This document shows, in pieces, positions 1 through 64,000 of a DNA stretch of 64,000 bases. Within the stretch, counting starts at the first letter, position 1, and every line of letters begins with the position of its first letter. The notes under the pieces are model-generated. The model did no database searches. It saw only the letters and a list, made by a program, of their open reading frames with translations, and was not told the origin of the DNA. This DNA is from Nocardioides furvisabuli (lineage in GTDB: Bacteria > Actinomycetota > Actinomycetes > Propionibacteriales > Nocardioidaceae): NCBI RefSeq assembly GCF_021083185.1, contig NZ_JAIGQB010000002.1:1-64000 (forward strand), read 5' to 3'. Both the position numbers and the translations under genes were made by a program.

Positions 1-112
1 ACGCCTGCACGGCGAGATCGGACTCGTCCCACCAGTCGAGTTCGAGGACGAGCACTACCGGCACAATCCCACACCGACTACCGTCGGCGCGTCAGTTCAG
101 AGCCTCCACTGA
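1..112 (+). mobile_element. IS3-family transposase, C-terminal end (runs off window)
   Basis: The first 112 bases are open from base 2 to a TGA at 110-112. They encode 36 residues beginning RLHGEIGLVPPVEFE and continuing DEHYR. This is the usual end of IS3-family (IS51 group type) actinobacterial transposases, where the integrase core closes with a conserved RLHGxxG..PPxEFE stretch. The catalytic DDE part lies outside the window. The sequence just after the stop (about 110-125) is where the right inverted repeat of the IS would be expected, but it cannot be confirmed without the left end. The insertion marks the left side of an accessory region. The family call rests on a short but characteristic stretch. 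Confidence 0.75.
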
Positions 113-207
113 ACCCGGCACGCGACAGCCAACCCGTGACGCCGTGGCCATCGGACTTGTGCCGTTTGTTCGCCAATGCGCTCGTCGGACGATGCAGGAT
201 GCACACC

Positions 208-927
208 ATGACCGCCGAGAAGCAGCGCGCGGGCGCAATCGACATCATGCTCGCGGCCACGTCCGTCGTGCTCCTCACCATCGGCATCTCGAGCACGGCT
301 TGGTGGCTGGCTGGCCGTCCAACCGCGGAGTGGCCGGCGTGGATCGAAGCCGGTGCAACCTTGGCCGCGGTCGGGGCAGCCATAGTCGCCGGGCTCTATG
401 CAGCTCGTGCTTTCCGGCTTGAGTCGGACCGTGAGCACCGCTGGGAGAAGGACAACCGCGCGACCCAAGCGAGCCGCGTTGTTGCTTGGCCGTTAGAGAT
501 GCAGTGGAGAACGGGCCCCTTCGACGAACAGACCGGCCAGTATCCGGTCATTGAGGTGAGCGGCCTTAACGTGCGTGTCCGGAACGCCTCCGATCTCCCG
601 GTTGCGAAGGTTCGGCTGGCGGCGACGATCGTGGTCAGACGCGCCGACGGCTTCGCGGAAGAATTGGACTTCGGCTCCACCGCCTTCTTCTCTGTCGAAC
701 CCGAGACCACAACCGACGTAGTTGTCTCTGCTACGCACCGAGATGCCATTCAACTTGTCACCACTCAGAGGGTGGACCCGAGGTACGAGACTCGGGTGTT
801 CCTCCAGTTCGTTGACGCCGCAGGACGTTCATGGACCCGACGTCTGCATGAGGGGGAGCTTCGCGACGCCGGTACCCCCGCCGACCGCACGGTTGTCGTG
901 TCCGGTCCCTCGTCTTGGCAGAGGTAG
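208..927 (+). CDS. Membrane-anchored protein of unknown function (cluster member 1)
   Basis: About 239 residues. Two hydrophobic segments near the N terminus (roughly residues 11-35 and 45-67) are followed by a charged stretch and then a soluble beta-rich domain of about 150 residues. The start is placed at ATG 208 with an AGGA-like sequence upstream; ATG 199 is an equally possible in-frame start. The soluble part opens with ASRVVAWP. A related string, ADLVAAWP, occurs at the same place in the gene at 2122-2703, so the two are probably divergent members of one family. The layout is membrane anchor plus an Ig/CARDB-like cytosolic or surface domain. No catalytic motif is visible and no function can be assigned. 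It lies between an IS3 end and other accessory genes. Confidence 0.65.
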   Translation: MTAEKQRAGAIDIMLAATSVVLLTIGISSTAWWLAGRPTAEWPAWIEAGATLAAVGAAIVAGLYAARAFRLESDREHRWEKDNRATQASRVVAWPLEMQWRTGPFDEQTGQYPVIEVSGLNVRVRNASDLPVAKVRLAATIVVRRADGFAEELDFGSTAFFSVEPETTTDVVVSATHRDAIQLVTTQRVDPRYETRVFLQFVDAAGRSWTRRLHEGELRDAGTPADRTVVVSGPSSWQR

Positions 928-1108
928 AGCCCATCACTGAGGCGCCAACGAGAGTAGAGGCCGACCGGGCGGCAATGCCGCCACTCGACAGGACCAGAAG
1001 CTCCTCGTTTCCTGCGACAGCGAAGTGAACTGATCGCGATTACGTGCTGCAGTGCCCGAGCGGCCGCATCGGTCACGAGGCGCTCACCGGGTGGTTCGCC
1101 CGGGAGTA

Positions 1109-1127
1109 CAGGCGGCGGTTAGACGCA
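1109..1127 (+). repeat. 19-bp dispersed repeat, copy 1
   Basis: The sequence caggcggcggttagacgca lies in the 260-bp intergenic region between the convergent ends of two accessory genes. Two further copies, differing only at bases 12 and 13, are at 4212-4230 and 5682-5700 on the same strand. The rest of the 928-1187 gap shows no coding potential. Confidence 0.6.
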
Positions 1128-1187
1128 TTGGTGCAGCGCTCGCACCTTCTACCCGAGCGAGCAACACGTATTCCGCCGCCTGCGGAG

Positions 1188-1916
1188 TTACCTGAATCGC
1201 CTCTTCAGGCGCTGCAATTCGAACTGCCAGAGCCTCCGGATGCCTCCCTCGCGAAGCATCTGTCTCGACTCGTAGAGGTGATCCCACCGATGCTCACGGC
1301 GCTCGTAACGGAGCCTGTCTGTCGAGACGACCTGGAGCCCTCTATGCGAGCCCCACTTGTTGAGCGTGTCCCGGACGTTGCGAACCGCATCCACCAAGTC
1401 AGAGGCATGGTCCCTGGGCGCAGTCGTGTGCTGGTACGGACCAAGATCGAGGGTGATTGGGGGATCGTCGTACTTCTGCTTCCCGGTCATGTCGGTGTAC
1501 CTGAGCTGGGCTGTATACGAGAGCGGAATGTCCGCGTTCTCTCCGAAGAACTCCGGCCCGGTGCCCATTGGCAGCCTGATCACTCGCCCAGGAGCCATCA
1601 TCGGGATCGGAGCATTGAAGATGCTGAAGTTAGGCGCCCGTGTCTTCGCCGCGGCCCGGATGGGTTTGTCGAAGGTCACCCGAACGTCACGAGCCGGGGT
1701 CCGCCCGATATTGCGGACCTCCAAGGCAACGAAGAAGCCTTTGAAGTACCAATCGACGAGCACGTACGGCCGGTGCTCCAAGTCCCGGAGGCGTCTCGAT
1801 TCGGCCAGCTGCCTCAGCGCGATCACACCGAGGACGATGTAGACAACGACCGCGCCCACAGCACCAAATGCAGCCCATTCCGCTGCGCCCCACTTCGTCA
1901 CATCCATGCAGGGCAA
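1188..1916 (-). CDS. Membrane-anchored protein of unknown function (cluster member 2)
   Basis: 242 residues. One hydrophobic segment near the N terminus (about residues 12-32) is followed by a basic juxtamembrane stretch, a beta-rich domain containing VRNIGRTPARDVRV (typical of CARDB/Ig-like folds) and a charged, helical C-terminal tail of about 60 residues. The build matches its neighbours at 208-927 and 2122-2703: short N-terminal anchor, charged helix, then a beta sandwich. Recognisable sequence identity to them is low. No enzymatic motif is seen. It is transcribed opposite to both neighbours. Function unknown; a stress or defence accessory protein is only a guess from context. Confidence 0.65.
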   Translation of the reverse strand: MPCMDVTKWGAAEWAAFGAVGAVVVYIVLGVIALRQLAESRRLRDLEHRPYVLVDWYFKGFFVALEVRNIGRTPARDVRVTFDKPIRAAAKTRAPNFSIFNAPIPMMAPGRVIRLPMGTGPEFFGENADIPLSYTAQLRYTDMTGKQKYDDPPITLDLGPYQHTTAPRDHASDLVDAVRNVRDTLNKWGSHRGLQVVSTDRLRYERREHRWDHLYESRQMLREGGIRRLWQFELQRLKRRFR

Positions 1917-2121
1917 CGTAGTTGCCCCCTCCGACAGGAAGGGACCGACGTCGGGACCGCGCCCCCCTTCATCGTTGAGCTGTCAGGAGTCGTGCAGGAG
2001 CCATCCGAGTGGATCAAGCGCGACCACGACCGACGCCTGCAAGCGGCGGATTGACGCGGACCGCCAGCGGCTCAGGTGAGCCTGCCGGGCGCGGGAGGAG
2101 CGCACCTCGATACTGGCCTGC

Positions 2122-2703
2122 ATGGACCCGAACACGTGGGGCGACCTCGCAACCTGGGTAACGGCCACTGTCACGCTGGGAGCGCTCGTCGCCGCGATAG
2201 TGGCTGTGCGTCGTTCTGGCGAACTGCTACAGATCGAGCAGGAGCGCGACAAGGCTCGCGACAAGCGCGACGCTGATCTGCGGGAAGCCGCGGAGCGGGC
2301 CGAACAGGCCGATCTGGTGGCCGCGTGGCCGTACGACGTCGAGGACTTCGGGCCCCTCTCGGTGCAGTTGACCGGGTCTAGCCTGCCGGTCTACGACGTC
2401 GAGCTCGAGTTCGTTGGGCCGTCCGGCGTGGAGACTGAGGAGCTAGGGCTGCTGCCACCAGGGACTCAGCTGCACGACTGGCCGCAGTGGATGCACGACG
2501 GGGAGGGGACGCTCGCGGACTTCCGGGTGGCGCTGAGCTTCCGCGATACAGCGGGACGGGTGTGGCGTCGCAACGAGTACGGCGTGCTGCGCTGGACCGG
2601 GATCACCGTGTATCCGCAACCGATAACCTCGACCGCAAGCATGGGCACGCCCGCGATTAGCACAACCGGGCAACCCGAGGCTCAGGACGATCAGCGCGAG
2701 TGA
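2122..2703 (+). CDS. Membrane-anchored protein of unknown function (cluster member 3)
   Basis: 193 residues. A single hydrophobic helix at about residues 10-30 is followed by a strongly charged, probably coiled-coil segment rich in R, D, K and E (about 31-62), then ADLVAAWP and a beta-rich domain of about 100 residues. The AWP motif and overall build link it to the protein at 208-927. The start ATG 2122 begins MDPNTWGDLATWV, a plausible membrane-entry start. No nuclease, nucleotide-binding or peptidase motif is visible. The tail is low in complexity. Function unknown. Confidence 0.65.
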   Translation: MDPNTWGDLATWVTATVTLGALVAAIVAVRRSGELLQIEQERDKARDKRDADLREAAERAEQADLVAAWPYDVEDFGPLSVQLTGSSLPVYDVELEFVGPSGVETEELGLLPPGTQLHDWPQWMHDGEGTLADFRVALSFRDTAGRVWRRNEYGVLRWTGITVYPQPITSTASMGTPAISTTGQPEAQDDQRE

Positions 2704-2848
2704 CGTCTCCGAAGGCCGTCCTTCCGCTTATCGGCGGATAGGACGACTTGGCCTCGACCGGTTCGCACTCATCGATTCATCACGGCGGAATGACCTATAG
2801 GCGCGGGACTCCGGAATATGGGCCACCCCACCGGCTAGCGTCAGCTTT

Positions 2849-3700
2849 GTGGCCTTCTCCGCAAACGTCCTTCGCGTCCTGATCGCGTCTCCTTCCGACA
2901 CCGCCGAACTCCGGGACGCTGTCGAACACGCGCTTCACGAGTGGAACGGCGACAGGGCGGCCACGTCGTCGGTCGTGCTGCTCCCGCGCCGATGGGAAAC
3001 CAACGCGGTCCCGGAATTGACGGGCGAGGATGGCCAGACGGTCATCAACCGCCAACTGGTTGATGAGGCCGATGTCGTAATCGGGATCTTCCACTCGAAG
3101 CTCGGCCAGGAGACGCCGCGGTATGCGTCAGGCACTGCGGAGGAACTGCATGAGGCGAAGGACGCCGGCAAACGGGTCCATGTCTATTTCTCGTCGATGC
3201 CGATTGCCCGCGCGCATGTTGACCCGGAGGCGCTTGCGACGCTGGACGCGTTCAAGAACGAGATCGAGAAACTAGGTCTGTACGGGTCTTTCGACACCGC
3301 AGGGTCGTTGAGGGATCAGGTGAGACGCGCGATCGAGGCCGACATCGTGGCGCTCGATCTGGGTGCACCGAATGACGCGAGAAACCCGGCGAGAGAGGGC
3401 GCAGCGCTACAAGCTCGTGCAGTGAAGGCGGGCTCCTCATACCGGCTGATCCTCCGCAACACGGGAGACGCCGACGCGGAGGACATCTCGTTCGACCTCA
3501 CGCCGACTGGGGGTGACGAGAACTCCGAGGCACCGATGCTCTTGACCGATCCCGGCCTGTTCACACTTCCTCGGCACGGCGGAGAAATCTCGCTTCCGGT
3601 CATCTTGTCGTGGGGGATGGCGTCCCATGTGAAGATCTCATTCAACTGGTCGGAAGCCGGCGTCGCGAAGGCGTCGTCCCACACCGTGTCGTTCTTCTGA
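2849..3700 (+). CDS. TIR/DUF4062-like domain protein
   Basis: 283 residues from a GTG start. The N-terminal half begins with a hydrophobic strand and SPSDTAELRDAV, then DEADVVIGIFHSKLG at about residues 72-86 and SGTAEELHEA at about 97-106. This is the layout of the TIR-like/DUF4062 Rossmann-type domains found at the front of NTPase and defence proteins: strand, SPSD/SSTF loop, helix, then a D-VVIGIF strand and an E-containing helix. The C-terminal half (about 175-283) is a beta-rich domain with no recognised motif. If the domain is an active NADase-type TIR, the glutamate in the TAEE segment would be the candidate catalytic residue; this is inference. It is a single gene with about 145 bp upstream. 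Confidence 0.55.
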   Translation: MAFSANVLRVLIASPSDTAELRDAVEHALHEWNGDRAATSSVVLLPRRWETNAVPELTGEDGQTVINRQLVDEADVVIGIFHSKLGQETPRYASGTAEELHEAKDAGKRVHVYFSSMPIARAHVDPEALATLDAFKNEIEKLGLYGSFDTAGSLRDQVRRAIEADIVALDLGAPNDARNPAREGAALQARAVKAGSSYRLILRNTGDADAEDISFDLTPTGGDENSEAPMLLTDPGLFTLPRHGGEISLPVILSWGMASHVKISFNWSEAGVAKASSHTVSFF

Positions 3701-3957
3701 GACGCGACCTGCTCCCACCGTGTCGGCTGTCAGAATAAGAAGTCGCGGGACTCTTGGGGAGTCGACTTCGGATCGATGACGCTAGCCAGCAGCGGCTGCG
3801 CTGGGGTGGCGTGTCGGCACCAACGAGAATCGTCTGCACCGCTGCCACCAGCCCGGGCAGCGAGGCACGCCGGCAGACGAGGTTCTGACCATCTCAACAA
3901 GGTGAGGGTCTGCGCGCCACGGCATGCGGCGATAGGACGCAGATGGAAAGGCTCCCG

Positions 3958-4119
3958 CTACCGACCGGGCGTGTAGTCGCCCGACAGGTAGCGAAGGAAC
4001 CGATCGGCCCGGTCGATGTAGGTCGTGACTGTGTTGTCGGTCAGTCCCGCGGTGCGCAGCTCGCGCTCGAACTTGTCGAGGGCATCGCGAAGGTCATGCA
4101 TGGTCCAGGAGTCGGTCAT
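3958..4119 (-). CDS. Small integrase SAM-like (core-binding) domain protein
   Basis: 53 residues starting MTDSWTMHDLRDALDKFE, then a segment ending TVTTYIDRADRFLRYL. This matches the helical N-terminal core-binding domain of tyrosine recombinases (Phage_int_SAM-like): a four-helix unit with T-x-x-T-Y in the middle. The catalytic domain (R..HxxR..Y) is absent, and the ORF stops directly after the SAM-like unit. It could be a stand-alone DNA-binding protein, as seen elsewhere in actinobacteria, or a remnant of an integrase. An alternative start is ATG 4101. No Shine-Dalgarno sequence is obvious at either start. Confidence 0.5.
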   Translation of the reverse strand: MTDSWTMHDLRDALDKFERELRTAGLTDNTVTTYIDRADRFLRYLSGDYTPGR

Positions 4120-4464
4120 AGATCGAGCATGCGTGAAGACACTGGGCTTCTGTCTAGTGCAACGACCGAATCCTCTGCCGCGGTTATTCAACACGGGCGG
4201 AGCGCGTCCGCCAGGCGGCGGTTTGACGCACCATGTGACGAGACCCCACTCACCAACCCGCGAGAGCTCTTGGCGCCCATGGCCCCTCAATAGGTATCGC
4301 CTCGCGGCCGCCGGGCATCACCGACCCCACACCGAGGAGGAGGGCCTAGCACCTGGCGCGCGCACTGCCTACAGTGCAATTGGGTCACGCGGCGGCCCCT
4401 TCATCACCGCGATCTTGGACGCGACCGGCCCGTCGGCTTGGCACCTGACTACAAGGAGAATCTC
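4120..4464. other. Intergenic region holding repeat copy 2
   Basis: This 345-bp stretch separates divergent genes. It contains the second 19-bp repeat (4212-4230) and, at its right end, the AAGGAG ribosome binding site (4453-4458) of the hydrolase gene. No convincing coding sequence is seen. Confidence 0.5.
4212..4230 (+). repeat. 19-bp dispersed repeat, copy 2
   Basis: The sequence is caggcggcggtttgacgca. The preceding bases gcgtccgc (from about 4204) pair partly with its ggcgg and gacgc segments, so this copy could fold into a small hairpin. The other copies lack the full upstream arm. Confidence 0.6.
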
Positions 4465-5544
4465 ATGCCGCTGCAGAACGACTTCTACACACCCGAGGGC
4501 CAGGGAGCCTACGAGCTGATCTCGATCGGCCGCTTCGAGTTGGAAGAGGGTGGGGTGATCGAGGATCTTCGGTTGGCTGTGGCGACGTACGGCACCCTCA
4601 ACGAGGACAAGTCCAACGCAATCTGCATTCCGACGTGGTTCTCAGGGACCCATGCCACCTGGGAGCAGGTCTACATCGGTTCGGGGCGGGCCCTGGACCC
4701 CGACAAGTACTTCATCGCGGTCATCAATCAGATCGGCAATGGCCTTTCGACTTCACCGCACAACACCGAGGACCCATCGATCGCGATGTCGAAGTTCCCT
4801 CATGTGCGCATCGGCGACGACGTCCGCGCACAGGAGCAACTGCTGCGCGAACACTTCGGCATCGAACGACTTGCGCTTGTAGTGGGCGGTTCCATGGGCG
4901 CTCAGCAGACCTACGAGTGGGCGGTTCGGTTCCCCGACAAGGTGCTGCGTGCAGCTCCCATCGCAGGTACGGCCCAGAACCTGCCGCACGACTTCCTCTA
5001 CACCCAGACCTTGATGGACGCGATCACGTCAGATCCTGCCTGGAACGGTGGGGAGTACGCCGCGAATACCGACGTGGCTGCTGGGTTGCGGCGCCATGCC
5101 GACATCTGGGCGGTCATGGGACTGACCACGGACTTCTGGAAGACGGAGTTCTGGAGGGACATCCCTCCCTTGGTGGAAGGCCTCGGGTGGGAGACGTTCG
5201 AGGAGTTCCAGCAGAACTTCACCGCGCTCATCTTCGGCATGATGGACCCCAACGCGCTGCTGTCGATGGGCTGGAAGTGGCAACGCGGGGACGTGGCGCG
5301 CAACACCAACGGGGACCTCGCAGCTGCGCTCGGCAGCATCACCGCCAAGACGTTCGTGATGCCGATCGAGCAGGACATGTTCTTCCCACCCCGCGACTGC
5401 ATCCCCGAGCAGGAGATGATCCCGGGCGCCGAACTCAGAATGCTGCACAGCATCGCCGGTCACTTCGGGCTGTTCGGCTTCGAGCCCTCCTACACCGCCG
5501 AGGTGGACGCCGCGCTCTCAGACCTGCTGGCCATCGAGGTTTAG
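4465..5544 (+). CDS. MetX-like alpha/beta-fold hydrolase/acyltransferase
   Basis: 359 residues of the homoserine O-acetyltransferase-like branch of alpha/beta hydrolases. The start is ATG 4465, six bases after AAGGAG; an upstream in-frame ATG at 4438 lacks a site. The nucleophile elbow is GGSMGAQQ (Ser near residue 142). The acid is probably the Asp in EQDMFFPP and the histidine that in GHFGLFG, giving the Ser-Asp-His order of the family. Length fits MetX-like proteins (about 350-380). True homoserine acetyltransferases sit with other methionine genes, whereas this one stands alone among accessory genes, so the acyl acceptor is unknown. Many annotated MetX-like hydrolases have no demonstrated activity. 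Confidence 0.8.
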   Translation: MPLQNDFYTPEGQGAYELISIGRFELEEGGVIEDLRLAVATYGTLNEDKSNAICIPTWFSGTHATWEQVYIGSGRALDPDKYFIAVINQIGNGLSTSPHNTEDPSIAMSKFPHVRIGDDVRAQEQLLREHFGIERLALVVGGSMGAQQTYEWAVRFPDKVLRAAPIAGTAQNLPHDFLYTQTLMDAITSDPAWNGGEYAANTDVAAGLRRHADIWAVMGLTTDFWKTEFWRDIPPLVEGLGWETFEEFQQNFTALIFGMMDPNALLSMGWKWQRGDVARNTNGDLAAALGSITAKTFVMPIEQDMFFPPRDCIPEQEMIPGAELRMLHSIAGHFGLFGFEPSYTAEVDAALSDLLAIEV

Positions 5545-5681
5545 AAGTTCAGTCTCGAGCGTTGCGATCCGCCTGTGCCGAATCATGGATTTGCGTCGGC
5601 GGCTGTGGGCTCACGCCATCCGCCCACACGACACATGCCGCCGTACAACTTGTCAGTTGGGGCCGTTTCAGGGCGCGCCGG

Positions 5682-5700
5682 CAGGCGGCGGTAAGACGCA
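5682..5700 (+). repeat. 19-bp dispersed repeat, copy 3
   Basis: The sequence is caggcggcggtaagacgca, in the 239-bp gap between the convergent ends of the hydrolase gene and the DUF4365 gene. It is preceded by gcgcgccgg. No coding sequence is seen in this gap. Confidence 0.6.
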
Positions 5701-5783
5701 GGTCTAGCGCGCGCACTCATCGCTGGGTCGGGCGTCAGCCCACTCCCTAACGCGAATGACTCCTACCATCGGCCCAGACGATT

Positions 5784-7535
5784 TCAATCGTCGTCGTCAC
5801 CTTCGTCCCAACTCAGCGACACCGCCTCAATCTCGCGAGGCACCCGGCCCTCTCGCAGGTCCGGACCGAAGGCTGTCGTGGTGTCATTGCCGCCGTAGAC
5901 GGCCTCCGGGAAGATGGTCGACTTCTGTACCAGCGCCCGCTTCTCGGCAACCGCGCCCTGCACCGAATGGAAGCGCATGCCGCAGACTTCCCCATCTAGG
6001 CTAAGAGTCGACGCGGTCACGTTGAATCGCACGAGGACGGTGTCTGCCGACAAATTCGCTATGACGGGCAGACTAGCCCGCACCGGAGCAGGGCTCAGGT
6101 CCTGAACATCTCTGTCCTCTTGAGCGGGAGCAAGGTAGAACGAGTACCTGGCGATGACGCGCTCGTCGGTCAACGTCGCAGCGAGGCCCGTGAGAGAATG
6201 GAAAACCTCGGCGTCCGTAACGTCTCTGAGCGAGACCGACTCCCGGGGCCAGCCCTCAATTGTTGTGCATCTGCGCCAACTAGCGACGAATTTGGCGACG
6301 GTGTGCAACGGCACGAACGTGGCGTCCGTCGCGAAACCTGCCCCGTCCGGCTTTCCGTCATCGCCCAACTGAACGATCGTGGAACCTGGTCCGCATGCGG
6401 AGAGGAAGTCGGCGAAGGACCCGAGGTCTTCCATTTTGGTGTCGACGAGAGGGTCGATAAAGACCTCGGTCTCGTGCACACGCTTCCCCTCGACGAGCCT
6501 GGCATGCGAGGTAATCAAGCTGAGCCCCGAGGAGTGAACGTAGGCCCAATGAGTTCTCGTCCTGCGCAGGACGAACTCCGCGGTCACGGAACCGAAGGCG
6601 GACGAGCACTGCAGCTTGACCGACGACTCTGACAGGAACCCCGAAAGTACTGTCGGAGCAGGAAGGTTTCGGAGGTACTTGAGGACTTCGGGCTTCGGGA
6701 CGAGTGCACGAAAGCGATCGGCGCCGTGCTCTATCGAGCCGAATGCCGCATGCACGACCGCGCGCTCCTGCTCCGGAGTCTCGCTCTCGTAGTAGTCAAA
6801 GATGTGGACCGTCTCGACCAACGTCAGTTGGCCCTGAGGGGTCCGCCGGATCTCCACCGACGCCGCCGGAAGGATCCTGCTCAGACGTCTCTCGGCAAGC
6901 CCGAGTCGCATGGTTTCGCTGAAACCGTGGCTCAGGCACGCTCGAAGGTCGGCGTCGAAGGTGTCTTCGTTCCCGCAACGGTCTGCCGTGACGGTCATCT
7001 CCGCGGCTGTACCTGCAAGGAACTCCGTCAGCTCGTCCCCAAATTTCGAGTCAACTAGCCGGTGGTGGACTGACGCGGCTCCTCCTTGGTCGAGCGCGAC
7101 GAGGATGAAGATCAGTGGTGTGCGCGAGTTCAGCAGGTTGCGTGCATCGCCGACATTGAGCTTGACCTTCTTGTCCGATGACGTCGTCGCTCGCACGCAA
7201 CAGCCGACGAGCGTGTTCGCGATGTCGCTCGCTCCACGGCTGTCGTGGTCGAGGTCGATCTGGCACATGAAGTCGATGCCGAAGTCCTCTTCGCACTTCG
7301 TCGCCAGCAGCCCGTGCGCTTCCGCGAACACCCGGAACGCGAGCTCCCCTTTCGTCCCGACGCGTTGCGAGAAGCTGCGGCGCTTACCGCTGCTGCCTTC
7401 GAGACCCTCTGGTCTGCGAGTCGCGACTCGTCGCGTCCTGTCGTCACCGCGCTTTCGTTGGTCTTTGCCCGTGCTCTTGCTTTTGCCCTTGCCCTTGCCC
7501 TTGCCCTTGCTGGCCGAGCCTCGATTCCTTGCCAT
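5784..7535 (-). CDS. DUF4365-domain (PD-(D/E)XK nuclease-like) protein
   Basis: 583 residues. After a Lys/Gly-rich N-terminal tail (about 1-40, partly encoded by a hexanucleotide repeat), residues about 58-190 contain GTKGELAFRVFAEAHG, EEDFGIDFMCQID and a V-Q-K-like core strand region. This is the layout of DUF4365, a PD-(D/E)XK-fold domain in which the E of the first helix, the D of GID and a following strand would form the metal site. The remaining about 390 residues are unassigned, with no transmembrane helix. DUF4365 proteins occur in defence islands and often precede other effector domains. It is transcribed away from the Gabija-like genes. The domain call is solid; nuclease activity is inferred. 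Confidence 0.65.
   Translation of the reverse strand: MARNRGSASKGKGKGKGKSKSTGKDQRKRGDDRTRRVATRRPEGLEGSSGKRRSFSQRVGTKGELAFRVFAEAHGLLATKCEEDFGIDFMCQIDLDHDSRGASDIANTLVGCCVRATTSSDKKVKLNVGDARNLLNSRTPLIFILVALDQGGAASVHHRLVDSKFGDELTEFLAGTAAEMTVTADRCGNEDTFDADLRACLSHGFSETMRLGLAERRLSRILPAASVEIRRTPQGQLTLVETVHIFDYYESETPEQERAVVHAAFGSIEHGADRFRALVPKPEVLKYLRNLPAPTVLSGFLSESSVKLQCSSAFGSVTAEFVLRRTRTHWAYVHSSGLSLITSHARLVEGKRVHETEVFIDPLVDTKMEDLGSFADFLSACGPGSTIVQLGDDGKPDGAGFATDATFVPLHTVAKFVASWRRCTTIEGWPRESVSLRDVTDAEVFHSLTGLAATLTDERVIARYSFYLAPAQEDRDVQDLSPAPVRASLPVIANLSADTVLVRFNVTASTLSLDGEVCGMRFHSVQGAVAEKRALVQKSTIFPEAVYGGNDTTTAFGPDLREGRVPREIEAVSLSWDEGDDDD
7483..7510 (-). repeat. Hexanucleotide tandem repeat inside the DUF4365 gene
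   Basis: About 4.7 copies of ttgccc (plus-strand reading) encode alternating Lys-Gly near the N terminus of the DUF4365 protein. The unit length of 6 means that slippage would lengthen or shorten the basic tail by two residues and keep the frame. Confidence 0.75.
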
Positions 7536-7965
7536 ACGACGGGTCTACCCGATCGATCAATGATCAAGGCACGCAGACACGGGACTCGACACCAGTGACC
7601 CGAAGTGACCACCGTGCGCCCGGCCCGGCGAAGCGCTCGAAACGGCCGCTTGCGCCTTGGCTGCCAGCACCGGATGGACCACCGTCGGCGCGGCCGTTGG
7701 TCCTCGAGCACTAAAGGCGAGACCGTGACTCCGTCCTCTCCTTTGCGATGCGAGCAGACGCCGACCACGCCGCCGCCAGCCTCGGTCACGATCCTGTGGG
7801 CTCCAACGTGGCCGCCGATGGTGGCGGCCGGCTCGACGCGACACCGCGCGGGTCGAGGTGACCTCATGACGTCGCGGAGGACTGGGCACACCCCTTACCG
7901 GTGAGCGGGCTGCCCGTCCGAGGCGGCGGCGGGCGGACGGTTGCGCAACCCGCAGCGACCACGTT
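7536..7965. other. Intergenic region between DUF4365 gene and zinc-ribbon ORF
   Basis: Some 430 bp upstream of the DUF4365 gene. Long Arg/Pro-rich readings cross it on both strands but look like high-GC noise. It must contain the DUF4365 promoter. No repeat or RNA gene is recognised. Confidence 0.35.
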
Positions 7966-8271
7966 TCACGCGTCGGAGTCGATCCCTGGCGCTGACCGAA
8001 CGAGAGCGCCGCGCTGGGGGCAAGCGAATTGGATGGCGAGGTTCGAGGCCCGCGCCACGATCGGATCGTCAGGACGCTCTGGGCCAGTCTCGCAGACCAG
8101 GTACGGATGCGTGGTGGCCGAGCAGGTGCGGGTCTTGGCTTGCTTTCCCGCGCAGAACGGGCAGAAGCGGCCGCTGACAAGATCTCCGGGGGCAGCAGGG
8201 AAGTCGTCGCGTCGTGTGCAGAACCGCCAGACCGGCTTGGTCCTTTGAGCGTGGACGTTGGCTGGCGTCAC
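7966..8271 (-). CDS. Short zinc-ribbon (DUF4379/PF14311-like) protein or remnant
   Basis: From a possible GTG at 8271 to the stop at 7966 the minus strand reads about 101 residues. They include VWRFCTRRDDF, SGRFCPFCAGKQ and CSATTHPYLVCE. This closely follows the Probable Zinc-ribbon domain pattern: W-C, about 15 residues, G-CP-C-AGK, then ATTHPEL. Those domains are usually repeated in tandem in proteins fused to nuclease domains. Here there is only one unit, the ATG start is missing and the ORF lies directly upstream of a divergent defence gene pair. It may be a degraded tail of a larger protein. The resemblance is clear; whether the ORF is expressed is unknown. Confidence 0.4.
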   Translation of the reverse strand: MTPANVHAQRTKPVWRFCTRRDDFPAAPGDLVSGRFCPFCAGKQAKTRTCSATTHPYLVCETGPERPDDPIVARASNLAIQFACPQRGALVRSAPGIDSDA

Positions 8272-8392
8272 GGTGCCCGGGCATGGCCGCACCTCTCGCT
8301 TGCCGGGAGCGGCGAGACGGCGTCGGTGTGTCGACTGCTGGCAGTCGATGTGAACGGGACAATGAGCACCTGAACTCGGCGGAAGGCTGCAT

Positions 8393-10174
8393 GTGCACAT
8401 CTCTCGGCTTCGCATTAGAGACTTTCGCGGGTGGAGCGTCCTCGACCTCCATCCTCGCGGGCATGTGCTCGTGATCGGAGAACCGCGTGCGGGCCGTTCC
8501 GACCTGGTGGCAGCTCTGCGACGGGTCCTCGACCCACGCTCAACGCGCAGCCAGCCCTCTACCGCCGACATTCGGCAGAGTCAGGTGCCTAGTGCCGTCG
8601 GAGCGGAACCGACTACTTCATTGGCTCCGTTTGCCGAAGTTGAGGTGACGCTGGTCGGTCTTCCCCACGCCGTGGAGCAGGAGGCCGACGGCGCCCTCGA
8701 GCCGCTGCTCAGTAACGGTCTTGTCGATGTGTCCGGCAACGCGGCACCGAGTGCGCCCTTGGGTCTTCGGCTTGCCTACCGAGTTTCTTACGACGCGACG
8801 ACTGACGAAGTCGAGCATCGTGTCTACTACCCGAGCCTAAGCGATCCGGCGGCAGACAAGTATGTCCGCGTGCCCGCCGCGATCAGGGCCCTCCTGCCGG
8901 TGGTTTTCCTGGACCCGACACGTCCGCTGCAACTTCGCCCGGAGGGGCTCCTCCGTCAGTTGGTGTCAGACGCAGACCCGGTCGCAGCGACCGCTGCCTT
9001 CCAGGCTTTGGAGGTCGATGTAGTGGCTGCCGCAACGACGCTCTCAGCCAATCCGTCCATCGAGGGCGTTCTCGACGCACTCGTCGCTGACGCCGGCCCC
9101 GCTCGCCGAATCGGCGATGCTCCTGTGTCTGCGAAGGACATCCGATTCCTACCGGATGGCGGATCCTTGGCCGGTCTGCTCCGCGCATTCCAGCCAGCGT
9201 TGCGACTCGACGACGCCGGATCGCTGCCACTGGAGAGCCACGGTTCAACTACCGTCGCGATTCTGTCGGCGGCCGAGGCGTTGCTACTGGCGGCATCCAC
9301 CCACGGTGCGATCATCGTTGGCGACGATGTCGGCGAAGGTCTCGATGGACCCACCACAGAGCACCTGGCGAACGCGCTACGCGGCGCTGCGTCGCAGACG
9401 TGGCTCACCACGCGTCGTGCGGACGGGGCACGCGCGTTCGAGACGTCCGAGTTCGTCAGACTCACGCGTCACACGGGTCAGCGTCTGGCGCACCAGGTTG
9501 TTCCGCCCGCCGATCGAAAGGAAGCAGGTCTGCATCGGCACATCCAGTCGCAACTTCTCCCTGCCCTCACTGCTACGGCGGTCGCAGTCTCGGAAGGACG
9601 TCACGACTTGTCGGCCCTCAGTGCTGCGGACAGAAGGCGCTCCACGCCTGCCCTTCCACTCGCTGCGCACGGTGTCCGGCTGATCACTGCGGATTCCGGT
9701 TCGGGCGGCGGAACAGGCCAGATTCCTCAGGTCGCCAAGCTGGCGCACCAACTCGGGTACCGCGTCGTCGCAATGGTTGATGGCGATCCGGCGAAGACCG
9801 CCGGAACGGTCCTTTCCGATATCGAGGCTGCGTGCGATGCACTTGTCAGGCTGCCCGACAGCATGGCAATCGAACGCGCAATCCTCACAGGAGCGACAGC
9901 GACGCAACTACGTGTAGCCGCGTCTCAGGTCTTCCCGATGTACGGCCTGGCTGACCCGACACTGGGTAAGTCTGACCCGGACGTGTCCAATGTTGTGATG
10001 AAGGTGCTGCACAGCAAGGGTCTGCACGAACAGTTCCTCGGCGCGTTGCTCGAAGAGACGGGCGCCCTGCCGCCGATCGTCGTCGCCGCGCTCGACGCGA
10101 CTGCGACCTGCTCGCAACCTTCCTACTCGGGGGCGAAGCGCATTGATCTTGCCGACCCGACCGCGACCGTCTAA
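8393..10174 (+). CDS. Gabija GajA-like OLD-family ATPase/TOPRIM nuclease
   Basis: 593 residues from GTG 8393, six bases after GGAAGG. The N terminus (HISRLRIRDFRGW) is the usual start of SMC/RecF-like ABC ATPases of the OLD family. The P-loop region GEPRAGRSD (29-37) has Arg where the Walker A Lys is expected, so ATP binding may be altered. IIVGDDVGEGLD near residues 306-317 is the likely Walker B/D-loop. The C-terminal TOPRIM domain is well marked by EGRHD (about 401-405) and DGDP (463-466), the metal-binding Glu and Asp. Known GajA is about 580 residues and acts as a sequence-specific nickase regulated by nucleotides in Gabija anti-phage defence. The next gene, 5 bp downstream, encodes a UvrD-like helicase, as in Gabija. 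The Walker A substitution is the odd point. Confidence 0.7.
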   Translation: MHISRLRIRDFRGWSVLDLHPRGHVLVIGEPRAGRSDLVAALRRVLDPRSTRSQPSTADIRQSQVPSAVGAEPTTSLAPFAEVEVTLVGLPHAVEQEADGALEPLLSNGLVDVSGNAAPSAPLGLRLAYRVSYDATTDEVEHRVYYPSLSDPAADKYVRVPAAIRALLPVVFLDPTRPLQLRPEGLLRQLVSDADPVAATAAFQALEVDVVAAATTLSANPSIEGVLDALVADAGPARRIGDAPVSAKDIRFLPDGGSLAGLLRAFQPALRLDDAGSLPLESHGSTTVAILSAAEALLLAASTHGAIIVGDDVGEGLDGPTTEHLANALRGAASQTWLTTRRADGARAFETSEFVRLTRHTGQRLAHQVVPPADRKEAGLHRHIQSQLLPALTATAVAVSEGRHDLSALSAADRRRSTPALPLAAHGVRLITADSGSGGGTGQIPQVAKLAHQLGYRVVAMVDGDPAKTAGTVLSDIEAACDALVRLPDSMAIERAILTGATATQLRVAASQVFPMYGLADPTLGKSDPDVSNVVMKVLHSKGLHEQFLGALLEETGALPPIVVAALDATATCSQPSYSGAKRIDLADPTATV

Positions 10175-10179
10175 ACGCC

Positions 10180-11841
10180 ATGCCGTACCAGCCATCCGTC
10201 GAGCAGCAGGACGTCGTCGACGAAGGCGCCCCAGTGGTCGTTGTCATCGGCGGGGCCGGATGCGGCAAGACGACGACCGCTGCCGCGGCCGCATCTAAGC
10301 GCCTCGGCGACCAAGAACTCGCCAGACAGGCAGCTCGAGCAGCAGCTCCGGTCGGGACGCTCCCGGTGCAGACCGATCTAAAGCGAGTCCTCTTCATCTC
10401 GTTCTCACGGACTGCGGTCAGCCAGATCGTCGACCGAGCCGCCGGCGTGCTCGGCGCCCACCAGCGCAACGTTGATGTTGTGACCTTTCACGGCCTGGCG
10501 TGGCGGATCCTCAACAACTTTGGCCGCTATTACGGATACCCGCATCCTTTGCGAGTTCAGTCTGCCGCCGAGACCGCCCTTAGCGCCGCTACATTCCCCG
10601 GCCTGACTTACGCCCAGCTCGTGCCCGAGGCAACCAAACTACTGAACGTTCCAGCGGTCAGGGATTACTACGAGCGGCGCTACGGGACTGTCATCTGCGA
10701 CGAGTTCCAGGACACCAGTGATGCCGAATGGGCGTTCGTGCAGTCGGTGGCGCCGTCCGGTCAGCGGATCCTGTTGGGCGACCCGAATCAGTGCATCTAC
10801 GCCGGCATGAAAAACATCGACCCTCACGCTCGGGTAGCAGAGGCGGCACGTCTTACTGGAGCGGTCACCTTGACCTTGCCTCCGCTAAGCCACCGCGACC
10901 CGTCAGGTGTTCTTCCCGCAGCCGCGCTGGCCGCCATGGAACGTCGGTTCGACGATCCCGCGATTTCGCATGCCGTGACCAGCGGCCGCATCGTGCTGCA
11001 TCGCGCACCGACGCAGGACCTAGCGGACGGCGTTGCGCATGTCGTTGCTGCAGAGCGTGCCATGAACAAGTCAGTGAGCATCTACACCCACACCCATGCT
11101 GCGACAGCCGAGCTGTCAACTCGGCTCGCGTCCGCTGGGATCGTCCACGAGCAGGTCGGATTCACCGAGTCCTTCGGAGACGCGATCCAGGCGCAATACG
11201 AGATTCTGGGTTCCGTTCTCGGCGAGATCCGCGGCGGTCGCAAGGCACTTGCGGTTTACGTCCAGTCAATCAGTCGTGGCCGTCAGGAGAAGCGGGTCCC
11301 TGCCGCCATCGTCGATAGGACCATGCCGAGGTTTGAAGAGGCCATCAAGGAGGTCATTCGAAGCCTGAGGGAAGTCGTCGGCCCTCCGCCAGACCTTGAC
11401 GAACTGGTCCTTCGTATCGGCCGCATCCACAAGACGCTGTCGTTCCCCCGAGGCGAAGAGACCTGGCTAGAAGCCAACCGCCAGCTGCGACGATCGCTCC
11501 GACTGCTCGAACGCGGTGGCACCTTTGCCGACGTCGGTGCAGAAGTCGAGGAACTCCGCAGCTCGACGCTTGTTGGTTTCCGAGCAAGCAGGCAACGCCC
11601 GGTTCAACTCATGAATCTGCACCAGACGAAGGGTCGGGAATCCGACGCAACCGTCCTAATGCTGCAGCCAGACGAGTACCACGGTCCTGAAAGCGAACCA
11701 TTTGCCACCGGCTCTCGCGTGCTTTACGTTTGCTTGACCCGTGCACGAGAACGCGCTCACATCGTGCTACCGGCCGACCGCACCGTTCATGCGCTGTGGT
11801 CACCGTTTGTCGCAGCCTGCGACTTCGCGCTTCTCATCTAG
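10180..11841 (+). CDS. Gabija GajB-like UvrD/Rep-family helicase
   Basis: 553 residues, superfamily 1A helicase. Walker A is GGAGCGKT (24-31), motif II is DEFQD (174-178), motif III is GDPNQCIYAG about 25 residues later, and motif V is near LHQTKGRESDATV (about 484-496). The C terminus carries LYVCLTRARERAHIV, the usual motif VI region of UvrD enzymes. The length is slightly above that of known GajB (about 490). It starts 5 bp after the OLD/TOPRIM gene, so the two are almost certainly co-transcribed. In Gabija, GajB senses DNA ends or strand-unwinding products and activates GajA. A stand-alone repair helicase is possible, but the pairing argues against it. Confidence 0.75.
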   Translation: MPYQPSVEQQDVVDEGAPVVVVIGGAGCGKTTTAAAAASKRLGDQELARQAARAAAPVGTLPVQTDLKRVLFISFSRTAVSQIVDRAAGVLGAHQRNVDVVTFHGLAWRILNNFGRYYGYPHPLRVQSAAETALSAATFPGLTYAQLVPEATKLLNVPAVRDYYERRYGTVICDEFQDTSDAEWAFVQSVAPSGQRILLGDPNQCIYAGMKNIDPHARVAEAARLTGAVTLTLPPLSHRDPSGVLPAAALAAMERRFDDPAISHAVTSGRIVLHRAPTQDLADGVAHVVAAERAMNKSVSIYTHTHAATAELSTRLASAGIVHEQVGFTESFGDAIQAQYEILGSVLGEIRGGRKALAVYVQSISRGRQEKRVPAAIVDRTMPRFEEAIKEVIRSLREVVGPPPDLDELVLRIGRIHKTLSFPRGEETWLEANRQLRRSLRLLERGGTFADVGAEVEELRSSTLVGFRASRQRPVQLMNLHQTKGRESDATVLMLQPDEYHGPESEPFATGSRVLYVCLTRARERAHIVLPADRTVHALWSPFVAACDFALLI

Positions 11842-11939
11842 CGGTGAACATAGCCGACCATGTGCATTCGCAGCGCCTTGTGCTGACGTCGGAAGGTTGT
11901 GGTCGCATGGTGCCGAAGCCCGCAACAAACCCGCAGTCT

Positions 11940-11966
11940 CTTAAGTCAACTGAGCGTTGACTCAAG
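11940..11966. promoter_or_regulatory. Inverted repeat downstream of the Gabija-like pair
   Basis: The arms agtcaac (11944-11950) and gttgact (11956-11962) flank the 5-base loop tgagc. The pairing extends by three more pairs beyond one mismatch. No T-run follows, so it is either a factor-dependent terminator or an operator. Confidence 0.35.
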
Positions 11967-12413
11967 CCGCGGAGGTGCGAACGTGAGCAGGTCAACGCCG
12001 CTGCGGACGGAATTCCCAAAGTGGCCCGGACGCGCGGTTCTCGGCGTACATGATCGGAGTGTGGAAACTGGCGTGGGGGCTGGAGGATCGAGCGTCAGTC
12101 CGTGCTGCGCATGGTCCACCTAGAGGATCCGGCGCGTCATTCGTCGCTTGGTCGTCGAGCTGCCTCGCTGGCTTGTGAATCGCGAAGTGCGTGGTCGGCA
12201 TCCGGCCCCGGCGGGACTAGACCTACCCCCGAAACGTGTGCGTCATTGTGGGCGGGGTGCAGCGCCTGCCGGTACACCCAAACTGGGCGGTTCGCCATAG
12301 CTTCGCGTGCGGTGGAATCGGCAACGTCGACCCCGATGCCGCGGCCTCCGCTCAAGAGTAAGACCGTGCGCTGACTCCGGGGCCCGGCCCAATCCGAAGG
12401 ACACGTTCGCGCT

Positions 12414-12464
12414 CGCCCGTCCCAGGCTGGCTTAGGACGGGCGTCACCAGGACGGGCGTTTTTT
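12414..12464 (+). terminator. Rho-independent terminator with duplicated 3' arm
   Basis: The arm cgcccgtcc (12414-12422) can pair with ggacgggcg at 12435-12443 or with an identical copy at 12450-12458. The second copy is followed directly by six T (12459-12464). The two choices give one hairpin with and one without an adjacent U-tract. It lies 29 bp before the primase start and ends any upstream transcription; it could also act as an attenuator for the conjugation operon. Confidence 0.6.
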
Positions 12465-12492
12465 GGTGCCTTGGATGTGGACAGTCGACTGC

Positions 12493-13419
12493 ATGGAACA
12501 ACAAGCACACCAGCACCCATCGGCGCGGTGGGATCAGCAGCTGTTTCACTGGCCCGCCCAAGCACCGGACTTGGCGACGGCGGCGGCGCAGGTCGCAGGC
12601 CGCGGTATCCCAGTCTTTCCGTGCATCCCCCGTGGCAAGCAGCCCCTTACCGTCCACGGCTTCCGTGACGCCAGCACTGACACCGACATCGTCAGGTCAT
12701 GGTGGCGGCGATGGCCTGACGCCAATCTCGGTGTCCCGACCGGTTCGGCCAGCGGCGTCGACGTAGTCGACGTGGACGTCCACGGCGCCCGGTCCGGGTT
12801 CGGTGCCTTCGAGCGTGCGCGAAGGGCTGGATTAGTCGAGGGATGGGCGTGGCTGGTCCGCACTCCCTCCGGCGGCCTCCACGCCTACTTCCTTCGCACC
12901 ACCGCTACAGACCAGAGGTCGTGGCAGGTGCCGAGCCAGCACATCGACTTCCGCGGCGACGGCGGCTACATCATCATCCCGCCCTCCTGCGCGCGCACCG
13001 ACGGAGGCGTCGACCGCCGCTACCAGCAGATCGCGGTCGCCGAGCACCACCGGCCCACGCCGGTCAACGCCTCGGGGCTACGGCGGCTCCTTGACCCGCC
13101 CAAGCCGCTGCGCCCGTCCACGGCCTCGCCCTCGATCGGCAGGGCCCCCGACAAACTGGCCGCGTGGGTCGCCTCGCGTCCTGAAGGCGCTCGCAACGGT
13201 GGGCTGTTCTGGGCGGCGTGCCGGATGGCTGAGGACGGACACGACCTCGGCAGCACGACCTCGCTGCTCGGTCAGGCAGCTCATGCTGCAGGACTGCCAG
13301 AGCCCGAGACACTGACCACCATCCGATCTGCCTTCCGGATCGTCGCGCGAGTAGCGCCAGCGCCGCCGCTGCGGCCGCCGTCACGCCCTACAAGAGCGGT
13401 TGAGGGGGTGGGACTGTGA
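12493..13419 (+). CDS. Bifunctional DNA primase/polymerase (Prim-Pol) N-terminal domain protein
   Basis: 308 residues from ATG 12493 (an in-frame ATG at 12463 overlaps the terminator and is less likely). Residues about 20-200 match the Prim-Pol domain of archaeo-eukaryotic primases: GIPVFPCIPRGKQPLT, a DASTD segment, NLGVPTGSASGVDVVDVD with the metal-binding Asp residues, then TPSGGLHAYF with the catalytic His and FRGDGGYIIIPPS. The C-terminal third is an alpha-helical region with ARNGGLFWAACR, typical of the small helical domain that follows. It lacks a helicase domain. In integrative elements such proteins support replication or priming after transfer. It heads a packed operon and overlaps the next gene by GTGA. 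Confidence 0.85.
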   Translation: MEQQAHQHPSARWDQQLFHWPAQAPDLATAAAQVAGRGIPVFPCIPRGKQPLTVHGFRDASTDTDIVRSWWRRWPDANLGVPTGSASGVDVVDVDVHGARSGFGAFERARRAGLVEGWAWLVRTPSGGLHAYFLRTTATDQRSWQVPSQHIDFRGDGGYIIIPPSCARTDGGVDRRYQQIAVAEHHRPTPVNASGLRRLLDPPKPLRPSTASPSIGRAPDKLAAWVASRPEGARNGGLFWAACRMAEDGHDLGSTTSLLGQAAHAAGLPEPETLTTIRSAFRIVARVAPAPPLRPPSRPTRAVEGVGL

Positions 13420-13787
13420 ACACCCACGCGCCCTACCAACGCCGTCTCGGTCGCGCGCTTCCTGAACCCATGCCGACGGCCGTACCCGACCCTGCTCCGA
13501 ATGCCCTCGTGCTTCACGGCGACCCCTCACTACTCCAGCCAATCCAGTCGGCTGCGGAGCCGGTCCGACCGACGATCACGTGGGTCCGACCCAGCGAGGT
13601 CTCCACGCTGATCGGGGCCCGATGGGCAGGCCGCGGAATCAACCTCCAGGACGAACTGACTCGACGCGCTCGACGCGCCCCAGCGGCTGCCGCAACCAAG
13701 GCAGCCAGACGCCTGCCCCATCCCGTTCAAGGCCAGTCGCTGCCCTCCGCGACGACGGCCACCCCACCGGAAGGACTCGGACTGTGA
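13416..13787 (+). CDS. Unknown small protein of the conjugation operon
   Basis: 123 residues from a GTG that overlaps the primase stop (GTGA). It is Pro/Ala/Arg-rich with TWVRPSEVSTLIGARWAGRGIN in the middle (about 50-72) as the only complex segment, so part of the protein is probably disordered. Its existence is supported by coupling on both sides: its own stop overlaps the next GTG start in the same way. No domain recognised. Confidence 0.6.
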   Translation: MNTHAPYQRRLGRALPEPMPTAVPDPAPNALVLHGDPSLLQPIQSAAEPVRPTITWVRPSEVSTLIGARWAGRGINLQDELTRRARRAPAAAATKAARRLPHPVQGQSLPSATTATPPEGLGL

Positions 13788-14629
13788 ACAACCCGATCTA
13801 CGCCACCGCAGAAGGACTTCGACTCCTGCTGCTCGACCTCGCCTACGCCGGACCCGGTGCATGGGAGACCGACCCCGACGCCGCCGAACTGATGGCGTAC
13901 GCCATGGACAAGTACGGCGCACTCGCTCACAAGTACGGGCTGGAACCCACAGACGCCGCGACGTACGCCTTTGAGATCATGAACGCCCGGGCGACCCGGC
14001 TGGCCGAGGATCCGTGGGCAGTGATCACCCACGCGGTCCACCTGAGCCTCGTCTATGAGTCGCGGGCCCGAGGGATGCTCTGCTCAACCCAGCAGGCGCG
14101 CCACAGCTCCGGCTCCGATTACCACGACGCCGAACGGTTCAGTGAGCGCGACGACGAGCTTGCGAACTACCACCCGGCCTTCCAGGTCGAGGACGACCTC
14201 AGCACGATCGACGATCCGGGGCAGGAGTCCGTCGAGGACGAGCCGACGAACGCCTACTTCGCCCTCGACCAGGCGATCCAGTTCTTCGTCGAGCTGGGGT
14301 GGTCCCGCCGCACTGCACGGCTCGGGTTGGAGTACATCGCCGCCCGCCTGATCCGCACCGGCACCCGCCTGAGCGCCTTCGAGTCGTTGCGGCGCGACGG
14401 GAATGGACCCGCGCTCCTGGACGTCGATCACAAGTCCTGGCTTGCCGTCCTCCGCGGTGTGCTCGGAAACCAGCATCCCGATCGCTCTCACACCAGCGAG
14501 GGGCGCGGGATCCTGCTGCGTCTGATGTCCGGCGAGGGTCTCGACGAGCTGTTCGAGGACGCGGCACTCGCCCGACTCATCGAGCACGCAGCGCCCGAGT
14601 ACACGTCGGCGAGCACGAGCCGTGTCTGA
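13784..14629 (+). CDS. Unknown protein of the conjugation operon
   Basis: 281 residues from GTG 13784, overlapping the preceding stop by GTGA; the reading frame stays open upstream but this coupled start fits best. The protein is mainly helical and acidic (SERDDELANY, VEDDLSTIDDPGQESVEDEP). It has no signal peptide, membrane segment or recognised motif. Its position between a Prim-Pol and a ParB-like protein suggests a maintenance or replication accessory, but that is only context. Confidence 0.65.
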   Translation: MNNPIYATAEGLRLLLLDLAYAGPGAWETDPDAAELMAYAMDKYGALAHKYGLEPTDAATYAFEIMNARATRLAEDPWAVITHAVHLSLVYESRARGMLCSTQQARHSSGSDYHDAERFSERDDELANYHPAFQVEDDLSTIDDPGQESVEDEPTNAYFALDQAIQFFVELGWSRRTARLGLEYIAARLIRTGTRLSAFESLRRDGNGPALLDVDHKSWLAVLRGVLGNQHPDRSHTSEGRGILLRLMSGEGLDELFEDAALARLIEHAAPEYTSASTSRV

Positions 14630-15656
14630 CAAGGGGTTCGTCGAGCTCGAACGACAGATCGACTCGATCGTCGTCGGTGAGCGTCACCGTCGGAATCCCG
14701 GTGACCTGACCAAGCTGACGGAATCGCTCACCCGCGTTGGCCTCCTTCAACCGGTCACCATCACCCCCGACGGCTACCTCATCTGTGGCTACCGTCGATT
14801 GGCGGCCGCCAAGGAGCTCGGCTGGCAGACCCTTCGCGTCTGGGTGCGCTCGGGCATCAGCGACGAGCTGACCCGGTTGCTTGCCGAGCGCGACGAGAAC
14901 ATCACCCACCAGCCCCTCACCCCCGACGAGGCAGCCAAGCTCTACCACGAGCTTCTCGACCTGGTGAGGGAGGACGCACGGCGCCGACAGGCGGCCACCC
15001 AGTACGGGGCGAAGAGCGATCAATCCGCAGGTCAGCACGGTCATGCTGAATCAGCATCACCGGGGCCGGGGTCCTTGGGATCGGCCCGTCGCCGGGCCGC
15101 TGAGATGGTCACGGGCAAGGCGTCCTACGCCCGGCTCGAGCAAATCCTAGAGATGGAACGCATCGCCGCGGACCGGTCCCAACCCGAGACGATCCGCCAG
15201 GTTGCGACCGACGAGCTCGGCGTGATCCGCAACGGCGGTCCGGTCGATCCTGGCTACCAGCGAGTCAAGGCAGCGCAGCGCGTTGCAGCACGGATGACCT
15301 CGACCCAGGACTCGGACGTGGACGCCCTCACGGACGAAGCCCTCGCCGAGGCGAAGGCTGACCACAGACGTCGGGTCCGCGAGAACCGCACCAAGCGGGC
15401 GTCGGCGGCGGCCACCGCCAAGCGATCCACCCGCGCGTTCGTCCTGACGTGGGCGGAACTCGACGGCTGGTCCAAGCGGTACGACGTCGACCAGGTGGCA
15501 CGCGAGGTGAAGCCGGACGACTGGACCCTCTTCCTCCGCGTCGTCGACGAGACGATCGCGTTCGTCGAGGCGGTGACACGCGCGCGGGAACACGCGGCCA
15601 CCTCACACACATGCGCTACCCGACACGTTCCGAAGTTGTCCGCCGACGACACCTGA
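14622..15656 (+). CDS. ParB-like nuclease-domain protein
   Basis: 344 residues from GTG 14622, overlapping the previous gene by 8 bp. The N-terminal part has the ParB/Sulfiredoxin fold: SIVVGERHRRNPGDL, LTRVGLLQPVTITPDGYLICGYRRLAAAKELGW (the Box II-like G-x-R-R-x-x-A-A segment at about 55-62). A helical middle portion (about 85-200, with a possible HTH) and a charged, Arg-rich C-terminal part follow. No ParA partner is visible in the window. In mobile elements such proteins act in partition, in regulation or as transcription factors. The fold is clear, the role is inferred. Confidence 0.8.
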   Translation: MSDKGFVELERQIDSIVVGERHRRNPGDLTKLTESLTRVGLLQPVTITPDGYLICGYRRLAAAKELGWQTLRVWVRSGISDELTRLLAERDENITHQPLTPDEAAKLYHELLDLVREDARRRQAATQYGAKSDQSAGQHGHAESASPGPGSLGSARRRAAEMVTGKASYARLEQILEMERIAADRSQPETIRQVATDELGVIRNGGPVDPGYQRVKAAQRVAARMTSTQDSDVDALTDEALAEAKADHRRRVRENRTKRASAAATAKRSTRAFVLTWAELDGWSKRYDVDQVAREVKPDDWTLFLRVVDETIAFVEAVTRAREHAATSHTCATRHVPKLSADDT

Positions 15657-16291
15657 TCATCTCCGGCCTCGCGCTGGGCTCCTTGTCGGTCGCCCTCGTC
15701 ATCTACTCGCTGCAGGTACGTCCCTCGCCGGCGACGCCGGGCACGACCGGGGTCGCACCCGCAACACCCCGGGCGATGACGACCATGGCCCCGGTCTCCC
15801 CCGTCCGCGACCTCGCCCCGTTGCGCCCGACGAGCGAGCCCGACGCGTTCGCCCGCCTCGTCGCCGACGCCATCTTCGAGTGGAACACGGCAACGCTCGT
15901 CGGCCGGTCCGATCACGTCCAACAGCTCGTCGCCGTGAGTGACCCCACGGGTGAGTCCTCCCCCGGTCTGGTCTCTGACCTCGACAACTACCTGCCCACC
16001 GAGGAGACCTGGGCCGAGCTGGCCCAGTACGAGACCGCGCAGTGGCTCGCCATCGAGTCGGTGGTGACACCCTCGCTGTGGGACGAGGCAGAGGCCCAAG
16101 CAGGCAACGAACTGCTTCCCGGCACCACCGCCTTCACGATCGAGGGCACTCGACACCGCTCCGGAATCTGGGAGAGACAACCCGTCGCCTCCGAGCATGA
16201 GGTTGCCTTCACGGTCTTCATCGTGTGCGCGCCGTCCTACCCTCAGTGCCACCTGCTGCGCCTCTCGAGGCTCGATGAGCCGCTGGACTGA
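15611..16291 (+). CDS. Single-pass membrane protein, possible VirB8/TcpC-like T4SS component
   Basis: 226 residues from ATG 15611, overlapping the ParB-like gene by 46 bp in another frame. A short basic N terminus is followed by one membrane segment (about residues 14-35), a Pro/Thr/Ala-rich linker and a soluble outer domain of about 150 residues with DAIFEWNTATLVGRSDHVQQLV. The topology (short cytoplasmic tail, one TM, NTF2-sized extracytoplasmic domain) is that of VirB8/TcpC bitopic scaffold proteins, and it sits directly before the cell-wall peptidase gene. Sequence similarity to VirB8 is not evident, so the assignment is inference. Confidence 0.6.
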   Translation: MRYPTRSEVVRRRHLIISGLALGSLSVALVIYSLQVRPSPATPGTTGVAPATPRAMTTMAPVSPVRDLAPLRPTSEPDAFARLVADAIFEWNTATLVGRSDHVQQLVAVSDPTGESSPGLVSDLDNYLPTEETWAELAQYETAQWLAIESVVTPSLWDEAEAQAGNELLPGTTAFTIEGTRHRSGIWERQPVASEHEVAFTVFIVCAPSYPQCHLLRLSRLDEPLD

Positions 16292-16293
16292 GC

Positions 16294-17373
16294 ATGGCCA
16301 AGATTGCGCTCATCACCGTCCTTGCCCTCCTCTTCGGGCCTGCGATCCTGCTGCTGAGCCTTGGCCTCGTGCTCAACCCGGCCGCCCAGGCTTCATGCCT
16401 GACCGCCACTTCCTCGCTCCCGTCGACGGGCACGCCCGCAGGCACCGAGCCAGAGACCTCACGCGTGGTCCTCCCGCTCCCGGCCGGGTCGTGGACACGC
16501 TCGAGTGGCTTCGGGATGCGCGTCCACCCGATCACTGGCGAACGCAAGCTCCACACGGGAGTGGACCTGTCAGCCAATGCCGGCACACCCATCGTCGCCG
16601 TTGCCGACGGACGCGTCGTGTCGGTCGGGCCCGCCGTCGGATACGGACACCTCATCGTGATCGAGCACACCGTCGGTGGACAGCCGGTGGCAACCGCGTA
16701 CGCCCACATGCACGCCGAAGGCATCCACGTCAGCGTCGATGACGCGGTCACCGCTGGCCAGCACATCGCAGACGTCGGATCGGACGGCTACTCGACCGGC
16801 GCCCACCTGCACTTCGAGGCCCGACCCGGCGGAGCCAACGCTGCGCCCATCGACCCCGAGCCGTGGCTGAGCGCGAACGGAGCAGCCGAAGTGAACGGCA
16901 GCGAAGACAACAGCTGTGACGCGACCACGAGCGGACCGGCGACGCCCTACCCAGGAACCAACCCGAACGGCCTGGTCGACGACCCCACGACCGACGGGCT
17001 CATCACCGAACAGACTGCCCACGTCCTCGCCCAGGTCCGGGCCGCCTTCCCTGACACCGCCTGGGCATGCTGGTCACAGCGCCCCGGCAATGACTCCGAG
17101 CACGAGGTCGGACGCGCCTGCGACGGGACGTTCGGCAACTCGATCGGCACGGCTGCCACCGGGCCCGCCCTCGACCTCGGATGGAAGGTCACCAACTGGC
17201 TCAAGATCAACGCCGGCAAGCTCGGCGTGGAGTACCTCATCTGGCAGGGACGCATCTGGTCGGTGGCACGCAGCAGCGAGGGCTGGCGTTCCTACGACGG
17301 TGGCGGGATGCACGACCCCACCAGCGTGACCGGCGGGCACTTCGACCACCTGCACTTCACGGCGGCGAGCTGA
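16294..17373 (+). CDS. M23 peptidase of the conjugation system
   Basis: 359 residues, beginning 2 bp after the previous stop. An N-terminal membrane/signal segment (about 3-30) precedes an M23 metallopeptidase domain: SGFGMRVHPITGERKLHTGVDLS with zinc ligands H87 and D91, and GAHLHFEARPGG with H171 and H173. A second region of about 130 residues (about 225-359) contains GVEYLIWQGRIWS and ends GGHFDHLHF. This resembles the ARB_07466-like/VanY-type C-terminal domain that often follows M23 in actinobacterial T4SS proteins. The enzyme would cut peptidoglycan locally to let the transfer channel cross the wall, like VirB1-type or TcpG enzymes. Confidence 0.88.
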   Translation: MAKIALITVLALLFGPAILLLSLGLVLNPAAQASCLTATSSLPSTGTPAGTEPETSRVVLPLPAGSWTRSSGFGMRVHPITGERKLHTGVDLSANAGTPIVAVADGRVVSVGPAVGYGHLIVIEHTVGGQPVATAYAHMHAEGIHVSVDDAVTAGQHIADVGSDGYSTGAHLHFEARPGGANAAPIDPEPWLSANGAAEVNGSEDNSCDATTSGPATPYPGTNPNGLVDDPTTDGLITEQTAHVLAQVRAAFPDTAWACWSQRPGNDSEHEVGRACDGTFGNSIGTAATGPALDLGWKVTNWLKINAGKLGVEYLIWQGRIWSVARSSEGWRSYDGGGMHDPTSVTGGHFDHLHFTAAS

Positions 17374-17425
17374 CGTCGGGAGCCCCCCTCGTTGCGGGCT
17401 GGACCTGTTTGAGCACCTGCCAGGC

Positions 17426-17716
17426 GTGAGCATCACGACAGCCCTTCTTCCACTGGTTGGTCCCGACTTCGGTGCGGTCGGCGGAGCAGGCGACCTGCGG
17501 ACGATCGTCGGTGCACTGCTCACCTACGGCCTCGTCATAGCCGTACTCATGGTGATCGCATGCGCAGCAACATGGGCGATCGGATCGGCACAGGGAAGCT
17601 GGCCGACGGCCAGCAAGGCAAAGACCGGGCTCTACGTCGCCCTCGGCGGAGCCGTACTCATCGGGGGCTCACTCGCCTGGGCCAACTGGCTCCTCTCCAT
17701 CGGCGCATCTCTGTAG
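17426..17716 (+). CDS. DUF6112-like small membrane protein, copy 1 (VirB2/TrbC-like)
   Basis: 96 residues from GTG 17426. Two hydrophobic helices (about 28-52 and 68-92) are separated by a short basic loop (SKAKTG). This is the layout of VirB2/TrbC pilin-like proteins and of the DUF6112 family found beside SCO6880-family proteins in actinobacterial T4SS loci. A second related gene follows at 17814. It is probably a membrane ring or pilin-like subunit of the channel. Confidence 0.7.
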   Translation: MSITTALLPLVGPDFGAVGGAGDLRTIVGALLTYGLVIAVLMVIACAATWAIGSAQGSWPTASKAKTGLYVALGGAVLIGGSLAWANWLLSIGASL

Positions 17717-17813
17717 CCACCCTCTAGCGCGCCCGGATCTCCCGCGTTGCCTCCGAACCGGCGTCGCGCACGCACCTGCACTGCAAGACCCTGACCCCTG
17801 CCCAGGAGGAATC

Positions 17814-18113
17814 GTGCTCTACCGCGCCCCACTGCTCCCCTACGACATCACCATCAGTCCCAACTCCAACGGCCTGCCGGGCATCGGACAGCTACGAGAC
17901 GTCGTCGGCGCCGCCATGACCGTCGGCCTCATCCTCGCGGTGCTGGCCCTCATCATCTCCGCGATCGTGTGGGCTCTCGGCGCAAACTCCTCCAACCCGC
18001 ACCTGGCCGGACGAGGCAAGGTCGGCGTCCTGGTGGGCCTCGGCGCCGCGATCATCACCGGCGCGTCCGTCACCCTCGTCAACTTCTTCTGGAACGTCGG
18101 CCAGTCGGTCTGA
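17814..18113 (+). CDS. DUF6112-like small membrane protein, copy 2 (VirB2/TrbC-like)
   Basis: 99 residues from GTG 17814, just after AGGAGG at 17804-17809. The N terminus ITISPNSNGLPGI followed by LRDVVGAAMTVGLILAVLAL is the common opening of DUF6112 proteins. Two membrane helices (about 31-53 and 72-94) flank a basic loop. It is a paralogue of the gene at 17426-17716; both have the order TM, basic loop, TM and similar length. It lies 28 bp before the VirB6-like gene. Confidence 0.75.
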   Translation: MLYRAPLLPYDITISPNSNGLPGIGQLRDVVGAAMTVGLILAVLALIISAIVWALGANSSNPHLAGRGKVGVLVGLGAAIITGASVTLVNFFWNVGQSV

Positions 18114-18141
18114 CGCGCGTCTGAGACGAGAGGACGACACG

Positions 18142-19506
18142 ATGGTCGACGTCTGCGACATACCCGTGATCTCAGGTGTCTGCGACGTGGCCGGAGAAGC
18201 GGCCGGCTCCCTGGTCTCGGCTCCGTTCGACTACCTCGCGCAGTCCATGGGGAACGCCGCCGGCTGGATGTTCGAATCGGTCTGGAGGGTCTTCGACTCG
18301 ACCACTATGGTCGACGTCACCAGCAGCCAGTACACCAAGGTCTACAACATCCTGTTCGGCGTCGCGGTCTTCGTGATGCTCGGCTTCTTCATGCTCCAGG
18401 TCATCGGCGGCATGCTCCGGAGAGAACCCGCAGCCCTGTCCAGAGCCGCCCTCGGCATGGCGAAATCGGTCCTCGGTTCGTTCGTGGCGCTCACCCTGCT
18501 CGCCACCGCCCTGGAGCTCACCGACCAGCTGAGCGTCGGCATCGTCAAGGCCGCCGGGACCAACATGGAGGAGATGGGCGACCGGATCATGCTCCTGGTC
18601 GCAGGCCTCAGCGCCATCAGCCTTGCCGCACCCGGAGCGGGAGCCATCGTGACCATCTTCATCGCCGGCCTCGCCATCGGAGGCGCGGTGATCGTCTGGA
18701 TCAGCCTGCTCGTACGAAAGGCACTACTTCTCATCGCGATCGTCTTCGCACCGATAGCGCTTGCAGGGGCGAGCTGGGACCACACACGCGGCTGGATCGG
18801 CAGGTGGGCGGGCTTCGTCCTCGCCCTCATCCTGTCCAAGGTCGTGCTGGTAGTGATCTTCCTGCTGGCGACCGCGCAGGTGTCCGCCCCCATCGACTCC
18901 GACCTCGCATCGGCAAGCGAGCCGATCGCCGGCGTCGTGCTCATGCTCATGGCCGCCTTCGCCCCGTACCTCACCTACAAGGCGATCAGCTTTATGGGCT
19001 TCGACATGCACCACGCGATGTCGGCCGAACAGGAGACCAAGTCGGCGATGAACCGCCCCATGCCCATCCCCCTGAACCGACAGTCCGGGTCGACGCCCCG
19101 CAAGGTCCTCGGTGGCGGACCACAAGGCGGCAGTCCGACGACGGGTGGCGGAGGCTCCTCGCCTGCCCCAGCCGCAGCTCCTGGGTCTCGCCGGGGCGGG
19201 GCTCGAGGCGGGGCTGGAGGCGGAGGTGGAGGCGTCGCGGGCGGAGGCTCAGCGGCCGGAGGCTCAGCGGGCGGGGTGTCGAGCGGGCGGACAGGAGGCG
19301 CGGCCGGGGGCGGCGTCGCAGCGGGACTGGCGGTCGCGAAGCAGTCCTTCTCGGCTGGCGTCAGCACCGGCCGCTCGGTGGGCGCTGCGGCTACCCAACA
19401 GATCGATGCCGCCAACCAAGCACCACCCAGCCCTGCGGCACCGTCGCCACCTCACGTGGCTGACCCGGTGCCCGCGTCGAGTGCCAAGGAGGGCCGAGAG
19501 CGATGA
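18142..19506 (+). CDS. TrbL/VirB6-like polytopic membrane protein
   Basis: 454 residues. After an N-terminal segment of about 65 residues come some six hydrophobic helices (about 72-92, 113-132, 148-168, 171-192, 196-215, 228-250, 262-285). An unusually Gly/Ser/Ala-rich tail of about 150 residues (about 300-454, with long runs of Gly) follows. This is the arrangement of TrbL/VirB6 inner-membrane proteins of type IV secretion systems. The low-complexity tail is probably disordered and cytoplasmic or surface-exposed. Its stop overlaps the next start by ATGA. Confidence 0.8.
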   Translation: MVDVCDIPVISGVCDVAGEAAGSLVSAPFDYLAQSMGNAAGWMFESVWRVFDSTTMVDVTSSQYTKVYNILFGVAVFVMLGFFMLQVIGGMLRREPAALSRAALGMAKSVLGSFVALTLLATALELTDQLSVGIVKAAGTNMEEMGDRIMLLVAGLSAISLAAPGAGAIVTIFIAGLAIGGAVIVWISLLVRKALLLIAIVFAPIALAGASWDHTRGWIGRWAGFVLALILSKVVLVVIFLLATAQVSAPIDSDLASASEPIAGVVLMLMAAFAPYLTYKAISFMGFDMHHAMSAEQETKSAMNRPMPIPLNRQSGSTPRKVLGGGPQGGSPTTGGGGSSPAPAAAPGSRRGGARGGAGGGGGGVAGGGSAAGGSAGGVSSGRTGGAAGGGVAAGLAVAKQSFSAGVSTGRSVGAAATQQIDAANQAPPSPAAPSPPHVADPVPASSAKEGRER

Positions 19507-20966
19507 GTACTGGTTCAGCAGGGCGCGACTACGACCTCGCGCCGGTGAAGTTCTCCCGCCTCACCCGTCGCGGAGTCCTGCTAGGTCTCTCCGGCTCACA
19601 GCTCGTCGTGGTCGGCATGGGTGCCGTCACACTGGTCGTCGCGCTGTACCTGGGCGGCGGCGCCCTCCTGCTGTACGTCGCCCCGATGCTCCTCCTGTGT
19701 GCCGCACTCGCGTGGGTCGGCATCGGTGGCCGCAAGCTGGTCGAGTGGCTCCCCGTAGTGGCGCGCTGGGTGTGGCGCTCGACCGGGGGCCAGCTGGTCT
19801 TCCGACGCCGGATCGTGAGACCGCGTCCTGTGGGGACTCTGGCGCTTCCGGGAGATGCTGCGCGGTTGCGGCAGTGGCTCGACCCCGAGAGCGGAGCCGT
19901 GATGATCCACGACCCGCACCGCTCAACACTGACGGCAATCGTCAGCGTCACCCATCCGGCATTCATCCTGCTCGACCCGATCGAGCAACAACGTCGCGTG
20001 GCCAGCTGGGGCCGTATTCTGGCAACCGCCTGTCGATCCGGACGGATCGCGTCCCTGCAGGTGATGGAGAGGACACTGCCCGACTCGGGCAGAGGGCTGG
20101 CGCAGTGGTGGTCCCAGCACGGTGTGCAGGACGACTCGTGGACGTCCACGACGTACGCCGAACTCATCGACCGTGCCGGTCCCGCCGGTGAACGGCACGC
20201 GAGCACCGTCTCGATCTCGCTCGACATGAAAGCTGCTGGTCGTGCGATTCACGCCGCGGGCGGGGGCAACCGCGGCGCTGCCGCAGTGCTCCGCCAGGAG
20301 ATGTCGACGACCACCGCTGCCCTGAGGGCTGCCGACCTCGCACCGTCGGCGTGGCTGGAGCCTGGCGACCTGGCGGTGATCCTGCGTTCGGCATACGACC
20401 CGGTCGTCGCCGGAGCGCTCGAACGCCACGGTGAGCTCGGTCGTGACCTCGCCGCGGCCGGGCCAGTCGGTGTCACCGAGCAGTGGTCAAGCGTGCGCAG
20501 CGACTCAGCCCACCACTGCGTGCTGTGGGTCAGCGAGTGGCCGCGATCCTTGGTCTACCCCGGGTTCCTCGCGCCCGTGCTCCTGTCCTCGGGCGTTCGA
20601 CGCACCTTCACGCTGCTCTACACCCCGATGCGCACCGATCAGGCCGCGCGCGACATCCGCAAGAAGAAGACCGAGTACGTCTCCGACGCCTCGCAACGTC
20701 AGCGGATCGGCCAGATCGAGGACGCCCAGCAGTCCGCGGAGTACAACGACGTACTCCAGCAGGAGGCGGACCTGACCGCAGGTCACGGCATCCTGCGCAC
20801 CACAGGACTGATCGCCGTCAGCGCCGCGGACCTCGACGAGCTCGAGCGCGCCGTGGCTCACCTCGAGCAGGCAGCTATCCAGGCCTCCTGCGAGACCCGT
20901 CGGCTCTGGGGCCAGCAGGCGCAGGCGTTCTCGGCAGCAGCCTTACCGCTGTGCCGAGACGTGTGA
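19503..20966 (+). CDS. SCO6880-family (PrgI-like) conjugation protein
   Basis: 487 residues. It begins with about 35 soluble residues including KFSRLTRRGVLLGLSG, then a pair of membrane helices (about 40-58 and 60-80), the PrgI-type anchor, and a large cytoplasmic domain to the end. The sequence reads like the SCO6880 family of Streptomyces and related actinobacteria, always found between TrbL-like and VirB4-like genes. In effect it is the membrane-anchored N-terminal part of a split VirB3-VirB4. The following gene supplies the ATPase. Confidence 0.85.
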   Translation: MSTGSAGRDYDLAPVKFSRLTRRGVLLGLSGSQLVVVGMGAVTLVVALYLGGGALLLYVAPMLLLCAALAWVGIGGRKLVEWLPVVARWVWRSTGGQLVFRRRIVRPRPVGTLALPGDAARLRQWLDPESGAVMIHDPHRSTLTAIVSVTHPAFILLDPIEQQRRVASWGRILATACRSGRIASLQVMERTLPDSGRGLAQWWSQHGVQDDSWTSTTYAELIDRAGPAGERHASTVSISLDMKAAGRAIHAAGGGNRGAAAVLRQEMSTTTAALRAADLAPSAWLEPGDLAVILRSAYDPVVAGALERHGELGRDLAAAGPVGVTEQWSSVRSDSAHHCVLWVSEWPRSLVYPGFLAPVLLSSGVRRTFTLLYTPMRTDQAARDIRKKKTEYVSDASQRQRIGQIEDAQQSAEYNDVLQQEADLTAGHGILRTTGLIAVSAADLDELERAVAHLEQAAIQASCETRRLWGQQAQAFSAAALPLCRDV

Positions 20967-21088
20967 GGGTGGCGCGCGACCGACTGGCGACGGGCTTCCA
21001 GACACACCTCCTTCCCGACCACATCAAGTAGGAGGCGCCGATGCCCACGTTCGAGGACCTCGCGTTCGATCGGCGGCTCTCGCTGTGA
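20963..21088 (+). other. Two tiny translationally coupled ORFs before the VirB4-like gene
   Basis: Between the SCO6880-family gene and the ATPase gene lie a 22-codon ORF (GTG 20963 to TAG 21029-21031, overlapping the upstream stop as GTGA) and a 15-codon ORF (ATG 21041, with AGGAGG just upstream, to TGA 21086-21088). The second encodes MPTFEDLAFDRRLSL and its stop overlaps the ATPase GTG start. They may be coupling leaders that control ATPase translation, or chance readings. Confidence 0.3.
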
Positions 21089-22572
21089 CGGGCTGGGATG
21101 AAGGCCGCCTGCACAGCACCGTGTTGGTGTCGCCCCGTCGCGAGCGACGCCGTGACCGTCGCATCCGGCAGAGTGCTGCGAAGTCGTTGCTCTCTGTGGA
21201 CCGCGAGGCACGGAAGGCTGCAGCTAAGACCAAAGCCGACGAGCTGACAGCCGAGCGGCGCGCCACCGTCGTGCTGCCCCGGGCAGGTGAGCCCGGCCCC
21301 GCCGCCCTCCGTACTCCAGGCCGATTGCGCCTACGACGCCATCAAGACACGTCAGCGACGCTGGCGGGTGCGTACCCGTTCCTCGCCGAGGGTGGCCTCG
21401 GAAGTGACGGCGTCTTCGTCGGTCAGGATCTCTACTCAGGCAGCTCCTTCGTCTATGACCCGTGGGTGCTCTACTCCCGCGGTCTCATCACCGCACCGAA
21501 CCTCGTTCTCGCCGGGATCGTGGGCGCTGGCAAGTCCGCGCTGGCGAAGAGCCTTTACACCCGTTCGATCCCGTTCGGGCGTCGCGTGTACGTGCCGGGC
21601 GACCCGAAGGGTGAGCACACCGCAGTCGCCGAGGCCGTCGGCGGCAAGGCCATCGCGCTCGGGCACGGCATGGCGAACCGACTCAACCCCCTCGACGAGG
21701 GCCTTCGTCCCAGCGGTCTCGATGACGCGCAGTGGACGGCGCAGGTCACGGCCAGGCGGCGGGACCTCGTCGGCGCCCTGGCCGAGACCGTGCTGGACCG
21801 CCGACTGACACCGCTCGAGCACACGGCCATCGACGTCGCCCTTGGTGACGTCGTCCGCGCCTCGCCAACGCCTGTGCTGCCGATGGTGGTGGACCGTCTC
21901 CTCTCCCCCGACGCGGCCTCCGACACGGACGGTCGGCTCGCAGAGGACGGACGTCTGGTCGCACACGCGCTCCGACGTCTGGTCGCAGGCGACCTGGCCG
22001 GGCTGTTCGACGGCCCGAGCACGGTGCGGTTCGATCCGACCCTTCCGATGGTGTCGCTCGATCTCTCTCGCGTCACCGAGAACGCCACCTTGATCTCAGT
22101 GCTGATGACGTGCGCATCGGCGTGGATGGAGTCCGCGCTTCTCGATCCGTCCGGCGGGCAGAGGTGGGTGGTGTATGACGAGGCCTGGCGACTCATGTCT
22201 CACCCGGCGCTCCTGCGCCGGATGGACGCGCATTGGCGACTTGCGCGCCACTACGGCATCGCGAACATGCTGATCTTCCACAAGCTCTCCGACCTCGACA
22301 ACGTCGGCGACCAAGGCTCAGCGATGCGTGCCCTCGCGTCGTCGCTGCTCGCCAATGCCGAGACACGCGTGGTCTACCGGCAGGAGTCGGACCAGCTCGG
22401 CTCGACCGCGACGGCCCTGGGCCTGACCGGAACTGAGCAGTCGCTCTTGCCGACGTTGGGGACCGGCCAGGGGCTGTGGCGGATCAAGGACAGGTCCTTC
22501 GTGGTGCAGCACCAGCTGCATCCCGCCGAGCTCGAGCTGTTTGACACATCTGCGCGGGCGTCCGGGGCGTAG
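21085..22572 (+). CDS. VirB4/TraC-like conjugation ATPase
   Basis: 495 residues from GTG 21085. An Arg/Lys-rich N-terminal region is followed by SATLAGAYPFLAEGGLGSDG, a hallmark of these actinobacterial VirB4-like proteins, then Walker A GIVGAGKS (144-151) and Walker B VVYDEAW with D365/E366. Length is that of an ATPase domain alone, in keeping with a split arrangement in which the SCO6880-family protein carries the membrane part. It powers assembly or substrate transfer of the type IV channel at the inner face of the membrane. Confidence 0.88.
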   Translation: MTGWDEGRLHSTVLVSPRRERRRDRRIRQSAAKSLLSVDREARKAAAKTKADELTAERRATVVLPRAGEPGPAALRTPGRLRLRRHQDTSATLAGAYPFLAEGGLGSDGVFVGQDLYSGSSFVYDPWVLYSRGLITAPNLVLAGIVGAGKSALAKSLYTRSIPFGRRVYVPGDPKGEHTAVAEAVGGKAIALGHGMANRLNPLDEGLRPSGLDDAQWTAQVTARRRDLVGALAETVLDRRLTPLEHTAIDVALGDVVRASPTPVLPMVVDRLLSPDAASDTDGRLAEDGRLVAHALRRLVAGDLAGLFDGPSTVRFDPTLPMVSLDLSRVTENATLISVLMTCASAWMESALLDPSGGQRWVVYDEAWRLMSHPALLRRMDAHWRLARHYGIANMLIFHKLSDLDNVGDQGSAMRALASSLLANAETRVVYRQESDQLGSTATALGLTGTEQSLLPTLGTGQGLWRIKDRSFVVQHQLHPAELELFDTSARASGA

Positions 22573-22626
22573 CCGGCCAGATGGTGTCGGGGACGCACCT
22601 GTCGTCTGAGAGACAGGAGTCGTCCG

Positions 22627-23685
22627 ATGAGAGCTCAGCCCCGAGGCGTCGCTTCCCGCGAGGAGAAGCTCGACGCGTTGCAGCAGAAGCTGGCCCAGTC
22701 CGTCGGCAATCTGGTGACCGGAGATGACTGGAAGCGGGCGATGGAGTTCGCGGCCAGGTTTCGCACCCGTTCGTTCAACAACACGCTGCTGATCTATGTC
22801 CAGCACGCGGACGCCTACCAGGAAGGTCGCGTGCCCGAGCCTGCACCGTCGTACGTCGCTGGCTTCAAGCAGTGGCTCAGCCTGGGCCGGCAGGTCATGA
22901 AGGGCCAGTCGGGCTACGCGATCCTCGCACCCGTGACAGCACGGTTCGCGTCGTCGACTCCGACCAGCGCGGAGTCGTGGCGACGTCTCGGCCAAGGTGA
23001 GAAGGCCAAGCCCGGCGAGGTCGTGCGCACGCGCCTGGTTGGCCTCAAGCCTGCCCACGTCTGGGACCTGAGTCAGACCGACGGTGACCCGGTTCCCGAA
23101 CCACCGCGCCCCGTGCTGCTCCAAGGACAAGCCCCGGCAGGATTGTGGGACGGCCTCGCGGATCAGATCACCTCGCACGGTTTCGACCTCCGGCTGGTGT
23201 CACACGCTGAGGCGATCGGCGGCGCCAACGGACTCACGGACTACACAACCCGCGACGTGTCGGTCCGCATGGACATGGACGACGCCGCCCAGGTCAAGAC
23301 GCTGGCCCACGAGCTGGGTCACGTTATGCTTCACGGACCTGACAACGCCGATGCCGCGATGCACCGCGGCATCGCGGAGGTCGAAGCGGAGTCCGTCGCG
23401 CTCATGGTGGGCGCCGGGCACGGTCTGGCGACCGACGACTACACCGTGCCGTACGTCGCCACGTGGGCTGGCACCGTTCCAGGCAAGTCTCCCGTCGAGG
23501 TCGTGCAGTCCACGGCCGAACGGGTCCGCAGCGCAGCCGTGGCGATCCTTGGCCAACTGGAGACTCGCAAGGTCGGCAATGGCGATCCACCAGGACTCGA
23601 CCGCGAAGCTCCGTCGAGCCGGCACATCGTGGCACCGGCAAGGGCGTCCGCACCGCCGCGGCCATCGGAGGTGTTGAGCCGATGA
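22627..23685 (+). CDS. ArdC-like antirestriction protein with zinc metallopeptidase domain
   Basis: 352 residues. The N-terminal part (about 10-110) resembles the ArdC ssDNA-binding domain: MEFAARFRTRSFNNTLLI, then VAGFKQWLSLGRQVMKGQSGYAIL. The C-terminal half has the ImmA/IrrE-type zinc site HELGHVMLH (H228, E229, H232) with EVEAESVA, supplying the third ligand, about 25 residues on. ArdC-type proteins protect incoming single-stranded DNA in the recipient and are common on conjugative elements. The stop overlaps the next start by ATGA. Confidence 0.82.
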   Translation: MRAQPRGVASREEKLDALQQKLAQSVGNLVTGDDWKRAMEFAARFRTRSFNNTLLIYVQHADAYQEGRVPEPAPSYVAGFKQWLSLGRQVMKGQSGYAILAPVTARFASSTPTSAESWRRLGQGEKAKPGEVVRTRLVGLKPAHVWDLSQTDGDPVPEPPRPVLLQGQAPAGLWDGLADQITSHGFDLRLVSHAEAIGGANGLTDYTTRDVSVRMDMDDAAQVKTLAHELGHVMLHGPDNADAAMHRGIAEVEAESVALMVGAGHGLATDDYTVPYVATWAGTVPGKSPVEVVQSTAERVRSAAVAILGQLETRKVGNGDPPGLDREAPSSRHIVAPARASAPPRPSEVLSR

Positions 23686-24224
23686 GCATGCTGAACGCCG
23701 CCGCCTCCTACCGCCGCGAGGACCGCGCAGCCCCACGTGCGGCACAGCGTGTTCCCGTCGTCATGCCGTTGGTCGACGTCCGGGTCCACGTCGACGGAAC
23801 CGTGGCCGTCCGACTCGATCGAGAGCCGTACGCCACCGACACCCCGCTGCACCGGGAGGACCTCCAGCGACTGCTTTGCAAGCTCGCCACTGATCTCGAG
23901 ACGCCGATCCGTGTCGAGGTGCGGGAAGCAGACGGCTCGGCATTCACCGACATCGTCACACCCGGGCCTCAAGACGTACGACCGCCCGATCCTCCCCGGC
24001 CAGCCACCGACCCACCTGACCAGACGACTGGCGAGACGGCCAGTGGACGGTTCCTCCCCCTCGAGGACGTCGCTGTGGCTGTCGTCGTCGCGCACCAGAC
24101 CGCGAGCGAGGACGGCGTGGCCACCCTTCGCCTCCCGCCTGCCCTCCTTGAGTCCCACGCTGGTCGACTCGTGCTCGTGGGACAGCAGTCCGGAGCCGTC
24201 GTGGTGAGCGGCGTCTCGGGATGA
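23682..24224 (+). CDS. Unknown protein coupled to ArdC-like and TraD-like genes
   Basis: 180 residues from ATG 23682, overlapping the ArdC-like stop (ATGA) and itself overlapped by the coupling-protein start at 24221. The first half has a short beta-rich region with VRVHVDGTVAVRL and a helix DLQRLLCKLATDL, followed by a Pro-rich linker and a second beta-rich part. No recognised domain. The tight coupling indicates a real transfer-operon gene. Confidence 0.65.
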   Translation: MSMLNAAASYRREDRAAPRAAQRVPVVMPLVDVRVHVDGTVAVRLDREPYATDTPLHREDLQRLLCKLATDLETPIRVEVREADGSAFTDIVTPGPQDVRPPDPPRPATDPPDQTTGETASGRFLPLEDVAVAVVVAHQTASEDGVATLRLPPALLESHAGRLVLVGQQSGAVVVSGVSG

Positions 24225-26005
24225 ACCCCCGCGGTCACGGAGCCGACGATGAGCTCGTCAACCTCGGTCTCGTCCTCGTCGCAGCGATCGGTGTCATCGC
24301 AGCGACCCTTCGACTGGCAGGATCCGCGGCGGCCTGGCTGTCCGGCGCTGACCAGCCGGAGCATGGCTGGGAGGCAGGATTTCAGGTACTCGGCGACCCC
24401 ACCCACCCTGCTGAGGCTTTGGGATCGACTGGTCTCGCGGCGTGGGTCTACTGGGGCGTCCTCGCGCTGATGGTGGCCATCGTCGTCGCCAGCTCACTCG
24501 TGCTGTGGCGACGCATGAGGATGATCAGGCATCGGCCGTCGAGCGACCCGCGGCGCCTGGCTGGGGTGGCAACAGGTCGCGACGTACGGGCCTTCGCTTC
24601 ACGGAAGGCCTTGCTGGCCCGCGGCAAGGCACTTCGGCCGTCCTTGAACCGACCGGAACCGTCGGAGGTCGGCTACCGCCTCGGCCGCTCGCGTGGTCAC
24701 GACGTTTGGGCCTCGGTCGAGGACTCCATCCTGGTGCTTGGCCCGCCACGATCAGGCAAAGGCCTGCACGTGGTCGTCAACGCGATCCTCGACGCCCCGG
24801 GGGCCGTCATCACCACAGCGACCCGGCCGGACAACGTGGCCGCGACCATCCTCGAGCGCCAGCGGCGCGGGCCGGTCGCCGTCTTCGACCCTCAGCGCCT
24901 TGCCGATGGGCTGCCCGCCGGCCTGCGCTGGTCACCCGTCCGAGGATGCAGCGATCCCCTGACCGCGATGATCCGAGCGACCGGGCTCGCGTCGGCCACC
25001 GGCCTTTCGACCGGCGGTGTCGAGTCCGGCGGCTTCTGGGAGGGCAAGACCCGCACCGCGCTTCAGGCACTGCTCCACGCAGCGGCCCTCGACAACCGAA
25101 CCCCGCGCGAGCTGTTCGGCTGGACGCTCGCGCCCTCTGCAGCGGCAGACGCGGTGGCCATCTTGTCCAGCGACCCGAAGGCGGCCCCCGGCTGGGCTGA
25201 CTCGCTCGAGTCCATGATCCATGCCGATCCCCGCACCCGTGACTCGATCTGGATGGGCGTCTCCCTCGCGCTGTCATGCCTGGCGGACCCTCGCGTCCTC
25301 AGGGCGGTCTCCCCCGATCCCGGTGAGAGCTTCGACCCAGCTGACTTCCTCACCAACAACGGCACGCTCTACCTGCTGGCCACCGGTGCCGGAGCTGGCG
25401 CCTCCTGGTCGCTCGTCGCAGCCTTCATCGAGGACCTAGTCGAGACCGCCCGCCACCTTGCTGCGTCCTCCCCTGGCGCACGACTCGATCCGCCGCTGCT
25501 CCTTGCGCTCGACGAGATCGGCAACCTCTCACCACTGCCGTCCCTGCCCATGCTCATGGCAGAAGGGGGCGGGACCGGCATCACGACCATGCCCGTCCTC
25601 CAGTCGCTGTCACAGGCCCGAGACAAGTGGGGCGATCACGCTGCCGGCGCGATCTGGGACGCCTCGATCGTCAAAGTCATCCTGGGCGGTGCATCGTCAG
25701 CGCGCGACCTCCAAGACCTCTCCGCATTGATCGGCGAGCGCGACGAACGCACCGACACCATCTCGATCGGCGACTACGGCTCGCGGTCGCTCCAGCGCTC
25801 AACGCGCCGAGTGCCCGTCATGCCGCCCGAGACCATCCGGACCCTCCCGTTCGGAAAGGCGCTCGTCCTTCTGCGCAGCGCCCCCCCGCTGGTCACAGAC
25901 CTCCGCCCGTGGACGTCGCGGAAAGACGCGGAGGAACTGGGAAGGGAGCGCGCGCTCGTCGAGGCTGCCCTTCGCCGCGGGTCTCGCGGCGCACCTCACG
26001 GGTAG
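24221..26005 (+). CDS. VirD4/TraD-type coupling protein
   Basis: 594 residues. Two N-terminal membrane helices (about 13-40 and 72-95) are followed by the ATPase domain with Walker A GPPRSGKG (174-181) and Walker B LLLALDEIGNL (D431/E432). The GPPRSGKG form and the TRPDN segment after it are typical of TraG/TraD coupling proteins of actinobacterial T4SS. It would link the relaxosome to the channel. No relaxase gene is visible nearby. Length is normal for the family. Confidence 0.9.
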   Translation: MNPRGHGADDELVNLGLVLVAAIGVIAATLRLAGSAAAWLSGADQPEHGWEAGFQVLGDPTHPAEALGSTGLAAWVYWGVLALMVAIVVASSLVLWRRMRMIRHRPSSDPRRLAGVATGRDVRAFASRKALLARGKALRPSLNRPEPSEVGYRLGRSRGHDVWASVEDSILVLGPPRSGKGLHVVVNAILDAPGAVITTATRPDNVAATILERQRRGPVAVFDPQRLADGLPAGLRWSPVRGCSDPLTAMIRATGLASATGLSTGGVESGGFWEGKTRTALQALLHAAALDNRTPRELFGWTLAPSAAADAVAILSSDPKAAPGWADSLESMIHADPRTRDSIWMGVSLALSCLADPRVLRAVSPDPGESFDPADFLTNNGTLYLLATGAGAGASWSLVAAFIEDLVETARHLAASSPGARLDPPLLLALDEIGNLSPLPSLPMLMAEGGGTGITTMPVLQSLSQARDKWGDHAAGAIWDASIVKVILGGASSARDLQDLSALIGERDERTDTISIGDYGSRSLQRSTRRVPVMPPETIRTLPFGKALVLLRSAPPLVTDLRPWTSRKDAEELGRERALVEAALRRGSRGAPHG

Positions 26006-26048
26006 AGCGGCTGCCACCCGAGGCGCCGCGTGGCCTTAGGAGCCAGCC

Positions 26049-26480
26049 ATGACGATTCCCACGCAGATGAGTCTGCACGGCTACATCGCCACAGCGCCCG
26101 AGCTCAGCTTCACCGACAAGGGCCACGCACGGTTCTACTGCCGGGTGGGCATCGAGCAGCACCGCAAGGAGATCGACGGGTCGTTCACCAGACTCGACCC
26201 CGTCTACGCCGACCTGGTGATGTTCGAGCGCACAGCCGAGCTCGCGTACTCCAGATTCAAGCCCGGCGACCGGATCATCGCCTCGGGCTACATCCACGAG
26301 TACGAGCAGGAACGACCCGGCCAGCCGAGCGAGATCCGCGAGCAGTTCGTCGCACGCCGCATCGGCCACGACAGTGCCTGGACCCGCTATGTCGTCGACC
26401 GCACGCCGGCGAAGCAGCCTGAAGCGCCGCACAACGAGATGACGGTGGTCAATCAGGCCACGCCGGCCATCAGTCTCTGA
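26049..26480 (+). CDS. Single-stranded DNA-binding protein, element-encoded
   Basis: 143 residues with the SSB OB-fold pattern: MSLHGYIATAPELSFTDKGHARFYCRVGIEQH, a strand with DLVMFERTAELAYSRFKPGDRIIASGYIHEY, then a longer tail. The acidic C-terminal tip of housekeeping SSB (DDDIPF) is absent, so it would not recruit the usual SSB partners. It probably coats transferred single strands. It lies 43 bp after the coupling protein and in line with it. Confidence 0.8.
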   Translation: MTIPTQMSLHGYIATAPELSFTDKGHARFYCRVGIEQHRKEIDGSFTRLDPVYADLVMFERTAELAYSRFKPGDRIIASGYIHEYEQERPGQPSEIREQFVARRIGHDSAWTRYVVDRTPAKQPEAPHNEMTVVNQATPAISL

Positions 26481-26494
26481 CGGGGCTGCCACTC

Positions 26495-27154
26495 ATGAGC
26501 GCTGACCTGAATCGATCGGAGCGGCAGGGGCTCTGGGGACCCGACTTCGATCAGGAAGACGACGCCACGTACGGAGACACCGGACACGAACTACGGTCCT
26601 CCGACTTCGACCCGGACGCCCCTCTGCGCCCTATCAACTGGAACCTGCTCTCGGCAGATGAGGCCCTCGCGGAGTGGATGGATCTCGACGCCTGGGTTGA
26701 CTGGCTCCGCAAGACCTTCGGCCTGTCCCCCGCTGTCGTCCCGCCGCTGTGGCACCGCCACGACGAGCTGGTGTGGGAGCTCTCCGCCCTGCACACGCAC
26801 TGGCTCAGCGCGTACGACCCCGACAGCTCGCCGTCGAGTCCGATCGGATGGCATCGCGACTTCGCCGAGGCCCGGCACCGGTTGCGTGAGTGGGTCTCGA
26901 CCGCCGGGTGCAGGCTCGACCGCGACCGCCCCACGCGGCAGACAACCTGGCCGGGCGAGGCACAAAGCGAGACCAACGCCGAGTCTGAAATCACCGACCG
27001 TCTCGCCGACTTCATCCGATTCGTCGACGACGACGTCGCCGCTCGACGCGTCATCGAGGAGCGGGCTCGAGCGCTGTCATCGCCCCATCCCAGTGCGCCC
27101 ATTCAGCGTCCGTCCACAGGCCACGACTCTCGAACCGAGCTGCACGACCTGTGA
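26495..27154 (+). CDS. DUF4913-like protein
   Basis: 219 residues. The central part contains WVDWLRKTFGLSP, then LWHRHDELVWELSALHTHWLSAYD and IGWHRDFAEARHRLREWV. This is the DUF4913 layout (W...H...V..L.aL...W....W.rd). These proteins accompany conjugation ATPases in actinobacterial elements; their job is unknown. The acidic N terminus and the last 50 residues are probably flexible. It starts 14 bp after the SSB gene. Confidence 0.6.
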   Translation: MSADLNRSERQGLWGPDFDQEDDATYGDTGHELRSSDFDPDAPLRPINWNLLSADEALAEWMDLDAWVDWLRKTFGLSPAVVPPLWHRHDELVWELSALHTHWLSAYDPDSSPSSPIGWHRDFAEARHRLREWVSTAGCRLDRDRPTRQTTWPGEAQSETNAESEITDRLADFIRFVDDDVAARRVIEERARALSSPHPSAPIQRPSTGHDSRTELHDL

Positions 27155-27199
27155 GCGCACGGTGGTCGGATCGCCGGCTCGTCGAAAGGGAGAAGCACC

Positions 27200-27499
27200 A
27201 TGCTGCTCGCCCACGCTGTCCTGCTCTCAGAAGCTCGCTCCTACATCGCCGCCCTCGCAGACAACGCGACGACTCTCGAAGCGTCCTCGGCGTACGACCT
27301 CGCGCTCATCGAGCTGGACTTGGTTCACGGTGACGACGCGTTCGCGCTCGACGCGACGAGCCCCGCGGTGGACCGCGACATCCTGATGGCCCTCGCCACC
27401 TCCGCCGTCGAGCGGCTCACCACGTACGGCGTGGACGCGCTGCACGGCGAACTCCTGCTGGCATCGCTCGAGGGTGCCTGCGCGCTGGACAAGCGCTGA
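27200..27499 (+). CDS. Small helical protein of unknown function
   Basis: 99 residues, mostly helical and acidic, preceded by the ribosome site AAAGGGAGAAG at 27187-27197. No motif is recognised. Its stop and the next ATG overlap by one base (TGATG), so the two are likely translated together. Confidence 0.6.
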   Translation: MLLAHAVLLSEARSYIAALADNATTLEASSAYDLALIELDLVHGDDAFALDATSPAVDRDILMALATSAVERLTTYGVDALHGELLLASLEGACALDKR

Positions 27500-28836
27500 T
27501 GTACGGCAAAAACGGAGCGCTGCTGCGGGCCGAGCTGTCCGCACTCCTCGCACAGCACCGGGTCCAGCTCAGGTTGGGAGGCGGGGGAAGTCCCTCAGTC
27601 CCTGTGACCACCAGCAGGGCGGACCGTGAGGAGGTCGGCAAGCAGATCCGTCGATACCGGCAATCCGTTCTGGTGTGGTGCCAGCAAGCCTCGCGGGCAG
27701 TCGCCCCGTACGCGTCCAGCAACCTCTCACCCGCGGCGCCCACCCCATTCCGACTCCCCCCGACTCAACACGGCGGACTGGCGTCCTTGAGGCTCGCCCT
27801 CGACCACACGGTAGACACTTCAAGCGCGCGGCTACCCGAGCTGCACGAGTTGGTGGCCCCACGGGAGCTGCCGCTGGTCGAGCACTGGCGACAGGCCGCC
27901 CGGGGCGCGGCTCTTGGCGAGCACGACTTCGCCGCCGGACTTCATCACGAGAGCCTCGACGTCCCCCAGGTCCACACCCTCGTCGGCGACATCGCGGCCG
28001 TTGTCCGCGCGCTCGTGATCCTGGACCAGCGCTACAGGTCCATCCCGGGCTGGGAGAGACTCCATCGGGCAGAGCGGCTCGGCTGGAGCGCCCTCGCGTG
28101 TGCCCTGGACTCAAGCCTTGAGCCGCCCAGCTACGCGATAGACGCACTCGGCTGGAGGGCTCCGGCGAACGTCATGCCAGGCCCAGCCCGTCCTGGACTG
28201 CTCGGCGTCCTCCAAGCCGAACGGAACCTCGCCGTCAGGCTGCGACCGCTGCCCAGCGCCATCAACCTGCGCCGAATCGTCCATTCACAGCAAGTGCTGT
28301 CCGGTGGCATCGCCGAGCTCGCAACGAACATCGACACCGGTCTCCGCGACCAGTGCCTCGGACGCCAACAAATCTACGCCGACCTCCAGCGAGAGTTACG
28401 CGACGTCGGCTCCCTCATCGGCACCGGTGAACTCGCGGTCGCTGACAGCGCCGACGTCATCGGCAGGCTCAGAGCACTGCGACCGGACGTCGACCGTGAC
28501 CTCCGGGTGCTTCGTGCATTCACCATTCTGTTCGACAAGATCGACACCCAGATCGCCGGCCACATCGAGACCGGTATCGAGCGCCACGCCTACCTGCGTC
28601 GAGTCACACTCCCCCGCCTCGTCGAAGACAGCGGCCAACTCGTCGCCCCCGTCCGAGAGCGCTTCACACCGTTCAGCGCTGAGGCACTCAGCACCATGAC
28701 GAACCTGGTCCACAACCGCCTCCGGCCCTCATCCGAGCCGTCCGCTCCCACCCAAGATGCGGCCAGGAGCCGGGCCGAACTCCACTCCGCCATCGTGCAT
28801 CGACCGCAGCGCCGGAACGATGCTCTAGGCATCTAA
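27499..28836 (+). CDS. Large unknown protein ending the conjugation operon
   Basis: 445 residues, predicted almost entirely helical, without signal peptide, membrane helix, HUH relaxase motif, P-loop or metal site. Heptad-like regions (about 300-385) suggest coiled-coil association. It is translationally coupled to the small gene before it and is the last gene of the plus-strand transfer run. A relaxosome accessory is possible from position only; I do not recognise the family. Confidence 0.6.
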   Translation: MYGKNGALLRAELSALLAQHRVQLRLGGGGSPSVPVTTSRADREEVGKQIRRYRQSVLVWCQQASRAVAPYASSNLSPAAPTPFRLPPTQHGGLASLRLALDHTVDTSSARLPELHELVAPRELPLVEHWRQAARGAALGEHDFAAGLHHESLDVPQVHTLVGDIAAVVRALVILDQRYRSIPGWERLHRAERLGWSALACALDSSLEPPSYAIDALGWRAPANVMPGPARPGLLGVLQAERNLAVRLRPLPSAINLRRIVHSQQVLSGGIAELATNIDTGLRDQCLGRQQIYADLQRELRDVGSLIGTGELAVADSADVIGRLRALRPDVDRDLRVLRAFTILFDKIDTQIAGHIETGIERHAYLRRVTLPRLVEDSGQLVAPVRERFTPFSAEALSTMTNLVHNRLRPSSEPSAPTQDAARSRAELHSAIVHRPQRRNDALGI

Positions 28837-29296
28837 GTGAAGACACGCAGACCCTCGCGTGGCAACTCACTCACCTGGGTATCGAACTCCCCAGCGTACT
28901 TGTGCCTCGGAACCAACCGTCCTTGCGGAGCCTCTCAGTGCCCAAGCTGAGGCCCGATAGGGAGCGCTGCACCGCGTGGACATCGGGCGTTCCTGAGGCG
29001 CTGCACAGCGCCGCCTACGCCGCGCCAGTTAGCGGAACTCAGCCGCAACCTCGATGGGGGCGACAATGTGGCTTTGAACTCGTCGAGCTGCCCGGCCGGG
29101 ATCCCGTACTCCAAGATGGTTTGACCGCCGGCTCGCTCTACCTCGTAGCCGTCGAGAGATGCATTCTCGACATCGAATCGGTCACATAGCCAACGCTACT
29201 CGCCTCCCGTCCCTCGCAAACGAGCGACGAATGTCTCCGGCTGTCGCTAGCCTCGTTGCGGCGACGCCAGACGGGCTAGCCAGGGGGAACAGAAAC
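28837..29296. other. Gap after the conjugation operon
   Basis: 460 bp. It holds a minus-strand open fragment (28935-29195) and, before the next gene, the purine-rich sequence caggggga at 29281-29288 that serves as its ribosome site. No terminator hairpin with a T-run is seen. Confidence 0.4.
28935..29195 (-). pseudogene. Minus-strand coding-like fragment without start codon
   Basis: The reading frame is open for about 86 codons between a TAG and a TGA but has no ATG or GTG at its head. It contains FDVENASLDGYEVERAGG and LEYGIPAGQLDEFK, a natural-looking stretch similar in style to the short tail domains of polymorphic-toxin or secreted actinobacterial proteins. The last 35 residues are Arg-rich and look out of frame. 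It may be a decayed gene end. Confidence 0.25.
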
Positions 29297-29896
29297 ATGC
29301 GCGGGATCACGACCATCGACAGTCAGCCGGGGAGCGACACCATCACCCTCTGGGTGACCTCGGCGAAGGATACGCAGGCTCGGCACGTCAACGCCGTGGA
29401 AGTAGATGCGGCGAAGGACCTCGAGGACGCCATCGATGCGGTCTCCTCGCTAACCCGCTGCTGCGGGGTGCTCGTAACAAACGGGACCACCCTCGACGGG
29501 CTACCAGTAGCGGGGAACCCGCTCACCGAGTCTGACCTCACCGACCTCGTGGCCTATACCGAGGCGCATCAGCACGCCATCTCTGAGGCTGTCAGGGATC
29601 ACAAGCGCCGAACGCGGTCGGCCTCAATCGCGATGCCGGTGTTCCCTGTCAGCCCCATCCCTACAGACTTTGCACCAGTGGACGACACCCCGGCCAGCAG
29701 GGCCTTTGCTACGGCGAGTTACCTCGCCCAAGCGTGGACGGCGTGGCTCAAAACCGACGAGGAGCGTCGCCGCCGCACGATCCGCCCGAGGACAGGGGAG
29801 ACGCCGTGGATCATGCCGGAGTCACTGAATTCGCCAAAGGTCGCCGCTTTCCCTGAGTTGTTTGCAGCACGGGTCCACGAGCAGGCGTTGGTCTGA
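29297..29896 (+). CDS. Unknown protein paired with exonuclease-BRCT gene
   Basis: 199 residues from ATG 29297, chosen because of the purine-rich site nine bases upstream; the frame stays open to 29159. It has an alternating beta/alpha N-terminal part (ITTIDSQPGSDTITLWV), a mostly helical middle and no recognised motif. The next gene begins 2 bp after its stop, so they form an operon. Confidence 0.6.
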   Translation: MRGITTIDSQPGSDTITLWVTSAKDTQARHVNAVEVDAAKDLEDAIDAVSSLTRCCGVLVTNGTTLDGLPVAGNPLTESDLTDLVAYTEAHQHAISEAVRDHKRRTRSASIAMPVFPVSPIPTDFAPVDDTPASRAFATASYLAQAWTAWLKTDEERRRRTIRPRTGETPWIMPESLNSPKVAAFPELFAARVHEQALV

Positions 29897-29898
29897 CG

Positions 29899-31485
29899 AT
29901 GCTCGACTTCACCGCGCTCGACTTCGAGACTGCCAATGCCTACCGGGGCTCACCCTGTGCGGTTGGGTTGGTCCGGGTGCGGGACGGCGAAGCCGTCGAT
30001 GAGCGTCGCTGGCTGATTCGTCCTCCTCATCAGGTGGACTACTTCGACGCCTTCAACACCGCGCTGCACGGCATCGACGCCAGCATGGTTCGGCACGCTC
30101 CCAGATGGAACGACGTCCTCCCCGCCATCGTGGAATACATCGGGGACGACGTGGTGGTGGCACATAACGCAGGCTTTGATATCGGCGTGATTCGCTACGC
30201 CTGCGCGGTGGACAACATCGAGTGGCCCGAGATGCGCTTCTTGTGTTCGATGGTCATGGCGCGACGCGCACTGAGTTTGCCGTCGTATCGACTGCCGTAC
30301 GTAGTGGAGTCGCTCGGTTCGCAGATGGGCGACCATCACGATCCGTTGGCCGACGCACACGGTGTTGTGTCGGTGATCAATGGCCTAGCAGACGCAGCGG
30401 GAGTCACCGAGCTCGCTGACCTAGTAGCCGCCCATCAGTTGGGTATCGGGCACATGAGTAACGGCATCTACACCGGCAGCGTCGCCCTCGGCAGTGGCGG
30501 AAGGAACTTCACGCCCATCGAGGTCAACACCGACGCAGACCCGAGCGGCTACCTCTACGGTCGGGTCGTCGTGTTCACCGGCACGTTGATGTCCATGACC
30601 CGTGATGTTGCTCGACAGGAGTGCGCTCGTGTCGGTGCCACGCCCGATCAGAACACCACGAAGCGGACCCACGTGCTGGTGGTGGGCGACATCAATCCCG
30701 CCGTTCTACGGCCTGGCTCAAGCGTCACTGGCAAGGCGCGCAAGGCGTTTGACCTACAGGACGGAGGTCAACCCATCGAGGTCATGACTGAGGACGACTT
30801 CGCGCGATGCATCCAAGGCAAGCCAATCACTGACTTCGCGAACGTTGCCGACCTGTTCCCCATGCCCAACCCGGGGACGGGTACTCCACCGAAGCGAGAT
30901 CCCCTCCGGTCGGTTCCACTTGCGGAACGACCAGCACCTACACCGCCGAAGCCCCCCAAGTCGCCGAAGCCTCTGCGCCGAGAACCCATTCCCACTGACC
31001 AGGTCTGTTCAATCGATACCTGTACCAACGGTGCCGCCTTCAAGACGTACAAGAACCCCACCTACTGCTACGCCCACATCGACGTGATTCTCGGCAGAGG
31101 GGGCTTGGAGCCGCTGGAGTCCTTCACCCATCCGAAGGACTGGCTGCTCACCCGGTGCCTACGGTGCGGCAACGTCGCGCACTACCGATTTGTCTACGTG
31201 CAGGACAACAACGCCGCGAACGTCGAGACCTGCCGGGCCTGCTACTGGCGCGCGTGGGGGGCTGAGCAGCGGGCGGCGCTTGGACCGTATGGCGACAACG
31301 AGCCGGTCACCTACGAGCGAGCAGAATCCACCGCCGAGGAGCACGGCTATATCTACCTCGGGCCGCTTACCAACCCGTCTATGGCTTACGACCCTCACCG
31401 GGTCGAGTGCTCTCGCTGCGGGAAGATCAGCGCCGAGCGCCTCGGAGACATTTCCTTTGGGTGCACCTGTCAGCCGCGCCCATAG
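29899..31485 (+). CDS. DEDDh exonuclease-BRCT-zinc-ribbon protein
   Basis: 528 residues with three parts. Residues 1-165 are a DnaQ/epsilon-like DEDDh exonuclease: ALDFET (D8, E10), HNAGFD (89-94) and HDPLADAH (about 151-158). Residues about 215-300 form a BRCT domain of the DNA-ligase/RFC type: LYGRVVVFTGTLMSMTRDVARQE, then a VGATP and THVLVVGD segment. After a Pro-rich linker, residues about 370-528 carry several Cys pairs (CSIDTC, CLRCG, CRAC, CSRCG, CTC) typical of treble-clef or zinc-ribbon units. Exo-BRCT fusions process DNA ends or flaps. The end right after a Cys pair suggests a truncated C terminus. It lies in the same direction as the HerA operon but 664 bp away. Confidence 0.75.
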   Translation: MLDFTALDFETANAYRGSPCAVGLVRVRDGEAVDERRWLIRPPHQVDYFDAFNTALHGIDASMVRHAPRWNDVLPAIVEYIGDDVVVAHNAGFDIGVIRYACAVDNIEWPEMRFLCSMVMARRALSLPSYRLPYVVESLGSQMGDHHDPLADAHGVVSVINGLADAAGVTELADLVAAHQLGIGHMSNGIYTGSVALGSGGRNFTPIEVNTDADPSGYLYGRVVVFTGTLMSMTRDVARQECARVGATPDQNTTKRTHVLVVGDINPAVLRPGSSVTGKARKAFDLQDGGQPIEVMTEDDFARCIQGKPITDFANVADLFPMPNPGTGTPPKRDPLRSVPLAERPAPTPPKPPKSPKPLRREPIPTDQVCSIDTCTNGAAFKTYKNPTYCYAHIDVILGRGGLEPLESFTHPKDWLLTRCLRCGNVAHYRFVYVQDNNAANVETCRACYWRAWGAEQRAALGPYGDNEPVTYERAESTAEEHGYIYLGPLTNPSMAYDPHRVECSRCGKISAERLGDISFGCTCQPRP

Positions 31486-32149
31486 AGCCCTGCACTGCAT
31501 AGGCAACGAACTGCGCGAGATGCCGTCGACGTACACCTGTGCTGCGACCGCGCCAGGGGGTGCGGGACTGCTGCACGAATCGGTGACACGTGGACTTAGC
31601 CCATTCCGCCGCCTGACGGCGCACTCGCCAACTCCACTGGCGCTAGGCATCGCTTGTCACAACTCTGTGCTTCAACGCTCACGACGACACGGCGACGGGC
31701 CGCTCGTCGGCGGTTCAGCCGATCCACAGGACGGCGGACTCGCGCGCCGCGTTTCAGGTCGGAGACTCACCCAGAGGGCCGGCGACATGGTCGAGTTCAG
31801 TCGGTGGCCCGCCGCCGACCCGATCGAGGCCTTGGCCCAACTGGTCAACGATTGAGGCATTCCAACGACGCGACCACCCACCATGCCGCCTAGGCACGGC
31901 GGCGACGAGCCGCTAGTGCGTGACGCTGGACCGGGCACGAACGCCTTGCTGGCTACCCCTGCTACATCACGCCGGAGAAGCAACGCCGCTGGCTTAACTC
32001 GAACGGCTGCGATTCGGCGCGTCTGATGGCGTTCGCCGCCCTGCGGACAAGCCACTTGGCGTTTCGGCGGCAGTTGTCGGTAGTCAGGCATAGCCTGACG
32101 GGCAGGACGATCGTCGCCTTCTGACACGACAACCGAAGGACACCTCAGC
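31486..32149. other. Intergenic region upstream of the HerA operon
   Basis: 664 bp without a credible gene in either strand; long readings here are Arg/Pro-rich noise. It may hold decayed coding remains of the zinc-ribbon protein's missing C terminus, but I cannot see zinc-binding pairs in any frame. The inverted repeat at 32083-32099 is close to the HerA start. Confidence 0.4.
32083..32099. promoter_or_regulatory. Perfect inverted repeat upstream of HerA operon
   Basis: The arms gtcaggc (32083-32089) and gcctgac (32093-32099) are separated by ata. The site ends about 50 bp before the HerA GTG start, a likely position for an operator or for a hairpin in the 5' leader. Confidence 0.4.
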
Positions 32150-34081
32150 GTGAGCACAGTGAGCACTACCTCCGGTTCAAGCTCCGGTCCGGACGCTGGT
32201 GTGGACGCCACCGCCGAAGACCGTCCGAACTTCGCTTTGGACGCCCCGGCAGAGCCCGCAACTGACGGAGCTCTGGTAGCTGGGTCGTTGCCAGGGACGC
32301 TGATGGAAGTCGGCAAGGTGGCCGGCACCGCTGACTCGACGCCGTTGAAGTTCCACGTCGCGGTCGCTGACGGCGCCTACCTCCAGCTCGACGACGTCGT
32401 GACGTGCACCCGCGACGTCCCCGGTGTCGGGAAGGTCGTCACTTCCGGCATCGTCACCGACGTCATCTCACGCCACGAGGGTGCGTCGTTTGGTTCGGAT
32501 GTTTTCTTGATCGCCGACGGTGTCATGCCCGCTCAGGTGCAGGAGGTCGCCGAGGTGACCACGACCCGGGTTGACCCCGAGTTGTTCGTGCCCCCGCGCC
32601 CAGGGTCGGCGGCCCACCGGGCATCCGGCGAGGTTCGCGACCGGGCACTGTACTTCGATCAGATGGACGCCAAGGTTCCCGTCGGTCTCGGCCGCGACGG
32701 TCAGCCGGTGTTCCTCAACCTCGAGTTCCTCGACGGTACTCGCGGTGCGCACGTGTCGATCTCCGGTATCTCCGGCGTCGCGACGAAGACCAGCTTCGCG
32801 CTCTTCCTGCTGCACTCGGTGTTCACCTCTGGCGCCCTCGGCGGTAGGCAGACGAACGCGAAGGCGCTGATCTTCTCGGTCAAGGGTGAGGACCTGCTGT
32901 TCCTCGACCAGCCAAACTCTAAGCTCACCGACACCCACGCGAGCGTGTACTCGCGCCTGGGTCTGGCTGCGGCCCCGTTCGCTTCCACTGGCTTCTTCTC
33001 CCCGCCCGCGCCCGGCGACTTGACCGGGCGCCCAAACGTGAAGGGGCGCACGTCCGGCGTCAACGCGTTCTGGTGGACCCTGGACGAGTTCTGCCAGCGC
33101 GAGCTGATGCGCTACGTGTTCACCGACGTCGAGGATGAGAAGAACCAGTACACGATGGTCGTCCACCAGGTCGCGGCTCGGCTCAAGGCAGACGCGGTCG
33201 CGGCTGGCAACGACGGCGCAGTGTCCATTGACGGACGCCACGCGCGCACGTGGCCCGAGCTCATCGACATCGTGTGCGACAAGCTCACCGACGACACCAA
33301 CGAGGTCGAGCGGCGCCGGTGGGCGGGACCGGTGACCGGCATCGGCACGATCAACGCTTTCATCCGCCGGCTTCGGTCCAGTGAACGGCACCTGACCCCG
33401 ATCCTGCGTGGCGACCTGCCCGCGGCCGGGAACCGGCAGATCTCCACGTCCAACCAGCAGGTCACCGTCGTGGACCTGCACGCCTTGCACGACCGGGCGC
33501 AGCGGTTCGTCGTAGGTGTGGTCCTGGCCGCCGAGACTGAACGCAAGGAAGCCGCCGGGGCCGGTGGGCTCCTGTTCACCATGCTCGACGAGTTGAATAA
33601 GTACGCACCTCGCGACGGGTCGTCGCCGATCAAGGAAGTCCTGCTCGACATCGCCGAACGCGGTCGTAGCCTCGGCATCATCCTCATCGGCGCCCAGCAG
33701 ACCGCCTCCGAGGTTGAGCGCCGCATCGTGTCGAACTCCTCCATCAAGGTCGTCGGGCGTCTCGACCCCGCTGAGGCCGGGCGCCCGGAGTACGGGTTTC
33801 TTCCCGCCTCCCAGCGCGGTCGCGCGACGCTGGCCAAGCCCGGCACGATGTTCGTCTCCCAGCCCGAGATCCCGGTCCCGCTCGCCGTCGAGTTCCCGTT
33901 CCCTGCTTGGGCGACCCGCCTATCCGAGGTCGTCGACCCGACGTTCTCCAACAGCGCGTCCGCCGGCGGGGGCGACGCGGCCGCCCAGCCTGCAGCCGCT
34001 GACCCGTTCTCGCTGCTGCCCGACCTTGACGGCGACGACGGCGCCATCGCCGAACCGGGACCCGACGAACCGCCGTTCTGA
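32150..34081 (+). CDS. HerA-like hexameric ATPase/translocase
   Basis: 643 residues from GTG 32150 (a second in-frame GTG is 9 bp on). An N-terminal beta-rich HAS-barrel-like region (about 45-150, with GTLMEVGKVAG and FHVAVADGAYLQLDDVV) precedes a RecA-like ATPase domain. Its P-loop is SGISGVATKTS (about 205-215), in which Thr replaces the Gly before Lys; this GVATKT form is shared by a bacterial HerA subfamily. Walker B is LLFTMLDELNKY (D480/E481), followed by GAQQTASEVERR. The C-terminal tail is acidic. HerA drives DNA through the NurA nuclease in archaeal end resection. SbcD, SbcC and NurA genes follow, so it is the motor of that set. Confidence 0.85.
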   Translation: MSTVSTTSGSSSGPDAGVDATAEDRPNFALDAPAEPATDGALVAGSLPGTLMEVGKVAGTADSTPLKFHVAVADGAYLQLDDVVTCTRDVPGVGKVVTSGIVTDVISRHEGASFGSDVFLIADGVMPAQVQEVAEVTTTRVDPELFVPPRPGSAAHRASGEVRDRALYFDQMDAKVPVGLGRDGQPVFLNLEFLDGTRGAHVSISGISGVATKTSFALFLLHSVFTSGALGGRQTNAKALIFSVKGEDLLFLDQPNSKLTDTHASVYSRLGLAAAPFASTGFFSPPAPGDLTGRPNVKGRTSGVNAFWWTLDEFCQRELMRYVFTDVEDEKNQYTMVVHQVAARLKADAVAAGNDGAVSIDGRHARTWPELIDIVCDKLTDDTNEVERRRWAGPVTGIGTINAFIRRLRSSERHLTPILRGDLPAAGNRQISTSNQQVTVVDLHALHDRAQRFVVGVVLAAETERKEAAGAGGLLFTMLDELNKYAPRDGSSPIKEVLLDIAERGRSLGIILIGAQQTASEVERRIVSNSSIKVVGRLDPAEAGRPEYGFLPASQRGRATLAKPGTMFVSQPEIPVPLAVEFPFPAWATRLSEVVDPTFSNSASAGGGDAAAQPAAADPFSLLPDLDGDDGAIAEPGPDEPPF

Positions 34082-34156
34082 GCCACGGCCCGCTACGAAG
34101 CCGACCGACCACGATCCGCAGCCGACAACCGACCTGACGAGAAGGCAGCCCTGCCG

Positions 34157-35326
34157 ATGAAGTTCATTCACACCTCCGACTGGCATGTCGGCAAGACCCT
34201 CAAGGGCCGCAACCGGCTCGACGAGCACAAGGCCGTCCTCGCCGAGATCGTCGCCCTGACCCGCGCCCACGACGTTGACGCGATCGTCATCTCCGGAGAC
34301 ATCTACGACTCCTACGCGCCGACCGCTGACGCCCAGCGTCTCGTTGTGAACACGCTGATGACGATGGCCAGCGACGGCATCGAGGTCATCGCGATCGCCG
34401 GGAACCACGACCACGGCGGCACGTTTGAGGCCTACCGGCCGCTCATGGGTCGCGCCGGCATCCAGCTGTTCGGACAAGCACGAGCCCGAGACAAGGGCGG
34501 CGTGTACACGTTCGCCGCGCGCAGCGACGACTCCCCCGTCAACGTCGCCGCCATCCCGTTCCTGTCCCAGCGCTACGCCATCAGGGCCGCCCAGCTCATC
34601 GCGCCGGGCGACAACGTCCCTGCCCGCAACGTCGGCTCCTACGACCAGTGGGTCCGCAACATCGTCACCCATCTCGGCGAGGGCTACGACCCGGCGGGCG
34701 TCAACATCCTCACCGCACACCTGACGTGCACCGGCGGGTCGTTCGGTGGCGGTGAGCGCGTGGCACAGTCGATCTTCGAGTACCACGTCCCGGCCGCCAT
34801 CTTCCCGATCGAGACCCACTACGTCGCCCTCGGGCACCTGCACCGCCGCCAGGAGCTCCCCGCCGCGGCCCCGGTCCACTACTCCGGTGCGCCGCTGCCC
34901 GTCGACTTCGGCGAGGAGGACAACACGCCCGTCGTCGTCCTCGTCGAGACCGAGCCGGGCAAGCCCGCGAAGGTCACCGACCTGCCCGTCACCGCCGGGC
35001 GTCGGCTGCGGACCCTGGAGGGGTCCGTGGAGGAGCTGCGTGCCCAGGTGGATGCGACCGGTGACGACTGGCTGCGCGTGCGGGTCAAGCAGTCCACGTA
35101 CGCCGGCCTGCGCGACGACATCCTCGAGGTGCTCCCGAACGCGCTCGAGATCCACATCCACCCCGACTTCACCGCCACTAGCTCAGGGAAGGTCAGCAGC
35201 GCGCAGGTCGCCTCCAAGACCCCGGCCGAGCTGTTCGCCGACTTCTGTGCCCACGTCGGATCCGACGACAAGCGCGTGAAGGCGCTGTTCGACACCCTGC
35301 ACGACGAGCTCACCAGCACCCGCTGA
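34157..35326 (+). CDS. sbcD: SbcD/Mre11-family nuclease subunit
   Basis: 389 residues with all calcineurin-like phosphoesterase motifs of Mre11/SbcD: DWHVG (D8, H10), GDIYD (D48), GNHDH (N83, H84, D85), a His in LTAHLTC and GHLHRRQE near residue 218. The C terminus has a capping domain typical of SbcD. Start ATG 34157 follows GAAGG. It forms the nuclease half of the SbcCD/Mre11-Rad50 complex that opens protein-blocked or hairpin DNA ends. It follows the HerA gene by 75 bp and precedes the Rad50-like gene by 12 bp. This copy is element-borne and distinct from any chromosomal sbcD. Confidence 0.93.
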   Translation: MKFIHTSDWHVGKTLKGRNRLDEHKAVLAEIVALTRAHDVDAIVISGDIYDSYAPTADAQRLVVNTLMTMASDGIEVIAIAGNHDHGGTFEAYRPLMGRAGIQLFGQARARDKGGVYTFAARSDDSPVNVAAIPFLSQRYAIRAAQLIAPGDNVPARNVGSYDQWVRNIVTHLGEGYDPAGVNILTAHLTCTGGSFGGGERVAQSIFEYHVPAAIFPIETHYVALGHLHRRQELPAAAPVHYSGAPLPVDFGEEDNTPVVVLVETEPGKPAKVTDLPVTAGRRLRTLEGSVEELRAQVDATGDDWLRVRVKQSTYAGLRDDILEVLPNALEIHIHPDFTATSSGKVSSAQVASKTPAELFADFCAHVGSDDKRVKALFDTLHDELTSTR

Positions 35327-35338
35327 GAAGGACCCACC

Positions 35339-38300
35339 ATGCGCCCAGTTCGTCTCGACATCGACGGGTTCGCCTCGTTCCGCGAACCCACCACCGTCGA
35401 CTTCACCGACGTCGACTACTTCGCGCTCGTCGGACCCACCGGATCCGGCAAGTCGACGATCATCGACGCGATCACGTTCGCGTTGTACGGCACCGCTCAC
35501 CGGTGGGAACGCGCGAACGCAGTCGCCTATGCGCTCGCGCCCACGACGAACCGGTGCACCGTCTCCCTCATCTTCGACGTTGGCGGGCAGCGGTATCAGG
35601 CGGTACGCGAAGTGCGACGCGTCGGCACGAACACCATCCAGCAGAAGAACGCCCGCCTGGAACGATTCGCCGACCCCACCGCGGCTCCAGCTCCGGGTGA
35701 GGAGACACCCAGCGAGGTCCTCGCCAGCGAGGTCCGCGACATGACCCCGGCCGTCTCCGAGCTGCTCGGCCTCGACTTCGACGACTTCTGCCAGTGCGTC
35801 GTCCTGCCCCAGGGGGAATTCGCGCGGTTCCTCAAGGCCAAGTCCTCAGACCGCCAAGACATCCTGCTCAAGCTGCTCGGCGCGGGGCACTACGAGGAGA
35901 TCGCCAAGCGGGCCGGCCGCCGGGCAGCGGACGCCCAGAAGGAGGCCGAGGTCTACGCCGAACAGCTCGGCACGCTGGCGCACGCTTCCGTCGAGGCGCT
36001 CGCCGCCGCCGAAGCGGACGCCACACGCCTAGACGACCTCTCCTCCAAGATCGCCGACCAGGTCAGCCTCACAACCTCGGCGCGTGAGCAGCAGCGCCAG
36101 CACCAGGAAGCACAGGCGGCCGCGGAGAAGAAGCTCACCGCACTCGCCGACCTGAGCGCCCCCGCAGGCTTGGAGGAACGGCACGAGCGCCTCACCGCCG
36201 CACGGGCGGCAACCTCGACAGCCGATGAGTCGGCCACGAACGCCGCCGCCGCGATGCGCCGTGCCATGGACGCTGCTGCGAGCGGTCCGCAGCGTGTGAC
36301 CATCGAAGGCTTCGAACGGCTCTACGGCGAGGCGGACAACGTGGGCTCCCTGCTCGTCGCGGCCCGCAAGGACGAGCAGGCCCAGACGACCGCAGCCGAG
36401 GACGCGGCCAGAGACGCTCGCGAGGCGAGCGAAGCCCTCGCGACGGCGCGCACGGCAACCACCGACGCACAACGCGCCACTGCGGCCGCGAAGCAGGAGT
36501 TGGACACGCTCGACGCGCGCGCCGCCCGACTTCGCAGCGTCACGGTCCCCACCAATCTCGACACCATCCTCGAGCGTGCGCAACGCGCAGGCGACGCCCG
36601 TGCCGGAGCCGAACTCCTGGTCGTCTCGGCGCGAGAGAGCCTGACGCGGCTCGACAAAGCCTCGCGGGAACTGCCCGACTCGCGGCGTCTCATTGCGCTG
36701 ACCACGCAGATTGACCAACTGCGCGTCGAGTCACAGAAGCACAGTGATGTCGAGGCGGCGTTGGCGACGGCGCGCGAACTCGCCGAACACGTCCAAGTCG
36801 AAGTCGCCTCCCTTGAGGCTCTGCATGCCCGGGCACAGGACGAGCTCGACCGTGCCCGGCTGGCTGCCGGTGCCGCAGCTCTGCGACCCGCGCTCGAAGT
36901 CGGGCACGCCTGCCCGGTGTGCACGCAGACCGTCCAGGAGGTGCCTCCGACAGAAGACGTGCCCGACCTGCACGCTGCGCAGGACAAGGTGTCCGAGGCA
37001 CAAACGCGACTCCAGGAGGCCCGTCGGGGCGCGCAGGAGTCGCAGGAGCAGGCGGCGTCCCTCTTCGCCCGCGCCGAGCAGACGGCCGCGCACGCGAGTC
37101 GGACCGCGCACGCGGTGGCCCAGGAGTTGGCCGGCGCCGCGACCCTCGTCGGCGTACCCGTGGGAGCCTGGGCCGACGAGTCGTGGGCCCCGACTCCGGT
37201 CGAGGTTGTGCAGAACGTCGCGCTGATGCTGGCGGCTGCGGAGCAGACGATGACCGAGACGTCCCAGCGGCTCACCGACCGCGACCAGGCGCGCACCACT
37301 GTCGTCCAGGCAGAGGGGGCCCTGGCCGTCGCGCAGCGTGACCGGGATGCGGTCGCTGGCGAGCTGGACGAGGTTCGCCTGGCGCTCGCACGCACCCACG
37401 CGGGTCTCGTCGACGCTGGAGCCCCAACGGTGGATACAACCACCGTGGAAGGAACCGCAGCCGGCTGGCAGGCCCTCGCGTCCTGGGCTCATGTAGAGCT
37501 GGACACCGTGGACAGTGCGCGTCTGCCGGCAGCCCGCTCCGCCCACGAGGAGGCGGCGCACCGGCTCGCCGACAGCGAGACCCTGCTCGCGCAGACCGAG
37601 ACCCGCGCAACGCAGTTGACGGCGCTCTCGCGTGAAGCCGCGGGCGCTGCCGCTGCGGCGCAGACGCGAGCAGCCGGTTTTGCCGCGCGCCAGGACGAGA
37701 TCGACTCACAGCTCGCCACGGCGCCAGCCCGCACAGACCTGTCGGGCCTGCTCGAGAACGCCCGCGAGCTCGAGGACGCTCGTGCAGCCGCATCGACACT
37801 GGAGGAGCAGACACGGCTCGTTGCCCAGCAGGCCGCGGACGAGGTGCGCGGTGCGGTCGCTGCGGTGGTCCAGGACCGCGACGCCCTGGGAAGTGCCCGG
37901 GACGTGGCCGGGGCGTGGGCGCCGCCGGCGTTCGAAGCTCAGCGCCTCGAGAACGACCTCCCCGGCTGCTGGAACGAACTGGTGGCATGGGCTGCCGGGC
38001 AGGTCGAGCAGGCGCGGAACGATCGCGACGTGGCACTGCACGCCGGCACGGAGACTGCCGAGCTAGCGGCCGGGCACCTGACTGCCCTGGTCGAGACGCT
38101 GACCGAGCACGGCCTGGAGGCCAGCGCTGTGGCGGACGACCCGCGCGCGGCGGAACGGATCGTGGCGGTGGCCCACTCCGAGGCGTCGTCGCAGGCGAAG
38201 GCGCTACGAGACGCGCGTGAGCGTGCAGGAGCGCTGGCAGAGAAGGAGTATGCCGCCAGGGCGACCGCGACGGTGGCCGGCGAGCTGCGGTCGCTGCTGC

Positions 38301-38773
38301 GGGCCGACAAGTTCGGGAACTGGTTAGCGACCGCAGCGTTGGACACCCTGGTTGCGGGAGCCTCCGACTCCCTCATGCAGCTCTCGGATGGACAGTTCAC
38401 GCTCACGCACATCAAGGGCGACTTCCACGTCATCGACCACTTCGACGCCGACTCCGAGCGCTCGGTGAAGACCCTCTCTGGCGGTGAGACGTTCCAGGCC
38501 TCCCTCGCGCTCGCGCTGGCACTGTCGGAGCAGTTGGCTACGTTGGCCGCCGGGGGAAACGCGAAGCTCGACTCGATCTTCCTCGATGAGGGGTTCGGCA
38601 CCTTGGACCCCGAGTCGTTGGAGACAGTGGCAGCCACGCTGGAGACGCTCGCGCAAGGCGAACGCATGGTTGGAGTGGTCACGCACGTGGCCGCGTTGGC
38701 CGAACGCACCCCGACCCGGTTCGTGGTTCACCACGACGGCCGCACGTCCAGCGTCGAACGGGAGACGACATGA
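35339..38773 (+). CDS. sbcC: SbcC/Rad50-family ATPase
   Basis: 1144 residues. The N-terminal ATPase half has GPTGSGKST (32-40). Two long Ala/Glu/Arg-rich coiled-coil arms meet at a zinc hook, CPVC (525-528). The C-terminal half has the ABC signature LSGGETFQ (1046-1053) and Walker B SIFLDEGFGTLD with the catalytic Glu. Length is normal for SbcC. It tethers DNA ends and controls the partner nuclease by ATP. Its stop overlaps the NurA start (ATGA), so it is made together with NurA. Confidence 0.93.
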   Translation: MRPVRLDIDGFASFREPTTVDFTDVDYFALVGPTGSGKSTIIDAITFALYGTAHRWERANAVAYALAPTTNRCTVSLIFDVGGQRYQAVREVRRVGTNTIQQKNARLERFADPTAAPAPGEETPSEVLASEVRDMTPAVSELLGLDFDDFCQCVVLPQGEFARFLKAKSSDRQDILLKLLGAGHYEEIAKRAGRRAADAQKEAEVYAEQLGTLAHASVEALAAAEADATRLDDLSSKIADQVSLTTSAREQQRQHQEAQAAAEKKLTALADLSAPAGLEERHERLTAARAATSTADESATNAAAAMRRAMDAAASGPQRVTIEGFERLYGEADNVGSLLVAARKDEQAQTTAAEDAARDAREASEALATARTATTDAQRATAAAKQELDTLDARAARLRSVTVPTNLDTILERAQRAGDARAGAELLVVSARESLTRLDKASRELPDSRRLIALTTQIDQLRVESQKHSDVEAALATARELAEHVQVEVASLEALHARAQDELDRARLAAGAAALRPALEVGHACPVCTQTVQEVPPTEDVPDLHAAQDKVSEAQTRLQEARRGAQESQEQAASLFARAEQTAAHASRTAHAVAQELAGAATLVGVPVGAWADESWAPTPVEVVQNVALMLAAAEQTMTETSQRLTDRDQARTTVVQAEGALAVAQRDRDAVAGELDEVRLALARTHAGLVDAGAPTVDTTTVEGTAAGWQALASWAHVELDTVDSARLPAARSAHEEAAHRLADSETLLAQTETRATQLTALSREAAGAAAAAQTRAAGFAARQDEIDSQLATAPARTDLSGLLENARELEDARAAASTLEEQTRLVAQQAADEVRGAVAAVVQDRDALGSARDVAGAWAPPAFEAQRLENDLPGCWNELVAWAAGQVEQARNDRDVALHAGTETAELAAGHLTALVETLTEHGLEASAVADDPRAAERIVAVAHSEASSQAKALRDARERAGALAEKEYAARATATVAGELRSLLRADKFGNWLATAALDTLVAGASDSLMQLSDGQFTLTHIKGDFHVIDHFDADSERSVKTLSGGETFQASLALALALSEQLATLAAGGNAKLDSIFLDEGFGTLDPESLETVAATLETLAQGERMVGVVTHVAALAERTPTRFVVHHDGRTSSVERETT

Positions 38774-39774
38774 GCGTGAGCCAGCAGGCCCGAACCCGGT
38801 TCCACATCGACGGGTGGGACCCGTCGTACGGGTCCGCGATGGAGGATGCCGGGGAGACGTCCGCGGTTGAGCAGTCGTCGGCACGCGTCGACGTCGCCGT
38901 CGAGGTTTCCGGCGACGCGTGGGCACCGATCGCTCCGCGAACAGGTCTGGCAGAACCAGACGCCCTGGTGTTCATCGACGGGGTACGACGCATCGAGGCG
39001 CGGGTATGGATCCCGGACGCGCTCGACGTCTCGGCGGCGCTGGGCGTCGCCGCGTCGTACGCCGCCGGTGCCTTGTGCTGCTGCCCGGAGTCGGGCGCGC
39101 ACCTGCTCACCGCGGAACATCGGCGCGGCATGTTCACGACCGACCCCGCCGCGGGAGACCTGAGCACACGAGCAGGTGACTTCGTGACCCACCACGTCGC
39201 GGCAGACGAAGTCGAGTCGCCGAGCGTGATCTTGTCCGCAGCGCTGCAGCGCGAGCTCGCCACACTCGAGCTGATCACCGCCGTCAACGCCAGAACGCAG
39301 GTCGTCGCGCACGGGGCAGAGGACGACCTGCTGGTCATCGACGGCCCGCTCCGCGGACGCGATCACCTGCCCCGCGCGCTGGGGTTCATCAAGACGCACC
39401 GGGCCATCTACCTCCCGCCGGAGCTCAACGCGGTCGTGGCGAGCCTGCGTGCTGGGGAGCGGACGCCGGTGTTCTTGATGGGCACGTCGTGGGACCGGCA
39501 CGCGTGGTACCTGCGGTTGCCGTGCCAGCCCGGCTCCCCGTGGGTGGGTGTCGTCCGCGTCGAGTGTGCCGCGAACATGCCGGCGAGTGAGGCTATTCGG
39601 CTCGCGAACCTGTCCCAGGTGCTGCTGCCGAAGTACGCGTCGGTGGAGTACAAGGACCAGCGCGCTCCGCAGAACCTGGTCCCCATTGCTGGGCTCGAGA
39701 AGCAGCTGCGTCGCCGCCTCGGCGACCAGCGATTCATCTACCGGGCCCTTCAGTTGGCCGCTCACTCTTCCTGA
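38770..39774 (+). CDS. NurA-domain nuclease
   Basis: 334 residues starting by ATGA overlap with SbcC. The NurA RNase H-like core is marked by VFIDGVRRIEARV (D70, E76), LLVIDGPLRGR (D191) and a C-terminal VEYKDQRAPQNLVPIAGLE with the last acidic residue. NurA is the 5'-3' nuclease that acts inside the HerA ring to resect double-strand ends. Here it completes a four-gene HerA-Mre11-Rad50-NurA operon. A convergent helicase gene ends 98 bp further on. Confidence 0.85.
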   Translation: MSVSQQARTRFHIDGWDPSYGSAMEDAGETSAVEQSSARVDVAVEVSGDAWAPIAPRTGLAEPDALVFIDGVRRIEARVWIPDALDVSAALGVAASYAAGALCCCPESGAHLLTAEHRRGMFTTDPAAGDLSTRAGDFVTHHVAADEVESPSVILSAALQRELATLELITAVNARTQVVAHGAEDDLLVIDGPLRGRDHLPRALGFIKTHRAIYLPPELNAVVASLRAGERTPVFLMGTSWDRHAWYLRLPCQPGSPWVGVVRVECAANMPASEAIRLANLSQVLLPKYASVEYKDQRAPQNLVPIAGLEKQLRRRLGDQRFIYRALQLAAHSS

Positions 39775-39832
39775 GCGCCGTATGTCGTCTGCGGGCTCCG
39801 CCCGGGGTTTCGAGGCACCCGGTCCGGGGGTT

Positions 39833-39870
39833 CCAGCCGCTGGCCACCGGAAGCCGCACAAAGCGGCTGG
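39833..39870. terminator. Terminator-like hairpin between convergent operons
   Basis: The arms ccagccgct (39833-39841) and agcggctgg (39862-39870) enclose a 20-base loop in the short region between the NurA stop and the helicase stop. There is no T-run, so it may be factor-dependent or bidirectional. Confidence 0.4.
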
Positions 39871-39871
39871 C

Positions 39872-42800
39872 TCAGACCATGGTTTGAAGTCTCCGAAGAC
39901 TCGCTTCCTGTTCGACCGTCGGGTGGGACGCCAGCAATGACGCGAGGTACGAGTCAAGGAGGTCTGCGGCGTTGGATGTTTCGACCCCGAGGGCTCGCGC
40001 ACTTTCCAACAGATCTCGCCGGTCGAGGTGGTGGCCATTGCGGCTCGTAACCAGGGCGGAGTCGAGCAGGGCGAGGTAGGAGATGGCTGCGGCATCGAGC
40101 GCGCCTTGCGTACGGCCCCGAGACACTAAGCGCGCCATCGAGACGGCCTCGGAGTCCGGGGGTCTAATGGTGGTCCGCGGCAGCAGCCGCGGTTGCCGCG
40201 TTGTCCGATCGCTGATGGGGCTCGGAAGCGTGTCACGACACCCGAGATCGGCCAGGTCGGTTATGCCCTGATGACGGGCAAGGTCGAGGCAATGGGCGAG
40301 AAGTTCGGCCGTAGCTTGCGCATCGCCTAGCGCCGAGTGGGCTCCGGTCGGGGTGATCTGCGCGGCGGCACAGCACTCCTGCAGGCTTCGCGCGTTGCCC
40401 AGGCCCACGATGCCCGTCAGTTCGAGCGTGCAGAGACTCGCCCATGCTGGGGTGTCGACATCCGCACGTTCGTACTCCGCGGCTAGAAATGCTAGATCGA
40501 AGGGTGCGTTGTGCGCCACGACCACCCGACTGGCCGTCATTTCGGACAACCAGTCGGTCAGGTCAGCGAACACGGGTGCGCCGACGAGTTCTTCTGCGGT
40601 GAGGCCGTGGACGTGGGTGGGCCCGGGGTCGCGGCCGGCATCGATGAGGGTTGTCCAGCGACCAGTCATCTTCCCGGTCGGGTCGCAGTGGACCACAGCG
40701 ATCTCGATGACGCGGTCATCGTCTTGGGACGCGAATCCGGTGGTTTCGACGTCGATCACCGCGAACGGGGTGACGCCAAGTACGGGGGCCGTCTGCGGCG
40801 TCGCCGAACTGGCATTGCCCTGGTCCCAGCTGCTCTCGGCGCTTTCGATGACTTGGGTTACGGCGAGATGGCGGAGGGTTTCCCAGGCGCCGGGAACGTC
40901 TAGGTTGGCGGCTGCGTATCCGCGGTTGAGGAGGTCGTCGGAGAGGTACTGATCGTACTTCTCCCGTTCCTTGATCAGGACGCTCGCGGCCAGAGCTTCC
41001 GGCGATGGCTGCGGCTCGGCGAGGATCGCGGCGACGGTGTCAAGGACGTCGGCTGTCGTGGCGCCGGTGACGGTGAGCGCCACCCCGCCAATGCTGACTC
41101 GCAGACCGGCCTGGTTGAGGGCGATCGCGAGAGTGTTAAGGATCCTGTCTCCGCGCCAACAGAACACGAGCGTGTCGGCACCCCAACCCACCAGCTCCCG
41201 TTCGCCGAGGAGGAGCTGGCGATACGACGCTCTGGCCTCGTCGAGAAGCCCTTGAGCAGGAGCATTCAGATAGGCAGGCACGACGTTGGACTCATAGAGG
41301 CTCCGCATCCGCTGACGCACGAGGTCGGCGACCTCGGCGCCGCCACCGGAGAACATGGGCGGCCGGCCCCCGCTGGACCTGGTTAGCTCGATGACGCGGG
41401 ACTTGGTGTCTACGTCAACGACGCGCCACCGACGTCCGGTGAAAATCAGCAGACTCCCGACCAGGACCGGGTGGTCCACGGGGATCGATCCGAGCGTGCG
41501 GCCGCGGACGACGAGCCGGTACTCCTCACTGGTCTGGAAGGCCGAGTAGAACGTGTAGTGGTTCACGATTCTGTCGCCTACGGGCCCGTGGAGGAGCAGC
41601 CCGTCGCTTGACTGGATGAGTAGCTCGGATTCTCCGAGGCTGCGGAGAAGATCGACGAACGTCGCTCTGTCGATGCGGTTGAACGGCCCCGTCGCGCACA
41701 GCGTGGTGAAGAGCTCGGCGGCGGTGGCGCCACCGTGCTGCGCGATCACGGACAGGACCTGTTGGGTCAGGGTCGAGAGATGAAGGTCGGCGATGTTCGG
41801 CGGCTCGTACCAGTGCTCCTCGAGCATCAGGTTCGCCATGGCGACGCTCTGTATCAGTTGCGCCCGAACTTGATCCGGGGGCGGGGTGCGTTCGCTGAGC
41901 TCGCGTTCGGCTACATACATGCGCAGCACTGCCGGCTGGTCTCGACGCCCAGACCGCCCGAGCCGTTGCCTCAGGGCGGCAACGCTCCCGGGAGCGCCGA
42001 TCTGGGCGACGGAGTCGGTGCTACCGATGTCGATGCCCATTTCCAGCGTGGAGGTGCAGATCGCTGTCGCCGGGACGTCCGATGCTCGGAGGCGACGTTC
42101 GACGTCTTCGCGGTACTCCTTGGAGAGGTTGCCGTGATGGGGGAAGAACTCGTTCGGGACCCGATGAGTCGCCGACAGCTTGTCGAGGATGTCGGAGTAG
42201 GCCTCGACCTTGGCCCTGCTGTTCGCGAAGACGAGGTTGTCGTGCCCGCGCAAGGTGTCAAAGAGGTGGTTGCCGATCGCCAAGTCGTCGGTGGCGTGGA
42301 CCGCGTCGTCAGCATCTGGGTCCGCTGCCAGGTCCTCACCAGCCGCGGCGTTAGGAGCGATCTGTGCTGGGTCAGGTTTCGTGTACCCGCGGAGTTGAAG
42401 CTTGATCTCGGCGGTGTCGCCATCGGGGTTGTCCAGGATCGCGACGGACCCGGCGTGCCCTGGGCGTAGGAACTCAGCGGCGATGGTGAGGTCGGCAAGC
42501 GTCGCGGACAAGCCAATGCGGGGCACTCGCCGGCGCACCGCCAGGTCGATGCGATGCATGAGGGACTGCAACTGGGCCCCTCGTTCGATCCCGATGAAGG
42601 AGTGCAGTTCGTCGATCACGATGTAGCGCAGCCCCGCAAACATCGTGGCGACTTTCGTTCCCTCCCGGACGAACAGGGCCTCAAGGGACTCGGGGGTGAT
42701 GAGCAGGATGCCGTCGGGGTTCCTGACCACGGCCCGCTTGCTACTACCGGCGACATCGCCGTGCCAGCGGTGCACGGGGATGTCGACGAGCTCGCCGAGG

Positions 42801-43102
42801 CTTTCGAGGCGCTGAGCCTGATCGTTGATGAGGGCCTTGAGTGGCCCGAGGTAGAGCGCCTTGACGCCGGGCTGGTTGGTGCCGTCGTCGTTGGCGCTCG
42901 CGATCGCTGAACAGGCCGGCAGCCAAGCGGCTTCGGTCTTGCCGGATGCGGTAGCGGCCGCGATGACCAGGTCGTTCCCGGCCAGGACGGACGTGACTGC
43001 TTCGGCCTGAACGCTACGCAGTCGATCCCAGCCCTGGTTCCAGACCCACCGTTGAACCGACGGGTGGAGCCGGGCGTAGGCGGTGGCCGGGTCTGATGTC
43101 AC
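39872..43102 (-). CDS. Lhr/BrxHI-like helicase fused to DEDDh exonuclease
   Basis: 1076 residues from GTG 43102, which overlaps the ATPase stop (GTGA); the longer open frame upstream is Arg-rich noise. Helicase motifs are ATASGKT (50-56), DELH (164-167), GLSATL (about 198-202) and QRLGRSGRR (379-387), followed by a large Lhr-like accessory region to about residue 700. A DnaQ-type exonuclease occupies about 780-935: VIDVETTG (D784, E786), HNAPFD (864-869) and HSALGDAQ (H922, D927). The last 140 residues are helical. Lhr-like helicases of this type (BrxHI in BREX) accompany BrxD-like ATPases; the added exonuclease couples unwinding to degradation. It is the last gene of a three-gene coupled operon. 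Confidence 0.85.
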   Translation of the reverse strand: MTSDPATAYARLHPSVQRWVWNQGWDRLRSVQAEAVTSVLAGNDLVIAAATASGKTEAAWLPACSAIASANDDGTNQPGVKALYLGPLKALINDQAQRLESLGELVDIPVHRWHGDVAGSSKRAVVRNPDGILLITPESLEALFVREGTKVATMFAGLRYIVIDELHSFIGIERGAQLQSLMHRIDLAVRRRVPRIGLSATLADLTIAAEFLRPGHAGSVAILDNPDGDTAEIKLQLRGYTKPDPAQIAPNAAAGEDLAADPDADDAVHATDDLAIGNHLFDTLRGHDNLVFANSRAKVEAYSDILDKLSATHRVPNEFFPHHGNLSKEYREDVERRLRASDVPATAICTSTLEMGIDIGSTDSVAQIGAPGSVAALRQRLGRSGRRDQPAVLRMYVAERELSERTPPPDQVRAQLIQSVAMANLMLEEHWYEPPNIADLHLSTLTQQVLSVIAQHGGATAAELFTTLCATGPFNRIDRATFVDLLRSLGESELLIQSSDGLLLHGPVGDRIVNHYTFYSAFQTSEEYRLVVRGRTLGSIPVDHPVLVGSLLIFTGRRWRVVDVDTKSRVIELTRSSGGRPPMFSGGGAEVADLVRQRMRSLYESNVVPAYLNAPAQGLLDEARASYRQLLLGERELVGWGADTLVFCWRGDRILNTLAIALNQAGLRVSIGGVALTVTGATTADVLDTVAAILAEPQPSPEALAASVLIKEREKYDQYLSDDLLNRGYAAANLDVPGAWETLRHLAVTQVIESAESSWDQGNASSATPQTAPVLGVTPFAVIDVETTGFASQDDDRVIEIAVVHCDPTGKMTGRWTTLIDAGRDPGPTHVHGLTAEELVGAPVFADLTDWLSEMTASRVVVAHNAPFDLAFLAAEYERADVDTPAWASLCTLELTGIVGLGNARSLQECCAAAQITPTGAHSALGDAQATAELLAHCLDLARHQGITDLADLGCRDTLPSPISDRTTRQPRLLPRTTIRPPDSEAVSMARLVSRGRTQGALDAAAISYLALLDSALVTSRNGHHLDRRDLLESARALGVETSNAADLLDSYLASLLASHPTVEQEASLRRLQTMV

Positions 43103-44535
43103 AGCCGGAAGCTGTGCAGTTCGTCGTCGTCTTTGCTGACGGGCTCGGGTGCCAACGGGGTGCTGCCGGCGATTCCGATCTGGACCCCCATCTCCGGCAT
43201 GCCCGGTTTCGCCCGATCGGTTTCTGGTGCCGGAGCGGCGTCCTCGAGCGGTTCGAGATCGGGGTTGGACTCCCGGTGGACGGGAACCGCGTCGATGATC
43301 TGGTCCCACTGCTGCTCGGGATTCTGCTCAAGTACTGCGAGCAGGTCTAGGAAACTGCGGATGGTGTTTCGTGGGGTGCGGAAGTACGCCTCCCCGATCT
43401 TTGAGGCGCAGTGCGTCATGAAGGCCTCGAGCGCCTCATCAGGGAGCAGGTAGGCCTCCGGATCCCCCGCGGCGTGGACGTGGACCAGCTTGGTCAGGAG
43501 TACGTAAAGGTCTTCGGGTGTCAGGGCCGCGAGCCGGATCACAGGGCCGCTCATGTCGACCCGTCCCCCGGTCGCGAAGGTGTTCTCGGTCAGTCGTGAC
43601 TGCAGCGCGGTGTAGGAGTAGAGGCCGCGTCGCGAGTCTGTGAGAAAGTCGGGGGTTCCGCCGAAGATGAACCCGACGCCGGCCGCGGAGCCTTGCAGAG
43701 CGTCGTTGAGGATCCGAAGGATCTGTTCGTAGTTGGAGGTCCGGGCCTGGCTGTTCGCGAGCTTGTAGAGGTTGACCATCTCGTCGAGGCAGACCAGGAG
43801 GCCGTCGAACCCGGCGAGGCGGACGAACCGTGCCATCAGCTTCAGCTGGTCGTAGAAGTTGGCGTCGTCGATGATCGTCCGGACGCCGAGCGCCGTTCGG
43901 GCGTCGGTCCGGGTGGAGAATTCGCCGCGCAGCCATCGCACAGCGTCGGACTTGAGCTGTTCGTCGCCGGTGTCGTGGCCTTGCCAGTACTTTGAGATGA
44001 CCTCGGCGAAGTCGTACCCGCCGGTTAGTTCGGTCAGCTGGTTGAGGCCGGCGCGGATGACTGCCTCAGGTGGTACGCCGCTCTCGCGAGATTCGGCCAG
44101 CGCGGTGGTGACGAACCGTTCGACCACGCTGCCCATCGCTCCGCCGTCAGGTTTGGCGCGCGTCGACATGTTCCGCATCAGTTCGCTGTACAGGCTGCGT
44201 GCCTGGCCGCCAGTTGCGTGGAGACGGCGGTCGGGAGACAGGTCTGCGTGAACGGTGACGAGCTTCTTCTGCAGCGCGACGGAGCGAACGAGGTTGAGGA
44301 AGAACGTCTTCCCGGACCCGTACTCACCGATGACGAATCGTGCTGCAGACCCGTCGTCGACGATCCGGTCGATGTCGTTGAGAAGCGCGTTGAGCTCGTT
44401 GACCCGACCGACCTGAATGTGTTGCTGCCCGGCGCGGGGAACGACACCGGCGCGCAGCGAGTTGACGATCGCGTCGCGGTCACGGGGCCGGATTCGGTCC
44501 GTGGCACTAGTACTGCTGGAAGGAGTGGCAGTCAT
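43099..44535 (-). CDS. BrxD-like (DUF2791) P-loop ATPase
   Basis: 478 residues. The N-terminal HIQVGRVNELNALL leads into Walker A GEYGSGKT (70-77) and Walker B GLLVCLDEMVNL (D251/E252), then a Sensor-like FGGTPDFLTDSRRGLYSY. This is the DUF2791 family, whose members include BrxD of BREX systems and are related to Orc1/Cdc6-type AAA ATPases. It is coupled by ATGA to the TerB gene upstream and by GTGA to the helicase downstream, suggesting that it loads or controls that helicase. The last 60 residues are low-complexity. Confidence 0.82.
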   Translation of the reverse strand: MTATPSSSTSATDRIRPRDRDAIVNSLRAGVVPRAGQQHIQVGRVNELNALLNDIDRIVDDGSAARFVIGEYGSGKTFFLNLVRSVALQKKLVTVHADLSPDRRLHATGGQARSLYSELMRNMSTRAKPDGGAMGSVVERFVTTALAESRESGVPPEAVIRAGLNQLTELTGGYDFAEVISKYWQGHDTGDEQLKSDAVRWLRGEFSTRTDARTALGVRTIIDDANFYDQLKLMARFVRLAGFDGLLVCLDEMVNLYKLANSQARTSNYEQILRILNDALQGSAAGVGFIFGGTPDFLTDSRRGLYSYTALQSRLTENTFATGGRVDMSGPVIRLAALTPEDLYVLLTKLVHVHAAGDPEAYLLPDEALEAFMTHCASKIGEAYFRTPRNTIRSFLDLLAVLEQNPEQQWDQIIDAVPVHRESNPDLEPLEDAAPAPETDRAKPGMPEMGVQIGIAGSTPLAPEPVSKDDDELHSFRL

Positions 44536-46931
44536 CGGAGGAGTTCCTGTCGCGCATAGTCGTTGACGGTGAAGGCGTCGGAGTCGTCATCTTCGAGGAG
44601 TAGTTCGTCGACGGCGTCCAGGGCAGCTTCGTTGATCCGATCCAAGGCCCCGTCGGGCATGAGCTGCCAGGTCGCGGCGAGTTCCTCGAACTCGGCCCTT
44701 CCCCAGGTGTCCTGAGTGACGAGTGTGCGCACCAGGGCGGAGTGTGACGCGTCGAGCCCGGCCACCGAGTCGGCGGTGAGGGCAGGTTCGGTGGCAGGAG
44801 GCGCTGACTTCTCGTTGACCACGCCTGCGCCTGCGCCAGCGCTGGTCGGAACCGGCCGAGGCTCGCGACCGTCGTCGCTGAAGATGTCGGCGAGAAGGGC
44901 CGAGACCGCAGCAGTCTCGGCGAACTTCGCCTCGATCGAGGCCAGATCCAACCGGACGCCACCCTCCACGCCGTCCGCCTCGGAATCGGTGCGGGCGTGC
45001 ATCCCACCGGTTGCCGAAGGCGGCGTGATCGGATAGCCGGGATCAGGTTTACCGCCCGGGCGAACAGTGACCGGGCCGGTCGCAGGGGCCGGTCGCGCCC
45101 CGGTGAGGTGAGCGTGGAGGCGAGTGTGGACCTCAGCGGTGTCGAGGTCGAGGAGCTGGTAGATCTTGGTGAGGCTGGTGATCTCTTCGGGGGAGATCGC
45201 TCCGTCGGCGGCAGCGACGGCAACCAGGAGGTCGCCAATGGCTTGCCGTTGGGGGACTGTGAGGACTTCGACTCGTTTCTTGAGGCCAGTTAGCTTCACA
45301 CCGTTCGCCACGAGCCAGCGCGTGTGCGCTTCGAGGCGGGCTCGTTCGCCTGCCGTCAGCTCGAGGGCGTTCTCCAGGTGGGCGACGAGGTGGTCCTGTT
45401 CGGCGGAGCTGACGTGACCGTCCGCCGCGGAGACAGCGGTGGCGAGATGGACAAGAGTTGCTGCCGCAGCGTAGGACGGTGTCGCCGCCTGGGGAGGCTG
45501 CGCGCCGATACGAAACACGACCACAGGCGTGGCAGGCGTGATTGCCGGGCCGCCGAGCCGGACGTCGGGCTCGATCCCGTATCCGTGTCGACCCAGCAGC
45601 TGGGCGAGCGTGACTGACTCGTTCTTGGCCATCCGGTCAGGCGACTTGGTCGGCCACCGGCTCATCAGGTCGGACCCAGCGGTGACTTCGCCGGCGTCGG
45701 CGAGCTGGTGTGCCCAATCGCGCAGCTGCGCTACTTCCGGACCCGGGTCGCCGGCCAGATCCTCAGGCAGCAGAGCGGCGGCTCCGAGGCTGTGGCGGCC
45801 ATCGGGGTTGCGCCCCAGGTAGCGGCTGTAGGGGTCGAGATCCTCAGTCACGGAGTCGACGATCTTGGCAAGCTGCCGCGTGGGGACAGCGGCCGTGAAC
45901 ACATCGGGGATCTTCATACTCAACGACGCGCTTCTGATCCCGGCGCTAGCGGCGTAGTACTCCACGCCGATCTGCTTCTTCGTGGGCCGTACGGTGATGC
46001 CATCCTGGTGGGACTTCGTGTAGCGCGCCTTGAAGAGGGTCGCGAATTCTTCGCGGCAGCGGGTCGCAGGCGTCCGGAGGTGGATCTCGGGGTGGTACCA
46101 CGCCCAGGCCAGGGCCCAGTCTGCCGGCACCGGCTTCCTATCAGCCGCGAATGATCCGACCTCGACTGCCAGCGCAATCGGCGGTTCGTATCGGCGCGTC
46201 AGATCGAGGGCTGGCGGCTTACTGTTCCCAGACCCGCCCTGACTGCCTTGGAGGTCCAGCACGTCGAGGAAGCGGGAGGCGTAGCCACAAAAAGAGCTGT
46301 TAGACCGGTGCAGGTCGAGAAGGCGTTGCACCTCGGCTCGAAGGTGCGGGACCTCCCAAAGAAGCGAAGAGTCCCTCGGGATGTCGACCAGAGCGCGACG
46401 CTCAAGGCCGTAGAAGAACAGGAACACGTAACCGATGTAGGCGTTCGGGTCGCGTCTGCCCCCGGCGAGCCAAGACAAGTACGCAGCCCGGGCCTGCGGG
46501 TTGATGTCGGCATAGGTCGGCCAGTAGCTCATCGTGGCGCCGCTGTGGTCCGGCCTGGATCCCCGCACGGTCAGCGTCGGGTCGATCAGCGCCGGTTCGA
46601 CTCCCGACCCGGTGGCGGCCCGCAGACCACGACCTACGTAGAGCATCCCGCCCGGGATTAGCTGTCCGCCAATATTGGTGCTCGCGCCCGGCCCGATCCA
46701 CTGGGCAGTGCGTGAGAGTTGCTGGACGCCGCCACTGGATGCGTTCGGCGCGGAAGCCGTCACCGAGTTGGGCCTCCCAGCGACTTGACCCACCGCGGCG
46801 CTGCGCGGTGCCTCGGAGGGCGCGACGGCAGTCACCTCGGGTGGGGCGAGGTCAAAAAGGGATCCCGACGAGCGCCCTTGCGACGGCTTTGGTCGAGGCT
46901 TCTGCTTGAGCCACCGCTCGAATAAGCCCAC
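44532..46931 (-). CDS. TerB-N/TerB/TerB-C domain protein
   Basis: 799 residues from GTG 46931, six bases after AGGGGG; upstream in-frame ATGs at 46955 and 47000 are alternatives. A low-complexity linker (about 10-70) is followed by the TerB-N domain (about 75-290, with YAYLSWLAGGRRD-like and IGYVFLFFYGLERRAL segments). A TerB-like core with AAVSAADGHVSSAEQ and a second VAAADGAISPEEI unit lies at about 500-600. A TerB-C domain (about 640-799) begins LDLASIEAKFAETAAVS and has LMPDGALDRINEAAL. TerB domains bind divalent metal and membrane-linked tellurite/stress proteins; the TerB-N/TerB-C form is known next to DNA-processing genes. It opens the convergent operon. Confidence 0.82.
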   Translation of the reverse strand: MGLFERWLKQKPRPKPSQGRSSGSLFDLAPPEVTAVAPSEAPRSAAVGQVAGRPNSVTASAPNASSGGVQQLSRTAQWIGPGASTNIGGQLIPGGMLYVGRGLRAATGSGVEPALIDPTLTVRGSRPDHSGATMSYWPTYADINPQARAAYLSWLAGGRRDPNAYIGYVFLFFYGLERRALVDIPRDSSLLWEVPHLRAEVQRLLDLHRSNSSFCGYASRFLDVLDLQGSQGGSGNSKPPALDLTRRYEPPIALAVEVGSFAADRKPVPADWALAWAWYHPEIHLRTPATRCREEFATLFKARYTKSHQDGITVRPTKKQIGVEYYAASAGIRSASLSMKIPDVFTAAVPTRQLAKIVDSVTEDLDPYSRYLGRNPDGRHSLGAAALLPEDLAGDPGPEVAQLRDWAHQLADAGEVTAGSDLMSRWPTKSPDRMAKNESVTLAQLLGRHGYGIEPDVRLGGPAITPATPVVVFRIGAQPPQAATPSYAAAATLVHLATAVSAADGHVSSAEQDHLVAHLENALELTAGERARLEAHTRWLVANGVKLTGLKKRVEVLTVPQRQAIGDLLVAVAAADGAISPEEITSLTKIYQLLDLDTAEVHTRLHAHLTGARPAPATGPVTVRPGGKPDPGYPITPPSATGGMHARTDSEADGVEGGVRLDLASIEAKFAETAAVSALLADIFSDDGREPRPVPTSAGAGAGVVNEKSAPPATEPALTADSVAGLDASHSALVRTLVTQDTWGRAEFEELAATWQLMPDGALDRINEAALDAVDELLLEDDDSDAFTVNDYARQELLR

Positions 46932-47054
46932 TGGGGTCCCCCTGCCCGTGATCATGGCCGCCCCGTGCGACCCGAACGTCTCGGAGCCTAACCCGCTCAA
47001 CCGACAGCGGTCCGGGGTTCAAGGAGGTGCTGAGATCCGAGAGCCGATCACCTG

Positions 47055-47078
47055 GACCGAGTCTCGCCAGACTCGGTC
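47055..47078. promoter_or_regulatory. 24-bp perfect inverted repeat between TerB and excisionase genes
   Basis: The 10-base arms gaccgagtct (47055-47064) and agactcggtc (47069-47078) flank cgcc. It lies in the 284-bp divergent intergenic region, 124 bp from the TerB start and 138 bp from the HTH gene start. It could bind a dimeric regulator of both. Ribosome site AGGAGG precedes the HTH gene. Confidence 0.5.
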
Positions 47079-47215
47079 GCGTCGGGATCGCCTCGTGGCC
47101 GGCTAGGACTGACAGCAGCATTCGTTGCCGGACCTGATGGTCGGTCTCCTTCTGCCCAACGGGCGCGGGACGACCAACCCACCTCCTAGGTACCCACAAC
47201 CGCCCAGGAGGCCCC

Positions 47216-47446
47216 ATGGCGACCAAGCAGAAGCACGCCAGCCCCCGCATCCCGCGACCGCGGGTGCTGCCCGTGTACCTCAGCATCGAGGAGGCAGCTG
47301 AAGTGATGTCGTTGAGCACGAAGACGATTCGTCGTCGCATCAGCGACGGCTCGATCCCGGCCTATCGATGCGGACGCCGCAACATCCGGATCCGCTTGGA
47401 CGAGCTCGAGGCAGCCTTCCGAAAGCTTCCCTCTACCGGCCATTGA
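47216..47446 (+). CDS. Excisionase-like helix-turn-helix protein
   Basis: 76 residues with a MerR/Xis-type winged helix: LSIEEAAEVMSLSTKTIRRRI, then GSIPAYRCGRRNIRI, the strand that reads the minor groove. It begins six bases after AGGAGG. The position, 95 bp from the 3' end of a tRNA gene, is that of an excisionase (RDF) in actinobacterial integrative elements, where a tyrosine integrase gene usually lies next to it. No integrase is present at this end. Confidence 0.75.
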   Translation: MATKQKHASPRIPRPRVLPVYLSIEEAAEVMSLSTKTIRRRISDGSIPAYRCGRRNIRIRLDELEAAFRKLPSTGH

Positions 47447-47490
47447 TGGACCGTTGGTGGACACGTAGTGGACACGCCGACCAAATCGAA

Positions 47491-47533
47491 ACAGCCCCCG
47501 ATCCTGCGTTTCCGCAGGTCAGGGGCTGTTTTC
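47491..47533 (+). terminator. Strong rho-independent terminator beside the tRNA
   Basis: acagcccc (47491-47498) pairs with ggggctgt (47522-47529) and cctgcg (47503-47508) with cgcagg (47513-47518), loop tttc. A TTTTC follows. It ends the excisionase transcript and, as the sequence also folds on the other strand, may end the tRNA transcript. Confidence 0.75.
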
Positions 47534-47540
47534 TACTCGG

Positions 47541-47612
47541 TGGGCGATACTGGGTTCGAACCAGTGACCTCTTCGGTGTGAACGAAGCGCGCTACCACTG
47601 CGCCAATCGCCC
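47541..47612 (-). tRNA. tRNA-Val(CAC), likely integration site
   Basis: The minus strand folds as a tRNA: acceptor gggcgat (5' end at 47612) with atcgccc, D-arm with agtggtagc, anticodon stem cttcg/cgaag around ttcacac giving anticodon CAC (Val), and T-arm with ggttcgaacc. The discriminator A is at 47541 and CCA is not encoded. The 3' end faces left, towards the mobile element. This fits the normal target of tyrosine-integrase elements, so the 3' part should be duplicated at the far end of the element, outside the window. Confidence 0.92.
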
Positions 47613-47674
47613 GCGACGCCGGAACGATATCCCATGGCGGCAGCTCCCCTGCAATCAGGGGGGCGTGGAGGCTC

Positions 47675-48172
47675 TCAGGAGCGGTTGGCGGCCTGCTCGC
47701 GCTCGGAGCCCTCGCCCTTGATCTGTCGGCGCAGCTCCTCGGCCTTCTCCGGGTGGCCGTGGAAGCGGCGGTAGCTGTAGACGATCAACGCGATCGCGAT
47801 GAAGGCCGAGGCGACCTGGGTGATGCCCGTCCAGATCCCGCCCGGCAGCCACCACGTCTCCGACACGGGCCACCACCCAGGTGCCGGCGGCGTGATGATC
47901 CAGAGCACGCCGCACGCAGCCAGCACCACGGCGCCCAGGCACGAGGCAACGATGCGCGGCCACGTCTCCACGCCCTCCGCGGCACCTAGCAGCGCGCGGA
48001 TGCGTACGGGCTCGACGCGACGCTCGGCCCAGTCGTACTGCTGGGAGAGCAGGGCGAGCCCGGCGAAGATGCCGAGCAGGCCGGGTCCGGGCAGGAAGAT
48101 CGCGGCCACACCCAGGAGCAGGAGCACCCATCCCAGGATCTCGAGACCGATGCGCTTCGCTGCCCCTGTCAT
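47675..48172 (-). CDS. PGPGW-motif transmembrane protein (TIGR02611-like)
   Basis: 165 residues with about four membrane helices (two at 10-45 around FLPGPGLLGIFAG, two at about 75-93 and 112-135). The PGPG motif is characteristic of the actinobacterial PGPGW/TIGR02611 family. C terminus is charged and soluble. It is the first chromosomal gene past the tRNA. Function of the family is not known. Confidence 0.78.
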   Translation of the reverse strand: MTGAAKRIGLEILGWVLLLLGVAAIFLPGPGLLGIFAGLALLSQQYDWAERRVEPVRIRALLGAAEGVETWPRIVASCLGAVVLAACGVLWIITPPAPGWWPVSETWWLPGGIWTGITQVASAFIAIALIVYSYRRFHGHPEKAEELRRQIKGEGSEREQAANRS

Positions 48173-48247
48173 GGGAAAAACCTACCGGGCTGGCCCACAC
48201 GCCCACGCAGGGCTCTAATCGCATGTAACGTCAAGTTCGTCATGAGT

Positions 48248-48263
48248 CCGGATCAAGATCCGG
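48248..48263. promoter_or_regulatory. Palindrome upstream of SsgA-like gene
   Basis: ccggatc (48248-48254), aa, gatccgg (48257-48263) is a perfect inverted repeat in the divergent region between the PGPGW gene and the SsgA-like gene, 52 bp before the latter's start. A likely operator. Confidence 0.4.
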
Positions 48264-48315
48264 TCTAAACCAGTGTTGACCATCTTTTGCGGTTTCGCAT
48301 CACGAGGGGGGTCGG

Positions 48316-48810
48316 ATGCCGTCTCATGAGCAACTCAACCCGGCCTCACTCCCGGGCGCACCCCTAGGAGCCTCCATGAACATGTCCGGTAGCGGGCACA
48401 CCCTGTCCGATGTCGCGTTGGACATCACGGTCGAGTGCATGGACGAGCGCGGCGTCCGCCACGAGATCGACACCGTCCTCGGCTACCGCAGCTCCGACCC
48501 CTTCGCCGTGGCGATGACGTTCATCACCTCCGACGGCAACCTGGTGTGGACCTTCGGCCGCGACCTGCTGATGCGGGGCACCGAGAGCCCCTCCGGCGAC
48601 GGCGACGTGCACGTGTCGCCGACCATCGGGGTCAGCGGCCGCGCGATGGTCAGCATCGAGCTGAGCTCTCCCGACGGCCACCTCGTGCTGCAGGCGCGGG
48701 CCGGCGACATCCACGACTTCATCTCCCGCACCGCGGCCCTCGTCGCGCCCGGCACCGAGTCGGACTTCTTCGACGCCGACCTGCTCATCAGCCAGGTCCT
48801 CGCCTCCTGA
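48316..48810 (+). CDS. SsgA-family sporulation/cell-division regulator
   Basis: 164 residues; start ATG 48316 follows the purine-rich gagggggg. The beta-rich SsgA-like fold is seen from about residue 30: DITVECMDERG, LGYRSSDPFAVAMTF, VWTFGRDLLMRG, ending with FISRTAALVAPGTESDFFDAD. SsgA-like proteins control septum placement and cell-wall sites in Streptomyces, and simpler single copies occur in other actinobacteria. It has an N-terminal extension of about 25 residues. Confidence 0.9.
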   Translation: MPSHEQLNPASLPGAPLGASMNMSGSGHTLSDVALDITVECMDERGVRHEIDTVLGYRSSDPFAVAMTFITSDGNLVWTFGRDLLMRGTESPSGDGDVHVSPTIGVSGRAMVSIELSSPDGHLVLQARAGDIHDFISRTAALVAPGTESDFFDADLLISQVLAS

Positions 48811-48830
48811 GGCCCGACCCGGTCCCCGGC

Positions 48831-50639
48831 TCAGCCGTGGGAGTGCTGGGCGATCCAGCTGCGGTGGAGCCCTGAGTAGACGCTGCCGCCCTGACCGACC
48901 AGCTCGGCGTGCGGCCCGCGCTGCACGACGCGGCCCTTGTCCACCACGATGACCTCGTCCGCGCTCTCCGCCGTCGAGAGCCGGTGCGCGATCGTCACCG
49001 ACGTCCGCGACTGCATGAGCCGCTCGAGCGCGCGGCCGATCTGCATCTCCAGCGACGGGTCCACCGCGCTGGTCGCCTCGTCCAGGACCAACAGGTCGGG
49101 GTCGGCGAGGTGGGCCCGCAGCAGCGCGACCAGCTGGCGCTCACCGGCCGAGAGCGACTCTCCGCGCTGACCGACCTGGGTGTGCAGACCGCGCGGGAGG
49201 CCGGCCAGCCAGTCGTCGATGCCGAGCTCGACGGCGGAGGCACGGATCTCGTCCTCGGTCGCGTCGAGCTTGCCGTAGCGCACGTTGGCGGCGATGGTGT
49301 CGTCGAAGAGGAAGCCCTCCTGCGGCACGAGGACGACGCTGCGGCGCAGCGACCCGGCGTCGATGCGGCGTACGTCGATGCCGTCGAGCAGCACCGAGCC
49401 CTCGGTGGGGTCCATCAGGCGGGTGAGCAGCTTGGCGAAGGTCGACTTGCCCGACCCGGTCTCCCCCACGATCGCCACGCGGGTGCCGGCGTCGATGGCG
49501 AGGTCGATGTCACGCAGCACCGGCGGTCCGGCGGGGTAGGCGAAAGCGACGTGGTCGAAGCGCACGTCGATGGGACCGCGCGGCAGCGCCTCACCCTCGG
49601 GACCCGGGTCGATGAGGTCGGCGGGCGTCTCCAGGATGCCGAGGACGCGACGCCAGCTGGCGATGGCGTTCTGCGCATCGGTGAGGATCTGCGTGCCCAT
49701 CTGCACGGGCCCGACGAACAGGGTGACGAGGAAGGCGAAGGCGAGCACCCGGCCGGGGGTCATGTCGGAGGTGAAGCCGAGCAGGATCCCCACGATGATG
49801 ACGCCGGCGTTGGCCAGACCGCCCGACAGGCCGCCCAGGGAGAACGACGTGACGGTGTAGGTCTGGGCGTGGGTGTAAGCGTTCTGCCAGTCCGAGATCG
49901 CGGTGTCGATGCGGCGCTGGGTGCGGTCCTCGACGCCGTAGGTGCGCACCACGGCGGCGCCGACGACCGGCTCGGAGATCGCGCCCAGCAGCACGCCCAC
50001 CTGCTGGCGCACGACGGTGTAGGCCGCGGAGAGCTTCTTCTGGAACCAGCGGATCGAACCGAAGAGGGGTGCGAAGCACAGCCACACGACCGCGGCGAGC
50101 TCCCAGCTGTAGACCAGCATCAGGACGGTGGCGACCAGGATCTGCCCGATGCTCACCACGAAGATCAGCCCACCGAAGACCAGGAACTGGCTCACCTGGT
50201 CGACGTCGGAGGTGACGCGCGAGACCAGGGCGCCGCGGCGCTCGGTGTTCTGGGTCAGCAGGGGCAGGTCGTGGACGTGGCGGAAGGCCTTGGTGCGCAG
50301 GGTGGCCAGACCGTGCTCGGAGGTGGTGAAGAGCCGGTTGGTCATGGCGTAGGAGGCGACGCTGGTGACGATGATGGCGAGCGCGGCCAGCACACCCATC
50401 CAGGCGACGAAGTCGAAGCGTGGACCGCCGGGACCGTTCAGCCCCTTGTCGAGGGTCTGCTGGACCGCGATGGGCACCACGATCTGCCCGCAGGACGCGA
50501 TGACGGCCAGGACGAGCGTCCAGCCGAGGCCCTCGCGGAGCTCCGGGGAGTACTTCATGCCGAGGCGGATCGTCGCCCAGGCGCCGATCTTCTCCCCGGA
50601 GTGCATCGTGGTGCCGGAGGTGGGTGCGGTCGCGCTCAT
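48831..50639 (-). CDS. ABC exporter subunit, canonical ATPase half
   Basis: 602 residues from ATG 50639, overlapping the stop of the partner by ATGA. An upstream extension of the open frame is an out-of-frame shadow of the partner gene. Six membrane helices (about 40-330) are followed by the nucleotide-binding domain: GETGSGKST, LVPQEGFLFDDT, signature LSAGERQ (Ala in place of Gly), LLVLDEATSAVD with the catalytic Glu, and IAHRLST with the switch His. With the gene at 50636-52459 it makes a heterodimeric exporter of the BmrCD/TM287-288 type. Substrate unknown, likely lipids or drugs. Confidence 0.9.
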   Translation of the reverse strand: MSATAPTSGTTMHSGEKIGAWATIRLGMKYSPELREGLGWTLVLAVIASCGQIVVPIAVQQTLDKGLNGPGGPRFDFVAWMGVLAALAIIVTSVASYAMTNRLFTTSEHGLATLRTKAFRHVHDLPLLTQNTERRGALVSRVTSDVDQVSQFLVFGGLIFVVSIGQILVATVLMLVYSWELAAVVWLCFAPLFGSIRWFQKKLSAAYTVVRQQVGVLLGAISEPVVGAAVVRTYGVEDRTQRRIDTAISDWQNAYTHAQTYTVTSFSLGGLSGGLANAGVIIVGILLGFTSDMTPGRVLAFAFLVTLFVGPVQMGTQILTDAQNAIASWRRVLGILETPADLIDPGPEGEALPRGPIDVRFDHVAFAYPAGPPVLRDIDLAIDAGTRVAIVGETGSGKSTFAKLLTRLMDPTEGSVLLDGIDVRRIDAGSLRRSVVLVPQEGFLFDDTIAANVRYGKLDATEDEIRASAVELGIDDWLAGLPRGLHTQVGQRGESLSAGERQLVALLRAHLADPDLLVLDEATSAVDPSLEMQIGRALERLMQSRTSVTIAHRLSTAESADEVIVVDKGRVVQRGPHAELVGQGGSVYSGLHRSWIAQHSHG

Positions 50640-52459
50640 CGCTGGGTCCCCTCTGCGCCGGCCCCGGCACCGGCGTCTGCGTCGGCGTCGATCTCGTAGG
50701 CGTTGACGAGCCGCGCGTAGGCCGGGCTGGTGGCCAGCAGCTCGGAGTGGGTGCCGCGACCCACGACGCGGCCGCCGTCGAGGTGGATGACCTCGTCGGC
50801 CAGGGAGATCGTGGCCTTGCGGTAGGCGACGACCACGAGCGATGCCGCGGACCCGCCGACGTCGTCGCGCAACGAGGCGAGGATGCGTGCCTCGACCTCG
50901 GGGTCCACCGCTGAGGTCGCGTCGTCGAGGATCAGCAGCCGGGGCTGCCGGACGAGCGCACGGGCCAGGGAGAGCCGCTGGCGCTGGCCGCCGGACAACG
51001 ACGTGCCACGCTCGCCGAGCAACGAGTCGAGGCCGCCCGGCAGGGCCGCGACGAAGCCGTCTGCCTGCGCAGTGCGCAGGGCCGCCCACACGTCCTCGTC
51101 GGCGACGTCGGCACCCAGGGTGACGTTGTCGCGGACGGTGTCGTCGAACATGAAGGCGGTCTGCGGGACCAGCGAGACGCTGCCCGAGAGCTCGCCCTTG
51201 CGCAGCTGCGTGACGTCCTGCCCGTCGACGCGGACCGTGCCCGAGTCGGGATCGACGAGTCGCGTCATGAGGCTGGTCAGCGTGCTCTTGCCCGACGCGG
51301 TCGCGCCGACGAGCGCGACGGTGCGCCCGGGGCGTACGTCGAAGTCGACGCCGCGCAGCAGGGGCGTGTCGGCGTCGTAGGAGTAGTGGAGGTCCTCGAC
51401 CTCGAGGAGGGCGCCCTTGTCCGTGCGGGGCAGCTCCGCCTCGCCCCACCTCATCGACCCCTGCGCGTCGAGCACGGCCTGGGCGCGGCGGTAGCCGACG
51501 ACCGAGCGCGGGAACTCGCCCAGCAGCCAGCCGATGGCGCGGATCGGGAAGGAGACGATGGTGAGGAGGTAGGCGACCGTCACGACGTCGCCCGCGTCGG
51601 TGGCACCGCTGGTGACGCGCGCGACGCCGACGGCCAGCACGACGAGGACACCGAGTCCCGGGAGGCTGGCCAGGGCCGGGTCGAAGATCGCACGGATGCG
51701 GCCGGCGCGGATGTTGACGTCGCGCAGCTCGCGGGCCTTGGCGCCGAAGCGGTCGGTCTCCTCGGTCTCACGGCCGAGGGTCTTGACGACCATGGCGCCG
51801 TCGAAGGACTCGTGGGCGATCTCGCTGACCTCCGCGCGCAGGCCCTGCGCGCGGGTCATCAGGGGCGAGGAGTAGTGCTGGTAGAGCAGGTTGGCCCCCA
51901 CGACGGCAGGGAAGACCAGCAGCCCGACCAGCGCCAGCACGACGTCCGCGACGAACATCTGGACCACGGCGATGCCCATCATCACCACGGTGCCGAGCGC
52001 CATCGGCAGCGGCATGATCGGCGACCAGGCGGCCTCGATGTCGGAGGAGGCGTTGGAGAGCAGCTGGCCGGTCGGGTGGCGCTGGTGCCACTCCATCGGG
52101 AGGGAGAGGTACTGCCTGGTCACCGCACGACGGGTGTGGGACTGCATCCGGTAGTACATGATGCCGCCGCCGAGGCGCCGCGCGACGATGCCGACAGCGC
52201 GCAGGACGGCCACGGACATGAAGAGCGCGAACACCCAGACCAGCATGTCGGTGCCGATCTCGCCGTTGTCGAAGGCCGGGATCAGGACGTTCTCCGTGGA
52301 CCATCCGAGCACCCACGCGTCCGCGACGGTGAGCACGCCGAAGAGGACCGCACCCAGCGTGGCGACCGTGAAGACCTTGGGCTCGCGCTTGACGCCGACC
52401 CAGAGGACCCGGAAGCCGTCGCGCGTGGTGGTGCCCTTCAGCTCCGCGTCCTCGCCCAC
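50636..52459 (-). CDS. ABC exporter subunit, degenerate ATPase half
   Basis: 607 residues, first gene of the pair. Six membrane helices are followed by Walker A GATASGKST, Q-loop LVPQTAFMFDDT and signature LSGGQRQ. The Walker B end reads LLILDDATSAVD, with Asp where the catalytic Glu should be, and the switch region reads VVVAYRKATI, with Tyr where His is expected. This is the pattern of the non-hydrolysing site in heterodimeric exporters. Pairs like this work as one active unit in the membrane. It lies 130 bp upstream of the importer genes but in a separate unit. Confidence 0.9.
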   Translation of the reverse strand: MGEDAELKGTTTRDGFRVLWVGVKREPKVFTVATLGAVLFGVLTVADAWVLGWSTENVLIPAFDNGEIGTDMLVWVFALFMSVAVLRAVGIVARRLGGGIMYYRMQSHTRRAVTRQYLSLPMEWHQRHPTGQLLSNASSDIEAAWSPIMPLPMALGTVVMMGIAVVQMFVADVVLALVGLLVFPAVVGANLLYQHYSSPLMTRAQGLRAEVSEIAHESFDGAMVVKTLGRETEETDRFGAKARELRDVNIRAGRIRAIFDPALASLPGLGVLVVLAVGVARVTSGATDAGDVVTVAYLLTIVSFPIRAIGWLLGEFPRSVVGYRRAQAVLDAQGSMRWGEAELPRTDKGALLEVEDLHYSYDADTPLLRGVDFDVRPGRTVALVGATASGKSTLTSLMTRLVDPDSGTVRVDGQDVTQLRKGELSGSVSLVPQTAFMFDDTVRDNVTLGADVADEDVWAALRTAQADGFVAALPGGLDSLLGERGTSLSGGQRQRLSLARALVRQPRLLILDDATSAVDPEVEARILASLRDDVGGSAASLVVVAYRKATISLADEVIHLDGGRVVGRGTHSELLATSPAYARLVNAYEIDADADAGAGAGAEGTQR

Positions 52460-52589
52460 CGGTGTCGCCCGCCCCTTCGCCTGTCCGTCGTCCGCCGACC
52501 ACGTCGGTTGCCGAGCGCAACCAACCAGCCGGGTCAGGCTATTCCTCGGGACCGACAGCGGACGAATCCGATCGACCGGACGGGTGGGC

Positions 52590-53327
52590 TCAGGCGCGGA
52601 TGCGGGACAGGAAGCCGCGGGTGCGCTCCTGCTGGGGGTCGCCGAGCACCTGCTCGGGGGTTCCCTGCTCGTGGATGCGCCCGGCGTGCAGGAAGCACAC
52701 CTGGTCGGCGACGTCGCGCGCGAACCCCATCTCGTGGGTGTTGAGCAGCATCGTGACGCCCTCGCCCTTGAGCTCGCCGAGCAGGTCGAGGACCTCCCCC
52801 ACTAGCTCGGGGTCGAGCGCGCTGGTCACCTCGTCGAGGAGCATCAGGCGCGGGTTGGCCACCAGCGCACGGGCGATGGCCACCCGCTGCTGCTGGCCGC
52901 CGGAGAGGTCGTCGGGGCGGGCGGTGGCCTTCTCGGCGAGGCCGACGCGCTCCAGCATGGCCAGGCCGCGGGTGCGCGCCTCCCCCGGATCGACCCCGTG
53001 GACCAGCCTGAGGGCGAGGGTGACGTTGCCGATGACGTCGAGGTGCGGGAAGAGGTTGTAGGACTGGAAGACCAGGCCCATCCGCGAGCGCACCTCGTCA
53101 CCGTCCACCCGCGGGTCGGTGATGTCGCGGCCCTCGAAGGTGATGACGCCGTCGTCGACGACCTCGAGGAGGTTGACGCAGCGCAGCAGCGTCGACTTCC
53201 CCGAGCCCGAAGCGCCGATGAGCACCACGCACTGGCCCGGCTCGACGGAGAGGTCGACGTCGCTGAGCACGACGTGGTCGCCGAAGGACTTGCGCACGCC
53301 TTCGAGGCGCAGCAGCTCGGTGTTCAC
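52590..53327 (-). CDS. Polar amino-acid ABC transporter, ATP-binding subunit
   Basis: 245 residues from GTG 53327, overlapping the permease stop by GTGA. All GlnQ/HisP-type motifs are present: GASGSGKSTLL, FQSYNLFPHLDV, LSGGQQQRVAIARAL, LLDEVTSALDPE and NTHEMGFA. The family energises uptake of polar amino acids. It is the third gene of the importer operon. Confidence 0.93.
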   Translation of the reverse strand: MNTELLRLEGVRKSFGDHVVLSDVDLSVEPGQCVVLIGASGSGKSTLLRCVNLLEVVDDGVITFEGRDITDPRVDGDEVRSRMGLVFQSYNLFPHLDVIGNVTLALRLVHGVDPGEARTRGLAMLERVGLAEKATARPDDLSGGQQQRVAIARALVANPRLMLLDEVTSALDPELVGEVLDLLGELKGEGVTMLLNTHEMGFARDVADQVCFLHAGRIHEQGTPEQVLGDPQQERTRGFLSRIRA

Positions 53328-54199
53328 AGGTGGCCTCCTGCTCCGTGGTAGCCCTTCTTGCGGGCGTAGCGGTCGGTCAGCCTGGCCATCGGGATCGTGA
53401 GGCAGCAGAACAGCGCGCCCGCGACGACGTACGGCGTGTAGTTGAAGTCGAGCGACGTCTCGATCTGTGCCCTGCGGATGGCGTCGTAGACACCGAGGAC
53501 CGCGATCAGTCCGGAGTCCTTCTGGAGCGAGACCAGGTCGTTCATCAGCGCCGGGATCACCCGCCGCCACGCCTGCGGCAGCACGACGTGGCGCAGCGTC
53601 TGGCCGTAGGAGAGGCCGAGCGAGCGACCGGCGAGCCGCTGGCTGGGGTGCACCGACTCGATACCGGACCGGAAGACCTCGGCGACGTAGGCCGAGTACG
53701 ACAGCACCAGCGCGGTGCCACCCCAGAACAGGGGCGACGTGGGCAGGCCCTGCAGACGCAGGGCGGGGCCGCCGAAGCCGAGCAGGAAGATCACGAGCAG
53801 CAGCGGCAGGCCGCGGAAGATGTCGACGTACGCCGTCCCGAGCAGGCGCAGCGGGAACGCGACGGGGCCGCGCAGCGTCCGCACCACGGCGATCGTGAGG
53901 CTGAGCACGAGGATCAGGACCCAGCAGATCGCCATGACGCGGATGTTGAGCCAGAGCCCGTCGAGCACCGCCGGGAACGACGAGACCGCCTTGTCCCAGC
54001 TGAAGTAGGTCTCGCGGACCCGGTCCCAGCCCGGTGAGCTGACCACGGCGGCAGCGATCACGCCGAGCAGGACCAGGGTGCTGCCCGCCGCGATCGCCGC
54101 GCTGCGGAGCGTACGACGCCTCCGCCACTCGTCGCGGTCGCGCTGGACCGCGGACGGCGCCCAGTCCCCAGTGGCCCCGGAGGCCACCCGTCCCGGCAT
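53324..54199 (-). CDS. Polar amino-acid ABC transporter, permease subunit
   Basis: 291 residues. The start is taken as ATG 54199, which overlaps the binding-protein stop (TGATG); the frame continues to 54235. Five membrane helices and the EAA loop (YVAEVFRSGIESVHPSQ then GRSLGLSYGQTLRHVVLPQA) identify a HisM/GlnP-type permease. The acidic and Arg-rich N-terminal extension is about 45 residues. It forms the pore with itself or a second subunit; only one permease gene is present, so a homodimer is expected. Confidence 0.9.
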   Translation of the reverse strand: MPGRVASGATGDWAPSAVQRDRDEWRRRRTLRSAAIAAGSTLVLLGVIAAAVVSSPGWDRVRETYFSWDKAVSSFPAVLDGLWLNIRVMAICWVLILVLSLTIAVVRTLRGPVAFPLRLLGTAYVDIFRGLPLLLVIFLLGFGGPALRLQGLPTSPLFWGGTALVLSYSAYVAEVFRSGIESVHPSQRLAGRSLGLSYGQTLRHVVLPQAWRRVIPALMNDLVSLQKDSGLIAVLGVYDAIRRAQIETSLDFNYTPYVVAGALFCCLTIPMARLTDRYARKKGYHGAGGHL

Positions 54200-55104
54200 C
54201 AGGACAGCTCGGGAGCGCCCTGCTGGGCCAGCCACTCCTGGCCGATCTGGTCGAGGATGCCGTCCTCGCGCAGCGCGTCGACGGCGCCGGACACGCAGTC
54301 GGTCAGCGGGCTGTCCTTGTCGAGCACGGCGCCGAACTGCTCGGGCTCACCGTCGGGCAGCGGCAGCTGGCCGACGATGGTGCCGTCGTCGAGCTGGACG
54401 GCCGTCATGAAGTAGGCCGTGGGCAGGTCGACCACGATGCCGTCGATCTGGCCGTTGTTGAGCGCCTGCACCGCCTGGTCGTTGGTGTCGAAGACGGCCG
54501 GCTCCTCCGAGGGCTGGACCTGGTCGATGATCGCGGTGTAGCTCGTCGTGCCCACCTGGGCGCCGAGCTTGGCGTCGGCGAGGTCGGCGATGCTGGTGAC
54601 GCCGTCCAGCGAGCTGCCCTTGTTGGTGATCACCGTCTGCACGACGTCGTAGTAGCCGGAGGAGAAGTCGACAGCCTCGCGCCGCGCCTCGGTGATGGAG
54701 ACCTGGTTGACGTCGAAGTCGAAGTCCTTCGGCCCCGGCTGGACGACCTTGTTGAACGGCACCGTCACCCAGGTGACCTGCTCGGCGGTGTAGCCGAGCT
54801 GCTCGGCGATGGCGTACGCCACCGCGGACTCGTAGCCCTGGCCGTTGGTCGGGTCGTTGTCGACGAACCACGGCTCGTAGGCCGGGTCGTCGGTCGCGAT
54901 CGTCAGGGTGCCGTCGGCGACGGTCTCCATCGAGTCGGGCGTGCACTCGTCGGCCGCGGGCGACTCCGACGAGTCGTCGGCGGCGCTGTCCGAGCCGGAG
55001 TCGGCCTCGTCGGTCGGGGCGCACGCCGTCAGGGCGAGGGTCGCGGTCGCGGTCACCGCGAGGACGATGTGCCGCATCGAGCGCGGCCGGGCGGTCTTCA
55101 GCAT
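54199..55104 (-). CDS. Polar amino-acid ABC transporter, lipoprotein binding subunit
   Basis: 301 residues. Signal peptide with lipobox LALTAC (Cys near 28), then an acidic, Ser-rich linker (about 30-55) that spans the wall. The SBP_bac_3 fold follows: TLTIATDDPAYEPWFV, GQGYESAVAYAIAEQLGY, DFDVNQVSITEARREAVDFSSGYYD, and GAQVGTTSYTAI. It starts 9 bp after hisF, which suggests co-expression with histidine biosynthesis and possibly histidine or a related substrate. Confidence 0.92.
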   Translation of the reverse strand: MLKTARPRSMRHIVLAVTATATLALTACAPTDEADSGSDSAADDSSESPAADECTPDSMETVADGTLTIATDDPAYEPWFVDNDPTNGQGYESAVAYAIAEQLGYTAEQVTWVTVPFNKVVQPGPKDFDFDVNQVSITEARREAVDFSSGYYDVVQTVITNKGSSLDGVTSIADLADAKLGAQVGTTSYTAIIDQVQPSEEPAVFDTNDQAVQALNNGQIDGIVVDLPTAYFMTAVQLDDGTIVGQLPLPDGEPEQFGAVLDKDSPLTDCVSGAVDALREDGILDQIGQEWLAQQGAPELS

Positions 55105-55113
55105 GGGCTGATC

Positions 55114-55905
55114 CTACGGCGCGTGCGCGCCCCAGCGGACCGGGTGGCCGGCCGTGGACAGACCGGCCTTGACGTCGCCGACACGCAGCGTGCCGAAGTG
55201 GAAGACCGTCGCGGCCAGGACCGCGTCGGCGCCCGCGTCGACCGCCGGCGCGAAGTGCTCGACCGCGCCCGCTCCCCCGCTGGCGATGACCGGGATGCTC
55301 ACCTCGCGGCGTACGGCCCGGATCAGCTCGAGGTCGAAGCCGTCGGTCGTGCCGTCGGCGTCCATGGCGTTGAGGAGGATCTCCCCCGCGCCCAGCTCGG
55401 CGGCGCGCACGGCCCACTCGATCGCGTCGAGGCCGGCGCTCCTGCGCCCACCGTGGGTGGTCACCTCGAAGCCGCTGGCGGTGCCCTCGTGGTCGGGACC
55501 CACGCGACGGGCGTCGACGCTCAGCACGAGCACCTGGTTGCCGAAGCGGTCGGCGATCTCGGCGACCAGCTCGGGGCGGTGGATGGCGGCGGTGTTGACC
55601 GCGACCTTGTCGGCGCCGGCGCGCAGCAGGCGGTCGACGTCGTCGACGCTGCTGACCCCGCCACCGACGGTGAGCGGGATGAAGACCTCCTCGGCGCAGC
55701 GGCTGACGACCTCCATCGTCGTCGCGCGGCCCTCATGGGAGGCAGAGATGTCGAGGAAGGTCAGCTCGTCGGCGCCCTCGGCGTCGTAGAGCCGGGCGAG
55801 CTCGACCGGGTCGCCGGCATCACGGAGCTCGGTGAAGTTGACGCCCTTGACGACGCGGCCGCCGTCGACGTCGAGGCACGGGATGACGCGGATCGCGAGG
55901 CTCAC
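55114..55905 (-). CDS. hisF: Imidazole glycerol phosphate synthase, cyclase subunit HisF
   Basis: 263 residues, a (beta/alpha)8 barrel. [17 protein letters not shown] holds the catalytic Asp near residue 11; the second catalytic Asp lies in [15 protein letters not shown]. Together with HisH it closes the imidazole ring of histidine and releases AICAR. GTG start overlaps the priA stop (GTGA). Confidence 0.96.
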
Positions 55906-56663
55906 AGCTGGGGACTCCCGGCCGGCCTCGTCAGCGCGAGCGCGTCCTCGAGCGTGAAGCGACCCTCGTAGAGCGCCGTACCGGCGATGGCGCCCTCGAC
56001 GCCGTCGCCGACGAGCGTCATCAGCGCGCGGATGTCATCGAGGGTCGTCACCCCGCCGCTCGCGACGACGGGCTTGTCGGTGGCGGCGCAGACGTCGCGG
56101 AGCAGCTGGAGGTTGGGCCCCTGGAGCATTCCGTCCTTGTTGACGTCGGTGACGACGTAGCGCGCGCACCCCTCGGAGTCGAGGCGGGCGAGCGTCTCGT
56201 AGAGGTCGCCGCCCTCGCGGGTCCAGCCGCGCGCGGCCAGCGTGGTGCCTCGCACGTCGAGGCCCACGGCCACGCGGTCTCCGTACGTCGCGATCGCCTT
56301 CGCGCACCACTCGGGCTGCTCGAGCGCGGCGGTGCCGATGTTGACGCGACGGCAGCCGGTGGCCATCGCGGCCTCCAGCGACTCGTCGTCACGGATGCCG
56401 CCGCTCATCTCGACCTGGATGTCGAGGGTGCCGACGATCTTCGCCTGGAGGTCGCGGTTGTGCCCGTGCCCGAACGCCGCGTCGAGGTCCACGAGGTGGA
56501 TCCACTCGGCGCCGGCCTCCTGCCAGCGCAGGGCCGCCTCGACCGGGTCGCCGAAGCGCTTCTCCGACCCGTCCACGCCCTGCACCAGCTGGACGGCCTG
56601 GCCGCCCTTGATGTCGACGGCGGGCAGGAGCTCGAGGTAGGGCTGCTCGGGGGTGCTGGGCAT
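55902..56663 (-). CDS. priA: HisA/PriA phosphoribosyl isomerase
   Basis: 253 residues, HisA-type barrel: [18 protein letters not shown] with the first catalytic Asp, [29 protein letters not shown] with the second, and [16 protein letters not shown]. In actinobacteria this gene is normally the dual-substrate PriA, which also does the TrpF step of tryptophan synthesis. No trpF is visible in the window. The bifunctional role is inferred from taxonomy. Confidence 0.92.
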
Positions 56664-56731
56664 GGGTGAATCCTAGGAGCCGCTCCATGGCGGGCCGGGA
56701 GGGCCCTCGCTGGGGCGAGACGGGGCGCTCG

Positions 56732-57124
56732 TCACCACTGCGGGTCGTTGATCCACTCGGCGAGGTCGGACAGTGCACCGGTGCCCAGCGCCGGAGCCAT
56801 CAGGAACGGCAGCACGACGACGAGGACCGCGAACGCCACCAGGCCGAGCCACGGACGAGCCCTCACACCGTGGAGGAGCACTCCGGCCGCCGCCGCCGGA
56901 ACGACGAAGGGCAAGGTGGTCGGCAGCTGCCACGCGCACCACGCCACCACCGCGCCGTAGAGCGCGAGCCCGACCACGCGTACGCCGATCGCGCGAGCCC
57001 AAGCCCTGGACCGAGAAGCGGGCCGGGCGGCCGGTTGCTCACGGCGCACGTCGGCGATCGGCAGGTGGCACCCGCGGCAGGCTGGTGCGGCGACAGGTAC
57101 GTCGGCCCCGCACAGCGGGCACAT
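56732..57124 (-). CDS. Small zinc-ribbon membrane protein
   Basis: 130 residues from ATG 57124 (GTG 57160 possible). The N terminus MCPLCGADVPVAAPACRGCH is a zinc-ribbon with two CxxC pairs, followed by a basic linker and about three membrane helices (about 50-70, 74-90, 94-112). It lies 68 bp before priA in the same direction. No function is known. Confidence 0.65.
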   Translation of the reverse strand: MCPLCGADVPVAAPACRGCHLPIADVRREQPAARPASRSRAWARAIGVRVVGLALYGAVVAWCAWQLPTTLPFVVPAAAAGVLLHGVRARPWLGLVAFAVLVVVLPFLMAPALGTGALSDLAEWINDPQW

Positions 57125-57270
57125 CAGTCCTGGGGAGGGCCTGGATCGCGTCTTCGGCACGGAGGAACGGTAGGCACGCTCACGGCCCGACGTGGCCGGA
57201 ACGGCGAAACCGCATCCCCGGGCATGCCTGTGGCCCCGCCAACGCGTGGGTGGCGGGGTGCGGGGCGGGG

Positions 57271-58710
57271 TCATCTTCGCGGTGACGGGATCCGGGGCGG
57301 TCCCTGGCCTGGTCCGGGTGGGTCGAGTGCGGTGGTGCCGGTGCGGTCGTGTCGGTAGCGGTGGTCGTGCGGGCTGGTCCACTCGAAGACCCCGGGCGCG
57401 ACCATGTCGTAGTGCCAGGTGGTGTGGGTCTTCAAGCGGTGGTGGAACCGGCACAGGGCCGCGAGGTTGTCGGTGTGCGTGGGGCCGGGTTGGGGTCGGG
57501 CTTCTGCGTCGGCGTGATGGTCGTGCTCGGTGACGTGGTCGACGTCGCACCCACGCGCCGGGCGACCGCACCACGGGAACACACACACGCGATCGCGGAG
57601 GACCACGTGCTCGCGGATCCGGTCCGGGATCGCGTAGCTCGGCCCGGCCTTCGGCTGGTTGAGGTCGATGACCGGCTTGACGGTGATCTTGGTGCGGGAG
57701 TCGCCGCACCAGGACCTGAGCTGGTCGAGCAGGAGGAGGCGTTGGCCCTCCTCGAGCCGTCCGGTCGGTCCGAAGATCGTGGTGTCGCCGGACAGGGTGG
57801 CGTCGAAGTGAGCGTGGAGCACGACTTCCCGGGCGGTGGGCAAGTCCGACCCGTCTTCGGTGGTTGAGGTGCGAGCGGAACGAGCCTCGAGACCACTGCC
57901 ATGCAGGTCGAGCGCGGTCTGCGTCCGGGCGAGGTCGCCCAGCGCCTTGGCCCTGCGGGCGTCCAGCGACTCGTGCGAGCCGAGGGCCTTCTGGGTCGCG
58001 GCACCGTGGGCGAGCGCCCGCTGGAGGTCGAGTCCGTCGGCGAGGTCGACCTCCGCCTCGAGCCGCACGGTGCCGGCGAAGTGGACGTCCTGGTCGTGGA
58101 TGGTCACGTGGCGCGGGTCGACATGGAGATACCCGTCCTCCGGATCAGCTGCCGGATCCTGACCGGCGAGGTCGAACCTCTTGATGGTCTCGGCGACCAG
58201 CCGGTCGAGCTGCGCGGGACCGATCTTCCCCGCGACTGCGGCGACCTGGGTGTCGACGAACCGCGCTGCCTCGACCGTCAACGCGGGAGTGGAGTGGATG
58301 GTCGCCTCCGCGACCGCCCGGGCGCGCCAGGCCGGGACGCGTCCGGCGTGGACCTGTGCCCAGAGTCGTGGAAGGCGGTGGCGGAGCTCGAGGGCGTGGC
58401 CGATGAGCTTCTTCGCCGACACGCTGGTGATGCCGAGGACGGTGCCGAGCTCGGCGACGCAGAACTCCGCGACCAGCGGGGTGCCCGGTCCGGCGATGGG
58501 CTCCTCGTGCTCACACCCCGGCACGGTGAACGAGGCGGCGGCGTGGATGGACTCGGGTGGGTGGAGGTCGGCCCAGCGGGCGGCGAGGTCGAGCTGCCGT
58601 GCGGCTTCGGTGTTCTCGATGGAGCGGGAGGCCTTGATCGAGGCGAGCAGGGCTGCGGGGCCGAGGGCGTCTGCCCCGGCCTCTGCACCCGCTTCCAGTT
58701 CCTCGATCAT
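57271..58710 (-). CDS. DUF222/HNH endonuclease-domain protein
   Basis: 479 residues. The long helical N-terminal DUF222 part (about 10-330) includes LDLAARWADLH and LIGHALELRHRLPRLW. The C-terminal HNH domain has CVFPWCGRPARGCDVDHVTEHDHH and DNLAALCRFHH (about 385-440), with the Cys pair and His residues of the metal site. Such proteins are abundant, often multicopy, in Nocardioides and mycobacteria and of uncertain role. The C-terminal 20 residues are Pro/Gly-rich. It interrupts the histidine gene order. Confidence 0.9.
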   Translation of the reverse strand: MIEELEAGAEAGADALGPAALLASIKASRSIENTEAARQLDLAARWADLHPPESIHAAASFTVPGCEHEEPIAGPGTPLVAEFCVAELGTVLGITSVSAKKLIGHALELRHRLPRLWAQVHAGRVPAWRARAVAEATIHSTPALTVEAARFVDTQVAAVAGKIGPAQLDRLVAETIKRFDLAGQDPAADPEDGYLHVDPRHVTIHDQDVHFAGTVRLEAEVDLADGLDLQRALAHGAATQKALGSHESLDARRAKALGDLARTQTALDLHGSGLEARSARTSTTEDGSDLPTAREVVLHAHFDATLSGDTTIFGPTGRLEEGQRLLLLDQLRSWCGDSRTKITVKPVIDLNQPKAGPSYAIPDRIREHVVLRDRVCVFPWCGRPARGCDVDHVTEHDHHADAEARPQPGPTHTDNLAALCRFHHRLKTHTTWHYDMVAPGVFEWTSPHDHRYRHDRTGTTALDPPGPGQGPPRIPSPRR

Positions 58711-58871
58711 GCGTTCGAGTCTAGAGAAGGGGTCCGACAGCGGGGCGTCTAAAACTGACGGACGTCATTGACAGCGGGGCGGGGTCGCGGTACGCCTCGC
58801 TCGGCCACTCGACCACCGATGGAGCACGACGGTCTCGAATCTCGGTGGGGCGTCCCGACTAGCGTGGCAGC

Positions 58872-59393
58872 GTGATCGGCGATCGATGGGGAGTGACGCA
58901 GGCCGAGGTCGAGCGGCGCTACGGATGCGACGCGCTCGTCACCGATCCCACGCTCCAGGCATGGCGGGGCGTCACCGTGCACGCCGAGCCGGACAAGGTG
59001 TGGGCGCGGCTGCGGCAGGTGCGGATCGCGCCGTACTCCTACGACCTCGTCGACAACCTCGGGCGCCGCTCGCCGCGCGAGCTGCGCGACGTGCCGGAGC
59101 CCTCCCCCGGCGCCCCGTTCACCCGCGCCTTCGGGATCGACCAGGGTCAGGTGCTGGCTGTCGACCCCGGACGCGAGATGACGGCGCGGATCATGTCGGC
59201 GTACATGTCGTACGCAGTCGTGCCGGGGGCCGCTGGCACCCGGCTGCTGCTGAAGGTGGCCGCGCGCACCCACCGCGTGCTCGCGCCAGTGCTGTCGGTC
59301 GGCGACCTGGTGATGGCCCGCAAACAGCTGCTCACGCTGAAGGCGCTCGCCGAGTCGGACCGGAGCGCGTCGGGCCAGAGCGCGTCGGACTAG
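58872..59393 (+). CDS. SRPBCC-like hypothetical protein
   Basis: 173 residues from GTG 58872. It has LQAWRGVTVHAEPDKVWARLRQVRIAPYSYD, the strand-helix opening of SRPBCC/START-like ligand-binding domains, and a C-terminal helix ending VLSVGDLVMARKQLLTLK. The last dozen residues repeat SASGQSAS. It ends 4 bp inside the convergent ldh gene. Ligand unknown. Confidence 0.68.
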   Translation: MIGDRWGVTQAEVERRYGCDALVTDPTLQAWRGVTVHAEPDKVWARLRQVRIAPYSYDLVDNLGRRSPRELRDVPEPSPGAPFTRAFGIDQGQVLAVDPGREMTARIMSAYMSYAVVPGAAGTRLLLKVAARTHRVLAPVLSVGDLVMARKQLLTLKALAESDRSASGQSASD

Positions 59394-60337
59394 AGGCCCA
59401 GGCTTCGCGCCACGGCCGTGACCGCAGCGGCCGACGAGGTGAGCGCCTCGAGCTCGTCGTCGCTCAACGGGGTGGCGAGCACGCTCTCGATGCCGTTGCG
59501 CCCGACCACCGACGGCATCGACAGGCAGACGTCGGCGAGCCCGTGCACGTCGTCGAGGCGTGAGGTCACCGGCAGCACCCGGTGCTCGTCGTCGAGCACC
59601 GCCTCGAGGACGCGGGAGACGGCCAGGCCGATCGCCAGGCTGGTGGCGCCCTTGCCGGCGATGATCTCGTAGGCCGAGGAGACCACCTGGTGGTGGATGC
59701 GGGTGCGCACCTCCTCGTCGAGGGTGCGTACGCCGTTGCCCTCCCAGTCCGTCACGGGCACGCCCCCGATGGTGGCGGTGGACCACAGCGGGACCTCGGA
59801 GTCGCCGTGCTCGCCGGCGATGTAGGCGTGCACGTTCTGCACGGCCACGCGGGTGTGCTCGGCGATGAGGAAACGCAACCGGGAGGAGTCGAGCACCGTG
59901 CCGGAGCCGAAGACCCGGTGCGGCGGCAGGCCGCTGAACTCCAGCGCCGCGTAGGTCACCACGTCGACCGGGTTGGTCACCACCAGCAGCAGCGCGCCGG
60001 GCGCGAGGCGCACGAGCTCGGGCACGAGCTCGCGGCACATCGCCACGTTGGCCGCGGCGAGGTCGAGGCGGGTCTGGCCGGGGTCCTGCTTGGCGCCGGC
60101 CGTGATGACGACGACGTCCGCCCCGGCGCAGACCTCGAGGTCGTCGCTGCCGGTGATGCGGGCCATCGGGGTGAACTGGAGGCCGTGGTTGAGGTCGAGC
60201 ACCTCGGCGCGCACCTTGGCGGCGTTGAGGTCGAACAGTGCGAGCTCACGGCAGGTGCCACGGATCTGTGCCGCATAGGCGATGGCGGTCCCGACCGCTC
60301 CGGCTCCGACCACTGCGACCTTGGACACGCACGACAC
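59390..60337 (-). CDS. ldh: L-lactate dehydrogenase
   Basis: 315 residues. NAD site GAGAVGTAIAY (11-21), substrate loop AGAKQDPGQTRLDL with the Gln that favours pyruvate over oxaloacetate, LLVVTNPVDVVTY, and active-site IAGEHGDSEVPLWS with the catalytic His. This set fits LDH rather than malate dehydrogenase (which would have Arg in the loop). It reduces pyruvate to L-lactate. It lies between histidine genes but separated by 58 bp from hisH. Confidence 0.92.
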   Translation of the reverse strand: MSCVSKVAVVGAGAVGTAIAYAAQIRGTCRELALFDLNAAKVRAEVLDLNHGLQFTPMARITGSDDLEVCAGADVVVITAGAKQDPGQTRLDLAAANVAMCRELVPELVRLAPGALLLVVTNPVDVVTYAALEFSGLPPHRVFGSGTVLDSSRLRFLIAEHTRVAVQNVHAYIAGEHGDSEVPLWSTATIGGVPVTDWEGNGVRTLDEEVRTRIHHQVVSSAYEIIAGKGATSLAIGLAVSRVLEAVLDDEHRVLPVTSRLDDVHGLADVCLSMPSVVGRNGIESVLATPLSDDELEALTSSAAAVTAVARSLGL

Positions 60338-60395
60338 TGTGGCACGCCACGGCGCGCCGCGACCACTGGTGCAGACCGGAGGACGGCACCAGATC

Positions 60396-61034
60396 TCAGG
60401 CGCGCAGCGACGCGACCCAGTTCTTGAGAAGCTCCGCGCCCGCGTCGCCGGACTTCTCGGGGTGGAACTGCGTCGCCGCGAGCGGCCCGTTCTCCACCGC
60501 CGCCACGAACCGGTCCCCCCCGTGCTCGGCCCACGTCACCAGCGGCGCGCGGGTCCGGTCGTTGGTGACCAGGTCCCACGACCGCGCGGCGTAGGAGTGC
60601 ACGAAGTAGAACCGCTCGTCCTCGATGCCGCTGAAGAGCCGCGACCCGGACGGCACCTCGACGGTGTTCCAACCCATGTGCGGCACCACGTCGGCCTCGA
60701 GGCGGGTGACCAGGCCGGGCCACTCGTCGCATCCGTCGGTCTCGACGCCGTGCTCCACCCCACCGGCGAAGAGCACCTGCATGCCGACGCAGATGCCGAG
60801 CACCGGCCGGCCACCGGCGAGCCGGCGCCCGATGATGCGGTCGCCCTTGATGGCACGCAGGCCCTCCATGCAGGCGGCGTACGCCCCCACGCCGGGGACC
60901 ACGAGGCCGTCGGCCGCGAGTGCGGTCTCGAAGTCACCGGTGAGAGTCACCTCGGCACCGGCGCGCTCGACGGCCCGCACGACCGAGCGGAGGTTGCCCG
61001 AGCCGTAGTCGAGGACGACGACGTCAGGGGTCAC
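60396..61034 (-). CDS. hisH: Imidazole glycerol phosphate synthase, glutaminase subunit HisH
   Basis: 212 residues, class I glutamine amidotransferase: [36 protein letters not shown] with the catalytic Cys, and [13 protein letters not shown] with His and Glu. It supplies ammonia to HisF. Start GTG/ATG at 61034 overlaps hisB stop. Confidence 0.96.
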
Positions 61035-61639
61035 AGGCTGCCCTTGGTCGACGGCACGCCCGTCTCCCGCGGGTCGATCGCGACCGCGTCGCGGAACGCC
61101 CGGGCGAACGCCTTGAACTGCGCCTCCACGAGGTGGTGGGGGTCGCGGCCGGCGAGCACACGCACGTGCAGCGCGAGGTGGGCGTGGAAGGAGATGGTCT
61201 CGAAGACGTGGCGGGTCAGGGAGCCCTGGTACGCCGCACCGGTGCCGCCGATCGCGACGTAGACCTGGCCCTCGGGCTCGCCGGTGTGCACGCAGTAGGG
61301 GCGCCCGGAGACGTCGACGACGGCCTGGACGAGCGCCTCGTCGAGCGGCACGGTCGCGTCGCCGAAGCGGCGGATGCCGGACTTGTCGCCCAGCGCCTCG
61401 CGCAGCGCCTGGCCGAGCACGATCGCGGTGTCCTCGACGGTGTGGTGGGCGTCGATGTGGGTGTCGCCCTCGGTGCGCACGACGAGGTCGGTCAGCGAGT
61501 GGCGCGAGAAGGCGTCGAGCATGTGGTCGTAGAACCCGACGCCGGTGGACACCTCGGAGCGGCCGGTGCCGTCGAGGTCGACCTCGACGAGCACCTTCGA
61601 CTCCTTGGTGGTGCGCTCGATCCTGGCGGTGCGGCTCAT
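61031..61639 (-). CDS. hisB: Imidazoleglycerol-phosphate dehydratase HisB
   Basis: 202 residues, monofunctional. [33 protein letters not shown] and [11 protein letters not shown] are the manganese-binding His/Glu repeats of the family. It overlaps hisC and hisH by 4 bp each. Confidence 0.96.
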
Positions 61640-62766
61640 GCTTGCTCCTCGTTCGCGTCGATGGTCACGTCCATCAGTGCCTTCCTGAATGCTGCCATCT
61701 CGTCGGGCGTGCCGACCGAGACGCGCAGCCAGCCCTCGGGACCGGTCTCGCGGATCAGCACCCCGCGGTCGACCAGCCCCTGCCAGACCGCGTGCCGGTC
61801 GCCGAAGCGGCCGAACAGCACGAAGTTGGCGTCGGAGTCGGCGACCTCGAAGCCCTGCTCGCGCAACCAGGTCACCGTCGCGTCGCGCTCGGCGCGCAGG
61901 TCGTCGACCCGGCCGAGCAGCTCCGGGGCGTGGCGCAGCGCGGCGAGCGCGGTCGCCTGGGTGACGGCCGAGAGGTGGTAGGGCAGCCGCACCACCCGGA
62001 TCGCGTCACCGATGGCGGGGTCCGCCGCGAGGTAGCCCAGCCGGGCGCCCGCCAGCGCGAATGCCTTGCTCATCGTGCGCGTCACCACGAGGTTGCGGTG
62101 CTCGGGCAGCAGCTCCAGCGCGCTCGGCGTACCGGCGCGGCGGAACTCGCCGTAGGCCTCGTCGACGACCACCAGTCCTCCGGGCTCGTAGGTCGCAGCG
62201 GCCTCGCAGAGCATGGACACCGCCTCGGGCGGGAGGGCCGTGCCGGTGGGGTTGTTCGGGCTCGGCAGCAGCACCACCGACGGCTTGCGTTCGAGGACCA
62301 GCTCCCGCGCGACGTCGAGGTGGAGGGAGAAGTCCTCGGCGCGGTGGCCGGCCACCCACTCGGTCATGGTGTCGCGGGCGTACTCGGGATACATCGAGTA
62401 CGTCGGCGCGAAGGACAGCGCGACGCGTCCCGGACCGCCGAAGGCCTGCAACAGCTGCAGCATCACCTCGTTGGACCCGTTGGCCGCCCACACCATGCCG
62501 GGCGTGATGCCCGAGCCGCCCGACGTGTTGAGGTACGCCGCCAGCGCCTCGCGGAGCTCGACGAACTCACGGTCGGGGTAGCGGTTCAGCGTCACCGCCG
62601 CCTCACCGACCGCACGTGCGATGTCGGCCGCGGCCTCCGGCGAGGGCCCGTAGGGGTTCTCGTTGACGTTGAGCTGCACCGGCGCCTGCTCCAGCGTGAG
62701 CTGGGGCGCGCCGTAGGGCTCGATCCCCTGCAGCTCCTCGCGCAGGGGTGGGAACCGGCCGGTCAC
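61636..62766 (-). CDS. hisC: Histidinol-phosphate aminotransferase HisC
   Basis: 376 residues, class I/II PLP aminotransferase: [14 protein letters not shown] at the N terminus, [21 protein letters not shown] and the PLP lysine in [17 protein letters not shown]. Overlaps hisD stop and hisB start by 4 bp, in a run of coupled his genes. Confidence 0.95.
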
Positions 62767-64000
62767 GGCTGCGTGGGCTCGGCGTCGAACCGGACGCTGA
62801 CCGCCTGGCCGTGGCCGGGCAGGTCCTCGGCCCCCGACAGCGCCACCACGTGGTCGGCGACCTCGGCGAGCGCCTCACGCGAGTAGTCGATGACGTGGAC
62901 CGACTTGGTGAAGGCGCGCACCGACAGCCCGCTGGAGTGGCAGGCGCAGCCGGCGGTGGGCAGCACGTGGTTGGAGCCGGCGCAGTAGTCGCCCAGGGAC
63001 ACCGGGGACCACGGGCCGACGAAGATCGCGCCCGCGTTGCGCACGCGCGCGGCGTGCCGGGCGGAGTCGCGGGTCTGGATCTCGAGGTGCTCGGCGGCGT
63101 AGGCGTCGACGACGGCGACGCCCTGGTCCATGTCACCGACCAGCACGATGGCGGACTGGCGACCGCTGAGCGCAGTGAGGATCCGCTCGGTGTGACGGGT
63201 CGCGTGGACCTGCTTGTCGAGCTCGGCCTCGACCGCGTCCGCGAGGGCGAGCGAGTCGGTGACCAGCACGGAGGCGGCCATCGGGTCGTGCTCTGCCTGG
63301 CTGACCATGTCGGCCGCGACGTACGCCGGGTCGGCGCTGTCGTCGGCCAGGATCGCGATCTCGGTGGGCCCTGCCTCGGAGTCGATACCCACCACGCCGC
63401 GCAGCAGCCGCTTGGCCGCCGCGACGTAGATGTTGCCGGGACCCGTCACCAGGTTGACCGGCTCACAGGGACCGGCACCGTAGGCGAACATCGCGATCGC
63501 CTGCGCGCCCCCGACGGCGTACACCTCGTCGATCCCGAGCAGCGCGCACGCGGCCAGGATCGCGGGCTCCGGCAGACCGCCGTTGGACTCCTGCGGCGGG
63601 CTGGCAAGGGCGATCGAGCGCACCCCGGCGACCTGGGCGGGCACGACGTTCATCACGACGCTGCTCACCAGCGGTGCGAGCCCGCCGGGGACGTAGAGGC
63701 CGACGCGGTCGATGGCCACCTTGCGGTGGGTCACGGTCGCGCCGGGCGCGACCTCGCTGGTCACGTCGTGCTCGAGCTCGGCCTCCGACGTCATCCGCAG
63801 CCGTCGGATCGACTCCTCCAGCGCGGCGCGGACGCCCGGGTCGAGCTCGTCGAGCGCGGCCCTGACGGCCTCGCGCGGCACGGTGATGTCCTTGGTCTCG
63901 ACGCCGTCGAACCGGGCGGAGAACTCGGTGATCGCCTCGACACCCCGGGCCCGGACGGCGTCGATGATCGGCTGCACCTGATGCGTCGCGGCCTCGACGT
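62763..64000 (-). CDS. hisD: Histidinol dehydrogenase HisD (N terminus outside window)
   Basis: At least 412 residues are readable. The frame is open to the window edge (VEAATHQ before the GTG at 63977), so the true start lies beyond 64000. Diagnostic segments are [66 protein letters not shown] and [11 protein letters not shown]. It carries out the last two oxidations of histidine synthesis and heads the hisDCBH run. Confidence 0.96.

Follow-up and report, generated by a model that had tools for sequence, protein, structure and literature searches.

The gene pair at positions 8,393 to 11,841 of the window, i.e., the whole 64,000-nucleotide stretch of Nocardioides furvisabuli DNA that was analysed, is probably an anti-phage module of two genes, a class 2 OLD nuclease and a UvrD helicase as in Gabija (Table 1). 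It belongs to an actinobacterial clade of its own, whose OLD subunit has a rebuilt ATP site that would not be nucleotide-gated, and the helicase would be the working ATPase. At the level of the sequences, the exchanges of the Walker A Lys and of the switch His for Arg, the RecF-like DD Walker B and Asp D-loop, the intact TOPRIM acids and helicase motifs, the strict pairing and co-divergence of the two genes, and their horizontal spread are established. In the proposed mechanism, the OLD subunit would form a GajA-like scaffold and cut DNA with its TOPRIM domain, its nucleotide site would hydrolyse ATP very poorly or no longer and would not be gated in the manner of Bacillus cereus GajA, and the helicase would load, move on, and license the cleavage of invading DNA, giving the pair its putative anti-phage activity.

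Table 1. Features of the gene pair in the window (residue numbers refer to the respective protein)
Feature	Position	Strand	Remarks
gajA-like OLD gene	8393..10174	+	GTG start, 593 aa; ABC-type ATPase and TOPRIM nuclease domains
OLD P-loop G29-E-P-R-A-G-R-S36	8477..8500	+	
OLD Arg35 codon CGT	8495-8497	+	at the place of the Walker A Lys (K35, B. cereus GajA)
OLD Walker B D311-D312 and D-loop D318 (DDVGEGLD)	9323..9346	+	RecF-like; most other OLDs EEPE..LHP
OLD switch/H-loop R341-R342 (TTRR)	9413..9418	+	R341 stands opposite H320 (motif THS) in the alignment with B. cereus GajA
OLD TOPRIM motif E401-G-R-H-D405	9593..9607	+	E401, G402, and D405 invariant (28/28)
OLD TOPRIM DxD D463-G-D465 (DGDP, residues 463-466)	9779..9787	+	both Asp invariant (28/28)
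OLD E494	9872..9874	+	likely a further metal ligand; invariant in 24/24 alignment rows
gajB-like UvrD-type SF1 helicase gene	10180..11841	+	ATG start, 553 aa
Helicase motif I GGAGCGKT	10249..10272	+	Walker Lys kept; K30 and T31 invariant in 22/22 rows
Helicase motif II DEFQD	10699..10713	+	invariant in 22/22 helicase alignment rows

Both genes of the window are open, full-length frames, separated by 5 bases between OLD stop and helicase start, and the Gabija layout proposed in the earlier note (an OLD/TOPRIM gene with EGRHD and DGDP, 5 bp from a UvrD-like helicase) agrees with the predicted frames, motifs, and gap. Against the PADLOC library (used without cut-offs), the OLD gene had its best match to GajA (PDLC00086, E-value 4.3e-21) and the helicase gene to GajB (PDLC00104, E-value 1.1e-43), and GajA models were matched by all eight members of a first clade alignment. 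Matches of the OLD gene to the Pfam models AAA_29 (E-value 6.5e-4) and OLD-like_TOPRIM (E-value 0.055) fell below the Pfam cut-offs, so the protein is divergent. A single-chain AlphaFold2 model of the OLD protein (pLDDT 85.8) retrieved GajA as top match in Foldseek (E-value 5.6e-18); with VIA, it scored Z 17.8-20.5 against GajA over residues 1-573 and Z 22.4 against TsOLD (6p74), the top of the list, and in its ATPase part SMC and RecF heads scored nearly level with GajA. Phmmer with the single OLD protein returned no GajA chain up to an E-value of 1, and a clade profile matched GajA chains at 8.6e-5 over residues 1-63 only, ranked behind FtsZ. The solved-structure search with the single OLD protein yielded weak FtsZ matches alone, which were not counted as a sign of family since they are confined to residues 416-492. 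The single-chain AlphaFold2 model of the helicase (pLDDT 88.9) is closer to structures of UvrD, Rep, and AdnB than to GajB (Foldseek: UvrD first, GajB 8sm3_B at rank 28).

Assignment to the neighbouring families was assessed as well. The OLD gene reached 20.5 bits against the RecF equivalog profile, whose cut-off is 172. Class 1 OLD genes stand alone, whereas a UvrD-type helicase lies directly downstream on the same strand in the window and in 36 of 36 relatives (near-copies included; 27 non-redundant). As both ATP-site residues of characterised GajA (K35 and H320) are replaced by Arg in the clade, the pair was filed as a divergent Gabija variant and not as canonical Gabija; this ATP site lies outside the gene-context definition of class 2 OLD. 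The earlier description as a Gabija-like pair is borne out by the profile matches to both GajA and GajB, the Foldseek result, and the helicase partners, which are also present in the nearest Lys-type rows of the tree.

The P-loop GEPRAGRSD had been noticed to lack the Walker A Lys, and the comparison across actinobacterial relatives extended this to the entire clade. All 28 non-redundant members carry Arg at the position (as do 37 of 37 when near-copies are counted), and between them they use all six Arg codons, whereas the OLD-like controls (58 rows, nearly all from the same phylum as the clade, 57 of them covering the site) have Lys in 57/57 rows and Arg in 0/57. Given these three counts, Arg35 is neither chance nor a sequencing error. 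Drift from Lys to Arg under high GC was likewise ruled out, since mostly same-phylum controls retain Lys. Arg341 stands at the switch His position in 28/28 clade members (controls: His in 56 of the 57 rows with a letter there), D311 and D312 of Walker B are each found in 28/28, the D-loop Asp is common to the same 28, and the P-loop glycines and Ser/Thr36 are retained throughout. None of the changes in Walker B, the D-loop, and the switch His had been recorded in the earlier note. The RecF of the same genome (L059; 268.4 bits to the RecF model) has the Walker B region VLDDVFAELD and no switch His, and RecF is an ATPase despite both features, so only the Lys change clearly opposes hydrolysis. 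Exchange of a Walker A Lys for Arg can leave ATP binding intact.

Apparently, the nuclease subunit had its ATP site remodelled a single time, lastingly, and selection has since maintained the new form. In the tree, a single change from Lys to Arg is needed (support 100/100), although long branches might favour a single change (the stem measures 1.94, and nine control branches were flagged as long). Whole-protein searches gave Arg in all eight loci of at least 33% identity (L005-L007, L009-L013), the next locus (L008, 25% identity) having Lys. A scan of genome contigs with the single protein found no relative, and an alignment-based scan yielded 36 loci; since GxP[RQ]A and DD[FV]G form part of the two patterns of the latter, its locus set is biased towards the clade, although neither pattern fixes Arg35, and the whole-protein searches are free of this bias. 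The two genes overlap by 4 or 1 bases in 34 of the 35 relatives with a helicase start found, and they diverged together (Mantel r 0.97, 20 loci, 0/5000 permutations as high). Judged from pairwise comparison, the OLD gene is under purifying selection, with dN/dS between 0.08 and 0.22 in the 10 OLD pairs, out of 11, that yielded a value; both pairs involving the window sequence were near saturation.

What these changes may mean can be approached from mutants of GajA. In the B. cereus protein, K35A had no effect on cleavage or on its inhibition by ATP, and H320A partly relieved the inhibition of GajA alone (PMC8136825); in the whole complex, H320A gave no relief and abolished defence (PMC10822852). 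In view of these results, an argument built on the Lys is weak and the switch His change is weightier. The suggestion of the earlier note that nucleotide sensing may differ is weakly founded on the Lys only; by analogy with these mutants, an altered nucleotide response of the clade OLD is plausible, mainly through the exchange of the switch His for Arg. Counting against the preferred mechanism, ATP hydrolysis by GajA is itself disputed (no according to Table 1 of PMC10568477, yes according to PMC10822852), and canonical GajA loses phage defence when its ATPase domain is mutated (PMC12407980; H320A in PMC10822852). Rival accounts of Gabija invoke either nucleotide depletion sensed by the complex or licensing by unprotected DNA ends (PMC12407980). 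An ordinary Gabija with a working ATP site, in which Arg35 binds phosphates, the Walker B and D-loop hydrolyse, and nucleotides still restrain the nuclease, is rather unlikely here: the retained P-loop glycines and Ser/Thr36, the resemblance of Walker B and D-loop to RecF, the persisting inhibition of K35A GajA, and LsGajA of Ligilactobacillus salivarius, reported to lack N31, K35, and T36 and still inhibited by dNTPs (PMC13304284), speak for it, but the Walker A Lys and the switch His, near-universal in the controls, are replaced in every member, and P2 OLD is reported to lose its lethal effect if either residue is changed to Ala (PMC7049728). A further reading, held tentatively, is that nucleotides no longer gate the nuclease in this natural Gabija lineage. 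Its ATP site would have become a fixed pocket, rich in Arg and unable to hydrolyse ATP, and control over cutting would have passed wholly to the helicase and to the state of the DNA ends or, more boldly, to a new site for a ligand, for which the glycine-rich TOPRIM insertion that the clade OLD has relative to six Lys-type OLDs would be a candidate.

The remaining explanations concern the role of the pair as a whole. The helicase could be the effector, and the OLD subunit, cutting DNA little, could serve as a regulator or as a platform for DNA ends; equivalences drawn by eye gave no invariant counterpart of the class 2 residue K562 of B. pseudomallei OLD (BpOLD) in the clade alignment and Ala at the T506 position in 21 of 24 rows, which favours this idea and counts against the preferred reading. 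It is nevertheless unlikely, as E401, D405, D463, and D465 are each invariant in 28/28 members together with E494 (likely E508 of BpOLD, aligned by eye; PMC6755086), and purifying selection acts on the gene. Equally improbable is a host DNA-repair pair, for which the RecF-like Walker B and the work of some OLD proteins outside defence (Cran1, PMC12796447) could be cited; it is opposed by the sporadic occurrence of relatives (5 of 394 class genomes, the window's own included, and no close match in 194 other genomes searched), by their presence on plasmids and in mobile blocks that are nearly the same, one of them about 99.8% identical across genera, and by adjoining defence genes (a Shango system in the window; restriction genes of types I and IIG and GmrSD-like genes at four of seven further loci inspected). 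Decay of the copy, with Arg as drift in a dead ATPase domain, is highly improbable: partial or broken relatives exist (L012/L046, L045, L049-L052) and several helicase copies among the relatives are interrupted, but Arg is kept through six codons at dN/dS well below 1, and the window frames are intact.

Among known systems, Gabija of B. cereus VD045 (PDB 8SM3, 8JQB, 8X5I) shares the gene order, the UvrD-type partner, the TOPRIM acids, and the OLD ATPase-TOPRIM fold over window residues 1-573; the window protein differs in having Arg for K35 and H320, DD for EE in Walker B, and Asp for His in the D-loop. LsGajA, compared by description only, is alike in the reported loss of K35 and unlike in the additional loss of N31 and T36 and in its dNTP inhibition, and the available part of PMC13304284 mentions no Arg shared by a whole clade. 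Class 1 OLDs (TsOLD, P2 Old) have the same fold but by definition no helicase partner, and P2 Old requires the two residues replaced here. RecF shares the Walker B/D-loop pattern DDxxxxLD and the absent switch His (own-genome RecF), but has the Walker Lys, and the window OLD has a TOPRIM domain. A fused OLD-UvrD protein of Robbsia andropogonis (WP_320534192.1, locus L008), among the rows nearest the clade, likewise combines both parts, but in one chain of 1192 aa, whose P-loop GSNNVGKS is of the standard type. Among the literature matches listed, titles and abstract openings held no description of an Arg P-loop in GajA or of such an actinobacterial clade; the unnamed OLD clades U1-U11 in the available part of PMC12796447 could contain it. 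The clade offers a natural test of Gabija nucleotide sensing, as both ATP-site residues mutated in B. cereus GajA were replaced by evolution in genes kept under selection and spread between genera. Should the pair defend and cleave DNA without being inhibited by nucleotides, the Gabija principle would not depend on GajA as a nucleotide sensor.

Judged by its distribution, the pair is a mobile relative of Gabija that has spread horizontally, and mobile genes lie nearby. No relative was found in the phage records or viral contigs searched; a plasmid search with the helicase returned 9 records, six of which matched in part and lay outside the loci already known. The search for a third conserved gene found none: only the OLD and helicase families recur in all 26 locus representatives, and six window neighbours had no relative near other loci. 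As positive control, the OLD was recovered in 37 and the helicase in 32 of the 38 other loci. The neighbour clusters next in size (14 and 10 loci) are seemingly antisense frames over the pair.

The window carries a divergent Gabija variant of ordinary layout, the defining trait of which is a rebuilt ATP site. As claimed in an earlier note, an OLD gene (GajA-like ATPase-TOPRIM subunit, 593 aa) and a helicase gene (GajB-like, 553 aa) lie on one strand with 5 bases between them (see table), and the P-loop and TOPRIM motifs GEPRAGRS, EGRHD, and DGDP were recovered in the translated OLD gene. In the profile search proposed there, run with PADLOC, the top model was GajA for the OLD gene (E 4.3e-21) and GajB for the helicase gene (E 1.1e-43); with Pfam, the helicase gene was a clear UvrD helicase vs. 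sub-threshold AAA and OLD-like TOPRIM matches only for the OLD gene. The OLD model (pLDDT 85.8) had GajA 8u7i as top Foldseek match (E 5.6e-18, TM 0.52), and VIA gave Z 22.4 against TsOLD and 17.8–20.5 against GajA chains; since SMC and RecF ATPase heads reached Z 15.8–19.0, GajA is not singled out by the ATPase part alone. For the helicase model (pLDDT 88.9), Foldseek ranked UvrD first (E 3e-18) and GajB 28th (E 4.9e-13). The variant was not described among the matches listed for literature on an Arg P-loop in GajA or an actinobacterial clade, and may be contained in the uncharacterised clades of PMC12796447.

Coordinates of features in the window and at compared loci (L-numbers)
Feature	Position	Strand	Remark
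OLD gene	8393-10174	+	open frame
Helicase gene	10180-11841	+	open frame
583-aa protein adjoining the pair	5784-7535	-	sub-threshold DUF4365 match (E 0.0086)
DUF4062 protein	2849-3700		PDC-S60 match
DEDDh exonuclease	29899-31485		PDC-S48 match
Prim-Pol, ParB-like, M23 peptidase, TraG/TraD-type coupling protein	12463-26005		conjugative-element genes
SbcD-like phosphoesterase and large SbcC-like ATPase	34157-38773		PADLOC matches mad3, LmuB
Shango-like set SngA-SngB-SngC	39872-47000	-	PADLOC E 2.7e-93, 3.7e-181, 1.7e-271, respectively
tRNA-Val 3' end and terminator	47539-47612 / L126 8328-9623		92% copy on another contig (L126)
~7.66-kb block across genera	L032 3852-11512; L033, L034, L038, L048		
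Fused OLD-UvrD protein	L008 6001-9579		Robbsia andropogonis plasmid p3

Relatives were sought by tblastn, which matched 4 plasmid records and none in phages. In the class sample, 5 of 394 genomes, the window's own among them, matched at E 1e-10; among 195 genomes (own and relatives), the only close match was in the own genome, and three others held distant matches (28–31% identity). The alignment scan yielded 36 further loci, 35 actinobacterial by title and one bin (L030) titled Bacillota, possibly by binning error. All searches pooled gave 36 full-length OLD genes besides the window's, of which 27 were left after filtering at <90% identity (28 including the window, the non-redundant clade set). 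Repeats (L001, L014-L016; L007 is the same record as L038) and partial or broken loci (L003, L012, L045, L046, L049-L052) were excluded from counts, and the Lys-type L002, L004, and L008 were used as controls instead.

The P-loop comparison over homologues suggested in the earlier note revealed that Arg35 is not peculiar to the window: it was present in 28/28 members and encoded by all six Arg codons. Arg341, D311, D312, D318, E401, D405, D463, and D465 were likewise each invariant (28/28), and all these sites were unchanged in the 37 rows including near-copies. The partial loci L012/L014/L046, L045, and L049-L052 also had Arg at the Walker A Lys place, in L052 within an altered motif (GVPRADRS). 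Ratios of dN/dS were 0.08–0.22 in ten of 11 pairs and saturated in one, with synonymous sites near saturation in both pairs involving the window. For controls, 67 OLD-like loci, mostly from PADLOC GajA searches of phylum and class, were reduced to 59 different ORFs by dropping 8 identical ones and, as L067 is the window, to 58. Among these are OLD-like ATPases whose status as true GajA is doubtful. Their Walker A site held Lys in 57 (no sequence in 1), and their switch site held His in 56, Gln in 1 (L090), and no sequence in 1. The clade Walker B/D-loop reads DD[FV]G[DE]xLD vs. EEPE..LHP or close forms in most OLD controls. RecF of the window's genome (L059; 268.4 bits, cut-off 172) has VLDDVFAELD and lacks the switch His, so the changed, RecF-like Walker B need not mean a dead site; in this respect, more weight falls on the replacements in Walker A and at the switch. 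Separately, window OLD residues 421–491 form a glycine-rich insertion (SGSGGGTG) that matches FtsZ (profile E 5.8e-5), a likeness that is probably convergent; G439 and G440 were invariant (24 rows), and the insertion was absent from the six Lys-type OLDs compared.

In a midpoint-rooted tree (28 clade rows, 23 controls; nine long control branches flagged), the clade split off at 100/100 with a stem length of 1.94, and L008, L053, L054, and L060 were nearest to it, joined at 96/91. UvrD-like sequence was fused or directly downstream in all four; the same held for L103, L104, and L107 among the other 19, in the rest of which its absence is weak evidence because loci stop shortly past the gene. 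In L008, the OLD and UvrD parts are joined in one chain of 1192 aa, a fused Gabija.

The possibility that such OLD genes are never paired with UvrD helicases did not hold: the best helicase ORF was directly downstream on the same strand in 36/36. Where helicase starts were found (n = 35), they overlapped the OLD gene by 4 bases (29) or 1 base (5) or followed an 8-base gap (1). Helicase frames were interrupted or short in L006, L026, L034, L038, and L044, had masked bases in L013, and reached the sequence end or nearly so in L009, L010, L011, L030, and L036. OLD and helicase identities correlated (r 0.97, 20 loci), and only these two gene families occurred in all 26 representatives (proteins of at least 150 aa).

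By alignment with L053 and L056, window R35 and R341 occupy the places of B. cereus GajA K35 (P-loop Lys) and H320 (His of STHS), which were fixed by residue counting in printed alignments of L056/L053 with GajA chains. In published reports, GajA K35A and H320A both still cleave, and ATP inhibition is eased in part by H320A and not by K35A (Cheng et al. 2021, PMC8136825); in the GajA-GajB complex, H320A does not relieve ATP inhibition and abolishes defence, the helicase site being proposed as nucleotide sensor (PMC10822852); K37A or H332A abolishes the lethal effect of P2 Old (PMC7049728); LsGajA is reported without K35, yet is dNTP-inhibited (PMC13304284); and ATP bound to GajA keeps the TOPRIM domain closed (PMC12796447). 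The missing Lys pointed out earlier is confirmed and clade-wide, but as these published results conflict, the clade's nucleotide response is not readable from sequence. Anatomy, conservation, pairing, and spread are shown by the data above; as to mechanism, the OLD subunit would assemble as in GajA and cut DNA by its TOPRIM domain, presumably no longer hydrolysing ATP; the helicase would be the working ATPase and licence cutting, and the pair would act in defence. The step altered in the clade may be the holding of TOPRIM closed by ATP-bound GajA, as described in PMC12796447.

Neighbours were scanned as nine large genes, picked by size, from seven of eleven listed loci. Good matches were type I restriction (L017), type I methylase (L020), type IIG (L029), and GmrSD-like (L040) genes; L027 gave a weaker match, L039 a TrwC relaxase, and L018 no match in the PADLOC scan. 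A ~7.66-kb block including the pair was 99.7–99.9% identical in Nocardia cyriacigeorgica, Microlunatus parietis, Haematomicrobium sanguinis, a Microbacterium plasmid, and a Nanopelagicales bin, and 97–98% identical in two more. Besides the pair, it includes a D12-class DNA methylase, observed in L033, and its right edge, read by eye, lies in or just past tRNA 3'-end-like sequence, where ARAGORN found no whole tRNA.

Window GC was 0.61–0.66 at 8–12 kb vs. 0.69–0.74 from 49 kb on, the lower GC around the pair being in keeping with acquired DNA. No relative of the adjoining 583-aa protein was found at other loci. The Prim-Pol to TraG/TraD genes belong to a conjugative element, and the Shango set adjoins tRNA-Val. 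In its SngC-like protein, an RNase_T exonuclease domain lies outside the SngC-profile match. The tRNA-Val copy on L126 lies beside a phage-type integrase gene and is a possible far end of the island; beyond it, two large genes resemble a restriction-modification pair (no match in the NCBIfam search).
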